Positions 1-52,156 of a stretch of DNA of 52,156 bases are shown here, one piece after another (positions within the stretch are counted from its first letter, which is position 1; every line of letters starts with the position of its first letter). The position numbers and the translations under genes are program-made. This DNA comes from a virus. Below the pieces are notes generated by a model. That model saw nothing but the letters and a program-made list of their open reading frames with translations, had not been told where the DNA came from and ran no database searches. The stretch spans positions 1-52,156 of the IMG/VR virus record IMGVR_UViG_3300005367_000002. The stretch is one strand, 5' to 3'.

Positions 1-96
1 GCACTTCCCGAGATGGCCTGGCCGCAGGTTGCAGGTACCGACGACCGTGCCGTCAGGCAGTTTGAGCGGCGCGCCGCACGTCGGCTCGGGTGTCAT
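1..96 (-). CDS. small Cys-containing protein, left fragment of the gene at 52001-52132
   Basis: This is the first 32 codons of the 43-residue gene that is complete at 52001-52132; it is cut only by the window edge. The ATG at 96-94 overlaps the TGA of the next gene upstream (93-359) as ATGA, so the two are translationally coupled in the circular genome. Confidence 0.6.
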   Translation of the reverse strand, partial: MTPEPTCGAPLKLPDGTVVGTCNLRPGHLGKC

Positions 97-120
97 TCGC
101 TGTCCTCGTCATCGTACGGC
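1..120. repeat. terminal direct repeat, left copy
   Basis: These 120 bases recur without a change at 52037-52156. An exact repeat at both ends of a gene-complete phage contig normally means a circular assembly whose ends overlap. The repeat lies inside two ordinary overlapping genes, which argues against a specialised packaging terminus. Confidence 0.95.
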
Positions 121-359
121 GCGCAGTCGATCGAATACTGCGGCAGTGGCTCTGTGCGATACGCGCCATTCGACTCAAGCCCCGGCTCCAGCCATTCCCA
201 TGTGTCGAGCCCTTTGGGAGGGCCGAAGTCTAGACGAGGCTTTTCGTCTGACTCGCGCAGGTCGTTGTATTGGTACTCGCCGCCGCCGTCGAGGAGCCAT
301 CCAAGGAAGTCGTGCCGGTCCTCGTCGGTCTCGAAGTTCAGTGTCAGTTTGAAACTCAT
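93..359 (-). CDS. hypothetical acidic protein
   Basis: 88 residues, strongly acidic and rich in Tyr and Trp. The first ten residues (MSFKLTLNFE) suggest a beta strand. No known family is recognised. It sits in the leftward replication operon, 9 bp after the gene at 369-581, and its stop overlaps the start of the next small gene. A rightward shadow reading of the same DNA is Arg/Ser-rich and was discarded. Confidence 0.7.
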   Translation of the reverse strand: MSFKLTLNFETDEDRHDFLGWLLDGGGEYQYNDLRESDEKPRLDFGPPKGLDTWEWLEPGLESNGAYRTEPLPQYSIDCAPYDDEDSE

Positions 360-368
360 CGTCGCCTC

Positions 369-581
369 CTATCGCTCCCTGTTCGCCTGTACCATCGCCA
401 AGAACGCGCGCCTGTTGCGCCGCCTACCGATGACCAGCTCGAGCCGGTCCTTGCAGTCCTGGCACGTCACGTTACCGATGGCCCGCACGTACGGCAGCAG
501 TGCGCCGCGCTGGCCGCACATGGCGACGTCGATGTCCGGGCCGTTGCGGTAGTGGCGCGGGCCGGGAAGTGGGGCGGTCAC
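369..581 (-). CDS. small basic protein with one CxxC pair
   Basis: 70 residues from a GTG at 581 that overlaps the TGA-side end of the upstream gene (578-784). A CQDC pair lies at about residues 40-43 and a basic RRRNRR stretch near 53-58. One Cys pair is not enough to assign a zinc ribbon, although a further Cys is present at residue 22. Function unknown. Confidence 0.6.
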   Translation of the reverse strand: MTAPLPGPRHYRNGPDIDVAMCGQRGALLPYVRAIGNVTCQDCKDRLELVIGRRRNRRAFLAMVQANRER

Positions 582-784
582 CGGAACCGCCTATCGGTCA
601 TGAGGAGCGATTCGAGGATTGAGGCTGCCTTGTTCATCGTGTTGAGCACGTCCTCCTCGACCCATGCCCATTTCGACCAGCCAGCGTAGCCAGTCATCGG
701 TAGCGCAAGGTCGCGGCACCATTCGGTCGCCGCAACGATCTCCCGCCTGTCCTTCGCAGTCAGCCGGCCGTAGTCGATGCTCAT
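578..784 (-). CDS. hypothetical protein
   Basis: 68 residues; ATG at 784 preceded by a strong Shine-Dalgarno (AGGAGG, 5 nt spacing) and overlapping the stop of the tiny gene at 781-879 as ATGA. Tryptophan-rich middle, helical ends. No family recognised. Confidence 0.7.
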   Translation of the reverse strand: MSIDYGRLTAKDRREIVAATEWCRDLALPMTGYAGWSKWAWVEEDVLNTMNKAASILESLLMTDRRFR

Positions 785-879
785 CGTTTCCTCCTATCGC
801 GTTCCCATCTGCCGTCACCGCCGCGCACCCACGGACCGAACTCGCGTGCCAGTGCCAACTTCTCGCTACTCAAGGCCAT
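781..879 (-). CDS. tiny basic protein
   Basis: 32 residues (begins MALSSEKLALAREFG, ends in a basic RDRRKR tail). Its TGA overlaps the ATG of the gene at 578-784, and the Shine-Dalgarno of that gene lies within its last codons. The start-stop coupling is the main support; size and lack of a family leave it uncertain. Confidence 0.45.
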   Translation of the reverse strand: MALSSEKLALAREFGPWVRGGDGRWERDRRKR

Positions 880-922
880 GGCCAGTCGCGCCAGTGCGTG
901 CCAGTTCATCGACGCTCGTCAC
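866..922 (-). CDS. possible 18-residue coupling peptide
   Basis: A GTG at 922 overlaps the TGA of the zinc-finger gene at 919-1419 (GTGA) and opens an 18-codon frame ending in TAG at 868-866, running into the next small gene. It would keep the translation chain unbroken. It may be only a reinitiation bridge. Confidence 0.3.
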   Translation of the reverse strand: MTSVDELARTGATGHGLE

Positions 923-1419
923 CAGCTTCCACGGGTCGCGCGCCATGACTGGCCCTCCTCGGTCGGCTTCGCTTTGAAATACTTTGAGTCATCCGTGCGC
1001 GGCCACGAAAACCCGCAGCCGCATCCGTGCTCCCCGTAGCAGTGACCGACCCACGTCTCCTTCGGGCCGGTGCAACCTGACGTCCCCCACTGCGTAAATG
1101 CGTCACACTTCGGACAGAAGAAATCGCCGTCGTCACCGTTTGCGATCTTCGGTCCAGCATGCAGCGGACGGCGGCAGTTCCAGCACTCGCGCGCATCGTT
1201 GACGTTGCCGTAATTGCAGGCGGCGCACGTCCACCAGCCAGCCGACTTGTGCCACAACTTGCTGGTCCATCCGGTGCTCGCCGGCTCCGCCTCCCCCGCC
1301 AGCCCGTCGAGCGCCAGGCGTTCGATGTAGTTCAAGGTCAACGCTCGCTCTGGGTCGTAAGCCGTGCGTGCTTCCCGTACATCCGCGAGCAACCGGCGAA
1401 GTGCGTCCGCGGCGGTCAT
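919..1419 (-). CDS. RanBP2-type zinc-finger protein
   Basis: 166 residues, start ATG at 1419 chosen because it overlaps the upstream stop (ATGA). Residues 63-82 read W-x-C-x2-C-x10-C-x2-C with the central Asn residues typical of RanBP2-type fingers (C65, C68, C79, C82). A second Cys-rich part follows: CPKC at 102-105 and further Cys at 116, 127, 133 and 135. The N-terminal 45 residues look helical. RanBP2 fingers bind RNA or ubiquitin in eukaryotes; the role here is unknown. It sits among other Cys-pair proteins in the replication operon. Confidence 0.75.
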   Translation of the reverse strand: MTAADALRRLLADVREARTAYDPERALTLNYIERLALDGLAGEAEPASTGWTSKLWHKSAGWWTCAACNYGNVNDARECWNCRRPLHAGPKIANGDDGDFFCPKCDAFTQWGTSGCTGPKETWVGHCYGEHGCGCGFSWPRTDDSKYFKAKPTEEGQSWRATRGSW

Positions 1420-1688
1420 GGCGCTGCCTTCGTCCACCTAGTGACGTCATCGGCAATGGCCGTCAGTGCTGCGGCTTCTCGCGTCCCAGAAACAGAGACC
1501 ATGATGCGACAGTGATTCGCGACCATCTCGAACGCCTCTTCCCGCGCGCGACGGACAAGCTCGTCGATCATGCAATTACACGGCTCGTGGTGCTCGCACT
1601 CGCGGCACATCTTGCACCCCGGGTCGTCGCAGTCGACGTCGTCATCGCCGACGTGCCCCAGCAACTCCAGCGCAGTCTTGAGCTTCAC
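1416..1688 (-). CDS. Cys-rich small protein
   Basis: 90 residues from a GTG at 1688 that overlaps the previous TGA (GTGA). Residues 20-39 carry a dense set of Cys and His (CDDPGCKMC, CEHHEPCNC), suggesting one or two metal sites, followed by a helical tail. The junction sequence is almost identical to the one at 1924-1942. Function unknown. Confidence 0.65.
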   Translation of the reverse strand: MKLKTALELLGHVGDDDVDCDDPGCKMCRECEHHEPCNCMIDELVRRAREEAFEMVANHCRIMVSVSGTREAAALTAIADDVTRWTKAAP

Positions 1689-1927
1689 TTCGTCCTCGCT
1701 TTCATCTGTGCGTCGCGACACTTCCATGGCCTGAAGACCTTGCGCTTCTGTGGCTGTATGACCGACAGACAAAACAGTGAGCAGAATGCGCGATCCGGTA
1801 CTACCAAGCGGCCTTCCTTGTCTCTGAATCCGAATCCGTGGTCGCGGCGCAAGTATTTGCACCCGTCGCACGTCTCCTGGTTAGTTGGATTGATTTCGAT
1901 CGCGACCCGAAGTCTCGATCTCCTCAC
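1685..1927 (-). CDS. small zinc-ribbon-like protein
   Basis: 80 residues, GTG start at 1927 overlapping the upstream TGA. Cys pairs at CDGC (about residues 20-23) and CSLFC (about 49-53) form a plausible treble-clef or ribbon site, with basic flanks. It ends in KARTK, as does the upstream gene, because of a duplicated junction. No family assigned. Confidence 0.65.
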   Translation of the reverse strand: MRRSRLRVAIEINPTNQETCDGCKYLRRDHGFGFRDKEGRLVVPDRAFCSLFCLSVIQPQKRKVFRPWKCRDAQMKARTK

Positions 1928-2259
1928 TTCGTCCTTGCTTTCTTCGGCGCGCGAGTTGCGGCGTCGATGGCTCGCAGGGCGTTTGTCTCGATCATTCCGA
2001 GCTGGTGATAGATGTCGACAAGGTGCGGCGCGATCAGCCGGCGAATCCGCCGCCGCTCGGCACGAATTGCCGAATCAATCGCAAGGTCTTGCAGTGCCGT
2101 TGCGACGTCTGCGTCCTCCAGTTTCACCGCCGCCTGCGCGACCTTGCGCAACGCCAGCAGTTCGGCATGCATGTTCATGAAGCGGCGCCACTCTGACTCG
2201 CCAGCGTTGGAAGCGACCGCAACCAGCTTCTTCAAGTCCTCGTCCGTCACGCGCCTCAT
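1924..2259 (-). CDS. hypothetical helical protein
   Basis: 111 residues, ATG at 2259 overlapping the stop of the gene at 2256-2768. Almost entirely helix-forming, alternating acidic and basic residues, consistent with a coiled coil or helical bundle. No catalytic motif. A longer in-frame reading to 2820 runs into the neighbouring gene in another frame and was rejected. Confidence 0.65.
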   Translation of the reverse strand: MRRVTDEDLKKLVAVASNAGESEWRRFMNMHAELLALRKVAQAAVKLEDADVATALQDLAIDSAIRAERRRIRRLIAPHLVDIYHQLGMIETNALRAIDAATRAPKKARTK

Positions 2260-2768
2260 CGCTCCAGCTCCTCGAAGTCCGGCATGTTGTCGTAGTCGGC
2301 ACCGTCGAGCGCGAGGCTTTCGGCGATTTCTCGCCAGTTTAGATTGCAGTCTGCGCAGTTGTCCGAATGGCCGTCGAACACCCATTTCGTTGAGTCGAAG
2401 CGACCGATGTGTCCGAAGCCGTCTGGGTGCGTGCGGCGTTCCATGAACAGCCGCCGCTCGTCGTCGGTCGGTGGAATCCACTCCACAAACGCCTCGCTCC
2501 ATTGGTTGCCGCACATCACATGAATTCCATGTTCCCCGAAGATGCACCTGACGCCTTTCCCGACGGCGCTTATCTTGAATCGACCATTTGGATAAGGTGC
2601 GTACACCAACCGAACCTGCATGCCGACGCGCGGCTGGATGTCCTTCGATGATTTCATTTCCGCACACTCCTCGTCGAATTCCATTGGCCTGCCCATGAAC
2701 GCCTCGGCCCGTGCCTGGCGTTCTCGCCTCACGTTCGGATCTGCCCACAGCACGCGTTGGTTCGCCAT
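2256..2768 (-). CDS. hypothetical protein next to the helicase
   Basis: 170 residues from ATG at 2768, which overlaps the DnaB TGA by one base (TGATG); a GTG at 2771 is an alternative. A single CADC pair near residues 138-141. The middle has short hydrophobic strands. Coupled directly to the helicase gene, so a replication-linked role is possible but not shown. Confidence 0.65.
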   Translation of the reverse strand: MANQRVLWADPNVRRERQARAEAFMGRPMEFDEECAEMKSSKDIQPRVGMQVRLVYAPYPNGRFKISAVGKGVRCIFGEHGIHVMCGNQWSEAFVEWIPPTDDERRLFMERRTHPDGFGHIGRFDSTKWVFDGHSDNCADCNLNWREIAESLALDGADYDNMPDFEELER

Positions 2769-4090
2769 CACGGGTACCTCTCGGTTCCGACGGCACTGAA
2801 GTCAGGCCCAGTGTCGTCAAAGAAGGCCATCAAGTCGCCGCGCCACCGCACCTGTTTGACGATTCCAGTCTCGCCGTTGCGGTGCTTGGCGATGATGATT
2901 TGCGTGTCAGCGCCCTGAATCCAGGGGAACAGCACGATATCGGCGTCTTGCTCGATGGCCCCCGAGTCGCGCAGGTCCGACAACACCGGCATGCGCGGCA
3001 CCCCGCCGGTGACGTTCTGGCGATTCAACTGCGCCACGAGAATCAACGGGCACTTCAGGTCCCCTGCGAGGACCTTGAAGGCGCGGGACATGGCGGCCAC
3101 CTCGAGCTGCCGGTTCTCGGCGCGACCGTCCGACCGCACGAGCCCGAGGTAGTCGACCACAAGCAGAGCCAGGCCGCCGCGGGCGTACCGCGACCGCCAC
3201 CGGCGTGCCTCGGCGGCGATGCGACCGACGGACAACTTGCGGTCGTCGACCCACAACGGGATGCCGCGAATCTGCCGGTCGGCCTTGTGGATCTTGTCCC
3301 ACTTAGCCAGGTCCACGTCGCCGTTCGTGATGCCAGGGACCTCGCCGACGAACGTCAGCGCCCGCTCGATGAGCTCCTGGCGCGACATCTCGAGCGAGAA
3401 GCACAGCGACGGCACCCCAGCCATCGCGGCGCGGATGGCTGTGACCCACGCCAGCGACGACTTCCCGCCGCCCGGGTTCGCCGCCACGACGATTTGCTGG
3501 CCAGGACGGAGGCCTCCGAGCATCCCATCGAGCGACATCAGGCCTGTCGGTACCGAGCCGGTGCGCGTGTTCTTGGCCCTGGCCTCGATGGCGTCCTTCG
3601 CCTCGTCGAGCGCGTCACCGACGCGAACCGGACCGTCGTCAGCCGGAACTTCGAGCGCGTCGATGCTCGCCCGCGTCTCTGCCAGTAGTTCCACGAGTTC
3701 TGCCGACCCAGCCGCCCGCATCGCCGTTTCGGTTGCAAGAGCGATCAGCCTCCGACGGACAGCCCGTTCGCGGACCAGTTCGGTATAGTGCCGCGCGCTC
3801 TCGGCCGTCGGGACAGCCCCTGACAGCTCGAGCATGTACCCATCGCCGCCTTCGAGCCGCTGGATCATCCCGCGCACACGGAGTTCGTCCATGACCGTCA
3901 GCACGTCGAGCGTTCCGCGCTGGTCGCACTCGCGCATCGCGTCCCAGATTTCGCGGTGAGCCGGGATGAAAAAGTCGTCGGTGGCCAGCATGCCGGCGAG
4001 CTCGGCGAAGACGGCCGGCTTGATCAGAACCGAGCCGAGGACGGCTTTCTCGGCGTCGATGCTGTGCGGTGGGTTGGGTGAGTTACTCAT
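2768..4090 (-). CDS. dnaB: replicative DNA helicase, DnaB family
   Basis: 440 residues, the usual length for phage and bacterial DnaB. An N-terminal domain (about 8-110) with the HREIWDAM helix precedes a RecA-like domain with Walker A at 204-212 (NPGGGKSS) and a Walker B hydrophobic strand ending in VVDYLG. A later DLRDSGAIEQDAD block (arginine finger and QxxH-type region) is also typical. It unwinds the phage replication fork and is expected to be loaded by the organiser encoded just upstream (4087-4881), with which it overlaps by ATGA. Confidence 0.95.
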   Translation of the reverse strand: MSNSPNPPHSIDAEKAVLGSVLIKPAVFAELAGMLATDDFFIPAHREIWDAMRECDQRGTLDVLTVMDELRVRGMIQRLEGGDGYMLELSGAVPTAESARHYTELVRERAVRRRLIALATETAMRAAGSAELVELLAETRASIDALEVPADDGPVRVGDALDEAKDAIEARAKNTRTGSVPTGLMSLDGMLGGLRPGQQIVVAANPGGGKSSLAWVTAIRAAMAGVPSLCFSLEMSRQELIERALTFVGEVPGITNGDVDLAKWDKIHKADRQIRGIPLWVDDRKLSVGRIAAEARRWRSRYARGGLALLVVDYLGLVRSDGRAENRQLEVAAMSRAFKVLAGDLKCPLILVAQLNRQNVTGGVPRMPVLSDLRDSGAIEQDADIVLFPWIQGADTQIIIAKHRNGETGIVKQVRWRGDLMAFFDDTGPDFSAVGTERYP

Positions 4091-4881
4091 GGGTTAGGTC
4101 CAAGTTTTCGAGGCGTTAGGATCGGGTAATAGGGCTGTTGGACCTCGCGCGGCGGGCCGGTCGCGCCGTTCGCGATTCCGCCGATACGATCCTGGGCACG
4201 ATTGCACCATCGAGTCAGAAAGGCCGGCATTCCCGACGAGGTCTTTCGCTTCGTGGGGTTCGCATTCACCCACGCGAGCGCTTTCTTTGCCTCTGCGAGA
4301 ACATCGATCCCTGGCCAGGCGTCAGCCCATGCGTCGAGCATCGTGCGCGTGAGTCCGAATTCCTTTGGTCCCCGACCGACCGTTGGGAAAACCAGAATGG
4401 CCGGCTCGGACGCCGCCGGAGGCGGCTCGGAGCAACTCTCTTCCCGGTCGTCTTCCAGATCGAGGTCCAGATCCAGATCAGGCGCGTCCGGTTCGCGAGC
4501 TATTCGCGAATCATTCGCGGCTGTCGCGCGAGTGCCGATCGATATGACTGCTGATGGCGCATCTGGGCCTGGGCACATGGGTTTCCCTGGCTTGTCGACT
4601 TTCTGGTGCTTCGACCAGCCGGTGATGTGCCCATACGCCTGCCCGCCTACGGTGTAGAGCTTCAGCAGCCCTACCGTCGCCAGGCGTTCGAGCACAGGCC
4701 CGACGTCATCCTCGTGAGCCCAGAGCACGGCGCCCTGGATCCGTGCCTTCGCAGCTCGGAAGTTGCCGTAGTCGTCAGCAACCAGGAGGAGAGAGACGAA
4801 TACCCTGAACTCAAGGTGAGACAGAGTTGCCGTCTTCTCGTCCTCGAGAAGTTCTGGCTTGATGGATCGGATCCTCGCCAC
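4087..4881 (-). CDS. replication initiation / replisome organiser protein
   Basis: 264 residues. The first 90 residues (ARIRSIKPELL, then LEFRVFVSLLLVADDYGNF) are the winged-helix start common to phage replication initiators. The middle carries an Asp-Leu repeat (DLDLDLDLE). The C-terminal part (AKKALAWVNANPTKRK, GMPAFLTRWC) resembles the helicase-interacting tails of gpO/DnaT-like organisers. Known members bind the origin and bring in DnaB, which matches its place directly before the helicase. No iteron array was found inside it. Confidence 0.8.
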   Translation of the reverse strand: MARIRSIKPELLEDEKTATLSHLEFRVFVSLLLVADDYGNFRAAKARIQGAVLWAHEDDVGPVLERLATVGLLKLYTVGGQAYGHITGWSKHQKVDKPGKPMCPGPDAPSAVISIGTRATAANDSRIAREPDAPDLDLDLDLEDDREESCSEPPPAASEPAILVFPTVGRGPKEFGLTRTMLDAWADAWPGIDVLAEAKKALAWVNANPTKRKTSSGMPAFLTRWCNRAQDRIGGIANGATGPPREVQQPYYPILTPRKLGPNP

Positions 4882-5340
4882 CTAAGAGCCCTTCTTCCGG
4901 TCTCTACGGATCTTCGACGGATTGACGTCGCCACCTTGAATCAACGACGTGACCTCGTCACCAGAGAGACCTCCGATCGCGTCGCCGATGCCGCAGGCGT
5001 TCTCATACGAGAAGACTCCGACGTTCTCTCCGGATCGAATGGCACCAATCGCCTCGATGTACCCGAGGATCTGCATCTTCAGTTTGCGGTCTAATGCGAG
5101 GCAGTCTTTGATCCTGTTGTCGAGGACTGTCTCAAATCCGTGGCAATCCTCGCACAGTGTCGTAAGGCTACCGCCGTCGTATTCCCAAGGCTTCTTTCCG
5201 CGTTGGTACACCTTGTGGTGGACGTGCAGCGGCTTCTCGATCGCGCCGCATTCCTGGCACGTAAACCCGTCGCGCTGAAGAATCTCAAGGCGCTTTCGCT
5301 GCCACCTCGGGTCACGGAGCAGGTCGATATACGAAGCCAC
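4882..5340 (-). CDS. HNH nuclease-fold protein
   Basis: 152 residues. An HNH core with CQEC at 28-31, HVHHK at 39-43 and CEDCH at 63-67 gives a zinc-bound beta-beta-alpha metal fold. A helical C-terminal extension ends in a basic tail. It is packed between the initiator and the methylase with no gap, so it looks like an operon member rather than a recent homing insertion. Roles in known phages include packaging and DNA processing; which applies here is open. Confidence 0.85.
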   Translation of the reverse strand: MASYIDLLRDPRWQRKRLEILQRDGFTCQECGAIEKPLHVHHKVYQRGKKPWEYDGGSLTTLCEDCHGFETVLDNRIKDCLALDRKLKMQILGYIEAIGAIRSGENVGVFSYENACGIGDAIGGLSGDEVTSLIQGGDVNPSKIRRDRKKGS

Positions 5341-5847
5341 CTACGCGCCCTCCTTCCAACGCCATGGCTTTAATCCCGTGTCGAGCTCGCCATACACGGC
5401 AAGCATCAGGTCCTTTGGGAACGCCGTCCGGTGCCCCATGAACGTCACGCGCGGGTTCAGCCCGAGCACGAGCGCGCGGCCGTGCACGTAGTCGCAAGCC
5501 CAGTTGGCCGTCGTCAGAGGGACGAGCAGGAAGATGCGCCGGTCCTCGTTAAGCGGCGTCTCGGCGCACTTCTTAGCCCAAGGCGCGATGTTGCCGAACG
5601 GAGGGTTGAGCCACAGGTTTCCGGCGATGTCCCAGTCAGCCCAAGACGCCAGCGCGTCGACGGCAAACATCGAACCAGGCCCAAAGTGCGAATCTCCTGT
5701 TGGGTCGCCAACCACGTTGTTTTCCGCCGTCGCGGCCAGGTCGAAGTCCATCTTCCCGAAGCGGCGCTCGACCGCATCGAGCAAGTCGCGTGGCGTGCAG
5801 ACGGTCTGTTCGGACCTGCCAGGCTTCTGGATCGGCATGAAGCTCAT
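5341..5847 (-). CDS. dam: phage DNA N-6-adenine methyltransferase (Dam family)
   Basis: 168 residues, the normal size for the phage Dam family. The N-terminal TPRDLLDAVERRFG and FDLAA blocks and the catalytic NPPF motif (near residue 81) are clear. It transfers methyl from S-adenosylmethionine to adenine N6. In phages this commonly protects DNA against host restriction. The ATG at 5847 overlaps the dUTPase stop. Confidence 0.88.
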   Translation of the reverse strand: MSFMPIQKPGRSEQTVCTPRDLLDAVERRFGKMDFDLAATAENNVVGDPTGDSHFGPGSMFAVDALASWADWDIAGNLWLNPPFGNIAPWAKKCAETPLNEDRRIFLLVPLTTANWACDYVHGRALVLGLNPRVTFMGHRTAFPKDLMLAVYGELDTGLKPWRWKEGA

Positions 5848-6290
5848 CGCTTCCCCGTGTGGCCAAATCCGCCCGCACCCCGCGCCGTCTCGCTAAGCTG
5901 CTCGACGCGGACCAGTTCGACGCGCTCGACCGGCGCGATGACGAGCTGGGCGATGCGTGTGCCGCGCATGAACGCGAGCGGTACCTGCAACACGTCCATC
6001 GCATCGCCGCTCGGCAGGTACGTGACGACGACGGAGATTTCCCCTCGATAGTCGCTGTCGATCGTCCCGAAGTGAACAAGGATTCCCTCGGCTGACAGCG
6101 ACGACCGGGGCCTGATTTGTCCTTCGAAGCCCTGCGGTATCTCGACGCAGAGCCCGGTTGCGACCTTGACAGTTTGTCCGCAGCGAACCGAAAAAAGGTC
6201 CGCGCAGCACAGGTCGATTCCTGACGCGCCGGCCGTTTGGTACGCGGGTGGCGGCACGTCGGCGAGCAGCTTGTAGCGGAGGGTCGTCAT
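5844..6290 (-). CDS. dut: dUTP diphosphatase
   Basis: 148 residues with the five trimeric dUTPase motifs in order: GASGIDL, RPRSSLS, GTIDSDYRGE, RIAQLV and the C-terminal GAGGFGHTGKR. It hydrolyses dUTP to dUMP, lowering uracil in phage DNA and feeding dTMP synthesis. Start ATG at 6290 overlaps the upstream stop; a longer reading to 6443 overlaps the previous gene and has no support. Confidence 0.93.
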   Translation of the reverse strand: MTTLRYKLLADVPPPAYQTAGASGIDLCCADLFSVRCGQTVKVATGLCVEIPQGFEGQIRPRSSLSAEGILVHFGTIDSDYRGEISVVVTYLPSGDAMDVLQVPLAFMRGTRIAQLVIAPVERVELVRVEQLSETARGAGGFGHTGKR

Positions 6291-6490
6291 CGGCGTGCCT
6301 TCGCCTTCGTAAGCGCGCCGCGGAGAGCGGACATGGATCGGCGCATGGTCTCCATCTCCTCGATTCGCTCGATTGCACGCCTCTCGGCGCAGTACGGGCA
6401 CGTGTACGAGACTCCGTGCTCTGTCGCGCAGAACCTGCCGCACTCGTAACAGCGGCGCTCGTCCAGCTCGATGTTGCGCTGGATGATCAT
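6287..6490 (-). CDS. small zinc-ribbon protein
   Basis: 67 residues with two CxxC pairs, CYEC at 14-17 and CPYC at 31-34, the geometry of a zinc ribbon, followed by a helical basic tail. ATG at 6490 overlaps the stop of the tiny membrane protein at 6487-6582. Function unknown. Confidence 0.7.
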   Translation of the reverse strand: MIIQRNIELDERRCYECGRFCATEHGVSYTCPYCAERRAIERIEEMETMRRSMSALRGALTKAKARR

Positions 6491-6582
6491 GGAAGTCCCT
6501 TGAAGACCAGCACGGCCATCATGCCGAGCATCACGGCCAGTAGATTCAGCCAGCGGACGGGCGGGAGTGGTTGGCGGTTCAT
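6487..6582 (-). CDS. single-pass membrane micropeptide
   Basis: 31 residues with one hydrophobic segment at about 12-27 (rich in Leu, Met, Val). Both ends are coupled: its ATG at 6582 overlaps the TGA of the DUF4406 gene and its TGA overlaps the next ATG. Role unknown. Confidence 0.55.
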   Translation of the reverse strand: MNRQPLPPVRWLNLLAVMLGMMAVLVFKGLP

Positions 6583-6920
6583 GGGTTGCTCCTGAGCCAG
6601 CCGCGAAGGTCTTCCAGGTCGTGAAAGACCGGGATCAGGTGGTCCCTGGCGGTCTCGATTTCTGCAAGCGCTCCCTTCGAATCAGGCCACCCGGGTACCG
6701 TCATCAGCGCATCGCACCTGAGCAGCAACGCAGCGGTTGCCTCGTACCAAAACTCCGGCGTGCAGGTTCCGACGAAGAAGCGCGTATTTGCGTGCGGAAT
6801 CAGCGGCGCCGCGCCAAGGTTCGCAACCTCGATACCGACGTCCTCGGCGCGCCTGACGTTCTTCTCGCATTCCCAAGCATTCGGCGCCGTGAACTTCCCG
6901 GCGATGTAGACAACCTTCAC
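6579..6920 (-). CDS. DUF4406 / nucleoside 2-deoxyribosyltransferase-like protein
   Basis: 113 residues. The opening VVYIAGKFTA, the middle FVGTCTPEFWYEATAALLLRCDALMTVPGW and the SKGALAEIETA helix fit the small Rossmann-like fold of the nucleoside 2-deoxyribosyltransferase / DUF4406 group. Members cleave or handle nucleotides; several phages carry them beside dUTPase, as here. Catalysis is inferred only. Confidence 0.75.
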   Translation of the reverse strand: MKVVYIAGKFTAPNAWECEKNVRRAEDVGIEVANLGAAPLIPHANTRFFVGTCTPEFWYEATAALLLRCDALMTVPGWPDSKGALAEIETARDHLIPVFHDLEDLRGWLRSNP

Positions 6921-7374
6921 GCCGCCCTCGCCTTCCCCGCCGACAGCAGCTTCCCGACCCGCGCCGACAGCAGCTCGTCGGTCGCAAGCCGCCGCTCGAA
7001 CGCCGCCGCCTGTACTGAGATGGTCGACCTGTCGCGCCGAAGCACCGCCGCGATGTCGCGCGTCCGATAGCCGCGCTGGATGAGCACGTACGCCACCAGG
7101 TCGCGCAGGCCGGTGTGGGCGCGGTGCCTGCTACGGCCGGTCGTCACCTCGCGCAGCACGGAGCGCCAGTCGCCTGCTACCTGGGACCGGACGATGGTCT
7201 CGACCATCAGCGGCAGCTCGACTGGGACGGCCACGACGGGGCGCGCCTTGGAGTCGCGGCCGATGCTGGACATGGCTAGGCGGAAGGCGGTGTGACGGGG
7301 CTCGCCGGATGCGACTAAGCGCTCGTAGAACTCAGCAGCGGCCGACAGCGATGCCTGGCGGCGGGTGGCGGATG

Positions 7375-7378
<4 letters not shown>
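6917..7378 (-). CDS. DnaA domain IV-like DNA-binding protein
   Basis: 153 residues. Residues from about 85 to 140 (RSRHRAH, LVAYVLIQRGYRTRDIAAVLRRDRSTIS) follow the DnaA C-terminal helix-turn-helix pattern, with RRDRST at the place of the signature GGRDHST. No AAA+ domain precedes it, so it is only the DNA-binding half. It could recognise DnaA-box-like sites at the phage origin or act as a regulator. It is the second large gene of the leftward replication operon. Confidence 0.65.
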
Positions 7379-8006
<628 letters not shown>

Positions 8007-8010
<4 letters not shown>

Positions 8011-8063
8011 GGCGCCCTCCTAGAAACAACCTCACGCGCGCTATTCCTGGTGGAAGTATTCAT
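8007..8063 (-). CDS. 18-residue leader peptide of the replication operon
   Basis: ATG at 8063 follows a perfect AGGAGG with 5 nt spacing, one of the best ribosome sites in the window. The frame (MNTSTRNSAREVVSRRAP) ends in a TGA that overlaps the GTG of the repeat protein gene (GTGA). It probably serves to couple or tune translation of the first long gene. Confidence 0.55.
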
Positions 8064-8330
8064 CCCAGCCTCCTGTAAAAAGAGTCAGCCGCTTCGCGAC
8101 CCGTAATGCCCCCGCTTCGACGCCAACGGAACGGTGTCAAGGCGGCCCATGGACGGGCGGAGCGGGGGCAATACCGAACGCGAAACGACGTTGTTCATGA
8201 GCGCCTTGACACTCGATTAGTCTCACGACCGCGTAACATACGCAAGAAGTTTCGTAGCGAAATCGAAGCACACGATCCCACACGGTTACCTACACGACAA
8301 GAAAGTCGCGAAAATCCGCCGTCTGACGCG
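8064..8330. promoter_or_regulatory. 267-bp noncoding control region with nested inverted repeats
   Basis: No gene is visible. Two sets of long-range inverted repeats occur: TGCCCCCGCT at 8107-8116 with AGCGGGGGCA at 8161-8170, and GTGTCAAGGCG at 8134-8144 with CGCCTTGACAC at 8202-8212. The second pair places a TTGACA in both directions. A short palindrome TTTCGTAGCGAAA follows near 8250. No convincing -10 box was found at the right distance from either TTGACA, so this is a candidate operator/promoter or origin region for the leftward operon, not a proven one. Confidence 0.45.
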
Positions 8331-8699
8331 TCACCCCGGAAACGCACGGCGCTTCGCTGCCAGGTCCGCAGATGGTAACCCAAGGCGACGGGCCTCGGCG
8401 TCGAGCTCGGCCCGCTGCTCTGCTGTCACGCGGTACACGATCGGTTTGGTTGCGCTGCTGCCCGTGCTCACCGGGCGCCCGCGTGGCAGCTCGCCAGTGG
8501 CCAGCGCGAGCGCCCGCCGCTGACGTAGCACCAAGCGCCGGAACGCCGCCTCAGTGGTCCACGATGGCGTCTGGCCGGTCCCTCGGTCCTGGACCCAGGA
8601 TCCGTCCCGCCCGCGATGGAATAGGCCCCATCCAGCCCCCTTCGAGTCCTTCTCTGCGCCGTACTCGATGCCCTCTATGGTCGTCGTCAGGTAGGCCAT
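8331..8699 (-). CDS. hypothetical protein
   Basis: 122 residues. An N-terminal beta-like part (IEGIEYGAEKDSKGAGWG) is followed by a helical C-terminal third (VTAEQRAELDAEARRLG) that resembles ribbon-helix-helix or small regulator tails, but no family is clear. It is the second gene behind the dyad-covered promoter at 8969-8997. Confidence 0.65.
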   Translation of the reverse strand: MAYLTTTIEGIEYGAEKDSKGAGWGLFHRGRDGSWVQDRGTGQTPSWTTEAAFRRLVLRQRRALALATGELPRGRPVSTGSSATKPIVYRVTAEQRAELDAEARRLGLPSADLAAKRRAFPG

Positions 8700-8701
8700 G
8701 G

Positions 8702-8947
8702 TCAGGCCTCCGCCGCGCAGGACAGCGTCTCGACGACCGTCTCGCGTCCTCGGCCGCCGGTGACGATTTCGATGGATGCGCGCTCCGGGTGCTCCATGTC
8801 GTCCAGGACGATCTTGGCCTGGGCGGCGGCGAGTCGGCGCGCATCCTCGAGCGAGAATGCCGTCTCGACGCAGTTTCGCATCACGTCACCCTCCGGCATA
8901 CGGATGGCGAGGACAATTCGATGAAGGGTCTTTGTCGTGTTCGTCAT
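8702..8947 (-). CDS. hypothetical small protein, first gene of a regulated unit
   Basis: 81 residues. No Shine-Dalgarno precedes the ATG at 8947. A good promoter (-35 at 8997-8992, -10 TAATAC at 8974-8969) lies just upstream and is overlapped by a 40-bp dyad. The sequence (LHRIVLAIRMPEGDVM, FSLEDARRLAAAQAKIVLDD) suggests an alpha/beta fold. Position beside the integrase makes a lysogeny or excision role possible, but unproven. Confidence 0.6.
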   Translation of the reverse strand: MTNTTKTLHRIVLAIRMPEGDVMRNCVETAFSLEDARRLAAAQAKIVLDDMEHPERASIEIVTGGRGRETVVETLSCAAEA

Positions 8948-8949
8948 GA

Positions 8950-8989
8950 ATACTGTTGTACAGGAACTGTATTACCTGTGCAACAGTAT
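8950..8989. promoter_or_regulatory. 15-bp-arm dyad operator
   Basis: ATACTGTTGTACAGG (8950-8964) and CCTGTGCAACAGTAT (8975-8989) form an inverted repeat with 14 of 15 matching positions and a 10-bp centre. It covers the spacer, -10 and start region of the minus-strand promoter, as a repressor site would. Confidence 0.65.
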
Positions 8990-8997
8990 ATCGACAA
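8969..8997 (-). promoter_or_regulatory. sigma70-like promoter for 8702-8947
   Basis: On the minus strand TTGTCG (8997-8992), a 17-nt spacer and TAATAC (8974-8969). The predicted start is near 8962, giving a short leader of about 15 nt before ATG 8947 with no ribosome site. Confidence 0.6.
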
Positions 8998-9008
8998 GCA
9001 ACCGACGA

Positions 9009-10049
9009 TTAAGACGCGCCGCGGCTGTCGCCAGCCGCCCCCGCCACGATCTGATTCGTCAGGGTCGCGGGCGAGCGGTGCGGGCCCTTGCGCGTCGCCT
9101 GCTCGAGCAGTTCGTGGGCGGCCTCGATGTCCTTCGAGTTGACGCGGATGTACCCGGCGGTCGTCGTGAGCGACGCATGGCCGGCGATCTTCTGGATGGC
9201 GCCAATTGGAGCCCCGAGCCGGTGCAGGCGGCTGATGGCCGTCCCGCGCAAATCATGCAGGCGGACCGACTTGTCCCCGGCCGCTGGCTGAAGCTTCGCC
9301 TCGTCGGCCGCCCGCCGCCAGCGTGACGTGATCGTCGCCTGGTGCCACGGGCGCTTCGTCTCCGGGTTGCAGAAGACCCACGGCGAGCCGGGCACCCTCG
9401 GCACGGCCTGGAGCGCCTCAATGGCCCTGGACGTGAGCCGGCCGGCGCGAGCTCGCTTAGTCTTCGTGCGCGCCGCTGGGATGGTCACGGTCCCTGACGC
9501 CATGTCGAGGTCGGTCCATTCGAGCAACCGGATTTCGTCCCGCCGCATGGCCGTGTCGACCGCCACGATGATGAACGCCTGCATAGTCGGGTCGAACCGC
9601 TCTAGCACGGCCGCCTCACCGTCGGCGCTCACCTCCGTTTCGCGCTTCGGCGCGCCGCGCTCGCGCTTGACGTCCTTCCAGGGGTTCGACGCCATCCGGC
9701 CCGTGCGCACCGCCCAGCCAAAGAACGTCGACATGCGCTTCAGGTGCAGGTTCCGGCTCGTCGAGCAGAACCGCGCGCGAATGGCCGGATCATCCCGGTA
9801 GTCCTCCCAGTGCTGGACTGTGATGGACGACGCTGCGAGCTCTCCGATGCGCGCCAGAATCGGCTTCGTCATCGAAATCATCGACCGCACCCAGTGCTCA
9901 GCTTCCTTCGCGGGCAGCGTCGCCAGGTACCTCGTCCAGAGCTCGCCGACGGTCACGCGCTCGAGCGCCGCGCCCTCTTCGTCCGTGTCCAGCAGGGCAC
10001 GTAGGGTCGCGATCGTCTGCACGATCTGGCGGCGGGCGTCTGGCGTCAC
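9009..10049 (-). CDS. int: tyrosine recombinase integrase
   Basis: 346 residues. An N-terminal SAM-like core-binding domain (about 35-125) and a catalytic domain with the family residues: Arg 169 in TAMRRDEI, HDLR at 265-268, His 291 in GHAS and the nucleophile Tyr 300 in GYIR. It integrates and excises the phage at att sites. GTG start at 10049; a TGCAC-GTG-GTGCA palindrome lies 14 bp upstream. The gene faces the same way as its neighbours, with the dyad-covered promoter beyond its 3' end. Confidence 0.93.
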   Translation of the reverse strand: MTPDARRQIVQTIATLRALLDTDEEGAALERVTVGELWTRYLATLPAKEAEHWVRSMISMTKPILARIGELAASSITVQHWEDYRDDPAIRARFCSTSRNLHLKRMSTFFGWAVRTGRMASNPWKDVKRERGAPKRETEVSADGEAAVLERFDPTMQAFIIVAVDTAMRRDEIRLLEWTDLDMASGTVTIPAARTKTKRARAGRLTSRAIEALQAVPRVPGSPWVFCNPETKRPWHQATITSRWRRAADEAKLQPAAGDKSVRLHDLRGTAISRLHRLGAPIGAIQKIAGHASLTTTAGYIRVNSKDIEAAHELLEQATRKGPHRSPATLTNQIVAGAAGDSRGAS

Positions 10050-10062
10050 GATCTCGTGTCAG

Positions 10063-10075
10063 TGCACGTGGTGCA
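10063..10075. promoter_or_regulatory. palindrome upstream of the integrase
   Basis: TGCAC, 3-bp centre, GTGCA. It lies 14 bp before the GTG start and could be an operator or an integrase arm-type site. Confidence 0.35.
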
Positions 10076-10204
10076 TTGTGGTACCAAGTGTTTGGAAAAC
10101 CGCGTTATCATTCAGACAAGCGGAATCGCCCCGCGTCAGCACAGAGCGTGCCTACGGGTTTCCTTGATTTCGCGGCGCAGCCGGCCGATTTCCGGCACGC
10201 CCCG

Positions 10205-10221
10205 GTTTCAAAATCCGAAAC
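10205..10221. other. candidate attP core
   Basis: GTTTC and GAAAC arms flank a 7-bp centre (AAAATCC), the geometry of a tyrosine-recombinase crossover site. It also loosely resembles a tRNA T-loop, a frequent attB target. It is a short match and only suggestive. Confidence 0.2.
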
Positions 10222-10276
10222 ACCGACTATCGCGTCCGGCCCGCGGCCGGCCTGGACGATGGCGTCCGGCTGCCGG

Positions 10277-10501
10277 TCAGCGGCGACGTGAGCGAGGCGG
10301 CGCCCATCGGCGGGCGCGCTCGAGGCAGCGGATCACCATGTTGCCGAGGAGCGCTTGGTCGCGGCTGATGTCATGGAGCTCGCGTTCGACGTCCGAAAAT
10401 CGCCGGTCATGGTCGTCGACTCGGCCCTCAAGGCGTTTGATTCGGCCGAGGATTGGGTTCCCCGATGGCGACACGGATGGCAACTTGGATCGCCTTGGCA
10501 T
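10277..10501 (-). CDS. small coiled-coil protein
   Basis: 74 residues. The centre (IKRLEGRVDDHDRRFSDVERELHDI) has heptad spacing of hydrophobics typical of a short coiled coil; the tail is very Arg-rich. Last gene of the recombination operon, ending before the noncoding stretch upstream of int. Confidence 0.6.
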   Translation of the reverse strand: MPRRSKLPSVSPSGNPILGRIKRLEGRVDDHDRRFSDVERELHDISRDQALLGNMVIRCLERARRWAPPRSRRR

Positions 10502-10562
10502 CGAGTCAGCCGGTGGAATGGCGCCCGGGCGGGCGTGTCAGTACGCCGCCCGGGCGCGTCGG

Positions 10563-11150
10563 TCAGAACCTCAGATCGTCCTCACTTGGAGGCGGGACAT
10601 CGTCGGGAGGAGGCAGTGTGTCGTTACCGCTCCATTCGTCGCTTGGCGGCGGAGCGCTCGGAGCCTGTCGCTCGGCCTTCTTGCCGGCCACCGCAGGGAT
10701 CCCCTTCAGCGTCGACTTGAGTTGGGCCGAGTATTTCCGCAGGGACGTGGAATCAAGCGGCTTCTCGAAGGTGAAACCTCGAGTCGCGGGATTGATCCAC
10801 TTTACCTTCGCCCGCGTCTTGTTCTCGTACGTCTCGTGCTCGACCACGATCTGGCACTCGATGTCCGGGTGCTGGTCGGCGAACTTGTCGATGTCGTCAC
10901 CGGTGAAGCCGCACGCGCGCAGGGACTCCAGCGACCGCTCGGCCACGGTCTTACCGGATTTGCCGGCGGTGTCGGCAAAGTACAGAAAGGCCATGATCTT
11001 CTGTCCTGCGCATGGCCCGTTCAGAATTTCGAAGGAGACGGCGGCGACGAAGGGGCTGTTTTTCGTGCCGGGGCCCCACTGGATATGGACCGGTCCTTTC
11101 TCGGTCTCGACGGGGGAAACGACTGCTGCGTAAGTACCTTCTGGTAGCAT
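10563..11150 (-). CDS. single-stranded DNA-binding-like protein (DUF669-like)
   Basis: 195 residues. Residues 1-130 are beta-rich and open with LPEGTYAAVV, as phage DUF669/OB-fold proteins do, with an internal FTGDDIDKF helix. The C-terminus (about 160-195) is Pro/Ser-rich and ends in acidic DDLRF, matching the acidic tail by which SSBs recruit partners. It sits next to a RecA-like ATPase and an exonuclease, a common phage recombination trio. The family call is moderate; the SSB-like tail is visible. Confidence 0.7.
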   Translation of the reverse strand: MLPEGTYAAVVSPVETEKGPVHIQWGPGTKNSPFVAAVSFEILNGPCAGQKIMAFLYFADTAGKSGKTVAERSLESLRACGFTGDDIDKFADQHPDIECQIVVEHETYENKTRAKVKWINPATRGFTFEKPLDSTSLRKYSAQLKSTLKGIPAVAGKKAERQAPSAPPPSDEWSGNDTLPPPDDVPPPSEDDLRF

Positions 11151-11179
11151 GATGATCCTCTCTTTCGATCGTGGTTGGT

Positions 11180-12256
11180 CTACTGCTGTGACTCGTTGGC
11201 CACCGTCGGCCGGTCCTTTAGCTTGGCGAGGATGCGCGAGAGCGCGGCCGGGTCGTCCTTGGCGCCGGCAACCGCTGAGGCGACCTTTGCCGGCAGGGCT
11301 TGGTCACCAATGCGCTTGACCTCATCTTCGATCGCAGCCTTCAGTGCCGGGACCTCGTTTTCGTAGCCAGCTTCGACGGCGGCAGCGAGGGGGGCCCACG
11401 GGTTCTCGATGTCGATCTCGACCTCCTCCGGGAGCGCCAGCCGCGACTTCGCGTCGAATGCCGCCGAGTGCGAGAGCATGAGCAGGCGACGTCCTGTGCT
11501 GAATCCCTTCGGGCGCCCGTTCTTATTGCCGAGCTCCTTTGCCGCGTCGTCCTCGTGGCGAACGAACCCGGTCAAGTCGCACCAGCCCTTCAGGAAGCCG
11601 GCGGCCTTGTCGTGTAGTGCAGGTTGATAGCGGTCGTAGTCCGGACCGGTCGGGTTCTTGTACGCCTTCACAATCGAGTGCGCGATGAGGACGACGGACA
11701 TTCCGCGGTTCGCTCGGAGGCGATCCAGCCGCGCGCACAGCGCCCGCCATTCGTCGACGGCCATCACGTACCCCTTGCCGTACCCGAACGACTCGATCGA
11801 CGTGAGCGATCCGTCCTTGCCGCGCGCCGATGGCTCGGACTCGCGCTCGATGATGTGCTGCCACAGCATGGCCTCGATGCGGTCGACGGTGTCCAGCACC
11901 AGCGTTTTGAACGGGTGCGGATTGACAGTCAGATCCTGGATGGCAAAAAGAATCTCGCTGTACCGCTGCGGCACATGCCCGCCTGGTTCGTCACGGAACT
12001 GGTAACGGGCAACATTCAAGCGACCTGACCCGTCGTCAGCGTCGAGCCAGATGGGCTCCGGGGCCGCCGAGGCAAGGGTGCTCTTTCCGGTCCCCTCGGC
12101 TCCATAGAACATGTAGCGCAAGGGCGCGCGAAGGCGCTCTCGCTTCACGGCGCCGAGGCGGCTCAGTGGCGCCTGTGGCTTGGGCGGTGCTGTGGTTGCG
12201 GCTGTAGCTGCTGCGGGCATGGTTCCACTCCTCTTTCGTGGTTTCTGGTCGGTCAC
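11180..12256 (-). CDS. RecA/Sak4-like phage ATPase (AAA_24 type)
   Basis: 358 residues. After a disordered Ala/Pro/Thr-rich 40 residues, Walker A is at 52-59 (GAEGTGKS) and Walker B at 119-125 (LVLDTVD). The RLRANRGMSVVLIAHS block further on is the usual sensor strand. Sak4-type proteins aid annealing together with a partner SSB; AAA_24 members are otherwise uncharacterised. The neighbours (SSB-like 10563, exonuclease 12695) favour a recombination role. Confidence 0.85.
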   Translation of the reverse strand: MTDQKPRKRSGTMPAAATAATTAPPKPQAPLSRLGAVKRERLRAPLRYMFYGAEGTGKSTLASAAPEPIWLDADDGSGRLNVARYQFRDEPGGHVPQRYSEILFAIQDLTVNPHPFKTLVLDTVDRIEAMLWQHIIERESEPSARGKDGSLTSIESFGYGKGYVMAVDEWRALCARLDRLRANRGMSVVLIAHSIVKAYKNPTGPDYDRYQPALHDKAAGFLKGWCDLTGFVRHEDDAAKELGNKNGRPKGFSTGRRLLMLSHSAAFDAKSRLALPEEVEIDIENPWAPLAAAVEAGYENEVPALKAAIEDEVKRIGDQALPAKVASAVAGAKDDPAALSRILAKLKDRPTVANESQQ

Positions 12257-12702
12257 GCTGACTTCAGCGTGAGCTCTTTGTAAATTCGATTGGTCTTGAT
12301 GCTGTGAATCGTTTCCTTCCTGACTCCGAACTCACGTGCGAGATCGCATTGCCTGTGACCATCGCCAAGCCGCCGTCTGATTTCAGCGACCTTCTCGTCA
12401 GAAAGCTTGCACGGCACCGCGCGATTCAAGACTTGTTGCCGACGGCTCGCCCAGCGGCAATTCTCGGGCTCGTAGTTACGACTGTTGTCAATTCTGTCGA
12501 TGGTCATTCCGACTGGCCGAGGGCCCATGTCGGCCAGGAATGCCTGGAATTTCTCCCATCTCTCGCAAACGGTAATTCCGCGAGCACCGTACGACTTCCA
12601 GTCTGAGCCTTGGCGAGCGCGGACCCTCTGCCACATAGCTCGCCACGATTGGTACTCTGGTGACGTTGCGCCTGTTCCTCTGTGCCCGTGTCTGTCAGCC
12701 AC
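12253..12702 (-). CDS. HNH homing-type endonuclease with C-terminal HTH
   Basis: 149 residues. The SYGARGITVCERW segment and the MTIDRIDNSRNYEPENCRWA block are the conserved core of freestanding HNH homing enzymes. A C-terminal helix-turn-helix (CDLAREFGVRKETIHSIKTN) would bind target DNA. It lies between two recombination genes with only short overlaps. No split gene or intron was seen, so if it is a homing enzyme it is a freestanding one. Confidence 0.85.
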   Translation of the reverse strand: MADRHGHRGTGATSPEYQSWRAMWQRVRARQGSDWKSYGARGITVCERWEKFQAFLADMGPRPVGMTIDRIDNSRNYEPENCRWASRRQQVLNRAVPCKLSDEKVAEIRRRLGDGHRQCDLAREFGVRKETIHSIKTNRIYKELTLKSA

Positions 12703-13726
12703 CGTTAACTCCCGCCTGGATGCTCAATTCCTCGTGGACGTTCTCCGTCCGCCGAAATTTGGTCTCGTCGTCGAGAGATGCGACACCACTGCACGCGTCG
12801 AAGAACGCGCAGGTTCGCCCGTACATGTGGCAGGCGCCCGGATTCCTCGGCGCATGGTCGATGCTTGCCAGTTCCCGGATTTGGAGCGCGGTCGCCTCAA
12901 CGTCCCTGGCAGACTCTTCGAGTTCGCTCTCGAGGCGGACCACCTCACCGCGGGCGAAGTAACCGTCTGGCGCTTTCGAGATCAGCCCGGCCAGCCGATC
13001 GCGGAATTCCTCGACGGTTTCGTCCGACTCGCGCTGCTTGGCATAGAGGCGCCCGTCCTTGGTGTATTTGCGCTGGTCCTCGGGCGTTGCCTTCAGTGGC
13101 CTTTGACTCGGCCGCACGATCACGTCGTAGAAACAACCTTCGGGCTCGTACCCGAGCGCGCGGCACCCGCCGAAGTAGATCGACACCTGCGGGTCCATCC
13201 GAAGCCGGTTCCAGTATGTCGACCCGGCCGACAGGTCGGCTCCGGTGGTCTTGTGTTCGACGAACCAAATCGAGCCGTCGATGCGCTTCCGCACGAGCTT
13301 GTCGAACTTGCCGGCGACGCGCAGCCGCTTCCGGCCTGGCACCATGGCCACGAATTCAACCTCGACGCCGATGACTTCCAATTCGTGCATCGTCGGCGCC
13401 CACCGCGCGTCGTAGGCGACCATCATCACGCTGGCCTTCGCGAATGCGGCATCGTCGACAGCCGGGGCCTTCGACCGGTAGTCGGCCATCGCCGACAGCG
13501 CCGACGACAGAGCCAGCCCTGAAAACGGCACCGTGTCTGCCGTCTCCGGCATGGCGGCGTCCTTGTATGTCGACCACCACGCGTCTAGCCCCGCGTGGAA
13601 CAGGCTTCCGAAATCAGCATCCTCACGCTCGGTGAGCGCGCGATAGCCGAGGTTGTAAGTGTTCTGGTGATATCGCTGGCACAGGTTGAACGCGGCCAGC
13701 CTGGACTTCGTGATGACCTCGACCAC
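12695..13726 (-). CDS. PD-(D/E)XK exonuclease (RecB/Cas4-like)
   Basis: 343 residues. Hallmarks: SRLAAFNLCQRYH near the start, FGSLFHAGL with His 44, AGKFDKL with Asp 142, and VEHKTT with Glu 157 and Lys 159. C-terminal Cys residues (CHMYGRTCAFFDAC) suggest an iron-sulphur or zinc clasp as in Cas4/AddB-type nucleases. It should resect DNA ends for the SSB/ATPase pair. GTG at 13726 was chosen because it sits next to the upstream stop; a longer reading to 13828 overlaps the preceding gene. Confidence 0.85.
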   Translation of the reverse strand: MVEVITKSRLAAFNLCQRYHQNTYNLGYRALTEREDADFGSLFHAGLDAWWSTYKDAAMPETADTVPFSGLALSSALSAMADYRSKAPAVDDAAFAKASVMMVAYDARWAPTMHELEVIGVEVEFVAMVPGRKRLRVAGKFDKLVRKRIDGSIWFVEHKTTGADLSAGSTYWNRLRMDPQVSIYFGGCRALGYEPEGCFYDVIVRPSQRPLKATPEDQRKYTKDGRLYAKQRESDETVEEFRDRLAGLISKAPDGYFARGEVVRLESELEESARDVEATALQIRELASIDHAPRNPGACHMYGRTCAFFDACSGVASLDDETKFRRTENVHEELSIQAGVNGG

Positions 13727-13728
13727 CG

Positions 13729-13950
13729 CTACACCGCCCCCCTGCTGATGAACCTGCCAGCACGGTCCAGCGCCTCGGCGACGGTCCGCACGCCGCCGTC
13801 GATGGCTCTGATCTCGCCGTCGCGCCAAAGCTCAACCGTCCAGCAGCCGGATTCCTTGACGATGTGGATCGCGAGGGTCCCGCGGGCGGCCATCTCAAGC
13901 ATCTCGCGCGCCGCCAGCAACTTGGATCGCGCCATGTTCGTGTCCGTCAT
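13729..13950 (-). CDS. hypothetical protein
   Basis: 73 residues. A helical start is followed by beta strands (LAIHIVKESGCWTVELWRDG). Coupled at both ends to the neighbouring genes. No family recognised. Confidence 0.6.
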   Translation of the reverse strand: MTDTNMARSKLLAAREMLEMAARGTLAIHIVKESGCWTVELWRDGEIRAIDGGVRTVAEALDRAGRFISRGAV

Positions 13951-14399
13951 GGCCGCTCTCCTGCCCGCACGGCTTCGTTCGCCTGGTCCATCACCCCACC
14001 GCGCCCGTAGACCTCAGACGGGTGGGCGTGCCAGTCCTCGCCGAGCTTGAGCTGGCGCCAGTGGTACAGCTCATGAGCGATTGACGTCCACGACAGAGCG
14101 CGGCCAGGCTGCCAGGCCACCGCGATGCCCTCCTCGGGGTTCGTATCGCCGTCGAGGCAGCCGCGCGACGTCCTGAACCCGATCCAGTCGTCGAGAAACA
14201 TCGGGCAGGCTGGATCCAACTCGTCTCCGGTCACCCAACGCACGGTTGGCGGCGGCGTCTCGCCCATGCCGTACGAATCGACCCAGATGGACCGCGTCGC
14301 CTCGGCCTGGCCCGGGAGTTCGTAGACCTCGCCCGGCAGGCTCTCGTAGCATCCGGCGAGCGCACAGGCATGCAGCGCCAGCACAGACAGCCACTTCAC
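13947..14399 (-). CDS. secreted lipoprotein with HExxH metalloprotease motif
   Basis: 150 residues from a GTG at 14399 (GTGA overlap). Residues 1-17 form a lipoprotein signal ending in LAGC with Cys 17 as lipid site. HELYH lies at 109-113, the zinc-binding core of many metallopeptidases, followed by HAH at 124-126 and Glu 129 as possible third ligands. It would be exported and membrane-tethered, unlike its DNA-processing neighbours. The substrate is unknown, and an inactive binding protein cannot be excluded. Confidence 0.65.
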   Translation of the reverse strand: MKWLSVLALHACALAGCYESLPGEVYELPGQAEATRSIWVDSYGMGETPPPTVRWVTGDELDPACPMFLDDWIGFRTSRGCLDGDTNPEEGIAVAWQPGRALSWTSIAHELYHWRQLKLGEDWHAHPSEVYGRGGVMDQANEAVRAGERP

Positions 14400-14527
14400 G
14401 ACCACACCGCCCTTCGGCACAGTGCCTCTACCGCCAGACACTCAACCTCCTCGGCGGTGAGCAGAAGAAGCGCGGTACGGTCGTCGACGCGAAGCCACGA
14501 GCCGATGAGGCGGACGTAGGAGCGCAT
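14396..14527 (-). CDS. small hypothetical protein
   Basis: 43 residues; ATG at 14527 overlaps the preceding TAA by one base (TAATG). A Leu-rich middle (TALLLLTAEEVECLAVEAL) suggests a helical hairpin. No family. Confidence 0.5.
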   Translation of the reverse strand: MRSYVRLIGSWLRVDDRTALLLLTAEEVECLAVEALCRRAVWS

Positions 14528-14640
14528 TACCTGCTCCCCCTGAACGACTTTTCGATGGTGTCGAGCAGCGCGAGGCCGAGCGCGAGCACCACGATGGTGC
14601 CTACGATCATGTGCTTGTCCCACCAGTCGAACAGCGTCAT
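14527..14640 (-). CDS. single-pass membrane micropeptide
   Basis: 37 residues with one hydrophobic helix at about 11-27 (IVGTIVVLALGLALL) and a basic tail. ATG at 14640 overlaps the previous TGA. Confidence 0.55.
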   Translation of the reverse strand: MTLFDWWDKHMIVGTIVVLALGLALLDTIEKSFRGSR

Positions 14641-14852
14641 CGGCACACCGCCGCGTCGTCGATCATCGCCCGCAGCGCGATGCCCGTGCAGAACTCGCAT
14701 ACCGACCGATCGTCCGGCAGCACGATCGAGGCGGTCACGCCCTGGCGGCACACGGCGCACGTCGCGGGCCGGGTCGACTTGATCAGCGTGACGTCCGGCG
14801 GGTCCTGACTGGAGCGGAAGGCAGATGCGGGAAGGTCGGCGAAGGCGGTCAC
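14637..14852 (-). CDS. zinc-ribbon protein
   Basis: 71 residues from GTG at 14852. CAVC (about 32-35) and CEFC (about 52-55) form a likely zinc ribbon. Coupled within the operon; role unknown. Confidence 0.65.
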   Translation of the reverse strand: MTAFADLPASAFRSSQDPPDVTLIKSTRPATCAVCRQGVTASIVLPDDRSVCEFCTGIALRAMIDDAAVCR

Positions 14853-15229
14853 CGCGCACCTCCGAATCGAGCCACCACCGTCACCTCGTCGGGGTCGACC
14901 TGTCTCGGCCGAACTTCGCCGTACGAACTCGCCACGCATGCAGCGATGCACGCCGACAGGCTCTCCGATGGCGAGGCAACCAGCGGCGCAAGGCGCGGCA
15001 TGGCCGGGCGCTTCGGACCTGTGTCGTTCGCCGGTCTAGCGCGCTTCCCGGTCCCCTTGCACGCGGGGCACGAGTCGATCCCCTTCACGCCGTTCACCTC
15101 GACGGCAACCGCCCCAGTGCCGTCGCACGTGGAACACGTCTCCTCGGTCTCCATGGTCATCTCCTTCCACCGAATCGCCTTCACACGTCGGGATCCGAAC
15201 CAAACGCTCGTCCGCTGCCAGGTCGTCAC
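14849..15229 (-). CDS. DnaJ-type zinc-finger protein
   Basis: 126 residues, GTG at 15229. CSTCDGTG (about 32-39) and CPACKGTG (about 54-61) are paired CxxCxGxG repeats, the zinc-centre signature of DnaJ. No J domain is present. The C-terminal half has small helices. Such isolated motifs are frequent in phages, with no settled function. Confidence 0.7.
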   Translation of the reverse strand: MTTWQRTSVWFGSRRVKAIRWKEMTMETEETCSTCDGTGAVAVEVNGVKGIDSCPACKGTGKRARPANDTGPKRPAMPRLAPLVASPSESLSACIAACVASSYGEVRPRQVDPDEVTVVARFGGAR

Positions 15230-15471
15230 GCGCGCACCTCGGCGGTGACCTCGGCCTTCGCCTTCCTGTCCAGCTCGCGAATCAGCAGCCGCAGCACCCG
15301 GCCACGCTCAGGCCGCTCCGCGCCGCTCGCCTCGAGCCGCGCACGTACCCATTCGAGCGCGCGGAACTCGGTACATGGCATCGCGAAGTGGCGGGTGTCA
15401 CCAAACTGCATCCACCAGCCACGACCGCCGCCTGGGCTGCGCTCGACGACCACGGATACCGTGCGGGTCAC
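15226..15471 (-). CDS. hypothetical basic protein
   Basis: 81 residues from GTG at 15471 that overlaps the TGA of the first operon gene. Beta-like N-terminus and an Arg-rich helical C-terminus (RVLRLLIRELDRKAKAEV). No family. Confidence 0.6.
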   Translation of the reverse strand: MTRTVSVVVERSPGGGRGWWMQFGDTRHFAMPCTEFRALEWVRARLEASGAERPERGRVLRLLIRELDRKAKAEVTAEVRA

Positions 15472-15668
15472 GCCCCACCCTCTTCCGCGGCTTTGCATGA
15501 CGCACACAGGACGACCTCGTTGAACATCCCGCCGAGGACCTCGCCATCAGCGCCGCAGCTTTCGCAGCTGTCGCCGAGGGCCAGGCGGCAGGGGGCGCAG
15601 CGGTCGCCGGGGCAGCAGGTGGCGGAACCGCAGACCGACTCGACCGCTTCGTGGTTCATCGTTGCCAT
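15468..15668 (-). CDS. first gene of the recombination operon, Cys-rich zinc protein
   Basis: 66 residues with many Cys (CCPGDRCAPC, CESC, CASC) arranged as at least one zinc ribbon. ATG at 15668 directly follows the operator arm TAGACAC and lies 7 nt after a -10 box, so the mRNA should begin at or next to the start codon. There is no Shine-Dalgarno. An in-frame ATG at 15689 would fall inside the promoter and was rejected. Confidence 0.7.
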   Translation of the reverse strand: MATMNHEAVESVCGSATCCPGDRCAPCRLALGDSCESCGADGEVLGGMFNEVVLCASCKAAEEGGA

Positions 15669-15697
15669 GTGTCTATTCATAGCGACCAATTAGACAC
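15669..15697. promoter_or_regulatory. 29-bp palindromic operator, copy 1
   Basis: GTGTCTA (15669-15675), 15-bp centre, TAGACAC (15691-15697). It overlaps the spacer and start region of the operon promoter. A further half site TAGACAC occurs at 15722-15728, within a partial direct repeat (AGCGACC at 15681, AGCGACT at 15711). Confidence 0.75.
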
Positions 15698-15704
15698 ACG
15701 TCAA
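15676..15704 (-). promoter_or_regulatory. leaderless promoter of the recombination operon
   Basis: On the minus strand TTGACG (15704-15699), 17-nt spacer, TATGAA (15681-15676), then 7 nt to ATG 15668. Both boxes are close to sigma70 consensus. Confidence 0.7.
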
Positions 15705-15745
15705 ACGCAAAGCGACTAGGTTAGACACGAAAAAATGCATCGCGT

Positions 15746-16030
15746 CTAGTCCGTGTCCTTGATGCCGTTCTTCCAGGCGTCCCGGGGAATGCCCCACGGA
15801 TCTGCCTCGAAGAACTTCACCGCGTCTGCCGGGATGGCCCGGGCCGATTCGCTGCCTTTCGGCGCGTACCATGAACGGACAGTGGTCCGGGGGACGTTGC
15901 GCTTCAGGGCCTTTGTCACCTCGGCGGCCACATCGGGGATGGACTTCCCGAGAGCCTTTGCCCTGATGGGCAGCGGGTGGCGGCTCGTGAACTTCGGCCC
16001 CGACACTTTCGGTGTGTCCGTGCTTGACAT
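15746..16030 (-). CDS. HTH transcriptional regulator (putative repressor)
   Basis: 94 residues when begun at ATG 16030, which follows operator copy 2 by one base. The centre (AKALGKSIPDVAAEVTKALKRNVPRTTVRSW) has the layout of a phage repressor-type helix-turn-helix and is followed by a short acidic tail. The frame is open upstream to a GTG at 16222 (158 residues); that extension is a GC3-rich, coiled-coil-like stretch that also looks coding. The regulator probably binds the two 29-bp palindromes, controlling itself and the operon at 15668. Family membership is judged from pattern only. Confidence 0.7.
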   Translation of the reverse strand: MSSTDTPKVSGPKFTSRHPLPIRAKALGKSIPDVAAEVTKALKRNVPRTTVRSWYAPKGSESARAIPADAVKFFEADPWGIPRDAWKNGIKDTD

Positions 16031-16222
16031 CGTGTCTATTCTCATGTCATTGATAGACACGGTTGTCAATGGCCCCATCGCCCGAATCGCCTCGATCGTG
16101 TCGGCCGCGCCTCGAAGCTGCTTGGCTCGAGTCGTCAGTGCGGCGGCTTCTCGCTCGAACCTGTCGGCCAGGGCGCGGAGCTGGTTCGGCGTCATCGTCT
16201 CGGGCTGCTTCGGGTCGCTCAC
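16031..16222 (-). CDS. in-frame N-terminal extension of the regulator
   Basis: 64 codons from GTG 16222, continuous with the regulator. Residues 10-50 are helical (TPNQLRALADRFEREAAAL) with strong third-position GC, as expected of real coding. The last 15 codons coincide with operator copy 2 and lose that bias. It may be made as a 158-residue long form from a separate start; TACGTT lies 6 nt before the GTG but no good -35 is seen. Confidence 0.45.
16032..16060. promoter_or_regulatory. 29-bp palindromic operator, copy 2
   Basis: GTGTCTAT (16032-16039) and ATAGACAC (16053-16060). The symmetry extends outward: TTGACA occurs on the plus strand at 16024-16029 and on the minus strand at 16069-16064, so both directions could be served by one repressor site. 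Confidence 0.75.
16041..16069 (-). promoter_or_regulatory. candidate autoregulated promoter of the regulator
   Basis: TTGACA at 16069-16064 is clear. A -10 is weaker (CATGAG at 17 nt, TGAGAA at 19 nt). Aligned with the operon promoter, the operator arm and the ATG fall in the same places with 3 extra bases. Confidence 0.5.
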
Positions 16223-16253
16223 GGGCCAAACGTATCAGAGGGAGAGGTCGAGC

Positions 16254-16427
16254 ATGAACGAGAATTCGATGTGGACGCTCTGCACGCTGCTGGTCGTCTC
16301 GATGTTCGTCGGGCTGGCCGTCGTCGGCAAGGGGTGCTGCGAGGCATCCGAGAAGACCATGCAGACGTGCCTGACGTCGGGTCGTCCGATCGCCGAGTGC
16401 GCGCTCATCGGCAGGGGGCGTCAGTGA
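16254..16427 (+). CDS. small membrane protein, first gene of the rightward operon
   Basis: 57 residues preceded by AGAGGGAGAGG, a strong ribosome site. Hydrophobic residues 7-25 form one membrane helix or signal, followed by a Cys-containing segment (GKGCCEASEKTMQTC) that could be periplasmic. A Gly-Lys after the helix and the adjacent Cys leave a secreted form possible. Role unknown. Confidence 0.65.
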   Translation: MNENSMWTLCTLLVVSMFVGLAVVGKGCCEASEKTMQTCLTSGRPIAECALIGRGRQ

Positions 16428-16534
16428 CCTTCGCCCGCATTCGCCCGCTGGAGCTCGCCGTCATCGTGTGCGGCGCGTGGGGACTGCTGGCCGGGCCGGT
16501 GAGCCTGGTCGTCTGGCTGATGGGAGGGAAGTGA
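16424..16534 (+). CDS. membrane micropeptide
   Basis: 36 residues from GTG 16424 (GTGA overlap with the previous stop). Residues 11-32 are hydrophobic (LAVIVCGAWGLLAGPVSLVVW). Ends on the GTGATG that starts the next gene. Confidence 0.55.
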   Translation: MTFARIRPLELAVIVCGAWGLLAGPVSLVVWLMGGK

Positions 16535-16965
16535 TGGACGCGCAGCGAGCCAAGTATCGAATTGTCACCGCCACTGACCCGGCGCTCTGGTGCGTCCGCC
16601 GCGTCTTCGGCGCCGCCGGTGGACCGGATGAGATTGCCCTGACGGCAGAGGGCATGGAGCGGGCGTTCTCGGTTGGCGCGCAAGTCCGCCGTGGCGCGCC
16701 CGCTCTGGCGCTTGAGGCACTCGCGACCGTCGGCGGGGAGGCCTCGTTGTCGGTCAGGAATGGCGCAAGGCTCAGTCCCACCGACCTTGGCCGCCGATTC
16801 GATCAGGCAGCGTGGGGCGTTCTCCGCTCCCTCGGCTATGTCGAAGGGCTGGACACCGTGCACCTCACCGCCGCAGGTAAACGGGCCGTCGAGGACGGCG
16901 CTGTCGAGCGGCGCCGGCTCCTTGCGCGCTGTCGCCGCGCCGCCGGGACGGAGTTGACGCCATGA
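16534..16965 (+). CDS. hypothetical protein
   Basis: 143 residues, with GGGAGGGAAG as ribosome site. The order of helices and a short strand (LTAEGMERAF, LSPTDLGRRFDQAAWGVLRSLGYVEG, HLTAAGKRAVEDG) suggests a winged-helix fold, so DNA binding is possible. No firm family. Confidence 0.65.
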   Translation: MDAQRAKYRIVTATDPALWCVRRVFGAAGGPDEIALTAEGMERAFSVGAQVRRGAPALALEALATVGGEASLSVRNGARLSPTDLGRRFDQAAWGVLRSLGYVEGLDTVHLTAAGKRAVEDGAVERRRLLARCRRAAGTELTP

Positions 16966-17153
16966 AGTCCTGCGAGACGCACGGCGACGTCCACGGCGAC
17001 ATCTCGAACCGCGAGTGCATCAACTGCGGTCGCGTATGCTGCTCCGTCGGGCGTCCGTCGTGGCAGTGTGAGTTGTGCTGGAAGGCTGTCCAGCGAGCGC
17101 TGGCCGGACGCAAGAAGACCGAGGCCAAGCACAGGGAAGAGATGAAGCCATGA
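16962..17153 (+). CDS. zinc-ribbon protein
   Basis: 63 residues with CINC (19-22) and CELC (36-39) plus nearby Cys and His. A basic helical tail follows. ATGA coupling on both sides. Confidence 0.7.
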   Translation: MKSCETHGDVHGDISNRECINCGRVCCSVGRPSWQCELCWKAVQRALAGRKKTEAKHREEMKP

Positions 17154-17494
17154 GCGCGCCGAGCAAGGAGGAGATGGAATGGGACCTGGTCGCCGAGGCC
17201 GTCTCAGAAGCCAGGAGAGCCGTCGCCGACGGAGAGCCAATGTATCTTCAGCGCGCCATCGTCGCGGTGGCAAACGCATATGTTCGGCGCGGAGACGAAA
17301 ACGAACGGCTGCGAGCGGAGCGCGCCGAGTGCTTGGAGTTGCTGGAGGAAGTCGACGACGTCCTCGGCGAATCCGCCGACATAATATCAGATTGGCGAGC
17401 AGGCGAAGAGCCGCGAATCATGTCGCGGGAGTGGATCGGTAAGTACGACAAGCTCTGCGCAAACCTCCTAAGGTTTCTAGGCCAGCAGCCATGA
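17150..17494 (+). CDS. hypothetical acidic helical protein
   Basis: 114 residues, almost wholly helical, with a coiled-coil-like centre (ENERLRAERAECLELLEEVDD). No enzymatic motif. Coupled in the rightward operon. Confidence 0.65.
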   Translation: MSAPSKEEMEWDLVAEAVSEARRAVADGEPMYLQRAIVAVANAYVRRGDENERLRAERAECLELLEEVDDVLGESADIISDWRAGEEPRIMSREWIGKYDKLCANLLRFLGQQP

Positions 17495-17673
17495 GCGCCG
17501 ACAAGCCCGAGCCTTGCTGGTACTGCGAGCGCCAGTCCGTCGAGCGGCGCAAAGAGAAGCTGACCGACAAGCCAGGAACGGAGCGCGATGTGTGCGAGCA
17601 ATGCGCTGAAGACCTGCGCAAGGGCGACGAGATGTACCGAAGAGAGCGGATGCGAGACGGGAGGGACGAATGA
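17491..17673 (+). CDS. zinc-ribbon protein
   Basis: 60 residues with CWYC (9-12) and CEQC (35-38) and a very charged tail. The start MSADKPEP is close to that of the next gene (MTADKPDG), pointing to a shared origin or a duplicated start region. Confidence 0.7.
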   Translation: MSADKPEPCWYCERQSVERRKEKLTDKPGTERDVCEQCAEDLRKGDEMYRRERMRDGRDE

Positions 17674-18179
17674 CCGCCGACAAGCCCGATGGTGGAGCTA
17701 ATTGCCGCGTCTGCGGGCACTACGAAACGTCGCTGAAGCTAGCGACCGACCTATACGCGCATTGCCCCGCGTGCGGGAGAGGGGCGCATTGGATGCCAGT
17801 CGACGCCGACAAGCTCGAGGCGGGGCGGACGTGCGCCGTGTGGTGCGGGACTGGCGCCGGGCCTGACTTCCGCAGCTGGGGCGAAGAGACGTGGTGCACG
17901 CGGGAATGCGCCAAGGAGTGCAATCCGCTGAACCCGGCCCCGCGCCCCGTCGAGCCGCCCGTGAGATTCCCACCGGTCGGGTCAACGCACTGGAGCGTTG
18001 GTATCGAGCCGAAGCAGTCCCGCCCTGTCGAGCGCTGCTCGTGCGCGGAGAGCGTCGCGCTGCGGAAGGCGCTGGAGACGATTCGCATAAGGCTGGACGC
18101 ATGGCCGGTTGCTCCTGCGAAGGAAATCTACGACATCGCCCGGCGCGCCTTGGCGCTCGGAGAGGAGACGACCAAATGA
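17670..18179 (+). CDS. multi-Cys zinc-binding protein
   Basis: 169 residues. Cys pairs at CRVC (12-15) and CPAC (32-35) form a first ribbon; CAVWC, CTREC and KEC around 54-84 look like a second. A Pro-rich linker leads to CSC at about 122 and a helical end. The start resembles that of 17491-17673. Function unknown. Confidence 0.65.
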   Translation: MTADKPDGGANCRVCGHYETSLKLATDLYAHCPACGRGAHWMPVDADKLEAGRTCAVWCGTGAGPDFRSWGEETWCTRECAKECNPLNPAPRPVEPPVRFPPVGSTHWSVGIEPKQSRPVERCSCAESVALRKALETIRIRLDAWPVAPAKEIYDIARRALALGEETTK

Positions 18180-18304
18180 GACGACAGTGGACACTCAAAG
18201 ACGCTGGTTTGTGCTTGCTGTGCTTTCTGCCATGGAAGTGCCTCGACGGACACTTCTTCCGGCACTGGCGGAAGCGACATGGGAAAGGCGCACGCAATGG
18301 GTGA
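18176..18304 (+). CDS. small basic Cys protein
   Basis: 42 residues, basic, with CLLC (13-16), another Cys and two His near the end (CLDGHFFRHWRKRH), a possible C2H2-like site. Start ATG overlaps the previous TGA. Confidence 0.5.
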   Translation: MRRQWTLKDAGLCLLCFLPWKCLDGHFFRHWRKRHGKGARNG

Positions 18305-19682
18305 CGGCGCTGTCTGTACGAAGTGCACGGATACGCGTCTGACGTGCCGTTCGTGCTTCGACTTTCACATGAAGGCCCTGGCCGACCGAATCGCGAAGCT
18401 GGAGGCGGCGGTTGACGGTCTATTGGAGGTTTCTGACGCGATGAAACAGGCGTTCGACAATCTTCGGAAGATGGATGCGTGGCGCGAGTCATTCAGGCTA
18501 CCTCTGTGTCCATTCGGCAGTAGATGCCGAGGTGATGCATGCTCACATGGGCGGGCAGACGCTCCGCAGCCCGCTAAGCCGCCCGCCGCTGCCACGGACG
18601 CCTTGGAGTCGGTAGAGCGAAACGCCGCTGCCGGACCCGCCGAGCAACCTGCAAACGCGGCTGATGAGTTAGCCGCCGCATGCAAGCGCGAGACAGTGCT
18701 GATGGCGCGAGCCATGTCAACCGTCGCGCTTGGAGCGCGGATAGAGCCAATCGAGCCGCCCGCGCCGGCCCCTCGGGTGGAGATGCGCGTTGCCGCAGAG
18801 CACGCCGATGAATACCTGGCCCAGCGGTTGCGCGAAGCCACGCCGTTTGGCGCTGAGGCGATCGAACGTGTGCTTGAGACGCCGCCCGCGCCGGCCCAGG
18901 GCGCACCCGCCGAGCCGCTGAAGCCGTGGCCAACGAATCGGCTTGCGTGGTGCTGCTGGTGCGACCGCCGCGACATTCCATCGGCAACAGCCAAGGACCA
19001 CTGGCAGCAGTGCGAGGAGCATCCGGCTAACGAACGAATCGCCGCCCTCGAAGCGCGACTCGCCGCCGCCGAAACTGAGAAGGCAATGCTATCCGCCCAC
19101 TGCGTCCGTGCCGAGCGCATCGCGCAGGAGAGAAAGGACAAGCTCGCCGCCGCCGAACAGTCGCGGGCGGTACTGGAGAAAGTTGTCGAGCACCATCGTG
19201 GACTGGCGGACAAAGTCATAGCCGCCGAACGGGAGCGCGACGAGACCGCCTGTGAACTGCAAACGTATCTCGTGCGCGAGGACAAGTTGATGCGGGAGCG
19301 CGACGAGGCTCGCCGAGACGCCGTTGGCAGAACCGCCCGCGAATCGTGGCAGCGAGCCGAGAAGGACCTCGTCGACGCCAGACGTGAAATCGGCGTGCTA
19401 CAGGGCGCGCTGAACACCGCCCATGTCGCGAAGGATGCAGCGGTCGCTGCCGAGCGCGAACGGTGGCAGAAGTTCCACGACGAAGAGAAAGAACGGTGGC
19501 GCGCGGGCCTTCAACGTGCGAACGAGGCGGCAGAGAACCGCGTCGCGAACGTAATCTCCGACTGCCTGCGCATCGTCGAGGCGTACGAACCGCGCCGTGA
19601 CGTGCCGGCCGACTGGAGTTACCAGGGCGCGTTGAGCCGAGTCGCCGAGGCCATCCGCGACGGGCGACCGGCTCCGAAATGA
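18297..19682 (+). CDS. long coiled-coil protein with Cys pairs
   Basis: 461 residues from ATG 18297 (GGAAAGG 8 nt upstream); ATG 18279 is an alternative that adds 6 residues. CTKC and CRSC near the start and CCWC near residue 220 could bind zinc. Residues 245-440 are a long, strongly charged coiled coil with many Arg, Glu and Ala. The middle is Pro/Ala-rich linker. It is the last rightward gene and meets the leftward nuclease gene with 4 bp between stops. It may be a scaffold or host-takeover protein. Confidence 0.65.
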   Translation: MGDGAVCTKCTDTRLTCRSCFDFHMKALADRIAKLEAAVDGLLEVSDAMKQAFDNLRKMDAWRESFRLPLCPFGSRCRGDACSHGRADAPQPAKPPAAATDALESVERNAAAGPAEQPANAADELAAACKRETVLMARAMSTVALGARIEPIEPPAPAPRVEMRVAAEHADEYLAQRLREATPFGAEAIERVLETPPAPAQGAPAEPLKPWPTNRLAWCCWCDRRDIPSATAKDHWQQCEEHPANERIAALEARLAAAETEKAMLSAHCVRAERIAQERKDKLAAAEQSRAVLEKVVEHHRGLADKVIAAERERDETACELQTYLVREDKLMRERDEARRDAVGRTARESWQRAEKDLVDARREIGVLQGALNTAHVAKDAAVAAERERWQKFHDEEKERWRAGLQRANEAAENRVANVISDCLRIVEAYEPRRDVPADWSYQGALSRVAEAIRDGRPAPK

Positions 19683-19686
19683 GCCG

Positions 19687-19971
19687 CTACGTGCGGGCGA
19701 GCTCGACTACGTCCGCCTCTGTCTCGACAACTCGGTAGCTATCGCCCCAACGCAGCGCCATGTCCGCCTGCTGGCCTTGCAGGGCGCGGCGGGACTTGGC
19801 GCGATTCGGGTTCTTTACCTCGATGAGGTAGACCGTCCCACGGTGCGTCCTTCCGACAAGGTCAGGAAAGCCGCGTCCGACGTCGCTCGTGTCCTCGACA
19901 GCTGCGAATAGGGCGCGCGCAAGGTTCCGTAGTGGGACGTGGTTCGCATCTACGTGCCTCGCCCTCCGCAT
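19687..19971 (-). CDS. VRR-NUC domain nuclease
   Basis: 94 residues, the normal size for stand-alone phage VRR-NUC proteins. GFPDLVG with Asp 37, LIEVK with Glu 51 and Lys 53, and QGQQ at 65-68 match the PD-(D/E)XK core. Such enzymes cut branched DNA. ATG at 19971 comes 1 base after the preceding TAG. Sits at the end of the lysis cassette. Confidence 0.8.
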   Translation of the reverse strand: MRRARHVDANHVPLRNLARALFAAVEDTSDVGRGFPDLVGRTHRGTVYLIEVKNPNRAKSRRALQGQQADMALRWGDSYRVVETEADVVELART

Positions 19972-19972
19972 C

Positions 19973-20500
19973 CTACCAGCTTGCCCCGACTCCGACGCCG
20001 CCAGCCATACCTGTGGTCCCCCAGATCCCCACGAAAACCGGCCCCAGTACGCGCCGCTGGACGATGATGCCGCCAACGAATGGCGCCGGGGCAAGTAGGT
20101 TGCGCCCGCCTAGTTGAGCACCTGCCAAGACCGATGCCGACCAGTTCGGCCGCGACTCGACTGTGTGAGTCTCGACGGTGGCCTGGTGCGCCTCGCTCTG
20201 CCGCTCCTGCGTGCCCTGCGTGTGATCCTGGCGCTTCGTCTCGGCCTGTGAGTCGCGCTCGAGGTACTGCGTAACCGTCGTGACCTTGTCAGGACCGGTG
20301 CGCCACTGAGTGACGACGTGCTGCTTGACCTGTACGTCGTGCTGCACCTGCACGTCATGCACGATTTTCTCGACGACGCGGTCCTTGTAGACCACGTCGG
20401 TCTTTACGACGTCCCTTGTCCGTTCGGGGCCGTGATGCCGCCCCCACAGCAGCCCGAGCAGCGCCGCGACGGGGACGAGCCCTAACCAACGCGGGCTCAT
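19973..20500 (-). CDS. spanin-like membrane-anchored coiled-coil protein
   Basis: 175 residues. One N-terminal hydrophobic segment (about 5-19), a charged region with Val/His repeats (about 28-110), then a C-terminal part from RPNWSASVLAG onward with short Gly-rich strands ending in GVGVGASW, like outer-membrane strands with a terminal aromatic. This could link inner and outer membranes in one protein, as unimolecular spanins do, but in the opposite orientation. Gene order (next to protease and endolysin) supports a lysis role. Confidence 0.55.
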   Translation of the reverse strand: MSPRWLGLVPVAALLGLLWGRHHGPERTRDVVKTDVVYKDRVVEKIVHDVQVQHDVQVKQHVVTQWRTGPDKVTTVTQYLERDSQAETKRQDHTQGTQERQSEAHQATVETHTVESRPNWSASVLAGAQLGGRNLLAPAPFVGGIIVQRRVLGPVFVGIWGTTGMAGGVGVGASW

Positions 20501-21021
20501 CGGCAGTACCTCTTTCCCACGGCCGCCCCGTCAGCGTCGGACGGCCACGGCAGCACGGCAAGGTTGTGCCCCGCCGCTGGGTCGTACAGCGTCGGCGCCT
20601 CCTGCATGATGGTGCTGCGGTCGTGAGCCAGCCCCAGGACGTGGCCGAATTCGTGGGCCGCGATGACGTAGACACTGCGAATGTCCGACATGACTTGGAA
20701 TTTCACCTCGGCAGAGTCCGCCGAGCATCGCCACTTGCCGGCCATGGCGCCGAGGTACGTCTCAAGCTGAGCTGGCTTCCCGCATGCCGTCCCGTCGTAG
20801 GTCGACACCGTCACCCGTGCATCTGCCGCCTCCCGCAGGACGTCGCAACCCGCTGCATGATTCCAGGCGTCGACCGCATAGTGCAGCGAGCCGTCGTAAA
20901 CCGGGTCGATGCCGTCCCACCGCACGGTAATGGGCACCGAGGACCACGGCGGGTCGGGAAGCCAGTTGACTTGCTGGCGGCATCCGGCAAGAAGCAGGAC
21001 GGCGAGAATTAGTCGGATCAT
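20497..21021 (-). CDS. matrixin-type metalloprotease lipoprotein
   Basis: 174 residues. A lipoprotein signal ends in LLAGC with Cys 14. HEFGHVLGLAHD at 123-134 is the full metzincin zinc site (His 123, 127, 133; Glu 124), and STIM at 136-139 supplies the Met-turn. The N-terminal part includes ITVRWDG and an SLHYAVDAWNHAAGC helix as in matrixins. It is expected to be tethered outside the cytoplasmic membrane. Placed between endolysin and spanin-like genes, it could help break a protein layer at lysis. Substrate unknown. Confidence 0.85.
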   Translation of the reverse strand: MIRLILAVLLLAGCRQQVNWLPDPPWSSVPITVRWDGIDPVYDGSLHYAVDAWNHAAGCDVLREAADARVTVSTYDGTACGKPAQLETYLGAMAGKWRCSADSAEVKFQVMSDIRSVYVIAAHEFGHVLGLAHDRSTIMQEAPTLYDPAAGHNLAVLPWPSDADGAAVGKRYCR

Positions 21022-21155
21022 TCTTCGTCCTGTAGTTTGCGGCGGTCCGACGCCCGGCGCTTGCCGGACGAGTTCTTGCCTCGCTCGTCTTTCCAGTATT
21101 TGCAGTAGCACCCCATGCGTTGGTGCTTCGGTCGCTTCCGCTTGTGATTAGCCAT
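21018..21155 (-). CDS. small very basic protein
   Basis: 45 residues, over a third Lys and Arg, with a CYC pair at 16-18. ATG at 21155 follows the endolysin TAA by a few bases. Nucleic-acid binding is likely from charge alone. Confidence 0.55.
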   Translation of the reverse strand: MANHKRKRPKHQRMGCYCKYWKDERGKNSSGKRRASDRRKLQDEE

Positions 21156-21708
21156 TCGAGGCCTCCAAGAACTTCGCCCGCGTCCATTCGTTCCTCTCGG
21201 CGCGGCTTGTCTTGCGGTGGCACAACTCGGCCGCCGCTGCCCACTGGCGATTCCTGCACGCGTCGAGCAGGTGGTGGAACGTCGACAGGCCTGACACGCC
21301 GCAGTTGAAGGCGATGTCGACCAGCGCCGATTGTGCAGGCGCCGGGTAGCTGTCGAAGTCTGGCAGCAGGCGGTGGATGCCGGGCAGGAACTCAAGGTCA
21401 AGCCTGGCGCGCAAGAGCTCGTCGATCGACTCCTGCGACAGCGAGACGTGAGGCGGACGCGGTGCCCGGTACTGCGACGCGGCCATGCCCTTCGCCAGCG
21501 CGATGACCCGCAGGAAGTCGTCGCCGATCTCTTTGGCTGTCGCTCGTCGGTCGCCATCGGTCAGGAACGGCAGCGATGCTGCGTGTAGACCATCGTGCAC
21601 CAGGTTGCCGACGCCGACGGTGACGTACCCGAGCGTATCGCGGTACATGTGCGGCACGCTCCCCTCAAAGCGGATCAGGTCGGGCACGAAGCGGGATGAG
21701 TCAGTCAT
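21148..21708 (-). CDS. endolysin, GH24 lysozyme (T4 type)
   Basis: 186 residues. The catalytic pattern E-x8-D-x5-T is met by Glu 15, Asp 24 and Thr 30, with GVGN next. A large helical C-terminal lobe (DIAFNCGVSGLSTFHHLLDA) follows. It cleaves the peptidoglycan sugar chain. There is no signal peptide, so release should depend on a holin. ATG 21708 overlaps the preceding stop; the longer frame to 21951 is not used. Confidence 0.92.
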   Translation of the reverse strand: MTDSSRFVPDLIRFEGSVPHMYRDTLGYVTVGVGNLVHDGLHAASLPFLTDGDRRATAKEIGDDFLRVIALAKGMAASQYRAPRPPHVSLSQESIDELLRARLDLEFLPGIHRLLPDFDSYPAPAQSALVDIAFNCGVSGLSTFHHLLDACRNRQWAAAAELCHRKTSRAERNEWTRAKFLEASNG

Positions 21709-22052
21709 TCGTCGTCCTTTCGCGGCGGGAAACGGCGCCGCTCGCCGTGCGGTGGCGGCAGTTTCGCCGCGCGCCGCTCTGGACCGAAATACAGCTCCCA
21801 TTCCCCGAGACGAAGCACCATGTGGACCGCACATACCGACCAGCCACCGCCGGCCGAAGCGATGCACGTGTGATAGCGGAGTGCCTCGTGCGTCGAGCCA
21901 GGGGCAGGTGCGACGATTTGCACCGGCATAAGCTTCCAGCACTTCCAGCACGCGCCCGGCTCCTCGAGCTTCGTCGGCGTCTGCTCCTCGCTGAACGGCA
22001 GCTCGTGCGCGTCGTCGTACTCGAGCACGTATTCGGGCTCGGTATCACCCAT
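21705..22052 (-). CDS. hypothetical Cys-containing protein
   Basis: 115 residues. CWKC at about 35-38 with later Cys and His could bind zinc. ATG 22052 lies inside the end of the preceding gene. The tail is basic and Pro-rich. Function unknown. Confidence 0.6.
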   Translation of the reverse strand: MGDTEPEYVLEYDDAHELPFSEEQTPTKLEEPGACWKCWKLMPVQIVAPAPGSTHEALRYHTCIASAGGGWSVCAVHMVLRLGEWELYFGPERRAAKLPPPHGERRRFPPRKDDE

Positions 22053-22395
22053 GCAGCCACCGCATGAAGTCGCGCCGCAGAGCCCGCCATCCCCGCACCG
22101 CAACGTTCGCCCGCTCTGGCCTACCGCCCGCCTCGGCCAGGATGAAGTCGCACACCGGGCCGCGCATGTCGTCGGCTAGGTTGAGGATTTCGTCTCGGAT
22201 TGCATGCAATGCAGCTGATCGACGAGGGCCTGAAACCGTATCCGCCTCTCTCGCAGCCTCTCGGATAAGAGTCGCACAGCGTGACGCTTCGAGGGCGCAG
22301 TTGTCGAGATTTCTTCGGAGGGAACTGCTGCGGCCACGCCAAACTCTGTCCCACAGGCTTGGAGTCCGATCGATGGGGTAGTTCTCATGATCCAC
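22045..22395 (-). CDS. hypothetical helical protein
   Basis: 116 residues, helical, Arg-rich, no membrane segment. Lies between holin candidates and endolysin. No family. Confidence 0.6.
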   Translation of the reverse strand: MDHENYPIDRTPSLWDRVWRGRSSSLRRNLDNCALEASRCATLIREAAREADTVSGPRRSAALHAIRDEILNLADDMRGPVCDFILAEAGGRPERANVAVRGWRALRRDFMRWLHG

Positions 22396-22419
22396 GGGCC
22401 TGCCTTTCGACGTGATAGT

Positions 22420-22758
22420 TCATCGCCTGCGTTTCTCGGTCGACAGCTTCGCCATCGCCGCCTTGAGATCGGACATGTCAGCCGTCATCTTCGCGAACTG
22501 CTCGTTGCGCTGGCGGTCTGATGCCTGGATGCTGGAAACGATGGGCGCGTTCTCACGGCGGACGATGGCTGTCACCTGCTCGTCGATTTTGGCGACGGTC
22601 CACCTGCCCATGCCGATCGCGTACCCGCCGATGGACGCGAGCGCCCCTACGGTGGTGGCGAGCAGCTTGACCCGTGTCGAGAGGGGCCGTCCGAAGCCGC
22701 GCCTCAGGTCCGGGATGTCACCGGCACCGTCGACGACGTGATAGACCCGCCTTGCCAC
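22420..22758 (-). CDS. membrane protein with C-terminal coiled coil (holin-class candidate)
   Basis: 112 residues. One hydrophobic segment at about 32-50 (LLATTVGALASIGGYAIG) followed by a coiled coil of about 60 residues with a basic tail. In many lysis cassettes such a protein accompanies the holin, as antiholin or accessory factor. Assignment is from topology and place. Confidence 0.6.
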   Translation of the reverse strand: MARRVYHVVDGAGDIPDLRRGFGRPLSTRVKLLATTVGALASIGGYAIGMGRWTVAKIDEQVTAIVRRENAPIVSSIQASDRQRNEQFAKMTADMSDLKAAMAKLSTEKRRR

Positions 22759-22759
22759 G

Positions 22760-22954
22760 TCATTTCTCCTTCGTGTCCATCGTGAGCGGCTTGGAAATTC
22801 CCTGGGTCACCATGCCTGCGAACCCGAGGAACACCGCGACGATTTGGATCGTCATCTGGTAGTGAGCCGCGGCAATGCCGATGCCCTGCAACGTTAGACC
22901 AGCCGACGATAGCCCGGCACCGATCACGCCTAAGATTCGCTTGCGCTCGTTCAT
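22760..22954 (-). CDS. putative holin
   Basis: 64 residues with two hydrophobic stretches (about 7-26 and 32-51) and a charged N-terminus, the layout of a class II holin. First gene of the lysis cassette, directly before the coiled-coil membrane protein. Holins oligomerise in the cytoplasmic membrane and release the endolysin. Confidence 0.6.
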   Translation of the reverse strand: MNERKRILGVIGAGLSSAGLTLQGIGIAAAHYQMTIQIVAVFLGFAGMVTQGISKPLTMDTKEK

Positions 22955-22958
22955 TGGT

Positions 22959-23276
22959 TCATCCCAGGTTTTGCTGGATGTCCAGCGTGTCATAGTCCTT
23001 TGACGGAAAGTGGTACGGCGTACCGCCGCCGCTGACCGCTTTCCATTCGACGTCGTAACTTGCAACCGTGTCGACGTCGCCCGCGATCGGCGTGTACGAC
23101 ACGCGGCCGTTCACGGCGTCGGTGATCGTAACTGCGGCGTTCGACACCTTCGCAATTCCTGTCGCCACATTGGTGATGGTGATTGTCACGGTGTAGCCGG
23201 TGAGATTGACTGCGGCTCCGTTCGATTTCAGCGTTGCCGTGATGGGGTAGGTGTCGGTTCTCTTGCGGCTTTTCAT
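22959..23276 (-). CDS. BppU N-domain-like virion protein
   Basis: 105 residues, all-beta. TYPITATLKSNGAAVNLTGYTVTITI follows the pattern of the N-terminal domain of phage baseplate upper proteins (BppU), which attaches receptor-binding parts. It starts within the end of the large adhesin gene, fitting a small connector on that fibre. Confidence 0.65.
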   Translation of the reverse strand: MKSRKRTDTYPITATLKSNGAAVNLTGYTVTITITNVATGIAKVSNAAVTITDAVNGRVSYTPIAGDVDTVASYDVEWKAVSGGGTPYHFPSKDYDTLDIQQNLG

Positions 23277-25309
23277 GTGTCTGCCTCGACGCTCAAAGTG
23301 ACATCGTCTGTCGTTGCTGAGAGTGAGACCGCGTCTGGTTCCACGGTCAATGATACTTCGTCGAACACTGCCCAGAGGGGCGGTTTTAACTTCAATTCAG
23401 CCGGCGGCGGCGGGAGCAACGGAGCGAGGCCGATTGCCTCACGGACGACATTCACCAATGACCTAATGAGTCGATGCACCGGCTGATTGTCGACCGGGGC
23501 CGAACGTGTAGCGGGAGGGAGCGATTGGGATGTCTGCTGGGCCAGGATTGCCGCTCCGTGCCGCGGAAGTGCGCGCGGTACCTCGGGGGCGGGAGGGGCA
23601 GGTGCGGCGGCGGAAACTGGAGGCAGTGGATCTAGCGTTGCAATGAAGCGCGCCGGACGCGTCACACGCACCGGGGCGTCAAGCTGCGGATGCACGGCCG
23701 GGAAGTAGCGCGCGTACAGGTATGAGTAGACGGCGGTCTCGTCACCGACCGACAGTGCCGAGTCGTAAACCAGCACCTCGCAAATGTCGCCGGTGAACGC
23801 CGCCAGTGCGGCGCCGCCCCCGCCGACACTGAACCCCGCTGTGCCGTTGTCCGTCGAACTCCCAGATGGCTGAGTTACTGCGAAGGATTGGCCTGTCTCC
23901 GAGTATTGCAAAACGGCCCCCGGGCCAGTGCTTTTCCACTCCGATATGGTCGGGAGTCCAGTGAGCGAGTGAGACGCGATCGTCGCGTTGTTCGGGACGT
24001 TGACGCCGTCGGTGTAAATTAGACCGGGCCAGGCAAGATAATCAGCCTTCAGGGTCGACGTCCGCAGCGTCAGCACCGATCCCTGGCTGCCGGACAGCCG
24101 GTGCACGGCGAATATCGTCCGTGGGCTAGCTCCTGCGAGCACGCTCGATGTTCCGTTAGTCATGCCCCCTGAGCCGGCGAACGTGAGCCCTGGCTTTCCG
24201 TTGATGCTCGACAGGTTGTAAAGGATCGTCCCGGTTATATCGTTCCCGTTGCCACTCTGATCCGCCCAGGCGACGACGTTTGGGCCGGATAGCGAAATTC
24301 CCAGGTCTCCGCGCAACCACAGTCGCAACCCAACGACCGGCACTGGGCCTGGGAACGGCGCCATCTGCATCGCGGCGGCAGCTGGCGGACGCCGGATCGC
24401 TGGGAGCGTGCGCAGCGACTCAGGAGGCGGCGGTGATGGCGCGACCACGACCGCCGGTGGGACGATGTCCGTGAGCGGCGCCCGCACGCGCCTGGCCGCC
24501 ACCACCGCGCGTTCAGGCGGTGCGAATCCGGTACCGGTGAAGACGCCTGATGCGGTCGCGATCGCGAATTCCGTGAGGCGCTGTTTCGCCACCGGAATCT
24601 GTCGCGTCGGATATGGACTCGAAGGCGGCGGCGGTGACGTGCCAGCAGGCGCCTCGTCGAACGCCGACGCGATGGTAAGCCAGTTGTCATTGCCGACGCC
24701 AGGGTTCGTATACGTGGCCGCCTGCGTGCCGGCGTTTACTGCCTTGTACTCGATGCGGCACCCGGCGACGTCTGTGCTCCAGTCGACGCGAGTGCTCGTG
24801 AACCCCGTGCCAGTACTGGGGTTCCGGTTGTTTCCGTAGTTCATACACGCGCCGACCAGCAACGCCGGAGAATTGGCCGTGGTCAGATTACCTGACGTGA
24901 CGGCGTCTGCGGTCGTCCCGATTCCAGTCTGAAACTGTCCGGCCGGGGTTCCATCGAGAGAGCTCGACGTCTTGGCGCCGGTGATCTCCAGGAGCTTGAT
25001 ACCGCGCTGGGAGACAGTCGTGTTGTAGGTCGCGGTCACTGTGACCGTACCTGACGCCATGTTCTCGCGGTAGCCCATGGAGAGCACGAGCGGGTTGTTG
25101 GCGACGTTCTTAAGTGTCGTCCATCCCGTCGACCCGTTCACCGAGTCAGAAAACGTCACCGTCGCAGCCGCCGCGTTCACGCCACAGGCAACGGCGACGA
25201 GAATGGAACCCGCCGCCACGGTTATGGACGAGGACGTGAACGTCGTCCCCGACCCGGACATCCCGCCGGTCGCTGGATCGCAAGTCTCCTGCGCGACGGC
25301 GATCGCCAC
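23273..25309 (-). CDS. LamG/concanavalin-like tail adhesin
   Basis: 678 residues. Residues 1-215 form a Thr/Ser-rich beta domain. A Pro/Ala-rich linker with repeated PPxxP leads to a jelly-roll domain at about 320-540, marked by LRLWLRGDLGISLSGPNVV, WADQSGNGND and a closing CEVLVYDSAL. A second Pro-rich part ends in alternating Val/Ser strands. The layout suggests a surface-binding virion protein recognising sugars. Confidence 0.75.
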   Translation of the reverse strand: MAIAVAQETCDPATGGMSGSGTTFTSSSITVAAGSILVAVACGVNAAAATVTFSDSVNGSTGWTTLKNVANNPLVLSMGYRENMASGTVTVTATYNTTVSQRGIKLLEITGAKTSSSLDGTPAGQFQTGIGTTADAVTSGNLTTANSPALLVGACMNYGNNRNPSTGTGFTSTRVDWSTDVAGCRIEYKAVNAGTQAATYTNPGVGNDNWLTIASAFDEAPAGTSPPPPSSPYPTRQIPVAKQRLTEFAIATASGVFTGTGFAPPERAVVAARRVRAPLTDIVPPAVVVAPSPPPPESLRTLPAIRRPPAAAAMQMAPFPGPVPVVGLRLWLRGDLGISLSGPNVVAWADQSGNGNDITGTILYNLSSINGKPGLTFAGSGGMTNGTSSVLAGASPRTIFAVHRLSGSQGSVLTLRTSTLKADYLAWPGLIYTDGVNVPNNATIASHSLTGLPTISEWKSTGPGAVLQYSETGQSFAVTQPSGSSTDNGTAGFSVGGGGAALAAFTGDICEVLVYDSALSVGDETAVYSYLYARYFPAVHPQLDAPVRVTRPARFIATLDPLPPVSAAAPAPPAPEVPRALPRHGAAILAQQTSQSLPPATRSAPVDNQPVHRLIRSLVNVVREAIGLAPLLPPPPAELKLKPPLWAVFDEVSLTVEPDAVSLSATTDDVTLSVEADT

Positions 25310-25312
25310 TGA

Positions 25313-25621
25313 TTAGCCCCTGCTGGGGGCCAAGGAGAGCGAGACCTCGGCGCCCTGTAGCCACTCCTCGCCGTCCGGGCTGGTCACCTTCGAGATGAGC
25401 GTATTGGCCGAGATGACCTTGTGCTGGACGATGGTGCCGTTCGAGGCCTCGCGCACGTCGATCTTCTCAGGCACGAACTCGACGGCGCCTCCAGGGACGG
25501 AGAAGAACATGTCGCCGTCGCCCTTCACGGGTTGCAGCTTCACGAACGGCATGTTGACCAGCCGGCCGTCACTCTCGATCCGTCGCTCGAACAGCAGGGA
25601 GACCTTCCAAGTCGCTTTCAT
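25313..25621 (-). CDS. hypothetical virion-region protein
   Basis: 102 residues, beta-rich, ATG 25621 overlapping the upstream TGA. No family. Lies between adhesin and smaller tail genes. Confidence 0.6.
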   Translation of the reverse strand: MKATWKVSLLFERRIESDGRLVNMPFVKLQPVKGDGDMFFSVPGGAVEFVPEKIDVREASNGTIVQHKVISANTLISKVTSPDGEEWLQGAEVSLSLAPSRG

Positions 25622-25914
25622 CGCATGCACTCCTCGACGGCGCTTCGGAGCGCCGCTCTCGCTTCAGCTCTGGCCAACTTCTTTTCGAACACATCGCAGC
25701 CCGCTCCGTTGGCCATTAGGAACGAGCAACGCTTACAGCAAGGTCGCATGCAGGCGAGGCAGAACACGCCGACGTCATCGAGCTTCTGCCCGGCCTGGAT
25801 CGCGGTAACGTGCTGGCAGTGGCCGCACGTATACGTCTCCTCCTCGAGGACGACCTTGCCGCTTTCGCGACTGCGCTCGGTCCAGACGCCTTCCCTGCGA
25901 CCCTGAACCGGCAT
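25618..25914 (-). CDS. zinc-binding protein
   Basis: 98 residues. CGHC (30-33), CLACMRPCCKRC (52-63) and a further Cys near 73 suggest two zinc sites. Basic helix at the end. Its place among virion genes is unusual for a zinc-ribbon protein. Confidence 0.65.
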   Translation of the reverse strand: MPVQGRREGVWTERSRESGKVVLEEETYTCGHCQHVTAIQAGQKLDDVGVFCLACMRPCCKRCSFLMANGAGCDVFEKKLARAEARAALRSAVEECMR

Positions 25915-26364
25915 TTACTCGCCGAACCCCATGTCGACGTCGACCGACGTCAGGGCACCGCCAGCGATCTGGATCTGCGCGCCGAAGCCGTTCGCCGAGG
26001 CCGCGATGCTGTTGATCTCGGCGTCGCCTTGCAGGGCGTTCCACTGCAAGCTGTTGCGGGGGTTGCCCTGACGGCGCAGGAGCGGCTGACCCGCGGTGTA
26101 CGTCGGTTCCACGCTGGCGTTGCTGCCGGCCGTGGCACCGGCCACGCTCACGCCGTTGCGCGGGCGAGGGGTGACGGCGGTAGAGGTGCCCGCCGCCGTG
26201 CTCGGGCGGACGTCGATCTGAAACGACGCCTCCGAAGACGGAACGCCGATAGTGGCCGCCATGAACTCCAGCAGGCGCAGCCGCAGCGTCGCCGAGCCGG
26301 TGAGGATGAGCGGAGTCTTGGTCGCCGCCGGGGCGATGGTGCCAGATGCGTCGTAGATGGCCAT
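25915..26364 (-). CDS. virion protein, beta-rich
   Basis: 149 residues with Ala/Thr/Gly-rich strands and no charge clusters. The end (QIQIAGGALTSVDVDMGFGE) looks like a beta sandwich. Probably a small tail or fibre part; no family recognised. Confidence 0.6.
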   Translation of the reverse strand: MAIYDASGTIAPAATKTPLILTGSATLRLRLLEFMAATIGVPSSEASFQIDVRPSTAAGTSTAVTPRPRNGVSVAGATAGSNASVEPTYTAGQPLLRRQGNPRNSLQWNALQGDAEINSIAASANGFGAQIQIAGGALTSVDVDMGFGE

Positions 26365-26388
26365 GGTGAGAGTCCTTTCCGTTGTTGT

Positions 26389-26805
26389 TCAGAGCATCGA
26401 GACATCGAGTGTGTACGTTCCGCTTCCAGCGGTGCGCGTGGCGGTCCACCGGATCGCTTTCGTCCGCAGTGGGTCGACCTGGACGCGCACGGGAGTGAGC
26501 GCCGAGCCGGCCGGCTTCCCGGCGCCAGCGATGTACGCGACCAGCCCAGCGTCGGTCATCGGCGCCCAGCGCGCCTCTGTCGGCCGTCGGCTGTCGTAAT
26601 TGTCCGACTGCTCGGCCGTGATCGTCGCGGTCGGCGTGCCGGTGGTGCTGGTGGTGAAGTTGATAGAGTGCTTCCCGCCGAACGGGATGATGGCCTGCTG
26701 GACGGTGGTGGTTCCGTCGAGCGTGCCAGCGTTGATCGGGGTGTAGTCGACTTCCCGGGCTCGGCTTCCGGCGACGGGGACTGAGAAAGATTCTGGGCCT
26801 GCCAT
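26389..26805 (-). CDS. virion protein, beta-rich
   Basis: 138 residues from ATG 26805 (GGAG 9 nt upstream). Thr-rich strands (HSINFTTSTTG, TATITAEQSDNYD) and a YTLDVSM end. Similar in style to 25915-26364; the two may be related structural parts. Confidence 0.6.
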   Translation of the reverse strand: MAGPESFSVPVAGSRAREVDYTPINAGTLDGTTTVQQAIIPFGGKHSINFTTSTTGTPTATITAEQSDNYDSRRPTEARWAPMTDAGLVAYIAGAGKPAGSALTPVRVQVDPLRTKAIRWTATRTAGSGTYTLDVSML

Positions 26806-26809
26806 TTTG

Positions 26810-27379
26810 TCAGCTCCTTGCCTGCTCGCGCACGGCGGTTTCCATTCGGTCCGAAGGGGTTGGAAGCGATCCGGGGACGCTCGGTCCGCCCCCGCCGCCA
26901 GGTGCTGGCTTCGCGGGGTTTTCGTGCGACTGGTACGCCTCGGTTGCGGGCTTCTGGAAGAGGACACCGAGGACGTTCTGCGCCCACGTCTTCCATGGCG
27001 GCTTGGTCTCGATCATGTCCTGGTACGAAGCGTCCACGAGCGCGGCCCAGACCGTCGGGTAGACGGCCCTCAGCGCCGTAACCTCGTCGGGGTTGAGCAT
27101 CCCGGACATGAGCAGGTCCCGCGCTCGGTCGAGCGGGTCGAGCATGATGGCCACGAGGCGGTCAAGGTCGTATTGCGCGACGGACGACAGCGGTAGCGGG
27201 TCGCCCCACTCGTCGGTCTTGATCTTCGGCCCGAACTGCTTGATGTACTCGATGTGCGGCACGGGCTCTCCGCGCGCCTTCATCGTGTTCCCGGCGGCGA
27301 TGAGGTGCACCAGGTCGACGTGCTTCGGATCCTTCGGCGGCTTCCGAGGGTCAGACTTGAGCCAGTTCTTGGTGCTCAT
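26810..27379 (-). CDS. hypothetical virion-region protein
   Basis: 189 residues. Helical N-terminal two thirds (DLDRLVAIMLDPLDRARDLL) and a disordered Pro/Gly C-terminus. Coupled to the large ejection-type gene upstream. No family. Confidence 0.65.
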   Translation of the reverse strand: MSTKNWLKSDPRKPPKDPKHVDLVHLIAAGNTMKARGEPVPHIEYIKQFGPKIKTDEWGDPLPLSSVAQYDLDRLVAIMLDPLDRARDLLMSGMLNPDEVTALRAVYPTVWAALVDASYQDMIETKPPWKTWAQNVLGVLFQKPATEAYQSHENPAKPAPGGGGGPSVPGSLPTPSDRMETAVREQARS

Positions 27380-29073
27380 TTGGTCGCCACCGCTTCCTGG
27401 TCGTCGCCGAAGATCGAGTCACGAAGATGCTGCTGGAGCGGCCTCGGGTCGTTCATTTGCGTGGCTGCGTCGATCACAGGCTGCGGGATGGCCCGTGCCG
27501 CAGCCTTCCCGGTCCCGAACAGCGTCCACTGCCCGAGTTTCGAGGCCATGGCCTTATCGGCGACCGGAGCCAGCTTCTTCGCCGCCTCGCCCGCCGCGTA
27601 GCCGTACATCGCACCGGTCGCCATGTCACCGCCCGCAAGGTGAGCAGCTCCGGCTCCGATCGCCGCTCCAGCCCCGCCAGCTCCACGCGCATGAGCGAAT
27701 TTCCCAATGGCTCCCATGATCCCCTGCTTCTCCTCGCCCCCGGGACGCTCTACCTGGAACCGCTGATCTCCCGTCGCCTCTTTCATGAGGCCGAGGACGT
27801 GTACCTTCTGGTTGTTCGCTTCGAGCTGCGCCACGGTCCCGGGAGGCGAATGCAACTCGACATAGGCGTGCAGCTTGTCCTTGACGCCGTCGCCGATCGC
27901 TTGAAGCACCTTCTGCGTGTCTGTCGTCTCCCCCGCGTGCTGTGGGTTGGCTGCCATGGCAGGGCCGTGCAGGTAATCCGAGATAAACTTTCGCACCTGA
28001 GCCGGTGCCGGGTTGTTTCCCAGGCGCTTGAATTGGTCCTCGACGGCATCGATCTTCGCTAGCTGTGCCTTCGTTCCGGCCTTGAACTGATCCCGCGCGT
28101 GGTCGATCACCGACTGAATCCCGACATCTGGGACGCCGCTGCTGCCAGCCTTCGCAGATCCTTCGAGAGCTTTCGTGTAAATGGCGTCGTTCTGCGCGTT
28201 CAGTTCATTGAGACGCGGCGGAATGACTTCTTGAAGTTTCTTGGGATCCCCGAGGGCCGCCTTGATTGTCGGCTCGCTCTTGATGACCTCGGCGACCTGC
28301 GGTCCCTCCTTGACCATGAGCCGCTGCTCGTACGTTCCCGCGTTCGCGGCGGCATCACGCACAATCCGCCGGTCGATGCGCTCGCCGGCATTGTCGATGA
28401 CGTTACCGATCTTCTTGCCGGCTACGCCGAGCGCGCCGCCTCCGACTGCTCCGATTCCGGAGTCAATCGCGATGTCCTTGCGTCCCTCTGCGGTCGCCGG
28501 GTCGCCCTTCGAGTACCCGGCGCCAGCGAATGCCCCGGTCGCGCCACCCTTGAGTGCAGCGGCGCCGTAGCCGGCCGACGCCGTGGCTGGTGCCAATAAT
28601 CCCAGTTCTGCCCCGCCGATCAGGTTGCCTGCGACCATGTCGCCTTTGTGCGTCGCCGACAGATCAGCATTGCGCTTGTTGTACTCGGCTAGGCGCTGCG
28701 AGTAGGTGAGATCGTCGGTCAGCGGCGACAGCCCCGGGTGGCCTTCTCCGGCCGCGTTGAACTTTTCGATCTGCTCGCGCAGCGCTGGTGGTGCCTTCGA
28801 GAGGAACGTGTCAACGAGGGCCCCGCCCTTCGCGCCCCACCCCATCGTCATGCCCTGGGCGGCGCCGACGCGCCGAGCGACCACCGGGCCGTAGTCCGGG
28901 TGGTCTTCCTTCGGCGCGGGCGGTTGGTACGAGTGATCTGGCGCGGCCTCTGGCTGCTTTCCCAGCTTCTGAGCCTCGCGCAGGATGTTGTTCCACTCCT
29001 CGTCATCGCCGGGTTGGCCGAGGTTCGGCGCCACCGAGCCAGGCACGGGAGGGATGTCGGTTGCACCGGCCAT
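27376..29073 (-). CDS. ejection-type internal virion protein with glycine-rich membrane segments
   Basis: 565 residues. Disordered start, then helices, then Gly/Ala zippers at about 150-240 (GNLIGGAELGLLAPATASAG and following) and again near 480-530. Long helices lie between. Such Gly-zipper segments are common in podovirus proteins that enter the host membrane with the DNA. Position next to two other large helical proteins supports this. No sequence family is claimed. Confidence 0.6.
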   Translation of the reverse strand: MAGATDIPPVPGSVAPNLGQPGDDEEWNNILREAQKLGKQPEAAPDHSYQPPAPKEDHPDYGPVVARRVGAAQGMTMGWGAKGGALVDTFLSKAPPALREQIEKFNAAGEGHPGLSPLTDDLTYSQRLAEYNKRNADLSATHKGDMVAGNLIGGAELGLLAPATASAGYGAAALKGGATGAFAGAGYSKGDPATAEGRKDIAIDSGIGAVGGGALGVAGKKIGNVIDNAGERIDRRIVRDAAANAGTYEQRLMVKEGPQVAEVIKSEPTIKAALGDPKKLQEVIPPRLNELNAQNDAIYTKALEGSAKAGSSGVPDVGIQSVIDHARDQFKAGTKAQLAKIDAVEDQFKRLGNNPAPAQVRKFISDYLHGPAMAANPQHAGETTDTQKVLQAIGDGVKDKLHAYVELHSPPGTVAQLEANNQKVHVLGLMKEATGDQRFQVERPGGEEKQGIMGAIGKFAHARGAGGAGAAIGAGAAHLAGGDMATGAMYGYAAGEAAKKLAPVADKAMASKLGQWTLFGTGKAAARAIPQPVIDAATQMNDPRPLQQHLRDSIFGDDQEAVATK

Positions 29074-30815
29074 CAGCGCAAGTCCTCGTCGGTGATTCCA
29101 AGCTGTTTCATCACGACCTTTGCCCCCGGCAGGTTCGGGTTCGCCTTTAGCTTTCGAATCGTCCTGGCTCGAAGGTCTTCGACTGGGTTCGCCGCGGGGG
29201 CCGCCGGCTGAGCAGGCGTCGGCGTCGGGACGGACTTCAGCCCGGCGACGCCAGGCGACCGCTTCGGCACCTTCGGCTGGAAGTCGTCGATGCTCTGCGC
29301 GCCAGGATCCTCGGGAAGCGGCGCCTGGCTGTTCACGTCCTCGGGCGAGTCCTTGGCGACGGGACCGGTCTTCCCGGCGGCGAGCTCGTCGCGAGTGACC
29401 GGGCCAGATAGCGGCTGCTTCGGGACGAACATCGTCGGGGGGGCCATGGCCGGTGACGCCGGGGCTGGGGCCTCACCGCGGTACTGCTGGAGGAGTTGCT
29501 TCGGGTTCTTGAAGCCGTGGGAGGCGAGGCCGCGGGCAGCGTCTCGGTCGAGCTTGTCGATCGCGGCGTCCAACTTGGCCACGCCCATGCCGGCCTTTGA
29601 TGCGAGCGAGCCGCCGATCTGACCCTCGATGATGCCGACGTCTGGACCGGTCAGAACGCCCAGTGCATCCTTCGCCGGGCCCTTCATCATGACGAGCGCG
29701 TCGTTGTAGAGCTGGTCGCGAACCCTGAACTCGTCTTTCGTCGGGTCGATCGTCGCGCCGTATTTCTCCTCGTGGTCACGCAGGCGCTTCAGAGCGTCGC
29801 GCAAGTCGGCGTAGGCCGGCAGCGCCCCCTTCGTGGTCGTGCCGTTCCCGTGCATGAGCTCGTCGGCAAGCTTCGGCGTGCTCGCCTCGCCGATCTTGTC
29901 GCCGTTGACGTTGAAGATGTCCGTCGGGCTGAGCTGGATTTCCGAGGCTGTCGGCCCCTTCGACTTGTCGGGCTTGTTCTCGTTCTCGGTGATCGTGATG
30001 TCCTTGCCCTGCTTCACGATCTTCTGAGTCATGCCGTCGACGGCGCGGCCCTGAGCGTCCAGCATTTCCTTTTGCGCTTTCGCGATGGTCTCATTCGCGT
30101 CGATGTCTGCCTGGGTCTTCCCCTGCGCTTCGAGGTTCGCCTTGCCGATGAGCACGACGCGCTTGAAGGCCACGGCGCCGCGAGCGTCGACCTCAGCCAG
30201 CAGGAGCTTCCGCGCTTCCTGCGCATCGTTCAGGCCGGCCTCGGCCATCACGGCCTTGTCCTTCATCATCTTGATTTTCTCGCGCTGTCGGTCCAGGTCG
30301 CCGTTGATGATGGCGTCGACGGCAGACGGTCCCTGGTCGCGTCCGGTCATGACGGCGATGCGCGCCCGCATAGCATCGGCAGCGCCGCTGAGCCCCACGG
30401 CAAGCGCCTTCATCACGTTCCCGTACGTATCTCCCTCGTGGAACAGCTTCGGCGTGGGGGCGTTGTCGTAGCGGTCGCGCGCTTCCTTCAGCCGCGTCGA
30501 CCACTGTGTGATTTCGTTCTGTGTCTGCTCGTACGCCTTCGCGTGCTCCTCTTGCTGGCGCGCGTACTCGTCTGCCTGCGCTTTCGCGTCGGCAGCCTTC
30601 GCCTCTGCCACTTCCTTGTCGTGCTCGGACTTGGCAAGCGCGTCGTCGATCTGCTGATTCCGCAGCGTTGACAGGTCTTCGTGCAGCTTCGTTTGCTCTG
30701 GGGCCAGCTTCGACGTGGTGACGTCGTTCTCCGGATGCGTCGTCGTCGCCGTGATTTTCTCCGGCGGCGGCGGAATCAGGAACGGAGCTTGCGGGTATGT
30801 GCTCAGGTCTGCCAT
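29073..30815 (-). CDS. large coiled-coil ejection-type protein
   Basis: 580 residues. Residues 35-125 and 165-260 are long, charged coiled coils (for example NQQIDDALAKSEHDKEVAEA), the rest mixed helix and Pro-rich linkers. Starts by one-base overlap with the next gene. In P22-like phages three internal proteins fill this place; the assignment is by position and composition. Confidence 0.6.
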   Translation of the reverse strand: MADLSTYPQAPFLIPPPPEKITATTTHPENDVTTSKLAPEQTKLHEDLSTLRNQQIDDALAKSEHDKEVAEAKAADAKAQADEYARQQEEHAKAYEQTQNEITQWSTRLKEARDRYDNAPTPKLFHEGDTYGNVMKALAVGLSGAADAMRARIAVMTGRDQGPSAVDAIINGDLDRQREKIKMMKDKAVMAEAGLNDAQEARKLLLAEVDARGAVAFKRVVLIGKANLEAQGKTQADIDANETIAKAQKEMLDAQGRAVDGMTQKIVKQGKDITITENENKPDKSKGPTASEIQLSPTDIFNVNGDKIGEASTPKLADELMHGNGTTTKGALPAYADLRDALKRLRDHEEKYGATIDPTKDEFRVRDQLYNDALVMMKGPAKDALGVLTGPDVGIIEGQIGGSLASKAGMGVAKLDAAIDKLDRDAARGLASHGFKNPKQLLQQYRGEAPAPASPAMAPPTMFVPKQPLSGPVTRDELAAGKTGPVAKDSPEDVNSQAPLPEDPGAQSIDDFQPKVPKRSPGVAGLKSVPTPTPAQPAAPAANPVEDLRARTIRKLKANPNLPGAKVVMKQLGITDEDLR

Positions 30816-30818
30816 TGG

Positions 30819-33065
30819 TCAGTCCAGGATCGGAGATCCATTGGCTCCATAGGTGATGCCGCCACCACCGGCAGCTGGGTAGTACGAGGCGACGCCACCG
30901 GACCCTGGGCCTGTGTAAACCGCGCCAGACGCGAGATCGTTCGACGGAGTCGAACCGCCACCGAGATTCGCGATGAACTTGCCGAGCGACCCGATCCCGG
31001 AAGCAAGCGCAGCTTGGTCCGCGAGTGTCTTCGCCTGCGCGAGCGCCTTGTCCTGGTAGTTGAACCCCATCTGAGCCAGGAGCAGTTGGATCTGATCGTC
31101 GCGGAGGCCCTGCGCTCTGGCGTTGTCGATGATCTGCTGCTGGAGAGCGGCGGACTGGTTGTAGGCGGAAGCCTTGTTTGCGGCATCGGCCGTGAACTGC
31201 GCGGCGTTCGCTGCCAGATTCGCGTTGCTGATGCCGACCTGGGTCCGCGCGGTAAGATCGGCAAGCGACGCAGTGTTGGCGGCGTTCGCGTTGAACTGGC
31301 TGGCGTTCGCCTGAAGAGTTGCGTTGCTGATGTTCGTCTGGGTGACCGCGGCCAGGTTCGCCTTCGACGCATCAAGGTCGGCTTGGATCTGGGCGATGCG
31401 AGCGTTCAGCGCGTTGGCTGCGTTCGACTGTCCGGCCGCGAGCGCCGTGGCCTGATTTGCCTTGGCCGCGTCCATCTGAGCGTTCAGCGTCGCGATTCGA
31501 GACGTCAGCTCGTTGGAGGCGTTCGCGGTCGACACCGTGATGGTGTTGCGGATGTTCTCGATCTGCGCCTGCATCGCAGCGGCAAGGTTCGTCTTGCCCG
31601 CGTCAAGGGCCGCCTGCATGTTGGCGGTCGCGACCTGAACTTGCTTGTTCATGTTCGCGATCGACGTCTGCAACGCCGACGACTGGTTCGACTTGGCCGC
31701 ATCAAGGAGGTTGATGGCGTTCGTCTTCGCGACGTCGACATCGGCTCCGAGCTGGGCGGCGGCGCGACTGACGTCGTTCTGATAGAGACTCGAGGCGAAC
31801 GTGCCGTACTGCTGGCGACCCGTGGCCTGCTCCTGCGCGCGGAGGGCGGCCATGTCCGCGGCGCTCGCGGCGTTGGCGGCCATGAGCCCCTGCTGACCGG
31901 CACGGAGCGCAGCGCCGGGAGAGCGACCCTGTAGCGCGCCGGCCGCGCCGAGCTGCTGGCGGGCGTTCGTGTCGATCGCCTTCTGAAGCAGCTGGACGGC
32001 AGCGCTCGGGGCGGTTCCGTTCGCCGCGCCCTCGGCCATCGCGAGGGCCTTGAGCATCGCGTCCCGCGACTCGGCGGTCTGCGTCGGATCCATCATGATC
32101 CGGTCGATGTGCTGAGCCGTGATGTCGCCGGGCTTGTTGATGTCAGAGACGCCAATCTGCGGCGCCGTGATCGACCCGGCCTGGATGGTCCCAGGCGCGG
32201 CGATGACGGGCGCGCTCACCGAGCCGGCGCTGATAGTCGTCGGCGTGACTCGCTCGATGGGACCAACCTGGCCGGCCGAGATGGTCGGCGGCGCGTTGAT
32301 GGTCGGCGCGGTGTATCCCGAGTACGAGGCCGGCGTCGGGGCCGAGATGGTCGGGGCCGTGTAGCCGCCAGCGGTCACGGTCGGCGGGGGGCGGTCGCCG
32401 CTATTCGCCGCGGCGGAGTCGGCAAGCTGCTTCTGAAACGCCGCCAGGTCGGCCCCAGCCGTCGGGGAGCCGCCGGCACCGGTGCCAGTGCCGCCGGTCG
32501 TTCCGCCGGCACCGGACGTCGTGCCTGGCTGCGTCCCGTCGCCCTTCAGGCCTCCGAGCCCGTAGACCGACGCGGCGCCGCCGAGAATCTTCCCGAACGC
32601 GCTGTCGGTGAACAGGCTCTTGCCGGAATCGGGACCGCCGAACAGCTTGTCGTTCGCGACGCCCTGGTTCAGCCCCGGAGTTCCGACCACGTTGAGCTTC
32701 TCGGAGTCCTCCTTGATGCTCCGGATCCCGGTCTTTGCGACATTGCCCCAATCGATTTGACTGTTCGTGTCGTTGATGGCGGCAATCTGCGCGGGCGTGT
32801 ACGCGGTCCCGTCGGGGCCAGTCGTCGTATACGTGCCGTCTGGCTTGGTCGTCTTGACCCACCCGTCGCCGCGGTCGACTGACGTCGTTCCATCCGGATA
32901 GGTCGTGATCTTGGCGACGCCACCGTCCGCGGCAGGCGGATAGGTGGTCGTGCGCGACCCATCTGGGTTGTACGTCGTCTGCGAACCGTCCGGGTTCGTG
33001 ACGGTGGACGACCCGGTAGGAGCCGACGCCCCCGGTCGCAGCGGCTGGAGCGAAGCGGCAGCCAT
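30819..33065 (-). CDS. large helical-repeat virion protein
   Basis: 748 residues from ATG 33065, which overlaps the previous stop (TGATG). Residues 20-90 hold repeats of NPDGSxTTY type, probably beta hairpins. Residues 220-310 repeat a TISAP/TINAP motif. From about 420 to 640 there are long Ala/Asn/Gln-rich helices with repeated ANMQAAL, ATLNAQM, ARIAQIQ units. The tail is Gly-rich. A frame open to 34430 is only an overlap of two genes. Likely internal or tail-tip protein. Confidence 0.65.
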   Translation of the reverse strand: MAAASLQPLRPGASAPTGSSTVTNPDGSQTTYNPDGSRTTTYPPAADGGVAKITTYPDGTTSVDRGDGWVKTTKPDGTYTTTGPDGTAYTPAQIAAINDTNSQIDWGNVAKTGIRSIKEDSEKLNVVGTPGLNQGVANDKLFGGPDSGKSLFTDSAFGKILGGAASVYGLGGLKGDGTQPGTTSGAGGTTGGTGTGAGGSPTAGADLAAFQKQLADSAAANSGDRPPPTVTAGGYTAPTISAPTPASYSGYTAPTINAPPTISAGQVGPIERVTPTTISAGSVSAPVIAAPGTIQAGSITAPQIGVSDINKPGDITAQHIDRIMMDPTQTAESRDAMLKALAMAEGAANGTAPSAAVQLLQKAIDTNARQQLGAAGALQGRSPGAALRAGQQGLMAANAASAADMAALRAQEQATGRQQYGTFASSLYQNDVSRAAAQLGADVDVAKTNAINLLDAAKSNQSSALQTSIANMNKQVQVATANMQAALDAGKTNLAAAMQAQIENIRNTITVSTANASNELTSRIATLNAQMDAAKANQATALAAGQSNAANALNARIAQIQADLDASKANLAAVTQTNISNATLQANASQFNANAANTASLADLTARTQVGISNANLAANAAQFTADAANKASAYNQSAALQQQIIDNARAQGLRDDQIQLLLAQMGFNYQDKALAQAKTLADQAALASGIGSLGKFIANLGGGSTPSNDLASGAVYTGPGSGGVASYYPAAGGGGITYGANGSPILD

Positions 33066-34378
33066 CAGCCTTCGCCTCCAAGGTCGCGCGCGGTCGAGCG
33101 ACGCCCGCGGCGACCCGGCCGGCCAGGCTGCTGCCCAAACCGGAAGCCACCTTGCGGAGGCCGCTGCCCGCCGCCGGGCTGGGTCGGGTAGGTGAAGTCG
33201 GTCACCGGCTGGCCCGGGATGTTCGGCGTGGCCGTCGGGTTGTGACCCTGATGAGCCGGCGGGCCCGGCGGAGTGCCAGGAGGGGGAGGAACCGGTGGCG
33301 GCGCAGCGGGAACGACAGCGGACCCAGCTGCAACGCCAGGGGTGTACCCGGGCGGATGGTACGGATCCGCGGCTGGAGGCGGGACGGGAGGCACCGGCGC
33401 GCCGCGCATCTCCGGAGGAGGCGTCACTGCCGGCGTGGCGACCGCGGGAGGCGGCGGCACGATCGGCGCCTGATTGACGTACGGCGCCCCCATGCGCCCC
33501 TGCGGGTCCAGCTGGTTCCAGTAGCCAGACTGCCCCATCCAACCGGGGAGGCCGGTACCGCCACCCCATCCATCGGCGAGCGCCTGCGCGCCTGTGTAGC
33601 CGCTCTGAGCGAACCGCGCGGCGACCTCGGCAGGGTTGCTGACCGGCGTTGACATTGGCCCGGAGACGAGCTGGCCCATGGACGCCGTGAAGGCCGCTTG
33701 CAGGGCGTTCCTCTCGGCGGCCTGCCGCTGGACCGCGGCCTGGTTCGCAGGATCTGCTTCGTAGGCCTGCGCCGCCTTCGCCGCCTGGATGGACTGCTCC
33801 AGCGCCAGCCCCCCCGATCCCGGGTACATCCTCCGCCAATATTCGTCCTCGGTCAGCCCGAGCTGGGCCATCTGGAGCGCCCAGGACGGAATCGCTGCCG
33901 GTGACGGCGCCGAGGCGGGCGACGGCGCGGAAGACACGGGCGGAAGGGCCTGCCAGCCAGCGGGAACGGCCGTCGGCGCAGCGGTTGCGGCCGGCGCTAC
34001 CGGAGCGCGGTACCCGGCGCGCCCGCTGACCACCTCCGGGTCGAATCGGCCGTAGCTGTCCATCCAACCCTGAAAGGCTCGAGAGTCGGTGTCGTAGTCG
34101 CCGGTCGCCGCGGGGGGCGCGGGAGCGCGATACGCTGGGGGGGGCGCGGGAACGCCAGGGGTGGCGGGGGCCGACTGCGGGGCCGCGACGGTGGTTGCAG
34201 GCGGCGGCTGGGAAGACATGGTCCTCGGCGTGACCGGAGCAGCCGACGGCGGGGGAGCGGCGGGTGGTCGCGCGTCGTTCGTCGGCGTCGTTGCTGGCCT
34301 CGGAGTCGTGTACCCGGACGTCGTCACCCGCTTCGGCGTGCCGTCGTCGTTGTAGTCGCCGAACGGAGAGAACATCAT
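33065..34378 (-). CDS. Pro/Ala-rich disordered virion protein
   Basis: 437 residues; Pro and Ala dominate (segments PPAAPPPSAAP, PPVPPPPGTPP). Short ordered parts occur near 105-125 and 175-300 (GLTEDEYWRRMYPG). Starts inside the end of the hub gene with ATG-ATG; a GTG at 34381 is possible. It lies between the hub and an ejection-type gene, so a flexible virion component is likely. Confidence 0.6.
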   Translation of the reverse strand: MMFSPFGDYNDDGTPKRVTTSGYTTPRPATTPTNDARPPAAPPPSAAPVTPRTMSSQPPPATTVAAPQSAPATPGVPAPPPAYRAPAPPAATGDYDTDSRAFQGWMDSYGRFDPEVVSGRAGYRAPVAPAATAAPTAVPAGWQALPPVSSAPSPASAPSPAAIPSWALQMAQLGLTEDEYWRRMYPGSGGLALEQSIQAAKAAQAYEADPANQAAVQRQAAERNALQAAFTASMGQLVSGPMSTPVSNPAEVAARFAQSGYTGAQALADGWGGGTGLPGWMGQSGYWNQLDPQGRMGAPYVNQAPIVPPPPAVATPAVTPPPEMRGAPVPPVPPPAADPYHPPGYTPGVAAGSAVVPAAPPPVPPPPGTPPGPPAHQGHNPTATPNIPGQPVTDFTYPTQPGGGQRPPQGGFRFGQQPGRPGRRGRRSTARDLGGEG

Positions 34379-37374
34379 CACGTCCACCTTTCGGTTGCCG
34401 GGCGCTTCTCGGCGCCGCCACGGACGCCAACCACGGCGCCCCACTGCTCGAGCCGCCAAGTGCTGTCCGACGGGGGGAGCTCGATCTGAAGCGAGAAGGC
34501 CGCGCAGTTCTGCCGCCCGTGCCCCGGTCTCGCCTCGGCCTGAATCGGCGTCTCGGTGCTCGGGAATGGATTCGCCGCTTCGAACGCCTGCACCGGGTCG
34601 TCGCTGTTGTTCTGGAAGATGGTCAACTTGGGCGCGACGCCCGTATTCGTCCCGACCTGCGCCCCGGTAACGAACGCGCGGTAGAGGCGCATCTGCGTCC
34701 CGAACTGGCCGGCGCGGACCCACGCACTACGAATCGTCCCGCGATACGTGGTTCCGGCGTCGGTCGTCGACGTCGCGTTCTCGGTGAGCGCGCCATCGCT
34801 CTTGAAGAGCATTTGGTTCCCGCTGACGATCGCCGACAGCGCGTAGCCGCTCAGGCCGCCGGTCCAGCGGTACCAGATCTGATGCTTGCGGTCGTAGACG
34901 AGCTGGCCGCCAGAGTAGAGGAAGCGCACCTCGTTCTTGGCGCGAGAGAACACGATGTCAGTCACGCCGATCGGCGTGCGAACCGTCGGTTGACAGAAGA
35001 AGTCGTCCACCGGGGAACCAATCCAGGCGACGCGCGCGCTGCGGTCGATCGAGAAAATGCCGCGCTCCGAGACGAAGAACACCTCTTCCCCGGTCGAGAG
35101 CGTCGGGGGGCCGATAATGGCGCCGACGTCCATGCTCACGCGTGCCGTGGAGTGCAGCGAGCCCGAGCCGTTGTCCTCGGGGCCGTCGCCAGCCACCAGA
35201 TAGATGGCGTTCTTCTTGAAGACGACCAGCTTGTCGTCTAGCTGCGCAATCCCAGTGATGTCGCCGAACTCGTCGTCGAAGTCGATCACGAACTCGCCGA
35301 CGAACTCCGGTTGATGGCCGGGGCGGATGTGCTTCGAGAACCACAGTTCGGTGCGGAAGTCGGCGTTGACCATCCACAGCCGATCGCCGTACGTCGCGAG
35401 GTACGCCGGGCGCGGGGTGATAGCCGTTTCGAGCTCGGCGTAGGTGTAGAGGAAGTCGTTCCCGGCAAGCGCGATGTCCGTCGTCGAGTCGACGGTTGCG
35501 ACTGCGCCGGTACCGCTGCTCAAGTAAGTGATCGACACGAGCTGGAACACGCTGCCGTTGCCGGCGGTTCGGAACAATTTCGCGGCAACCGATCGCGGCT
35601 GTATCCCGAGGCTGAGCCCCTGGCTCTCGAGGCACGGCATTGTCCGCGGGTCGTAGGTCGCCGTCACGGTGTTATTGGCCCCCGTGAGCGTGATCGACGC
35701 CGGCTCGCTGAGCGGCGACCTCCACACGCGTCCGTGCTGGTCGGCGATCTCCAGCATCTCGACGTACTGATACGTTGCAAGCAGCGTCAGGCCCGCGCCG
35801 CCTACCGTAGACTGCACAAGCGTAGGAGACCGCGGGAAGAACGGGACGCCGTGAATCGGGCAAGGCCCCGGCTCAGCGGCGAACAATGCACCAGACGGAA
35901 ACCACAGCGCCCCGGCGCATTCCAGCGGGCGACCCACTGACAGCGCTCCGACGTTCGCGGCGGCCGACGCCGGATACTCGATGTGCCAGACGTCGGGGAC
36001 ATAGACAGCTGCGCTTGCTCCCGCAATCTCCGTGGCCGTAGCGCGGCGATAGAGCGCCGTCCAGAAGGACCGCGATGAATCTCGAACCACGTGGGGGAGT
36101 GCTTCGCCGCCAAACGGGTCTACCCACGCGTCGAGAGGCAGGATCACGGATTGCGGCTCCTCCCGTGTGGTCACGGTGTTTCCGCCAGTGAACGAGAACG
36201 TGAATTCCAGATACGTCCGCTGCGTCTCCGCTGCCGCGGTCACGTTGATGCCCATGATCACGCGCATCGGATCCGTCCCCGGCTCCCGCCAGGCGTTGCC
36301 CTTCAGCGCAAGATCGGTGCGCGCAGCCCCGCCGACGAATGCAGCCGCGCCGATGGTCGCCGACTTCTTGCAGGCCTTCGGACCGCCGGCCGTCTGGTAG
36401 ACGATCTGCCACTCGGTCCCGTTCGTGTAGGCCACTCCTGCCATTGACGTCGAAGCGATTGCCTCGGCCTGCTCGTCAGTTGTCACTGCGCCAGCCGACG
36501 TTACTCGCAGGACGCGCGTCGACGGCGACGTGTTCGAAACGGCGATGTATCTGACTCCGGAGCCGTCAGGTTCAGAGAGCAGAGACAACCAGTTATCGCA
36601 GGTGACCGCGATGACCAGATTCGCCGTCGCAGTCGACCCAGTCGAAGGGTTGTACTCGATGAACCGGATCTGATTCGCGGCGGTGCGGGCGACGATCGTG
36701 ATCGTCGAGCCCGTGTAATACATGATGTCGACCCACGACACCGTAGCGTGCCCACCTGCCCCGGAGATGGTGTCGCTGCGCTGCTGGTTTCCGGCCGAGT
36801 CGTAGACCACTGCCCGCGTCGTGCCGTCGGTGCACCCCATGACAACGACGAACAGGCTCCCGAGCGCGGCGACGCGCGCATAGTTCGTGGTGCTCAGGAG
36901 CGTGACCGCAGGCGCGATCTGCTCCATCGTCGACTTGCGAAAGAACGTCAGAACGTGCGGGAAGACGAAAGCGTTCTTCACAGCCACCGCCGTGGGCGTC
37001 ACCGCGACGTCCAGCGACGATGCCGCCCCCGTGGAGCGCTGGTAGTTGACCGAGTACCGCGTCCAGTTCGCCGGCCGATCGCGTAGGGACGCGCCGTACG
37101 ACGTCGTCGACGTTCCCGAGTCGTAGAACCGCATCACGTCGCCGTCCGTGTCGGCCAGGTAAGCGAGGCCGCCGTCGGCCTTGGCGCCGACCATCACTGG
37201 ACCCGGGCTCATCGTGACCGCGTCAAATCCCTGGCGCGCACGCCACTCGTCGGCGCGCTCCTGCTTCACGTCGTCCAGGCGCAGGTGCGAGCCCGGCTGC
37301 ACGGACAGCGGGTTGGAATCGCCAGCCAAGCCGCCGGTCAACGGCCAAGAAATTGGCTGGGGACGGAGTGCCAT
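34378..37374 (-). CDS. tail hub / stabilisation protein
   Basis: 998 residues, beta-strand throughout with repeated Thr/Val strands, fitting a multi-bladed propeller. DDKLVVFKKNAIYLVAGDG and GEEVFFVSERGIFSIDRSA recall the nozzle/stabilisation proteins that plug short tails (P22 gp10-like). ATG 37374 has a GGAGG ribosome site. It is the largest gene here and lies next to the tail fibre and adaptor. Confidence 0.75.
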   Translation of the reverse strand: MALRPQPISWPLTGGLAGDSNPLSVQPGSHLRLDDVKQERADEWRARQGFDAVTMSPGPVMVGAKADGGLAYLADTDGDVMRFYDSGTSTTSYGASLRDRPANWTRYSVNYQRSTGAASSLDVAVTPTAVAVKNAFVFPHVLTFFRKSTMEQIAPAVTLLSTTNYARVAALGSLFVVVMGCTDGTTRAVVYDSAGNQQRSDTISGAGGHATVSWVDIMYYTGSTITIVARTAANQIRFIEYNPSTGSTATANLVIAVTCDNWLSLLSEPDGSGVRYIAVSNTSPSTRVLRVTSAGAVTTDEQAEAIASTSMAGVAYTNGTEWQIVYQTAGGPKACKKSATIGAAAFVGGAARTDLALKGNAWREPGTDPMRVIMGINVTAAAETQRTYLEFTFSFTGGNTVTTREEPQSVILPLDAWVDPFGGEALPHVVRDSSRSFWTALYRRATATEIAGASAAVYVPDVWHIEYPASAAANVGALSVGRPLECAGALWFPSGALFAAEPGPCPIHGVPFFPRSPTLVQSTVGGAGLTLLATYQYVEMLEIADQHGRVWRSPLSEPASITLTGANNTVTATYDPRTMPCLESQGLSLGIQPRSVAAKLFRTAGNGSVFQLVSITYLSSGTGAVATVDSTTDIALAGNDFLYTYAELETAITPRPAYLATYGDRLWMVNADFRTELWFSKHIRPGHQPEFVGEFVIDFDDEFGDITGIAQLDDKLVVFKKNAIYLVAGDGPEDNGSGSLHSTARVSMDVGAIIGPPTLSTGEEVFFVSERGIFSIDRSARVAWIGSPVDDFFCQPTVRTPIGVTDIVFSRAKNEVRFLYSGGQLVYDRKHQIWYRWTGGLSGYALSAIVSGNQMLFKSDGALTENATSTTDAGTTYRGTIRSAWVRAGQFGTQMRLYRAFVTGAQVGTNTGVAPKLTIFQNNSDDPVQAFEAANPFPSTETPIQAEARPGHGRQNCAAFSLQIELPPSDSTWRLEQWGAVVGVRGGAEKRPATERWT

Positions 37375-37409
37375 TAGGAGGCCCTCCGGAGCGATGCGGC
37401 GTGCTCCGC

Positions 37410-37439
37410 TTGACCGGCGCCCGCTACGCGTTCAAGAAT
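37410..37439 (+). promoter_or_regulatory. leaderless promoter of the isolated plus-strand gene
   Basis: TTGACC (37410-37415), 18-nt spacer, AAGAAT (37434-37439), 7 nt to GTG 37447. The 9-mer CGCTACGCG (37422-37430) lies in the spacer. Confidence 0.5.
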
Positions 37440-37446
37440 CTGTCCG

Positions 37447-37743
37447 GTGGAAGAGAAGCCGTCTCCGTTCCCGAAGGCCAAGCAGGCCGCGTTCGCCGCC
37501 GCGGCGGTGGCGATTTCGCTGGCGCTCGTCGGAATCCTTGGCGCCGTCATCGTGAGCGCTCCTGCCTGGTACGAGCGGTTCCAGGCATTCCGCCATGAGC
37601 AACGGCAGGCCGAAGCCATGCACGGACGCGTCCGCGTGCTCGACTGCATCGACGCGGCAAAGGAGCGCCTCCAGAAGCCAATCCCGCGCGACACGCTGGC
37701 CGGGATCGAAGCCGCCTGCGCCGTGGCCGACGCGAACCGGTAG
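37447..37743 (+). CDS. isolated membrane protein (moron candidate)
   Basis: 98 residues on the strand opposite to all neighbouring virion genes. One membrane helix at about 16-38 (FAAAAVAISLALVGILGAVIV) and a helical, basic cytoplasmic or periplasmic tail with two Cys. No ribosome site, but a promoter ends 7 nt before the GTG. It ends 1 base from the stop of the tail-fibre gene. Independent transcription suggests expression in the prophage, as with superinfection-exclusion morons. Confidence 0.6.
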   Translation: MEEKPSPFPKAKQAAFAAAAVAISLALVGILGAVIVSAPAWYERFQAFRHEQRQAEAMHGRVRVLDCIDAAKERLQKPIPRDTLAGIEAACAVADANR

Positions 37744-37744
37744 G

Positions 37745-38854
37745 TCACGAGAACTCCCACAGGAGGATGATCCCGTTCCCGCCGAGGCCGCCGGTCTTCG
37801 CGGTGATTCCAGCGCCGGCCATTGCCCCACCGCCGCCAGATGCTCGAGCGATTGCCGAAGTCCCGTCGAGATCGGCGCCGGCAGCGTTCGATACGCCGAC
37901 GCCAGCGCCGCCCCACAACGACGATCCTCCGCTTCCGGAGTAGAGGACGCCGGAGGGGCTCGTGACCGCCGGAGATCCCGGCGCGCTGGATCCGTTCTGC
38001 GTGCCGTTGGAGCTGATGGCCGCCGCCGCTCCAGGGTTCCCGCTCGCACCGAGCCGGCCGCCGCCGGGTCCGCCCTTCGCAGTAACGGTCGTGACGCCGT
38101 CAGAGAACGTGGTATCAGCCCCGGCACCACCCGGACTGCCGGTGCCACCCGACGAGCCGCCAGCGCCAATCGAATGCGTCCAGTTCGCCGGGATCGTCGC
38201 CGTGGCGAAGTAGGCGAACCCGCCCGCCGCACCGCCGTGCCCGCAGTCACCGATCGACGCCGCACTGCCGCCGCCCTGGCCGCCCCCGGCCCAGATCTTG
38301 GCAATCGCAAGCGTGCACCCCGCGGCGGAGGCCGTCGACGCGCCACTGGTGATGATCCTCGGAGAGCGAAGCAGCCGGCCCGCAGATGCCGGGGCCGCCC
38401 AACTCCCGTCAGCACGGAGGAAATTCGCTGTCCCGCCGCCGCTCGCCGGGACGATGCCGTCCGTTGTCGCCGTGAACAGTGCCAGCGCGAGGTTGACCCC
38501 AGACCACACCATTCGCTGCCATCGACCAGGCTTCGAGCCGTTCGGGTTGATGACGTACCGGCTGTCGTCGCGTGCCGTGGCCGTCGAATTCCAGGCAAAG
38601 GCTCCCTCGAGCCCGTCGAGCACGGCCGACCCGCCGGACAGCAGCGCAACGCGCGGACCGGCCTCGCCCGAGTCGTCGCCGGGCGTCTTCCGAAGTGCGG
38701 CGATGGTGGCCGCCGTGATGGCCTTGAGACCGGGCAGCTTCGACGGGCTGCGGTTGCCGTCGAGTTCGACAAACGCCGAGTAGTAATCGACGAGCAGGCT
38801 CAGCAGATCCTCAGGATCCTTGATCTGTGCCAGGTTGGGCTTTTTCAGGTTCAT
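37745..38854 (-). CDS. tail fibre with glycine-rich tip
   Basis: 369 residues. Helical start, then GGGTANFLRADGSWA, a widely shared fibre motif, and from about 200 to the end many GGxGG runs with a closing GIILLWEFS. Glycine-rich tips of this style fold as polyglycine sandwiches in some phage adhesins and vary with host. ATG 38854 overlaps the adaptor stop; longer readings are shadows. Confidence 0.75.
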   Translation of the reverse strand: MNLKKPNLAQIKDPEDLLSLLVDYYSAFVELDGNRSPSKLPGLKAITAATIAALRKTPGDDSGEAGPRVALLSGGSAVLDGLEGAFAWNSTATARDDSRYVINPNGSKPGRWQRMVWSGVNLALALFTATTDGIVPASGGGTANFLRADGSWAAPASAGRLLRSPRIITSGASTASAAGCTLAIAKIWAGGGQGGGSAASIGDCGHGGAAGGFAYFATATIPANWTHSIGAGGSSGGTGSPGGAGADTTFSDGVTTVTAKGGPGGGRLGASGNPGAAAAISSNGTQNGSSAPGSPAVTSPSGVLYSGSGGSSLWGGAGVGVSNAAGADLDGTSAIARASGGGGAMAGAGITAKTGGLGGNGIILLWEFS

Positions 38855-39507
38855 CGAAGCCACCTCACGCGCGATCGCGTCCGCACGTCCTCGACGCTGG
38901 GCGGGTCCGCCGAGCGCTGGGAGGCGGCCCACTTCATCGCGCGCGCCTTGGCCGCGCCGAGCTGGGCGGCAACGGCCGAGATGTCCCATTCGTTCTTGGT
39001 GAGCATCATGACCGCCGCGTGCAGAACGATGACGTCCTGGAACTGCTCAAGCTCTACGTCGAGGGTCGACCCGGGCAGTGTCAGAACCGGCGCCTGAGGC
39101 ACATAGAGCAGCTGGTAAGTCCCCTGGCACCAATTCGCCGGCTCGATGTAGAGCAGAGAGCCGGCAACGCGGTAGCTGCGCCGCCCGGCGATGCGCCCCT
39201 GCCGGAGCGCGTACATCGGCAAGAAATCTTCGTAGGTCGTCCCCGGATCGGACTTCACCGCGCGCACGTTGCGAAAGTCAGCCGGTAGCGCGTTGGTGTT
39301 CGACGTCGGCGCGCTCAGCGTGAACGGCGTCTGAAACGAAACACGGAAGTCAGGCGCGATGTCGACGACGTCGTTGTACAGCGTCCGGATCCCGTCGTTG
39401 ACGAATTCCACAGCCTGCGTCGACGTAACGAACGTGTCGCTCGTCGACGCAGGCTGGTCCGCGATGGCCTCGGCCCGTGCTTGCAGCTGGTCCCTGGTGA
39501 TGGCCAT
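38851..39507 (-). CDS. head-tail adaptor (P22 gp4-like)
   Basis: 218 residues. The start (QLQARAEAIADQ, VEFVNDGIRTLYNDVVD) and the central ALPADFRNVRAVKSDPG with RSYRVAGSLLYIEP are typical of the adaptor below the portal in short-tailed phages. Sits between capsid genes and the fibre. Confidence 0.8.
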   Translation of the reverse strand: MAITRDQLQARAEAIADQPASTSDTFVTSTQAVEFVNDGIRTLYNDVVDIAPDFRVSFQTPFTLSAPTSNTNALPADFRNVRAVKSDPGTTYEDFLPMYALRQGRIAGRRSYRVAGSLLYIEPANWCQGTYQLLYVPQAPVLTLPGSTLDVELEQFQDVIVLHAAVMMLTKNEWDISAVAAQLGAAKARAMKWAASQRSADPPSVEDVRTRSRVRWLR

Positions 39508-39516
39508 CGTTGTTTG

Positions 39517-39801
39517 TCAGGCGTCGGACTCGGTCTTCTCTTCCTCGGGGGCTTCGCTTGCCTCGTACTCGGCCATGCATGCCTCGTGATGGTCGGAGAG
39601 AGCCGAATTCACCTCCTCCATGTCCACATCATCAGGATTCAGCCCGAGTGCCTTCACCAAGTCTTCGGCGGCCATCCGCTTGGCTTTCCCAGGATCGGGC
39701 GCCGACTCTCCATCGTCCTTCTCTGCCGCGGCGTCATCACCATTGCGTGCCGAGGCACGCTTGGTGATGTCCGCCGGGGTGATGATCGCGACCGCCGGCA
39801 T
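39517..39801 (-). CDS. small acidic protein
   Basis: 94 residues, over a quarter Asp and Glu. Starts within the end of the beta-rich capsid-region protein. Probably a minor head or assembly factor; no family. Confidence 0.6.
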   Translation of the reverse strand: MPAVAIITPADITKRASARNGDDAAAEKDDGESAPDPGKAKRMAAEDLVKALGLNPDDVDMEEVNSALSDHHEACMAEYEASEAPEEEKTESDA

Positions 39802-40247
39802 CAGAAGGTCTTTCCGCGGGCGACCTTGACCGTGATCATGTACGAGAGGCCGTCGGGCACCTCAGCGTCCGCGTACGACGTCTGCGTGAACTGGAGCTTG
39901 AAGTCTCCGGTCTGCGTGGACGCCGCGAGGTTCACGGTGCGAGTGACGTTGTCACGACGAATGAACGCGTCGTACCCCGTCGTGTTCGCGCCGTAGACCG
40001 CGGTGTCGGGTCCGATCGGGCACACGTCCACCTGCAAGAGCCGCTCGAAAGCGGTCGGGAGGGTGATCGTGTACCGGCCGGCCGTCGCCGCAGTCTTGAT
40101 GAGTGTGACCCCACCAGGGAGCCACGAGTTCGTGGTGTCCACCGCCCCGGCCGTGGTGATGACCAGGCGCATGTGGAACGTGATCTCGTCGACCACGCCC
40201 ATCACGCCTGCGGCCGGCCGGGGGATTGGATTGGTTGCGGTTGGCAT
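39801..40247 (-). CDS. capsid-region beta protein (decoration or head-fibre candidate)
   Basis: 148 residues, beta-rich with few charges (ITFHMRLVITTAG, YDAFIRRDNVTRTVNLAAST). It follows the major capsid gene by 18 bp, a usual place for decoration proteins. No family recognised. Confidence 0.6.
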   Translation of the reverse strand: MPTATNPIPRPAAGVMGVVDEITFHMRLVITTAGAVDTTNSWLPGGVTLIKTAATAGRYTITLPTAFERLLQVDVCPIGPDTAVYGANTTGYDAFIRRDNVTRTVNLAASTQTGDFKLQFTQTSYADAEVPDGLSYMITVKVARGKTF

Positions 40248-40265
40248 GGCTTCGCCTTCCTCTGC

Positions 40266-41510
40266 TCAGAACGTCAGGCAGAAGTTGTGGATGGGGGCGT
40301 TGCACCCCAGGTCGGCGTAGTACCCGACGCGGCCCTCGATGCCGTCGGCCGCCGCGAGACGGAGAACGGTGTTGCCGTCATCGTCGAGGAACGTCGGGAT
40401 CTGCGAGGTGCGAGCGCAGAACAGCTGCAACGACTCCTTGCTGACCCCGTAGATGCGGTTCACGGGGCAGAACGGGTCGCTGAAGATGTCGATGGAGTCG
40501 CCGCTCGAGGCCATCAGGTTGATGCCCTTGACGCCGACGCCCGGGATGGGGCTCGCAACGGTGGTGGGCCGGTAGCGCCCCATGGCCAGCTTGGTCAGGT
40601 TGCGCCGACGGGTCGGGTTCATGAACACCCAGTCGACCTGGCCGCCGTAGCGATCCACCTCGGCGAGACCGTCGATGATCGCGTCCTCCTCGGTCTTTCC
40701 GAGCGAGTTGATCGACACGCCACGGAGACGCGAGTCGGTGGACCGCGGGTACCCGAAGATGGTGTCGGACATGTTGAACTGGCCTTCGAAGCCGACGATT
40801 GCCAGCCGCGAAGGGGTCGCCGAGTCCTGCCGATCTCCCTTGCGGAAGATGAAGTCGCCGAGCGCGACGCCGGTGATCGAGCTGATGTTCGCCGACGTGG
40901 TCAGCGTGCCGGTGTTGTAGTCGATCGCCGTGATGCGCAGGTCGGTGGTGCCGCCCGAATTGCGCAGCAGGTTCGCGTTGAGCGTCTGGCTGAACTGGAT
41001 GCGCATGCCGATCTCGAAGAGCACCGCGTCCTCCGGGAACGCCAGTACGAGCGACGTCGAGGCCAGCGTGGTCGAAGCGCCGATCGTCGACATCTCGCCG
41101 AAGCCCGAGCGGTAGATCTTGGTCGCGAACGACTGCATCGTTCCGCCCATGATTCCGTCGATCTGAGCGACCATCTTGTCGTAGAGGGCGCCCTCCTTGT
41201 CGGACGCGGCAGCCATCAAGCGACCTTCGATGGTCGCCACGCCGTAGTCCTGCTGGTACGTCGAGATGACCGGCTGGACGATGTTGGTGATTTCGGCCCC
41301 ACCGTTGGTCTGCGCGGTGGCGAAGTCGGCGGACCCGCCGCCGTTGTTGCCGACGCGCATCGCCCACGTGGGCTGACCGGACCAACCGACCTTGGGCACC
41401 ATCGCCGCGGCGGCGCCCTTGGACCATTCGATCTTGCTGACGAACTTGGTGCTGTAACGCCGTTTCAGACCGGCGGAGAGATTGGCAATTGTTGCCGCTG
41501 GAGCTGCCAT
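40266..41510 (-). CDS. major capsid protein
   Basis: 414 residues, a size usual for HK97-fold capsid proteins. Helical start, then a long mixed domain (IVQPVISTYQQDYGVATIEG, EDAVLFEIGMRIQFSQ) and a C-terminal domain (SDPFCPVNRIYGVSK). Portal-scaffold-capsid gene order and a perfect AGGAGG ribosome site after a long control region support the call. No cleavage site is visible. Confidence 0.8.
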   Translation of the reverse strand: MAAPAATIANLSAGLKRRYSTKFVSKIEWSKGAAAAMVPKVGWSGQPTWAMRVGNNGGGSADFATAQTNGGAEITNIVQPVISTYQQDYGVATIEGRLMAAASDKEGALYDKMVAQIDGIMGGTMQSFATKIYRSGFGEMSTIGASTTLASTSLVLAFPEDAVLFEIGMRIQFSQTLNANLLRNSGGTTDLRITAIDYNTGTLTTSANISSITGVALGDFIFRKGDRQDSATPSRLAIVGFEGQFNMSDTIFGYPRSTDSRLRGVSINSLGKTEEDAIIDGLAEVDRYGGQVDWVFMNPTRRRNLTKLAMGRYRPTTVASPIPGVGVKGINLMASSGDSIDIFSDPFCPVNRIYGVSKESLQLFCARTSQIPTFLDDDGNTVLRLAAADGIEGRVGYYADLGCNAPIHNFCLTF

Positions 41511-41723
41511 GGGAAACCTCCTGGAACGAGCGAACGCAGATGCGCTTCAAGCTCGTTGCCCAGGGGTTTCGCCATGCGGGCAGCTTCGAAATACGGCTCT
41601 TACAGACGATGGTGAATGAAATTCGGCGCGCCGTCAATGTGCGCGTTGCGCGAATTACGTGTAGCGCAGCAAACGACCAGCGCGCGCTATACGTTGCTCA
41701 TTGCGCAATGAACGTGTAGCGGC
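41511..41723. promoter_or_regulatory. 213-bp capsid-gene control region with repeated sites
   Basis: No gene fits. It has ACGTGTAGCG at 41657-41666 and 41712-41721 and CGCTATACGT at 41685-41694 (same element in opposite orientations), each about 28 bp apart, and the palindrome CATTGCGCAATG (41699-41710). TTGACG occurs at 41637-41632 on the minus strand with a weak -10. AGGAGG precedes the capsid start. Confidence 0.6.
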
Positions 41724-43118
41724 TCAAAGCGACGATCCCCAGCCCTTGTGCCCGGCCTTCTGCATCTCGCGCTTGATGATCGCGTCGCGCTGGGCTCCGT
41801 CGAGCGGCAGCCCGTCGTCGTCGACCGCGGGGCCGCGCGCGGCGATGCGCTTGCCCACTGGGGCGGCGGGCTTGGCGGGCGCCTTGGCGGCTGGCTTGGC
41901 CGATCCGACCGGCGGCGGGACGACCACGGACGGCTTGGCGGAGGCCTTCGAGCCGCGCGGCGGGAGCTCAAGCCCCACGGCACGGAACTTCGGCGCCTCC
42001 TGCTCTCGGGCGAGATCCTCGGCGGCGTCGGCGGCCTTCGCCAGGTACGCGGCGTGCTCGCCCGGCTTGAACCCGGCCTGCTCCCACATCATCAGCGCCG
42101 ACTCGCGGATGGCCTCGAGGCGCCCTGGGATGGCCCTGGACAGGGGGATGTCCAACTCCTGGCTCTCGGTGAGCTCCTTGGCGAACAGTTGCGCGTAGGA
42201 CTCGACACCGATCGCGTACTTCACGAAGTCCATCTCGGCGCCCTCTTTGCGGCCGGCGGCAACCCATTTTTCGGCGGCGCGGGCATAAATCTTGTCGAAG
42301 TGCGGCGAGAGGCCGGCGGCGGCAACGGCGTCGCGGATCATCTGCTGGCCGCGGTACTGGCGAAGCTCGGCCTCGACGGCGGCCACCCGGTCGTCCGCCT
42401 CGGGCTTCTTCGGCTCCGGGCGCACCTCAGGGAGCGTCACCTTGCCGGTAAGGGCCAGCTCGAGCAACTCCTCCTTGGTCTCGATGCCAAGGAACTTCAG
42501 CCGCTCGGCGAGGTCGGCCCCCTTGAGCTTCTCGACCGCGGCGGCGGCTTCCTGCTTCGCCATGGCCGCTTCCCTGGTCGCCTGGTCGGCCGCCTGGCGC
42601 GCGCGCTGGACCTCGTCCACGAGCGTGCGGTTGCGGGCCTGGTACTTCAGCGCGTCCAGCATCTCCCTGCGCTGGGCGGCGCGTGGCTTTTCTGGCGCGG
42701 CGGCCGCCTCCGGCTTGTCGGCGTCGGCTTTGGCTTCGGCCGCCTCTTCGCCGCCGGGGGAGGTCGCCTCCTCGTCGTCCGCGTCGCCGGCCTTGTCGGC
42801 CTTGGCCGGGTCGTCGCCGGTGATGTCCTCGGGCTTGGCGTTCGGCTCCTCCTCGATGACGACGTCACCGGCCTTCGAGCCGTTGTCGGTTGGGCCGCCG
42901 GCAACCACCACGTCGCCCACGTCGATGGCGCCGAACGCGTCGGCCTCGCGCGGCTCGTAGGCGATCTCCTTGACCGAGTCGGTGAAGCCGGGGGGCGCGG
43001 CGGTCAGCTTCTGCTTCGCGGCTGGCGCAGCTGGCCTCACCGTCTCCACAGCGTTCGCACGGTCGGCCATGACGGTCTGCGTGATGCTGTCGGACATCGA
43101 CCGGGCTCCTTTGCTCAT
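41724..43118 (-). CDS. scaffold-like protein
   Basis: 464 residues, Ala/Glu/Lys-rich. Residues 60-140 are acidic and disordered; 150-250 a coiled coil (VDEVQRARQAADQATREAA); the rest helical with a basic Pro/Ala tail. Composition and place between portal and capsid match phage scaffolds. No protease domain is seen. Confidence 0.7.
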   Translation of the reverse strand: MSKGARSMSDSITQTVMADRANAVETVRPAAPAAKQKLTAAPPGFTDSVKEIAYEPREADAFGAIDVGDVVVAGGPTDNGSKAGDVVIEEEPNAKPEDITGDDPAKADKAGDADDEEATSPGGEEAAEAKADADKPEAAAAPEKPRAAQRREMLDALKYQARNRTLVDEVQRARQAADQATREAAMAKQEAAAAVEKLKGADLAERLKFLGIETKEELLELALTGKVTLPEVRPEPKKPEADDRVAAVEAELRQYRGQQMIRDAVAAAGLSPHFDKIYARAAEKWVAAGRKEGAEMDFVKYAIGVESYAQLFAKELTESQELDIPLSRAIPGRLEAIRESALMMWEQAGFKPGEHAAYLAKAADAAEDLAREQEAPKFRAVGLELPPRGSKASAKPSVVVPPPVGSAKPAAKAPAKPAAPVGKRIAARGPAVDDDGLPLDGAQRDAIIKREMQKAGHKGWGSSL

Positions 43119-43121
43119 TCG

Positions 43122-43370
43122 TCAGATCCTTTCGTGGTGTTCTCGGATGCGCCCAGGCGGGACGTACTCGTCAAGCTCGTCGTGCAGGACAGGCCACAGC
43201 ACATCTCCGAAAGAACAGCGCTGAAGTCGATGGCCGTCGCCACCGCAGAGGCCGCAGGTCCCCGGATACTCGCCGGCCGCCTCTTGCTCTGCGGCTTCAG
43301 GCTCCGTCAGATAGTTCTTCCCGCGCCATCCCAGGCCCGCGAACGGCCGGTGGGTCAGCGGGCCGCTCAT
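43122..43370 (-). CDS. zinc-ribbon-like protein
   Basis: 82 residues. CGLCGGDG (39-46) resembles half of a DnaJ-type site, with another Cys at 52. Coupled to the portal gene by ATGA. Function unknown. Confidence 0.6.
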   Translation of the reverse strand: MSGPLTHRPFAGLGWRGKNYLTEPEAAEQEAAGEYPGTCGLCGGDGHRLQRCSFGDVLWPVLHDELDEYVPPGRIREHHERI

Positions 43371-45403
43371 TGCACCATCCCCGGCACGGGCGGCCCACCT
43401 GGTCCACCTGGAACCGGCGGCAGGGCTGGTCCGGGTGGCGCCTGAGGCGGCTCACCGGTCGGCGTCGGACCCGCGGACGTCGGAGGCGCGATGCCAGGAA
43501 GCACCGGCGGCTGAAGCTGCGGACCGCCTCCACCGGGGCCACCGGGCGCGGGCGGTCCGGCAGGTGGCGCGGCAGGCTGCGGCTTCGTTGCGTTCAGCAG
43601 CCGCCGCAACATGTTCATGGCCTCCTCGCTGTACGCGTCGTCGAGGAGCGCCAGGAAGTACCGCGCTCGCGCGTAGGTGAACAGCGCCTCTTTGTTCATG
43701 TACTCGTCGGGCGTCTCATAGTGCTCGTCCTCGAGGATGTCGTCGACGATCTTCTCCTGAAGCATCTGCTCGGACAGGATGAGGTCGGTGATGGGCGAGA
43801 TGTCCGGCACGTTCAGCGCCGACATGGCCTGTTCGCGCGTCAGCCACCCCTCTTTGATCAGGTCGGCCGCCTTCTGGAACTGGCCCGAGAGCGACTGCCC
43901 GAACAGCGACGACGGAAGCACGCGGATCTCGTACTCGCCGGTCAGGTCCTCAAAGACCATTTCCTTCCACACGCCGCGGGAGATGGCACGCCACTTCGGC
44001 TTGGCGTCGGGGTTCTTCTTCGCGTGGTCGCGGGTCAGCCGCCACCACCACTTCGCGGTCTCGACCCGGTCCGTCTCCCAGTTCTGAGACGGGAGCGCGA
44101 GCCGGTCGGCCTGAAGCTCGGTGTCCTCGCGGATGGCCACGGCCGCCGTCACTCCCGCGCGCCCCTGCCCGCGCATCGTATTCGGGGACAGGCCGATGGT
44201 GTCGGACATCTGCCCTTCGAGCTCGTGCGTGTACTGGTACGCCTCTGGGTGGAGCGCTGGCGGCGTCTCGACCGTCGCAGCGGTGTTCACGTACTCATCC
44301 ACCGCGACGTAGGCGTTGTTCAGGCCCGTCGGCGCATTCTCGCCCTTCTTCGTGTGGATGATCTTAGTCGCGCTCTGGTGGTGTGCCTCGCGCAAGGTGA
44401 TTTGCTGCTCGTTCAACTCGACCTGAGCCGCCCTGGTCAGCGACACGACACTGTGCCCGCTCACGCCGACATGCTTCTCGTCGAAGACGCCCGTGATGAA
44501 CGGGATACCGTCGTAGTGCCAATCCTCGTCCGTGTGCAGCTTGTTGCCGACCACGATGACGTGCCTGCCGTTCGGGCCGCGCTGGTAGGCGTCGATCACG
44601 CGAACCTTCTGTAAGGCGTTGCTCGCGCCGATGGCCCCGGCCATCAGGCTCCCGTTGCTCGACGACTGGCCGGCAAGCTCCTCGGGATCCACGCCGAGCA
44701 TCGCGGCAGCGGCTACGGTGGGAATGCGACGGACGTGGTAGCGGCACTCCGGGTCGCCGAGCTTGCCATCTTCCTTGTCCCACAGCTGCTCCCACGGCGG
44801 AAAGCGGGCCAGTTTCGTGTCGCCGTCCTCGACGTAGACCTTCATCCAGCCGAGGTCACACGTGAGCTGGTCGCGCATCTTCAGCGACGCCTCTTTCTGG
44901 TAGCCGACGTGGTCAGCCCAAGCGTCGGACAGCTCGGTCATGTACCTGCTGGCGCGCTTGGCTTTGCCGTTGCCGCTGGACGGGACGAACTGCGCGCGCG
45001 GTCGGAACGAGCAGATTCGGTTCCGAACGGTGCCGACGAGCTGATACGCCTTGTTGAAGATTTGGCCGTTCCCCTCGCGGGCGTCGATGCGTGCGAACAC
45101 CTCGGACGCGGCGTCTAGATCGGTCACGCGGTCGCCTGTGTACAGTTCGAGGTCGTAGGCCATCCACTCGCGGCGATTCTTCTCGTCCTGCGACTGCTCG
45201 ATTTCGTCGACGGTTCGGTTGAGCTTTTGCACGAGATCAACCGCGTCTAGGTCGCCGGCTTCGTTCTCCTCGGCGTTCGGCGCCTCGCACCAACGCGGGC
45301 CGCTCCCGGTGCGCTGCATGCGCTCTTCGGGCTGGTCGGTGTCGGTGACTTCGGCTTCGGAGTTCTCGGTGGGGTCGGTAGGGTCGGTGGTCTCGTCGCT
45401 CAT
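43367..45403 (-). CDS. portal protein
   Basis: 678 residues, in the range of short-tailed phage portals. Acidic N-terminus, then EWMAYDLELYTGDRVTD, a long central domain (FPPWEQLWDKEDGK, RVIDAYQRGP, GIPFITGVFDEKHVG) and the stem-type helix before a Pro/Gly-rich tail of about 90 residues. It forms the dodecameric DNA gate, and lies directly downstream of TerL. The very long Pro-rich tail is unusual. Confidence 0.85.
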   Translation of the reverse strand: MSDETTDPTDPTENSEAEVTDTDQPEERMQRTGSGPRWCEAPNAEENEAGDLDAVDLVQKLNRTVDEIEQSQDEKNRREWMAYDLELYTGDRVTDLDAASEVFARIDAREGNGQIFNKAYQLVGTVRNRICSFRPRAQFVPSSGNGKAKRASRYMTELSDAWADHVGYQKEASLKMRDQLTCDLGWMKVYVEDGDTKLARFPPWEQLWDKEDGKLGDPECRYHVRRIPTVAAAAMLGVDPEELAGQSSSNGSLMAGAIGASNALQKVRVIDAYQRGPNGRHVIVVGNKLHTDEDWHYDGIPFITGVFDEKHVGVSGHSVVSLTRAAQVELNEQQITLREAHHQSATKIIHTKKGENAPTGLNNAYVAVDEYVNTAATVETPPALHPEAYQYTHELEGQMSDTIGLSPNTMRGQGRAGVTAAVAIREDTELQADRLALPSQNWETDRVETAKWWWRLTRDHAKKNPDAKPKWRAISRGVWKEMVFEDLTGEYEIRVLPSSLFGQSLSGQFQKAADLIKEGWLTREQAMSALNVPDISPITDLILSEQMLQEKIVDDILEDEHYETPDEYMNKEALFTYARARYFLALLDDAYSEEAMNMLRRLLNATKPQPAAPPAGPPAPGGPGGGGPQLQPPVLPGIAPPTSAGPTPTGEPPQAPPGPALPPVPGGPGGPPVPGMVQ

Positions 45404-45594
45404 GATTGCTTGTCCCTTGCCTTACGCTGCTCACGGAGACACCTTGAGCAGAAGCCTCGCGCAGCGTCAGCTTCGTCCCCGCAGTGCCGAAGCGACGTGC
45501 CGTTGAAATAGCCGCCGCAGACGCCCGGAAAGTAGCGGCGGATTTCGGTCTTCAGACCGCGCCAGATCACCGCTGTATCAATCACAACCCTCAT
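45400..45594 (-). CDS. small Cys/His protein
   Basis: 64 residues from ATG 45594 (ATGA). C26, C40, H39 and CSRC at 52-55 may bind zinc. Coupled to the portal gene. No family. Confidence 0.55.
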   Translation of the reverse strand: MRVVIDTAVIWRGLKTEIRRYFPGVCGGYFNGTSLRHCGDEADAARGFCSRCLREQRKARDKQS

Positions 45595-45833
45595 GGCCGC
45601 ACGATCCTGCTTTCCTCGATCTCCGTGCCGTCGTCGCTCTGCATCGCCCGCACGAACGCCGTCGCCTGTCGAGTCGCCGCGCAGTGGACGCAGTTGCCGT
45701 GGGCGTTGGCGCGCGATGGGCTGTGACCGCGAACGTCGGCGGCGGCGCGGATGAGGCGCGACATCATGTCGACTAGTTCGCGCTCGGTGGAGTCTTGGTC
45801 GGCGTCGTCTGGCTTGGTTGCTGGGTCGGTCAC
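45591..45833 (-). CDS. hypothetical protein
   Basis: 80 residues with CVHC at 48-51 and a helical N-terminal part. One Cys pair plus His residues may make a small metal site. Function unknown. Confidence 0.6.
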   Translation of the reverse strand: MTDPATKPDDADQDSTERELVDMMSRLIRAAADVRGHSPSRANAHGNCVHCAATRQATAFVRAMQSDDGTEIEESRIVRP

Positions 45834-46180
45834 GGCTGCGCCTCCACTTCATCGGTGCCAAGGGCACACAGTTCGGCCTCACGCCACAGTTCACGGCAGA
45901 CTTCCTCGGCGCTCTTCGACGGGACAGTAATCGCCGAGGCCATGCCAAAGAGCCACCCTGTCTCATCTTGCTCGCGGCGCCACATTCGCCTAACGAAGCC
46001 AGCCACTCCGTGGACGGGCATGCCGTCCGGCCCGAGGTAGATACGGGAGAAATCCGCCGCCGATCCGGCTCCAGGCAGCGCCTCCATGGTGATGAAATAC
46101 TCGCCAGGAAATGCGTTCTCACACCCTGGAGTGGCACACGGCGAGCGCCCAAACGACAGCTTCCGATGATTGCACGTCAA
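45830..46180 (-). CDS. hypothetical protein with TTG start
   Basis: 116 residues. The TTG at 46180 overlaps the TerL TGA (TTGA) and is preferred to far-upstream starts that would lie inside TerL. CNH near the start and CATPGC at 15-20 suggest zinc binding; the rest is mixed helix and strand. Confidence 0.6.
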   Translation of the reverse strand: MTCNHRKLSFGRSPCATPGCENAFPGEYFITMEALPGAGSAADFSRIYLGPDGMPVHGVAGFVRRMWRREQDETGWLFGMASAITVPSKSAEEVCRELWREAELCALGTDEVEAQP

Positions 46181-47583
46181 GAGAACGCCTCCCTTCGGGC
46201 CTTCGCCGCTCGCGCCCGCATGATTCCGCCCTGCTGCTGCTCTCGCTGCATTCGCTCCATGGCCACCTCGTAGGGCGTCTTGACCACCGGCGGCGGCGCA
46301 TCCCCTGGCAACTCGCGCAGCATGTCCCGCGCGTACCGCCACGGGTACAGCCAGGCGTCGCCGGGATCCGAGTGTGCGGCGTCGCTGGCCAGCTTACCCG
46401 GCTTCTTCCAGCGCAGCCGCGTGGCCTCCTTGACCATCAGCGCGGCCAGTTGCGGGTCGACGTAGGTCTTGCCGGCTCTGAGGTCGTCGTTCAAGAGCTG
46501 GATGAACTCGACCTTTCTGGTCTTCTCAGCCATCACCCACTGAATCTCGGGCGCGTCAACGGCGAACGTCTCGATGGTCTTCCGCGTGGCGTGGCCGGCC
46601 GGGTCGAACACCACTGGCCCCGGTCGCTCAGCTTGCAGCGCGCGGAGCCTCGCGAAGAGCTGGTGATTGGTCTGCTGGCTGGTGGCTTCCATGTGCGTCA
46701 GGTGCGAGACGGAGCGGTCGGGCGAGATGGACATCCGCGAAATGGCATCGGCGTCGTTCCAGCCGAGGTCCAGGCCGTAGACGTGCGAGAACGCCTTGCC
46801 ATCCCACGGGCACAGCGCGGGAGGCGGGATGTAGTAGACCAGAGCGTCCGGGTCGACGATCCACTGACCGAGCCACTCGCGCTTGTACGTGATGGAGTCG
46901 GGCGTGAGGTGGTATCGCTGGCGGGCCTCTGCGAGCGGGTCGCGGCCAGCAAAGAACGGGTTCTGCGCGCACGTCCAATGATGCTGGTTGCTCCACCCTT
47001 CGAGAGCGTGGCAGGCGTCGAAGAACGGGCCGGAAGCAGCGGGTCCGGGTGTCCCGATGAGTACGAGTTGGCCGTTGTAGTCGAGCAGGGCGGGGCTGAG
47101 GACGTCGGACAGGAAGTAGGAGAACCAGTCAGGCCCCAGCTGCGATTCATCGACGATGGCGAGGTCGAAGTGCCGGCCACGCGCGCGCTCCACGTCCTTC
47201 TGTTGGTAGAAGCCGAAGATTTCGAACCGGCACGCGCCGCTCGTGAAAGCGAGCTCGGACTTGTGGGCCTCGAGGCCGAGTCGGTGGCGGTGGTTGTGCT
47301 TGAGCAGGTCGTCCCAGACGATCCCGAAGCCCTGGTCATCGGTGGGGGCGAAGTAGGCGACGCGGGCACCTGGGCGCGCGCCGAAGCAGCGCAGGGCCTT
47401 CCCCAGGATGCTCGTAGTCTTCCCGGCGCGCCTGCCAGGGTGAGCGGCAATCTGCGGCGAGTCGTCCTCGCACAGCGCCAGCTGTTCGGGGCCGAGGATG
47501 CGGCGAAAGCGCTCGTATGCGCTGCGCGGCGACTGGAGGCCGGCGAGCTGGGACGCGAGGCGCTTGTATTCGTCGCTCGGCAC
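46177..47583 (-). CDS. terL: terminase large subunit
   Basis: 468 residues. ATPase domain with Walker A at 50-57 (GRRAGKTT), Walker B at 141-148 (LAIVDESQ) and motif III LIGTPG at 175-180. The nuclease domain has acidic residues in YGLDLGWND, VVFDPAGH and SDPGDAWLY. It packages and cuts phage DNA through the portal. No small subunit was identified next to it. GTG start at 47583. Confidence 0.92.
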   Translation of the reverse strand: MPSDEYKRLASQLAGLQSPRSAYERFRRILGPEQLALCEDDSPQIAAHPGRRAGKTTSILGKALRCFGARPGARVAYFAPTDDQGFGIVWDDLLKHNHRHRLGLEAHKSELAFTSGACRFEIFGFYQQKDVERARGRHFDLAIVDESQLGPDWFSYFLSDVLSPALLDYNGQLVLIGTPGPAASGPFFDACHALEGWSNQHHWTCAQNPFFAGRDPLAEARQRYHLTPDSITYKREWLGQWIVDPDALVYYIPPPALCPWDGKAFSHVYGLDLGWNDADAISRMSISPDRSVSHLTHMEATSQQTNHQLFARLRALQAERPGPVVFDPAGHATRKTIETFAVDAPEIQWVMAEKTRKVEFIQLLNDDLRAGKTYVDPQLAALMVKEATRLRWKKPGKLASDAAHSDPGDAWLYPWRYARDMLRELPGDAPPPVVKTPYEVAMERMQREQQQGGIMRARAAKARREAFS

Positions 47584-47584
47584 A

Positions 47585-47785
47585 CTATCCGGCGACCTCC
47601 TCAGGCGGGGGCGGTTCGATCACTGTCTGCTGGCGAGAGCCGTCGCAGGCTGGGCACACGACCGGGTGCTTGATCCATGTCACGCCGTCAATCCAGAAGT
47701 TGACGCCTGAGCCACTACAGGACAGGCACGGCACTCGACTCCCGACCGTCACACGTGGCTGAAAGGCACGTTCTTCGTCGGTCAC
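47585..47785 (-). CDS. DnaJ-like zinc-finger protein
   Basis: 66 residues. CLSCSGSG (20-27) and CPACDGS (44-50) match paired CxxCxGxG. Lies between TerL and the GNAT gene. Same class as 14849-15229. Confidence 0.65.
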   Translation of the reverse strand: MTDEERAFQPRVTVGSRVPCLSCSGSGVNFWIDGVTWIKHPVVCPACDGSRQQTVIEPPPPEEVAG

Positions 47786-48450
47786 TCGTCCACCTCCACG
47801 CTGCCGGCGCCCGACAGCAAGTCGTCATCCACGGCCGTCCGCCCGAGCGATAACCGCTCGACCTGCGCCCGGTCCCGCTTCCACTTCGACAGGTCGACTT
47901 CCTCGATCCGGACCGTCGGGATGCCGTGGCACTTCACCCAGCGCCCCCAGCAAGCCGTCTCGGCCAGCACCTTGAGCGGCAGGTCCACGCCGGCCGCCTC
48001 GAGCAGCCGCAGGCCGATGCCGGCGCCGCGGAACTGCTTCTTGACGTACAGCATGCCCAGCACGTCGAACTGGTCCCACAGCGCGAACCCGAGAATCACG
48101 CGCGTCCCCTCGTGAGAAGCCGTGGCCAGCAACGTGCGTCCGTCGTTGATCATCTCGGCCACGCGCGGTCCGAAGATGTGGACCCACTCTGTCCAGCGCA
48201 CCGGGCGCGTGTAGTCGCGGTGCGGCCAGCGGGTCTTGGCCGTGGCCTCGAACACGAAGGCGGTCTCGCTGCGGAGCTCGGGCGGCTGCACGTCGACAGT
48301 GAGGCCCGAAGCCAGGAGGCGCCGCGCCCCCTCGGTGCGCATGTGTTCGACCTGGCCGGCCAGGATGGCGTCGCGCTCGGCGGTGGCGCCTGGGCGGCGA
48401 ACCTTCGCGAAGGAGGCGAGCGTTGGGACGAGGTCGGGCGTCGCGGTCAC
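47782..48450 (-). CDS. GNAT-family acetyltransferase
   Basis: 222 residues. LGMLYVKKQFRGAGIGLRLLEAA (near residues 130-152) is motif A with the acetyl-CoA loop QFRGAGIG. N- and C-terminal extensions of about 70 residues are unassigned. Phage GNATs placed before terminase may modify host or virion proteins; the target is unknown. Confidence 0.8.
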   Translation of the reverse strand: MTATPDLVPTLASFAKVRRPGATAERDAILAGQVEHMRTEGARRLLASGLTVDVQPPELRSETAFVFEATAKTRWPHRDYTRPVRWTEWVHIFGPRVAEMINDGRTLLATASHEGTRVILGFALWDQFDVLGMLYVKKQFRGAGIGLRLLEAAGVDLPLKVLAETACWGRWVKCHGIPTVRIEEVDLSKWKRDRAQVERLSLGRTAVDDDLLSGAGSVEVDE

Positions 48451-48809
48451 GGTTTCAGCCTCGCGAGCCTTGCGACCACATCAGCAGACGTGTGGCCGTC
48501 GAATTCGGGCGCGCGCTCGCGGTGCTCGAATCCCGCGGCGTTGCACTCCGGCCAGAACGGCGACTGCGGCAGGTGATACGTGAGCTGCTCGCCAGGGTCC
48601 GTCCAGATGCCGAGCACGAACCACCCCGGCATGTCAGTTCCGTCGCTGTGGGCGCGGCTGAACCAGACGCGGTGACCTGCCACCTTGGCGAACCGACACA
48701 GGGTCATGTACAGGCGGCACCGGTGGTCGTACAGCTCGCCGAACGTGTGGTAACCGTCGGAGACGTCGACGCCATCGTCACACTTGATGGTCACGGTCCG
48801 CCTGCTCAT
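48447..48809 (-). CDS. hypothetical protein
   Basis: 120 residues, beta-rich with many Trp, His and Tyr and several Cys. ATG 48809 overlaps the previous TGA. No family. Confidence 0.6.
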   Translation of the reverse strand: MSRRTVTIKCDDGVDVSDGYHTFGELYDHRCRLYMTLCRFAKVAGHRVWFSRAHSDGTDMPGWFVLGIWTDPGEQLTYHLPQSPFWPECNAAGFEHRERAPEFDGHTSADVVARLARLKP

Positions 48810-48889
48810 CGACGCGGCCTCAGGATCGTCAGCAGCAGCGCCACGACGCTCGCGCAGAACCCGAGCGCCCACACTCCGGTGCCGGTCAA
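48806..48889 (-). CDS. membrane micropeptide with TTG start
   Basis: 27 residues; TTG at 48889 overlaps the previous stop (TTGA). One hydrophobic helix (VWALGFCASVVALLLTIL). Confidence 0.45.
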   Translation of the reverse strand: MTGTGVWALGFCASVVALLLTILRPRR

Positions 48890-49020
48890 GCCGGGCTCCC
48901 GAACTCGCGGCGGCAGTAGCCGCACTTGATGACGACACCGCCGCCGAACACGGCTAGCTCGTCGCGAATCTCGCGGTGATGGCGCCAGTGAGCGAGGACA
49001 CGGCTGATGGCGCGAATCAC
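48886..49020 (-). CDS. small CxxC protein
   Basis: 44 residues from GTG 49020 (GTGA). CGYC near the end and several basic residues and His before it. Confidence 0.45.
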   Translation of the reverse strand: MIRAISRVLAHWRHHREIRDELAVFGGGVVIKCGYCRREFGSPA

Positions 49021-49097
49021 CGATGTCCTCCGGCGAACGCGAAGTACACCGAGAGGCCAACGGCAACAACGCAGATCGCGGCGGCAACGAGATTCAT
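49017..49097 (-). CDS. membrane micropeptide
   Basis: 26 residues, nearly all one hydrophobic helix, ending GGHR. ATG 49097 overlaps the previous TGA. Confidence 0.45.
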   Translation of the reverse strand: MNLVAAAICVVAVGLSVYFAFAGGHR

Positions 49098-49366
49098 GCC
49101 CCGCCTCCGCGTCGCCACACGTGGACACCGTCGACAAGGTCCCATGTCCCAGGGACGTGCATCGGGACGTCGTCCACAGACCACGGCTCCTGCGGCACGT
49201 GCGAGAACAACTCGGCCAACGGCTTCTCGGCCTCCTCGGCGGTTGGCATCGCCGCGTACTCGTCGAACTCGACCCCAATTGGCTGGCCGTCGCGGTTCAA
49301 GCATTCCGAGCCCGGGACTGTCGTCGCCAGGAAGCCCGAGCGTAACTTGACGATTCGTGGCTTCAC
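49094..49366 (-). CDS. hypothetical protein
   Basis: 90 residues from GTG 49366. Beta-like start (IVKLRSGFLATTV) and an acidic helix (PTAEEAEKPLAELF). No family. The longer frame to 49468 overlaps the preceding gene. Confidence 0.6.
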   Translation of the reverse strand: MKPRIVKLRSGFLATTVPGSECLNRDGQPIGVEFDEYAAMPTAEEAEKPLAELFSHVPQEPWSVDDVPMHVPGTWDLVDGVHVWRRGGGA

Positions 49367-49521
49367 GGTGTCGCCTCCTTGTCGCCAGCGGCCGCCTCGC
49401 GCGCGGCCCGCGCCTTCTTCCGCGCCCGGTACCGCGCCCACACGGAGCGCGTCTTGTCCCGTGGGCACGTCGGCAGGCAGCCGCGCTTCGGGTTCTGGCC
49501 GCAGTCAGCGCAGTTCGCCAC
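49363..49521 (-). CDS. small zinc-ribbon-like basic protein
   Basis: 52 residues from GTG 49521. CADC (4-7), C15 and C19 near the start and a basic helix (ARYRARKKARAAREA). Likely nucleic-acid binding. Confidence 0.55.
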   Translation of the reverse strand: MANCADCGQNPKRGCLPTCPRDKTRSVWARYRARKKARAAREAAAGDKEATP

Positions 49522-49523
49522 GG

Positions 49524-49694
49524 TCAGCGGTCCTCACCGAACACCGTCCGCTTCGGCTTCATGCGCTTCTCGGCGTACGCGATGGCCAAGATTTGGCCGC
49601 GCGACCGCGGCTTCGCCTTGCCCTTGTTGGCGGCGGTCAACTCGCGCACGTTGGCCGACCGTGCGCCGCGCGACTTGCCGGGCTTGAGCGGCAC
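49524..49694 (-). CDS. small basic DUF6496-like phage protein
   Basis: 56 residues from GTG 49694, 1 base after the preceding TAG. PLKPGKSRGARSANVREL and ILAIAYAEKR follow the common phage pattern of a KSR start and a QAxAIA helix. Function of the family is unknown. A reading to 49817 is Arg/Ser shadow. Confidence 0.65.
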   Translation of the reverse strand: MPLKPGKSRGARSANVRELTAANKGKAKPRSRGQILAIAYAEKRMKPKRTVFGEDR

Positions 49695-49695
49695 C

Positions 49696-49923
49696 CTAGA
49701 CCACCTTCCCGAGGTTCGCCCGCGGGCCGGCCTGTAACTCACGGAACGCACGGACCGCCGTGTCAGCGGCGTGCAAGGCTCGCTCGGCCCGAAGGGTGAG
49801 CGCCCAGCACGCCCCAAACGCCGCGTTCCAAATGGCCTGCTCTTGCTGGGTCAGTTCGACCCCAACCGCGGTCGTGACACTCGGCGTGGCGTAGGCGGTC
49901 ACGAACCCGTCGTCGTCTGCCAT
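49696..49923 (-). CDS. first gene of the late operon
   Basis: 75 residues, helical centre (QQEQAIWNAAFGACWALTLRAERAL). No ribosome site, but a promoter ends 6 nt before ATG 49923. It heads the chain leading to TerL and the head genes. No family; a role as small terminase is not supported by its size. Confidence 0.65.
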   Translation of the reverse strand: MADDDGFVTAYATPSVTTAVGVELTQQEQAIWNAAFGACWALTLRAERALHAADTAVRAFRELQAGPRANLGKVV

Positions 49924-49929
49924 TCAGTC

Positions 49930-49958
49930 ACGCTACGCGCAGATTTGGCACATGTCAA
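49930..49958 (-). promoter_or_regulatory. leaderless late promoter
   Basis: Minus strand TTGACA (49958-49953), 17 nt, TAGCGT (49935-49930), 6 nt, ATG 49923. CGCTACGCG at 49931-49939 overlaps the -10. Confidence 0.65.
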
Positions 49959-49980
49959 GGTGACTCGATTGACTTTCTGG

Positions 49981-50030
49981 CGCTATACGTGGGTCACGAC
50001 GACCCGCGGTGACAGATTGGCGCTATACGT
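49981..50030. promoter_or_regulatory. two CGCTATACGT sites in a divergent promoter region
   Basis: CGCTATACGT at 49981-49990 and 50021-50030, exactly 40 bp apart, within a longer shared TGGCGCTATACGT. They lie between the leftward and rightward promoters and match sites before the capsid gene. Confidence 0.6.
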
Positions 50031-50033
50031 TCC

Positions 50034-50062
50034 TAGACGGGGAGCGCGTAGCGGAGTACAAC
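50034..50062 (+). promoter_or_regulatory. leaderless promoter of the plus-strand gene at 50069
   Basis: TAGACG (50034-50039), 17 nt, TACAAC (50057-50062), 6 nt, ATG 50069. CGCGTAGCG lies in the spacer (50045-50053). Confidence 0.5.
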
Positions 50063-50068
50063 TGACGA

Positions 50069-50473
50069 ATGAGAACGCCTGAGGAGCTGCTCGACTGGGT
50101 GCGCCGACAGTGGCTCGCTCATCCAGACGATTACGACCCAACGGACGAGCAGATGCTGGAGTTCATCGCGGCGGTCCAGCGCGACGCCATCGAAGGCAGC
50201 CCGCTTCCGGACGTGGCTGATCGCCAGGAGACCGCGCGCATAGACGAACAGGCCCACGAGGACGCCGAACACATGGCCGCCAGGGTCGCCGCACAAGACG
50301 AGAAGCACGCGATCGTGAGCGATGCATGGGAGCGAAACGCCGCCCGCATCGCCGAGTTCTTCGTCACCGGATCCCTCGAGTCCGGCGCAGCCATCTGCAA
50401 GCGCCTGCACGGCGAGGACTGCGGTTGCTGGGCTCGCGACTACGCGGCCTGGCAGGCGCGGAACGACGAGTAG
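50069..50473 (+). CDS. isolated acidic helical protein
   Basis: 134 residues, helical and acidic, with three Cys close to the end (CKRLHGEDCGCW). It is alone on the plus strand between two leftward operons and has its own promoter, divergent from the late promoter. Candidate late regulator or accessory gene; no DNA-binding motif is clear. Confidence 0.65.
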   Translation: MRTPEELLDWVRRQWLAHPDDYDPTDEQMLEFIAAVQRDAIEGSPLPDVADRQETARIDEQAHEDAEHMAARVAAQDEKHAIVSDAWERNAARIAEFFVTGSLESGAAICKRLHGEDCGCWARDYAAWQARNDE

Positions 50474-50486
50474 CGGCTACCGTCGT
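50463..50486. terminator. possible two-way hairpin between convergent genes
   Basis: ACGACG with CGTCGT and GTA with TAC form an imperfect stem across the two stops. No T-run follows, so an intrinsic terminator is not certain. Confidence 0.3.
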
Positions 50487-50680
50487 CGGATTGGCACGCC
50501 CGGGTACGCCGCGCGAATCTCCGCGTCGGTCAGCACCTTGACGCCAACTGGGATTGCCCGCGGCTTCGGCTTGGAGATCGGCTTGGGTTTTCCGTTGCGC
50601 CACGGGTGATACTGCGACGGGAGGTTGCCGCCGAGGTAGGCCGGAGTTCCGTGCCACTTCCCCTTGCGCAGGTAGCTCAT
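50477..50680 (-). CDS. small basic protein
   Basis: 67 residues, Lys/Pro-rich middle (KPKPISKPKPR), then VLTDAEIRAAYPGV. Coupled by ATGA to the winged-helix gene. No family. Confidence 0.6.
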   Translation of the reverse strand: MSYLRKGKWHGTPAYLGGNLPSQYHPWRNGKPKPISKPKPRAIPVGVKVLTDAEIRAAYPGVPIRRR

Positions 50681-51192
50681 GGCTCGTCGGCGCGCTCGCG
50701 GATCGCCATTCGGCCCAACCGGATCTCCTCCTCCGTGAATCCAGAAGGCTGACGAGCTACCGCCTCCCGAAGGCGCTTTCTCTCGCGGTACCGGCGCTGA
50801 CGCTCGGCAGACCCATGGTCCTTCTCGAGGTAGCGCATGAAATTCAGGATGATGTAGCCGCCGTTGATGCGCACCATTCGCCGGCCCTCAAAAGCCGACG
50901 CAAGGCTCTCTCGCTCCGGCGCACCCATCCTCTCGAGCGCGGCGATACCTGTCTCTCGGTCGACGCCGGCATTCCTGATGATCCCGACGCCTGCCGCCTC
51001 GACGAACCCATACCATCCCGGTGGAATCTCCCAGCCCGTCGGCTCCATCGTCCTGGCGTCCAGCTGCGGCGTGTCCTCCCGCAGCTCGTGCACCCTGGCC
51101 ATGAGCAACGCGGTCACGAACACGTCACGGACGTCGCGGTCCACCCACACTGACGAGTTCAGAATTCCGCGGTCCAGCTTGATGAATCCCAT
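50677..51192 (-). CDS. winged-helix-like protein, possible second replisome organiser
   Basis: 171 residues. GFIKLDRGILNSSVW and the later GWEIPPGWYGFVEAAGV recall the N-domains of phage replisome organisers; residues 85-125 continue the wing (RMVRINGGYIILNF). A basic helix (RQRRYRERKRLRE) follows. Its promoter ends 7 nt before ATG 51192 and carries two small palindromes, so it is separately controlled. Could be regulator or replication factor. Confidence 0.6.
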   Translation of the reverse strand: MGFIKLDRGILNSSVWVDRDVRDVFVTALLMARVHELREDTPQLDARTMEPTGWEIPPGWYGFVEAAGVGIIRNAGVDRETGIAALERMGAPERESLASAFEGRRMVRINGGYIILNFMRYLEKDHGSAERQRRYRERKRLREAVARQPSGFTEEEIRLGRMAIRERADEP

Positions 51193-51328
51193 GGCCTGTT
51201 ACGTGACACGCACGCGACAAATTGTCAACCTGAGACAAAGTGTCGTAGCCGATTACGTAATAGTGACCTACGAAGATACGAGATACGGAGAATATAGGGC
51301 GGCTATCTCGCATGCACTGCGGCATGGG
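51193..51328. promoter_or_regulatory. operator region upstream of 51192
   Basis: GACAAATTGTC (51216-51226) and GACAAAGTGTC (51234-51244) are 11-bp palindromes 18 bp apart; GTGACAC (51204-51210) is a further small one. The remainder up to the next gene's stop at 51329 is AT-richer than its surroundings and holds no gene. Confidence 0.55.
51200..51228 (-). promoter_or_regulatory. leaderless promoter of 50677-51192
   Basis: Minus strand TTGACA (51228-51223), 17 nt, CACGTA (51205-51200; ACGTAA with 18 nt also fits), 7 nt, ATG 51192. An AGG close to the ATG is at most a weak ribosome site. Confidence 0.5.
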
Positions 51329-51706
51329 TCATTCCGACCCACCGCCCGCCTCCGCCACCGCCTTCCGCATCCGCTCCATCACCAGCCGCTCGATCTCGTC
51401 GTCGCTCTTCCTCGCCGCGGCCCTGGCCTGCTCGAGCTTCAGCACCACATCGGCCATCCGGTCCAGCTTCTCGACCTGCTCGACGTCGAGCTTGAAGCCG
51501 ATGTCCACGCCCATCGCCCGGGCCTTCCCGTCACCGAGACTCGTGGTCTTGTTGAGCTTCTCGAGCGTCCGACCGGTGTCGACGTCGATGATTTTGAGCA
51601 TCCGCTCGGTGCATCGTTTCGACAGCTCCGAGATGTCGGTGCCGCTCGTCGTCGTACGCGTTTCGGCGGCGCCGTCGGTAGAGTCAGCGGTGCCGTCCGA
51701 GGTCAT
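51329..51706 (-). CDS. hypothetical coiled-coil protein, end of the replication operon
   Basis: 125 residues: Thr/Ser-rich start, then helices including DVEQVEKLDRMADVVLKLEQA. Size and coiled coil would suit a small terminase, but it is far from TerL and lacks a visible HTH. ATG 51706 overlaps the upstream TGA. Confidence 0.6.
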   Translation of the reverse strand: MTSDGTADSTDGAAETRTTTSGTDISELSKRCTERMLKIIDVDTGRTLEKLNKTTSLGDGKARAMGVDIGFKLDVEQVEKLDRMADVVLKLEQARAAARKSDDEIERLVMERMRKAVAEAGGGSE

Positions 51707-51792
51707 CGGTCACCTTCAGCGTGGGGCGACGGTAGGTCGCGTGTCAAATCGGCGCGGCTCGGAGGCTGTCTCATGGTCGTCCCTCGCGTCAT
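51703..51792 (-). CDS. 29-residue coupling peptide
   Basis: ATG 51792 overlaps one stop and its TGA overlaps the next start, bridging two genes. The sequence is Arg/Pro-rich without features. The double overlap is the only support. Confidence 0.4.
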   Translation of the reverse strand: MTRGTTMRQPPSRADLTRDLPSPHAEGDR

Positions 51793-52004
51793 GTGCGGCC
51801 GATCGACGGCTCGTCGCTGGTGGGCGCCGTGGTCGGCCTTGGAAACGCATAGGCCTTGCCAATTGACACGCGAGTGTGGCCCTGCTTGAGCGCCAGGCGC
51901 GCCTGAACCCACATCAACCGCGCAGCCAGGATGAACATGACCTCTCGCTCCCACGCCTTCCGCATCGCCTCAAATGACCGGTGGACCGCCTTGGTCTCGT
52001 TCAC
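51789..52004 (-). CDS. hypothetical helical protein
   Basis: 71 residues from GTG 52004 (GTGA). Amphipathic helix at 8-40 (FEAMRKAWEREVMFILAARL), then a Thr/Pro tail. No family. Confidence 0.55.
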   Translation of the reverse strand: MNETKAVHRSFEAMRKAWEREVMFILAARLMWVQARLALKQGHTRVSIGKAYAFPRPTTAPTSDEPSIGRT

Positions 52005-52132
52005 GGCCGCCCCGCAATCTCCCAGCACACCTCGCGGCACTTCCCGAGATGGCCTGGCCGCAGGTTGCAGGTACCGACGACCGTGCCGTCAGGCAGTTTG
52101 AGCGGCGCGCCGCACGTCGGCTCGGGTGTCAT
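52001..52132 (-). CDS. small Cys-containing protein
   Basis: 43 residues. C7, C22 (GTCNLRPGHLGKC, with C32) and C36 with a His between suggest a small zinc site. The ATG at 52132 lies in the terminal repeat; its other copy is at 96-94. Confidence 0.6.
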   Translation of the reverse strand: MTPEPTCGAPLKLPDGTVVGTCNLRPGHLGKCREVCWEIAGRP

Positions 52133-52156
52133 TCGCTGTCCTCGTCATCGTACGGC
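52037..52156. repeat. terminal direct repeat, right copy
   Basis: Identical to bases 1-120; see the left copy. Counting it once gives a circle of 52,036 bp. Confidence 0.95.

Follow-up and report, generated by a model that had tools for sequence, protein, structure and literature searches.

The window, by which we mean the whole stretch of DNA analysed, is a virus contig of 52,156 bases and carries a small regulatory locus next to its leftward early genes. An open reading frame on the minus strand (15746-16222) encodes a putative repressor of 158 residues, the long form, with an N-terminal helix, a disordered linker, and a predicted HTH domain. The ATG at 16030 lies in the same frame and would give a putative short form of 94 residues (MSSTDT..., 15746-16030, minus strand) that comprises the HTH domain only. 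Two copies of the inverted repeat GTGTCTA-N15-TAGACAC, to which no strand is assigned, delimit the HTH-coding segment: O1 (15669-15697) overlaps the promoter P1 (15676-15704, minus strand), and O2 (16032-16060) lies in the promoter P2 (16038-16069, minus strand). A further perfect GTGTCTA half-site (15722-15728, minus strand) lies 31 bp from the O1 half-site, on the upstream side of P1.

Downstream of P1, the leftward operon begins with gene 1 (15468-15668, minus strand), which encodes a Cys-rich, zinc-ribbon-like protein of 66 residues. A homologue directly follows P1 in the related phage L107, and different Cys-rich small proteins are found after P1 in the other relatives. The leftward early region (2768-15668, minus strand) comprises genes for exonuclease, HNH, Sak4, SSB-like, integrase, dUTPase, Dam, replication initiation, and DnaB proteins, all on the same strand. 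The first-pass annotation had placed the first site at the promoter of a recombination operon and the second at that of the HTH gene. Both assignments were supported, with two corrections: the region holds more than recombination genes, as those for Dam, dUTPase, replication initiation, and DnaB are also leftward on this strand, and the HTH start at 16030 is internal to a frame that is open up to a GTG at 16222. We infer that a single transcript could span the whole leftward early region (2768-15668). A gap of approximately 0.5 kb precedes the integrase gene, so that integrase and the later genes may be controlled separately and may have promoters of their own. At the position where the window has Sak4, L121 encodes a protein that is Bet/RecT-like by eye (L121:4217-5374); the recombination genes thus differ between relatives.

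The contig carries a perfect 120-bp direct terminal repeat (1-120 and 52037-52156) and probably represents a complete phage genome. Because of this repeat, a site search across the window is effectively genome-wide. The integrase, Sak4, exonuclease, and DnaB genes fit the early region of a temperate phage, and the integrase is of the tyrosine type (9009-10049). Judged by its genes, the phage family is temperate, and it is known only from metagenomes. A nucleotide search of annotated phages yielded merely short chance matches, the terminase had only a distant match among them, and the helix (coil) protein had none; no relative of the window phage was found in the genome-contig sets scanned. We compared the window with six metagenomic relatives. 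L104, L106, L107, and L108 were found through the helix and constitute, together with the window, the five fusion phages, in which helix and HTH domain are joined. L121 and L122, which lack the fusion, were identified by way of a conserved gene nearby. Since the relatives were found through the helix or a neighbouring gene, this sample of seven phages is small and not random. In the rightward arm, blocks of 35-100 bp (16436-16536, 17294-17349, 18131-18170, 18377-18412, and 18881-18925) are 88-100% identical in several relatives within otherwise diverged sequence; they are possible hotspots for mosaic recombination or possibly conserved small genes.

The first-pass annotation had described O1 and O2 as twin 29-bp sites, and both are indeed exact matches of equal length. 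One arm of each adjoins a start codon, with 0 nt between O1 and the ATG at 15668 and 1 nt between O2 and the ATG at 16030. Just outside the other arm lies a TTGACR -35 element, which is TTGACG at O1 (15704-15699, 1 nt outside) and TTGACA at O2 (16069-16064, 3 nt outside), likewise as originally described. No further copy of GTGTCTA-N15-TAGACAC was found in all 52,156 bases at up to three mismatches; the number of exact matches expected from 100 shuffles was 0. O1 and O2 are the sole case in the window of a 7-bp perfect inverted repeat that reappears within 1 kb with identical arms and equal spacing, and the 60 Markov-simulated windows together contained a single such case. Of the six exact GTGTCTA half-sites in the genome, five are located within 15669-16060, the fifth of these being the one at 15722-15728; L104 and L107 likewise possess an additional half-site upstream. 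An exact-pattern scan of IMG/VR returned 97 stretches. Among the 80 listed, each had a single site except a near-identical contig with two copies, and the other matches listed were taken as chance. An outward TTGACA at the second copy, also claimed originally, exists on the plus strand (16024-16029) and is part of the short-form coding sequence. A rightward promoter starting from it was rejected, since it has no plausible -10 element (16047-16052 reads TCATTG).

P1 consists of TTGACG (15704-15699), a 17-nt spacer, and TATGAA (15681-15676), followed by 7 nt to the ATG at 15668. P2 consists of TTGACA (16069-16064), a 20-nt spacer, and a weak -10 element, GAGAAT (16043-16038), again followed by 7 nt to the ATG at 16030. 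In all seven phages, P1 reaches a -35/-10 hexamer score of 8-9 out of 12 with the -10 element 6-7 nt from the ATG, whereas a score of at least 8 is reached by 0.7% of the ATG and GTG codons in the window. The P2 scores range from 7 to 10 across the phages; the five fusion phages have weak -10 hexamers there, and the 20-nt spacing in the window is long. For the long form we propose a third promoter, P3, whose -10 element TACGTT (16229-16234, minus strand) follows a TGA and precedes the GTG at 16222 by 6 nt. All five fusion phages have TAC-N-N-T 6 nt before the long-form GTG, and the -35 element is weak or absent in most. A GATAC/GTATC core between this GTG and the divergent rightward gene (16223-16255), present in all five, possibly marks overlapping divergent promoters.

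Apart from one AAGG at P1 of L122, no Shine-Dalgarno-like 4-mer was detected at P1, P2, or P3. A -10 element 6-7 nt before the start without a Shine-Dalgarno sequence is the arrangement of all seven P1 promoters; the elements of P2 and P3 are weaker. Since leaderless genes in Deinococcus are driven by TANNNT -10 hexamers next to the start codon (PMC12340547), leaderless transcription can reasonably be assumed here. With the -10 element 7 nt from each start codon, the P1 and P2 mRNAs are therefore probably leaderless. O1 and O2 overlap the spacer and the -10 element and reach to within 0 or 1 nt of the start codon, so the earlier notion of an operator covering both promoter and translation start is backed by this leaderless-type spacing. 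A literature search for leaderless immunity repressors gave nothing that matched directly. In L121, P1 and its operator lie inside the 3' end of the regulator gene, whose stop codon overlaps the start of gene 1 (ATGA; L121:2711-2754).

As the HTH frame is free of stops up to the GTG at 16222, O2 lies inside the reading frame and is at the same time linker-coding DNA. The 158-residue frame is conserved as a protein in four relatives, which places O2 inside a gene, where it separates the long from the short form. The structure model comprises a helix (residues 12-48), a linker with a pLDDT below 50 (residues 51-74), and, after residue 80, an HTH-like compact helical bundle (residues 81-158) that AlphaFold predicts with a pLDDT of about 80-92. 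The HTH domain had no significant Pfam match, and its best hits in the PDB were weak by sequence (E 0.023) and by Foldseek (E 1.0). L121 and L122 have neither the helix fusion nor an upstream ORF. They contain P2 and a short form only, a regulator of another kind with 65-68 residues. These small basic proteins with the motif RAKKLSxK...AxxRW (L121:2557-2754 and L122:1896-2102) take the place of the HTH regulator; they had no Pfam match, gave a poor model (pLDDT 64), and may represent a different kind of phage DNA-binding repressor. They suggest that a short regulator alone suffices, and thus the N-terminal helix is probably an added part for oligomerisation or interaction.

Comparison of the fusion phages indicated that the HTH segment is exchanged as a unit together with both operators. 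The helix-coding DNA is 86-94% identical among the window, L106, L107, and L108 (86-93% when each of the three is compared with the window), whereas the identity of the cassette (O2, HTH, and O1; 15669-16060, minus strand, roughly 390 bases), which lies between conserved flanks, is 32-53% among the five fusion phages. BLAST homology to L106 and L108 stops at position 16060, the outer edge of O2. Homology to L107 stops at 16076, just outside O2, and resumes at 15662, just past O1 and the start codon of gene 1. The integrases of the L107 and L108 contigs are 96-97% identical to that of the window; these phages are therefore close relatives that carry different cassettes. From these alignments, the repressor gene and its two matching control sites seem to form one cassette that differs from phage to phage in a conserved locus.

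Each of the six relatives has the same two-promoter layout with its own motif at both promoters, and phage-specific repeats occupy the place of O1 in all six. L104 has GCAACCAAT-7-ATTGGTTGC at P1 and GCAACCAAT at P2; all four of its exact half-sites are found at the two starts, where five of the six in the window also cluster. In L107, P1 carries GCAACGATT-7-ATTCGTTGC, and two copies of GCAACGAAT are present at P2. At P1 of L108, GCATCGGTT forms a wide inverted repeat, to which P2 shows a partial match, and L106 has direct repeats of GTAGAGT at P1 and ACTCTAC at P2. In L121 and L122, ATGCAAGCG or GATGCTTRCGCAAG occurs in the spacer of both P2 and P1. Across the seven phages, the mean score of the P2-P1 motif match was 9.6 within a phage versus 6.0-6.4 between phages, and self-pairing was the best of 5,040 permutations, beating all 5,039 re-pairings. 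The individual self-matches were strong in the window and L107 and weaker in L106, whose score was reached by 24 of 500 shuffles. Relatedness of the repressors did not significantly predict similarity of the operators in these seven phages (Mantel rho 0.25; 686/5,040). The same site therefore stands at the repressor's own promoter and at the early lytic promoter, as the exact copies O1 and O2 in the window and as the paired motifs in all seven phages, and the HTH protein probably binds the twin sites at both.

Taken together, it is likely that 15669-16060 constitutes a self-contained immunity cassette of a temperate phage, in which a small, autoregulated HTH repressor, flanked by an operator on either side, governs the leftward early operon and which is fused behind a helix in five phages. 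Binding of the repressor to O1 would switch off P1 at the head of the leftward recombination and replication operon, and binding to O2 would limit the repressor's own synthesis from P2. As both operators cover the -10/start-codon region of presumably leaderless promoters, binding would block initiation directly. In the window and four relatives, the cassette is fused in frame behind the conserved N-terminal helix, for which the upstream promoter P3 is proposed. With O2 in linker-coding DNA, the locus could yield both a long product with helix and HTH and a short one with the HTH alone, and two nested proteins are likely on sequence grounds. A swap of the cassette between relatives would transfer the repressor along with both operators and thereby switch the immunity specificity in one step. 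More tentatively, although the idea has nearly even standing, we propose a plug-in arrangement: a stretch that serves as operator, leaderless promoter, and linker-coding DNA is placed between the helix and a replaceable HTH domain, so that one recombination at the operator borders would swap the specificity and keep the nested forms.

A different arrangement, which we regard as rather unlikely, is that O2 in the fusion phages is not located at a working promoter and acts as a roadblock within the P3 transcript, like the L5 stoperators, with the long form as the only product. The weak P2 -10 hexamers of these five phages and the position of O2 inside a continuous conserved reading frame are consistent with such a role. 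Yet each of these -10 elements is followed after 7 nt by an in-frame start codon (ATG or GTG) in all five, the MSST/MPST start recurs in L107 and L108, and L121 and L122 lack an upstream ORF and rely on P2 alone.

It is similarly doubtful that the HTH protein, while binding the sites, is a Cro- or excisionase-like early regulator instead of the lysogeny repressor. Its small size, the lack of a C-terminal cleavage or dimerisation domain, and its transcription in the same direction as the early operon would suit such a regulator. However, no other clear repressor was found among the scanned ORFs, motifs that change together with the gene are typical of immunity specificity, and the sites are not near the integrase gene.

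We consider it very improbable that the short form alone is real and that the upstream frame merely happens to be open, as a separate ORF or one that is not translated. The start at 16030 was the one chosen in the first-pass annotation, and L121 and L122 use short regulators by themselves, but the N-terminal protein is conserved in five phages, including the diverged L104, whose N-terminal part is the same and whose long form is 38% identical. Most changes in the helix-coding sequence among the window, L106, and L107 are synonymous; in L108 no excess of synonymous changes is seen there, and its amino acids differ too. Furthermore, helix, linker, and HTH domain share one stop-free frame in all five fusion phages despite linkers of varied length and sequence. 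Still less credible is that the sites serve recombination, replication, or a host factor and are not operators of the HTH protein: they sit exactly at the borders of the exchanged segment, but phages with shared flanks have different motifs, the motifs of each phage match one another, and they lie on promoter elements.

The proposed immunity cassette would work like known repressor/operator systems; it is not of the cI/cro type by its layout, and not of the L5 stoperator type by its number of sites. Heteroimmune lambdoid phages swap the specificity of their immunity regions as repressor plus operators, as proposed here, and lambda cI is reportedly made from a leaderless mRNA, as would be the case at P2. 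Further similarities to the lambda cI/OL/OR system (PMC4557955) would be the small HTH repressor, operators over promoters, and autoregulation. Unlike lambda, the locus has no divergent cI/cro pair with a shared control region between the genes: one operator lies at each end of the HTH segment, the gene is codirectional with the early operon, and the variable HTH domain is C-terminal and the conserved part N-terminal. The two forms of the mycobacteriophage BPs repressor gp33 differ at the C-terminus through integration at attP, whereas those considered here would differ at the N-terminus through an internal promoter. In BPs, too, gp33 has a long and a short form, the short form binds, probably as a tetramer, and the operators, composed of two half-sites with a spacer, lie at the repressor's own and the early promoter (PMC4557955). 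The present locus resembles this in its operators of two half-sites with a spacer at both promoters and in its putative long and short forms.

The repressor isoforms of Streptomyces phage phiC31 are N-terminally nested, and its sites are inverted repeats. Isoforms of one repressor and inverted-repeat sites would likewise characterise the window phage. Three isoforms are known for phiC31, and 18-30 dispersed sites are quoted for phiC31 and L5 (PMC4557955). In contrast, the whole genome analysed here holds two sites and one half-site, and the two sites are symmetric, unlike the many asymmetric ones of the L5 type. The Cluster A mycobacteriophages L5 and Bxb1 are heteroimmune and have diverged repressors with matching diverged binding sites (PMC6550527). 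The matched divergence among related phages is similar; Cluster A, however, displays asymmetric dispersed stoperators and gradual divergence, whereas the cassette has a sharp border. In a limited search of open papers, we found no case of an operator located in the linker-coding part of a fused repressor gene and combined with a sharply bounded, exchangeable cassette.

How phages change their immunity specificity without passing through a state in which repressor and operator are mismatched is an old question. In this family, what is exchanged can be delimited almost to the base in several relatives, its borders lying at the operators or next to them, and one control-site sequence must meet the demands of operator, promoter, and protein linker together. 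Several repressor/operator pairs are available for direct tests of orthogonality. From the paired motifs, each phage seems to have an immunity lock and key of its own.

Follow-up and report, generated by a model that had tools for sequence, protein, structure and literature searches.

The lysis region of a soil phage

The protein P0001 is encoded by a soil phage that is represented by a 52-kb virus record, and we refer to the whole stretch of DNA that was analyzed (52,156 nucleotides) as the window. The genes for the terminase, the portal (P22-like, by a weak match), and other virion proteins are on the minus strand, upstream of the lysis genes, which form the end of this late gene run (Table 1). 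The initial annotation had placed an endolysin here, and the matches to Phage_lysozyme and to a PHROG endolysin family bear it out. The candidate holin has no match to a Pfam or PHROG family. Searches of the window for RNA families and tRNAs returned none.

Table 1. Features of the lysis region, from the highest positions to the lowest, followed by the sequence features of P0001.
Feature	Positions	Strand	Evidence or remark
Candidate holin, 64 aa, two hydrophobic stretches	22760..22954	-	sequence and position
Protein with one membrane helix and a coiled-coil-like tail	22420..22758	-	very weak Rz-like spanin match (phrog_7686, E=0.072)
Endolysin, phage lysozyme (GH24)	21148..21708	-	Phage_lysozyme E=1.5e-7; PHROG endolysin 7e-12
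45-aa basic ORF overlapping the endolysin and metzincin genes	21018..21155	-	
P0001, lipoprotein mini-metzincin, 174 aa	20497..21021	-	Pfam Matrixin above cut-off
P0002, with N-terminal membrane helix, variable stalk, and C-terminal beta-rich domain	19973..20500	-	candidate inner-membrane spanin-like protein
Lipobox LAGC of P0001, lipidated Cys14	20980..20991	-	+2 residue is Arg, not Asp
Zinc site HEFGHVLGLAHD, residues 123-134 of P0001	20620..20655	-	catalytic Glu is E124
Met-turn STIMQ, residues 136-140 of P0001	20602..20616	-	Met139

Four of these genes (endolysin, 45-aa ORF, metzincin, and P0002) overlap successively by 4–8 nt. The stop of the endolysin gene (21148) lies beyond the start of the 45-aa ORF (21155), the stop of that ORF (21018) beyond the ATG of the metzincin gene (21021), and the stop of the metzincin gene (20497) overlaps the ATG of P0002 (20500) by 4 nt. 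A purine-rich, Shine-Dalgarno-like stretch precedes each overlapping start. P0001 had been described as coupled between the endolysin side and a "spanin-like" gene, and these coordinates agree. A start like that of the 45-aa ORF, MANHxRxRxKxQRxGC, also occurs in L052 (contig C314 of G093), where the metzincin homologue lies two genes upstream of it; L052 is an array of phage-like genes that has an anchored metzincin gene inside it and whose products start with a FADEL-x-K-like motif.

The label given to P0002 holds for its topology but is not backed by any Pfam or PHROG family; because no family names the protein, "spanin-like" should be read as a statement about topology. An AlphaFold2 model of P0002 (pLDDT 50, low confidence) has a helix at residues 4–22 and four strands within residues 120–173. 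None of the coding-strand frames of P0002 contains an embedded Rz1-type lipoprotein gene. Relatives of P0002 are found in diverse phages (L036 4896–5384, L037 3342–3803, and L038 3104–3550), and those in L036 and L038 are near holin-like genes. The family has a membrane helix, a fast-evolving stalk, about four predicted C-terminal strands, and an end that is mostly Phe, Leu, or Trp. Speculatively, a single gene could here encode the whole spanin, with a beta anchor in the outer membrane at the C-terminal end of the protein.

P0001 and the metzincin families

The initial annotation described P0001 as a matrixin-like protease lipoprotein. Its open reading frame, zinc site, Met-turn, and lipobox are all present as described, and the numbering of E124 is correct. 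The zinc motif reads HEFGHVLGLAH and is followed by Asp134. HExxHxxGxxH occurs once among the 540 six-frame ORFs of the whole window (75,551 residues), versus 0.005 occurrences expected per window from shuffled sequences. About 12 residues separate the lipid-bearing cysteine from the protein's single domain, and mature P0001 would have about 160 amino acids.

P0001 matches the Pfam model for matrixins (PF00413) with E=4.8e-6 and 27 bits (the cut-off is 24), but over residues 103–141 only. It also matches Reprolysin_4 at 22.2 bits (the cut-off is 22), and its best match among solved structures is MMP-20 (phmmer, E=4.5e-4). In a single BLASTP comparison, residues 27–136 align with the phage matrixin L063 at 34% identity (E=3e-11); since L063 itself matches PF00413 over almost its full length (2.6e-12), this supports the view that the homology of P0001 to matrixins extends beyond the zinc motif, and it lends indirect support to a metzincin fold. 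Also, P0001 ends in WPSDADGAAVGKRYC, which looks like the helix that closes matrixins (profile comparison, probability 94%), and a closing helix of the approximate form LxxDDxAGVCxLY is found in eight cellular matrixins from genomes of the phylum Myxococcota. An AlphaFold2 model of P0001 from a 7-sequence alignment is of low confidence (pLDDT 35.9). We left this model and that of P0002 out of fold searches because their pLDDT is too low for meaningful matches.

The Pfam match is above its cut-off, but the name "matrixin" is too precise. Like matrixins (Pfam PF00413, MEROPS M10A), P0001 has the zinc site, the Met-turn, and a small single catalytic domain. Unlike them, it has an aspartate after the third histidine, a lipid anchor, and four extra conserved cysteines, and it lacks a cysteine-switch propeptide. 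A serine or threonine after the third histidine is a feature of matrixins, and an aspartate there is a sign of adamalysins; many bacterial matrixins also lack the cysteine-switch propeptide. Asp134 follows the third histidine in all of the viral homologues in our alignment (A1). The aspartate of the adamalysin/reprolysin family (M12B) is thus present in HEFGHVLGLAHD, but the catalytic domain of M12B is about 200 amino acids, versus about 160 for mature P0001, and Reprolysin_4 is barely above its cut-off. Because of the aspartate and the missing cysteine switch, we keep P0001 out of M10A; by its sequence, we class it as a mini-metzincin whose nearest relatives, as judged by profiles, are the matrixins.

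Outside of the lysis cassette, the window encodes a second lipoprotein with an HExxH motif, HELYH (13947–14441, minus strand). It has relatives in L053 (3429–3908, minus strand) and L045 (6070–6543, minus strand), both with HEFAH, and it is also found in G012, a sister phage that lacks the metzincin. This second lipoprotein has no match to a Pfam or PHROG family. Possibly, two lipoproteins of these phages are anchored zinc enzymes.

Conservation, exchange, and absence of the metzincin gene

Including the window, the P0001 gene is present in nine viral contigs. (One contig is broken inside the metzincin gene, and L007 and L009 are its two ends.) Seven of the viral homologues are 86–90% identical to P0001, and L008 is about 60% identical. 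Wherever both flanks are present, the metzincin gene lies between the endolysin and P0002, and no more than one additional small gene follows it; such genes are inserted between the metzincin and P0002 in L001, L002, L003, and L009. The same slot in all nine contigs corroborates the initial view that an exported metzincin is a conserved part of this lysis cassette. By tblastn, we found no relatives of P0001 in 50,697 annotated phage records, and a first profile scan of genome contigs with viral alignment A1 gave no match. A distant homologue, L050 (E=2.5e-18), is on a phage-like contig of a genome from the phylum Myxococcota; in L050, a membrane-helix anchor replaces the lipobox, and the histidines, the glutamate, and the four cysteines are kept.

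Every viral homologue whose N-terminus is intact has the lipobox cysteine, although the lipobox itself varies (LAGC in P0001; LASC, MVGC, LVGC, LGAC, and LLGC among the homologues). The three histidines, Met139, and cysteines 59, 80, 99, and 173 are also invariant in the viral alignment. We checked specifically for homologues that lack the zinc-binding histidines, and 3 of 3 were invariant in the alignments. The four extra invariant cysteines would fit a protein that resides in an oxidizing compartment. Glu124 is conserved in all of the viral homologues except L008, the most distant of the cassette homologues, which has HAFGH (Glu to Ala, codon gcg at L008 1283–1285) and keeps all three histidines. 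In the lineage of L008, catalytic activity may be dispensable, or the change may be an assembly error, as it is seen in a single contig.

The metzincin is under strong purifying selection. Within the close group, its dN/dS is 0.08–0.19 (0.27 for one nearly identical pair), as compared to 0.19–0.24 for the GH24 endolysin and 0.15–0.75 for P0002, so the close-group values are at or below those of the endolysin and mostly below those of P0002. Comparisons of L008 with the others give higher values (0.29–0.39).

The metzincin gene lies behind endolysins of three types: GH24 in the window, L001, and L007; M15 in L002, L003, and L004 (Pfam M15_3, 2e-12); and a CHAP type in L005, L006, and L008. (The nearest annotated phage relatives of the CHAP-type protein are CHAP proteins and endolysins.) The metzincin remains 86–93% identical while the endolysin is exchanged among these unrelated types, and the M15 protein is 100% identical between G002 and G003. 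As for the rest of the genome, G002 is the sole metzincin contig whose terminase matches that of the window (87%), and no other metzincin contig matches the window's portal, with G002 ending before its portal gene. In G001, G003, G005, G006, and G007, the position of the holin is taken by another small membrane protein, which these contigs have in common. The three endolysin types and the unlike portals and terminases indicate, at the level of sequence, that the metzincin is exchanged among phages that differ in core type. Phages whose portals and terminases have no detectable similarity possess it in common, a pattern that fits selection coming from a host that they share and not from the machinery of one particular phage.

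Some close relatives of these cassettes lack the gene. In G012 (L043), a phage with 92% portal identity to the window, the CHAP endolysin is followed directly by a relative of P0002. L035 has a CHAP endolysin cassette in which an 82-aa cysteine-rich ORF fills the slot, and L088 has an M15 endolysin cassette with a P0002-like gene; neither contains the metzincin. These cassettes show that the metzincin is an accessory component that is unnecessary for lysis as such. A lipobox scan identified the metzincin as the sole lipoprotein of the cassette at the seven loci with a readable N-terminus, and found no lipoprotein in the cassettes of L035, L043, and L088, which have P0002-like genes. Separately, the gene immediately upstream of a related M15 endolysin in L087 (2447–3004) encodes a different lipoprotein, one that lacks a zinc motif, so this cassette takes up other lipoproteins as well. 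Altogether, the motifs, lipobox, position, overlaps, selection, exchange, and optional presence of the metzincin gene were seen directly.

A possible accessory role in lysis

Our preferred reading, to which we assign a probability of about 45%, is that P0001 is an accessory lysis factor: a periplasmic metzincin, anchored in the outer membrane and timed to lysis, that cuts proteins of the host envelope. Its synthesis would coincide with that of the lysis proteins, whose genes close the late run. Lipidation, with arginine at the +2 position, would sort it to the outer membrane of what is probably a Gram-negative host, and the tether of about 12 residues would keep the metzincin domain near that membrane. 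The enzyme would act after the holin and endolysin, or earlier, while it accumulates. Its substrates would be host proteins near the outer membrane, such as those that link it to peptidoglycan or to the cell surface. With the envelope weakened, disruption and virion release would be faster or more complete, and the metzincin might be useful on particular hosts only. For P0001 itself, we infer the sorting to the outer membrane, the catalytic activity, the action at the time of lysis, and the substrate in the host envelope. The initial annotation suggested an extra protein barrier, such as an S-layer, as the target; such a barrier is possible, but nothing points to an S-layer in particular.

In the open-access literature on lysis cassettes that encode a phage metzincin, matrixin, or other metalloprotease, the sole relevant example that we found is Mtz-Tim from Listeria monocytogenes and Listeria prophages. 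The prophage-encoded Mtz, beside the holin and lysin, raises phage-mediated lysis, and its proteolytic activity is required (PMC8235301). Mtz, a secreted protein with a Sec/SPI signal, cleaves its partner, the lipoprotein Tim (PMC8235301). As in P0001, this is a phage-encoded exported metzincin with HExxHxxGxxH and a Met-turn, next to lysis genes. However, the host of Mtz-Tim is Gram-positive and Tim is the lipoprotein, whereas P0001 is itself the lipoprotein and its neighbor is a membrane-helix protein; no Tim-like (TIMP-like) lipoprotein adjoins P0001 in the cassette.

The main alternative, which we consider unlikely, is that P0001 modifies the envelope outside of lysis and merely sits in the lysis region. 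For example, it might cleave receptors or other surface proteins, and so block superinfection or change the surface of a lysogen. Accessory genes often occupy the lysis region, and the metzincin is both accessory and mobile; other small genes are inserted at its junction with P0002 (L001, L002, L003, and L009), and the phage of the window has an integrase and so may be temperate. Furthermore, similar proteins occur elsewhere in phage genomes. L063, L065, L027, L026, and L050 are, like P0001, small and exported or membrane-anchored, with HE[FL]GHVLG..H, but they are not in lysis cassettes, and their anchors are lipids (as in L027 and L065) or membrane helices. The matrixins outside of lysis cassettes (L027, L065, L026, and L050) imply that this type of enzyme is not tied to lysis. 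(L026, L027, L063, and L065 are unrelated viral contigs, and by tblastn, the matrixins of L063 and L065 have no relatives in annotated phage records.) On the other hand, the start and stop of the P0001 gene overlap lysis genes on the late-gene strand, a scan for the sigma-70 pattern (the only pattern scanned) found no promoter-like site of its own, and in this phage group, the gene was never seen at another position.

Alternatively, P0001 could act after lysis: on fragments of outer membrane, it would digest an extracellular protein matrix and free virions from aggregates or biofilms. This idea, which seems rather improbable, draws on the membrane anchor and on a possible host phylum, Myxococcota, that is rich in matrixins and forms such matrices. 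Matrixins are found in 23 of 37 genomes from this phylum, versus 1 of 14 controls, and the CHAP endolysin alignment has one cellular match among 84,980 species genomes, at 59%, in a metagenome-assembled genome of the Myxococcales. P0002 weakly matches Myxococcus phage Mx1 (E=0.07), and its profile has no match in the Myxococcota-phylum genomes. The distant metzincin L050, on its phage-like contig, comes from another genome of the phylum. These hints are suggestive, and a myxobacterial host is compatible with them, but they fall short of showing one. Also, a release factor would be expected to be secreted rather than lipid-anchored, and a tether as short as this one points into the periplasm by default.

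The initial annotation had also offered "processing of lysis proteins", but it is very unlikely that P0001 is a maturation protease by which the endolysin or P0002 is trimmed or activated. The gene overlaps and the cleavage of Tim by Mtz (PMC8235301) would suit this explanation, but the metzincin is nearly unchanged while GH24, M15, and CHAP endolysins are swapped, which makes it an unlikely dedicated processing enzyme for any one of them. M15 and CHAP cassettes with P0002 relatives exist without the metzincin, and subtypes of P0002 show no consistent difference between cassettes with it (L006 and L009) and without it (L035 and L043).

P0001 shares some features with the outer-membrane component of the two-component spanins Rz/Rz1 (PMC6139136): it is a lipoprotein, probably of the outer membrane, and its gene follows that of the endolysin and adjoins the gene for a probable inner-membrane protein. 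Rz1 is a short peptide, however, and P0001 has an enzyme-like domain of about 160 amino acids and is missing from related cassettes without being replaced. Least probable of all is that P0001 is a structural o-spanin, the outer-membrane partner of P0002, with the metzincin domain used for binding instead of catalysis: it is the cassette's sole lipoprotein, P0002 has an i-spanin-like topology, and L008 lacks the catalytic glutamate, but the P0002 cassettes without the metzincin have no substitute lipoprotein, all zinc ligands are kept (as is the glutamate outside of L008), and there is no Rz1-like proline-rich linker. As an obligate o-spanin for P0002, P0001 was rejected because of L035, L043, and L088. 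In general, the metzincin-less cassettes lower both this explanation and that of dedicated processing.

Returning to an accessory lysis protease, a broader proposal is that some phages whose hosts have an outer membrane use proteolysis of host envelope proteins as a lysis function in its own right. In this proposal, a lipid-anchored metzincin attacks proteins associated with the outer membrane, working with a holin, an endolysin, and a membrane-spanning protein, and unrelated phages trade it as a host-specific lysis part. We view this generalization as doubtful. A natural comparison is at hand, because the gene is present in some phages and absent from close relatives, and because one protease accompanies three types of endolysin. 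If P0001 acts as we suggest, the precedent of Listeria Mtz would apply also to phages whose hosts have an outer membrane, and the anchored part would there be the enzyme itself. Lysis of Gram-negative bacteria is described as having three steps, carried out by a holin, by a peptidoglycan enzyme, and by disruption of the outer membrane. A conserved protease in the cassette would add envelope proteolysis as an enzymatic step in lysis.

Follow-up and report, generated by a model that had tools for sequence, protein, structure and literature searches.

Genes with promoters abutting the start codon and predicted leaderless translation in an uncultured phage group

How are phage genes expressed when a promoter-like sequence ends directly before the start codon and leaves no room for a Shine-Dalgarno (SD) site? 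This question was raised by the virus record IMGVR_UViG_3300005367_000002 of IMG/VR, the whole of which (52,156 bases, G+C 65.6%) was analysed and is called the window below. A sequence-only reading of this DNA had suggested that genes leading transcription units are made from leaderless mRNA. In the present study, we compared the window with related viral sequences. We consider it likely that, in a subset of genes, a sigma-70-type promoter is fused to the start codon and translation proceeds without an SD site. This subset would include the putative repressor, an early-switch gene, the early gene starting at 51192 and small cargo genes that lie apart from the main operons or run against them.

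The window carries an exact direct terminal repeat of 120 bases (1-120 and 52037-52156), which indicates that the genome is probably complete and circularly assembled. The integrase, annealing protein, exonuclease, terminase, portal and virion protein genes listed in Table 1 fit a temperate tailed phage. A gene resembling GNAT acetyltransferases (47782-48450, weak Pfam matches) adjoins the terminase gene. No megablast match was found in 50,697 phage records, so no close phage is deposited there; the sequences closely related to it are fragments from uncultured viruses, and one relative, G001 (52,461 bases, with an end repeat of 127 bases), is apparently complete. A search of cellular genomes returned no terminase homologue. 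Distant homologues of the 51192 protein were found on three cellular contigs, belonging to an Acidobacterium MAG, a Vicinamibacteria MAG and an unplaced proteobacterial MAG, and an acidobacterial host would be plausible from these three distant matches only. In three MAGs of putative hosts, the promoter-start pattern gave 28 matches at a gap of 6-7 nt and 16 at a gap of 18-19 nt, which is a modest excess. From the inferred hosts and the metagenome numbers, we take the window and its relatives to come from soils.

Table 1. Coordinates of the features discussed, numbered along the window. Promoters are written as -35 box, spacer (nt), -10 box, gap (nt) and start codon.
Feature	Coordinates	Strand	Description
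Candidate promoter	8945-8983	-	before small gene adjoining integrase; TTGCAC-17-TACAAC-7-ATG; rank 15
Integrase	9009-10049		
Sak4-like annealing protein	11180-12256		
PD-(D/E)XK exonuclease	12695-13828		
Cys-rich (zinc-ribbon-like) gene	15468-15668	-	66 aa; first gene after the repressor-like ORF
P3, promoter of Cys-rich gene	15666-15704	-	TTGACG-17-TATGAA-7-ATG; overlapped by operator half-sites
Putative operator half-sites at P3	15669-15728		GTGTCTA/TAGACAC at 15669, 15691 and 15722
Repressor-like ORF	15746-16222	-	158 aa; conserved helical N-terminal half, variable HTH-like C-terminal half
P2, weaker internal promoter	16028-16069	-	before in-frame ATG inside the long ORF; TTGACA-17-CATGAG-10-ATG
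Putative operator half-sites at P2	16032-16060		at 16032 and 16054; same spacing as the 15669/15691 pair
P1, promoter of putative long form	16220-16258	-	TTCATG-18-TACGTT-6-GTG
Internal virion protein	34378-37374		
Leaderless-type promoter of 37447-37743	37410-37449	+	TTGACC-18-AAGAAT-7-GTG
Gene starting at 37447	37447-37743	+	98 aa, apparent membrane segment; alone inside leftward structural operon; independent gene call
Portal	43367-45403		
Terminase	46177-47583		
Gene starting at 49923	49696-49923	-	75 aa; heads leftward unit; independent gene call; conserved in relatives
Leaderless-type promoter of 49696-49923	49921-49958	-	TTGACA (49953-49958), 17 nt, TAGCGT (49930-49935), 6 nt, ATG
Conserved non-coding element	49979-50029		divergent intergenic region; direct repeat GGCGCTATACG (49979, 50019), inverted repeat GGGTC/GACCC between
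Weaker leaderless-type promoter of 50069-50473	50034-50071	+	TAGACG-17-TACAAC-6-ATG
Gene starting at 50069	50069-50473	+	134 aa; divergent from 49923; exchangeable slot; independent gene call
Gene starting at 51192	50677-51192	-	171 aa; unit leader; independent gene call
Promoter of 50677-51192	51190-51228	-	TTGACA (51223-51228), 17 nt, CACGTA, 7 nt, ATG

The geometry of the five proposed sites was recovered as originally read. Counted from the end of the -35 box, the distance to the start codon was 29, 30, 29, 30 and 31 nt at 49923, 15668, 50069, 51192 and 37447, respectively, and the -10 hexamer stopped 6-8 nt short of the start codon at these sites and at 16222. The proposed sequence pattern, TTGACN with TANNNT, held strictly at 49923, but the other four sites deviated in one or both hexamers, and several -10 boxes were poor (CACGTA at 51192, AAGAAT at 37447 and, at the internal promoter P2 described below, CATGAG). 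Promoters were scored in the leaderless geometry using a generic sigma-70 matrix, which was not fitted to the host. Among the 2,860 ATG/GTG triplets on both strands, 49923 ranked 1, 37447 ranked 2, 15668 ranked 3, 51192 ranked 5 and 50069 ranked 12. The thresholds used in this study were picked after the first results were seen. In the window, three sites scored at least 11.3 (0.63 expected from dinucleotide shuffles, maximum 3 in 30 shuffles) and six at least 8.9 (3.7 expected). The proposed scan against shuffled sequence was therefore borne out only as a modest excess, and the window by itself is marginal, suggestive rather than decisive.

The absence of an SD site was confirmed at every candidate start. 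At the five proposed starts, the duplex with the anti-SD sequence was worth -0.8 to -6.1 kcal/mol, values matched by 25-94% of random 20-mers. The starts at 784, 8063 and 41510, which had been named as strong SD sites, reached -10.2 to -11.6 kcal/mol. Genes were called with a home-made caller that used codon usage only and was blind to promoters. In these calls, 37447, 49923, 50069 and 51192 were unit leaders, as had been claimed for each site, but 15668 was absent; the start of the 15668 gene is backed by homologues in the relative L124 and in a near-identical contig.

The frequency of the arrangement was compared between unit-leading and operon-internal genes in seven related genomes, using called starts and a score of at least 10 as the definition of a strong promoter. 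Such a promoter was found 6-7 nt before 13 of the 146 unit-leading starts and before none of the 298 internal starts, so the pattern was far from equally frequent in the two classes; for unit leaders, the average other gap pair gave 0.38. The 13 cases amount to about nine distinct promoters because the seven genomes are kin. SD-like matches of at least 5 bases showed the opposite distribution, with 124/298 internal genes against 30/146 leading genes. As a general rule for unit leaders, leaderless expression proved too broad, since strong SD sites precede the genes at 784, 8063, 12220 and 41510 and many unit leaders show neither a promoter at the start nor an SD signal. The proposal is well supported by comparison for a particular gene set, made up mainly of the repressor and early-switch block, the gene at 51192 and small isolated genes that lie between operons or are opposed to them. 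From these comparisons we infer, with good support, leaderless or near-leaderless initiation for regulatory, early and cargo genes.

The 51192 protein has 89 relatives in viral contigs, and its family appears to be widespread in soil phages. The start codon of the family is fixed by a near-invariant M-x-F-V-K-L-D motif. In 59 distinct upstream regions, each pair of which differed at more than 15 of 60 positions, TTGAC was located 34-39 nt upstream of the start in 23 and at other positions in 2, and TANNNT peaked at 6-7 nt from the start. When the best promoter anywhere in 57 nt was taken, 18/59 upstream regions scored at least 10 (0.77 expected from shuffles), and in 16 of these 18 promoters the gap to the start was 5-8 nt, against 0.13 expected and at most 2 in any of 300 shuffles. 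In the window copy, the -35 box is good and the -10 box is poor. The spacing was kept in L010/L011 (TTGACA-17-CAGTTT-7) and L003/L004 (TTGACT-17-CATCGT-6), where most other bases had changed. A clear promoter at the start was lacking in a good part of the 59 homologues, and in a few an SD site took its place (AAGGAGG in L076 and GGAGGTG in L070), which suggests that leaderless and leadered initiation can replace each other within this family.

Small palindromes overlap the window promoter (GACAAATTGTC at 51216), and CGTNACG boxes lie across the promoter in many 51192 homologues, where they are probably operators. Upstream of the homologues in many phages, for example L065 (L005) and L101 (L007), tandem GTCACGCC / CGTNACG boxes extend across the promoter to the start codon; these are probably operators or iterons of a DNA-binding protein. 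The 51192 protein yielded a confident structure model (pLDDT 82), and the fold search gave no significant structural match; we presume that it may act in DNA replication. Several homologues, such as those of L004 and L005, have repeated Ala-Glu runs (AEAEAEAE) in the C-terminal region, which the window protein lacks. No usable function could be assigned to the predicted leaderless genes from Pfam, PHROGs or NCBIfam, and the 75-aa gene at 49923 matched no family.

The gene at 37447 is opposed to the flanking operon, is exchanged between relatives and has its own predicted promoter, which are traits of morons. Homologues of its protein, 71-100% identical, occur in G003, G006, G007 and G008, and none was found in G001 or G002. 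The slot is occupied by one gene family in the window, L018, L020, L022 and L026, and by unrelated plus-strand genes in L021 and L025. The non-homologous gene of L021 has the same geometry (TTGACC-18-AAGAAT-7-GTG) and that of L025 nearly the same (TTGACA-18-CATTCT-9-ATG); in L022 and L026 the distance from TTGACA to the start is the same, with no good -10 box visible. This is the pattern of a slot for exchangeable cargo (morons), in which each gene would bring its own start-fused promoter. A reading of 37447 as a spurious ORF antisense to 37374-37916 was dropped, because the gene was called independently, has homologues and shares its slot with other plus-strand genes.

At the divergent pair, the boxes and gap of the 49923 promoter are identical in G001, G002 and G009, which are too similar to count as independent. 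The gene at 50069 has near-identical homologues in five contigs and is replaced by another gene in L019, L027 and L025; in L019 and L027 the ATG of the replacement is likewise preceded by TAGGAT, at a gap of 7 nt. This start is the weakest case, with TAGACG as its -35 box and little divergence among relatives, and chance alone could still account for it. The two copies of GGCGCTATACG in the window belong to the intergenic element, which is strongly conserved among relatives and is kept in L019, L025 and L027 despite different flanking genes.

The block at 15668-16222 has a common anatomy in five phages, a 158-aa-type ORF followed by a Cys-rich gene on one strand. The reading frame of the ORF is kept through the linker in all five relatives. 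The counterpart in L126 matched the HTH family phrog_925 (E 9e-5), and the HMM search of the window protein gave no HTH domain. Its structure model was helical, including the C-terminal half, with modest confidence (pLDDT 68), and the fold search returned no significant PDB match. The ORF probably encodes a repressor, and it is possible that long and short forms, of 158 and 94 aa, are made from it. The 66-aa Cys-rich protein has a weak PF09723 match (E 0.044) and a homologue in L124, and Cys-rich genes occupy the corresponding place in G001, L126 and L128.

Three promoter-like sites were recognised in this block, although a scan of 15200-16600 demanding near-consensus boxes found none. At P3, the -10 box ended 6-7 nt before the start in 5/5 phages (TATGAA-7, TAGATT-6, TAGATT-6, TAGAGT-7 and TATAAC-6), while the operators differed; some P3 genes have a second in-frame ATG 6-9 nt downstream, and the promoter distance is constant for the first ATG only. 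At P1, the gap between a TACNNT box and GTG is 6 nt in all five, and the -35 box is TTGACG or TTGATG in L124 and G001. An in-frame internal start with a promoter-like P2 is present in the five relatives, with weak -10 boxes and gaps of 7-10 nt. The gap is 7 in L126 (TTGACA-17-AACACT-7-GTG), L128 (TTGACT-17-CACGGT-7-ATG) and, by eye, L124 (CACGAT-7), and it is 10 in the window and G001.

P2 and P3 share 8-mers within a phage and not between phages, clearly so in three of the five. The half-sites are phage-specific: GTGTCTA/TAGACAC in the window, CGTTGCA in L124, GGTTGC in G001 and GTAGAGT in L126; the sharing is weaker for L126 and L128. Five of the six GTGTCTA sites in the window genome fall in the switch block, and the half-site closest to the P3 gene directly adjoins its start codon in the window, L124, G001 and L128. 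We tentatively propose, with somewhat less than even confidence, a modular immunity switch in which a constant N-terminal half is joined to an exchangeable HTH half. Two forms would be made from two leaderless promoters, one nested within the ORF, and the ORF would control itself and the next gene through start-abutting operators that co-vary with the HTH half, so that the geometry stays fixed while specificity is swapped. The block may represent a new arrangement, an operator-swapped tandem switch.

Taken across these loci, the comparison showed that the predicted geometry persists where sequences have diverged widely and where genes or operators have been replaced. This bears directly on chance, that is, on the best of many promoter-like matches having been picked from a 52-kb sequence. 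The window alone, with its six sites against 3.7 expected at the lower threshold, would allow such an explanation, but the results for 51192, 37447, the switch block and the seven genomes are unobtainable by selection within the window. Chance is thus very improbable overall, and as the sole explanation it was rejected for 51192, 37447 and the switch block. A second alternative holds that repressor operators (CGTNACG at the 51192 homologues, phage-specific half-sites at the switch) determine the spacing, the start being near through genome compactness and translation beginning further downstream or through a weak SD-like GTGA in the operator. Operators do overlap the promoters, and the GTGA of CGTGAC boxes inflates the apparent short SD matches. 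However, the start of the 51192 family is pinned by its N-terminal motif, the P3 operators differ between phages at an unchanged distance of 6-7 nt, and the 37447 slot shows no such operator, which makes this explanation improbable.

The closest competitor differs from leaderless initiation by only a few nucleotides. The same promoters might start transcription slightly upstream and give leaders of 2-6 nt, too short for an SD site, with other features aiding initiation. Gaps of 8-11 nt in L110, L053, L052 and L060 and the gap of 10 at P2 in the window and G001 agree with such leaders, but the mode was sharply 6-7 nt in every set tested, and we regard them as rather unlikely for the set. With start-fused sigma-70-type promoters as the preferred reading, a -10 box ending 6-7 nt before ATG or GTG leads one to expect a transcript that begins with the start codon or no more than about 3 nt from it. 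RNA polymerase would begin at or beside this codon and ribosomes would load on the bare start codon. The product of the HTH ORF, presumably in a lysogenic role, would repress P2 and P3 by covering the region from promoter to start codon; since the half-sites span the promoter and reach to the start codon, binding of the repressor would obstruct RNA polymerase directly. Together, promoter, operator and start would occupy about 40 bp and could move with their gene as one compact unit, which suggests a convenient portable arrangement for cargo and immunity genes.

Leaderless phage genes are already known as single cases, mostly in cultured model phages; here predicted ones become visible, by comparison alone, as a set in an uncultured group whose arrangement outlasts the exchange of genes and operators. 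Leaderless genes have been predicted from sequence in 3/3 Acidobacteria genomes, at 9.7-19.4% and on average 13.3% of genes (Zheng et al. 2011, PMC3160421). The TA-led genes of that survey resemble the present ones in carrying TANNNT some 12 nt upstream of the start codon and lacking an SD site, but the survey was predictive, concerned cellular genes and did not treat phages of this group. In cluster O mycobacteriophages (Corndog and relatives), the divergent promoters PL1 and PR2 are predicted to be leaderless, with +1 at the first codon base, and PL2, which is organised alike, serves a gene running against the structural operon (PMC4351075). The layout is almost identical, with PL1/PR2 corresponding to 49923/50069 and PL2 to 37447. 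The difference is that cluster O phages have mycobacterial hosts and SigA promoters, whereas the window has no megablast match to any phage record and its set includes a repressor block with exchangeable operators.

For the switches of PY54, lambda and CP-933P type, RACE has shown that the leaderless cI, cro and paaR2 mRNAs start at the AUG (PMC4488713, PMC8630535). Genes of the repressor region are predicted to be start-fused in the window as well. In those switches the repressor and early gene are divergent, whereas the HTH-like ORF and the next gene of the window are in tandem on the minus strand; the divergent repressor and lytic regulator around shared operators of the lambda CI/Cro type were not found in the block. 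The phiC31 repressor, as far as the citation of Smith and Owen (1991) in PMC4557955 describes it, is made in N-terminally different forms from one ORF. The window ORF, whose forms are predicted, would resemble it in being read from more than one start, and it differs in size. For metagenomic phages, the start-fused geometry may offer a practical means of locating the genuine start codons and recognising immunity specificities.

Further candidates were seen beside the integrase and in other genomes. The window copy of the promoter at 8945-8983 contains an inverted repeat (AATACAGT/ACAGTATT), and G001 has, near 51331, a non-homologous small gene beside its integrase with TTGCGC-16-TAATGT-7-ATG. 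Another gene, at 37723-38010 in G011 and 30364-30735 in G012, is preceded by TTGCAC-17-TAGATT-6-ATG, and the last bases before its ATG (GGTTGC or GGTTTC) resemble the G001 operator.
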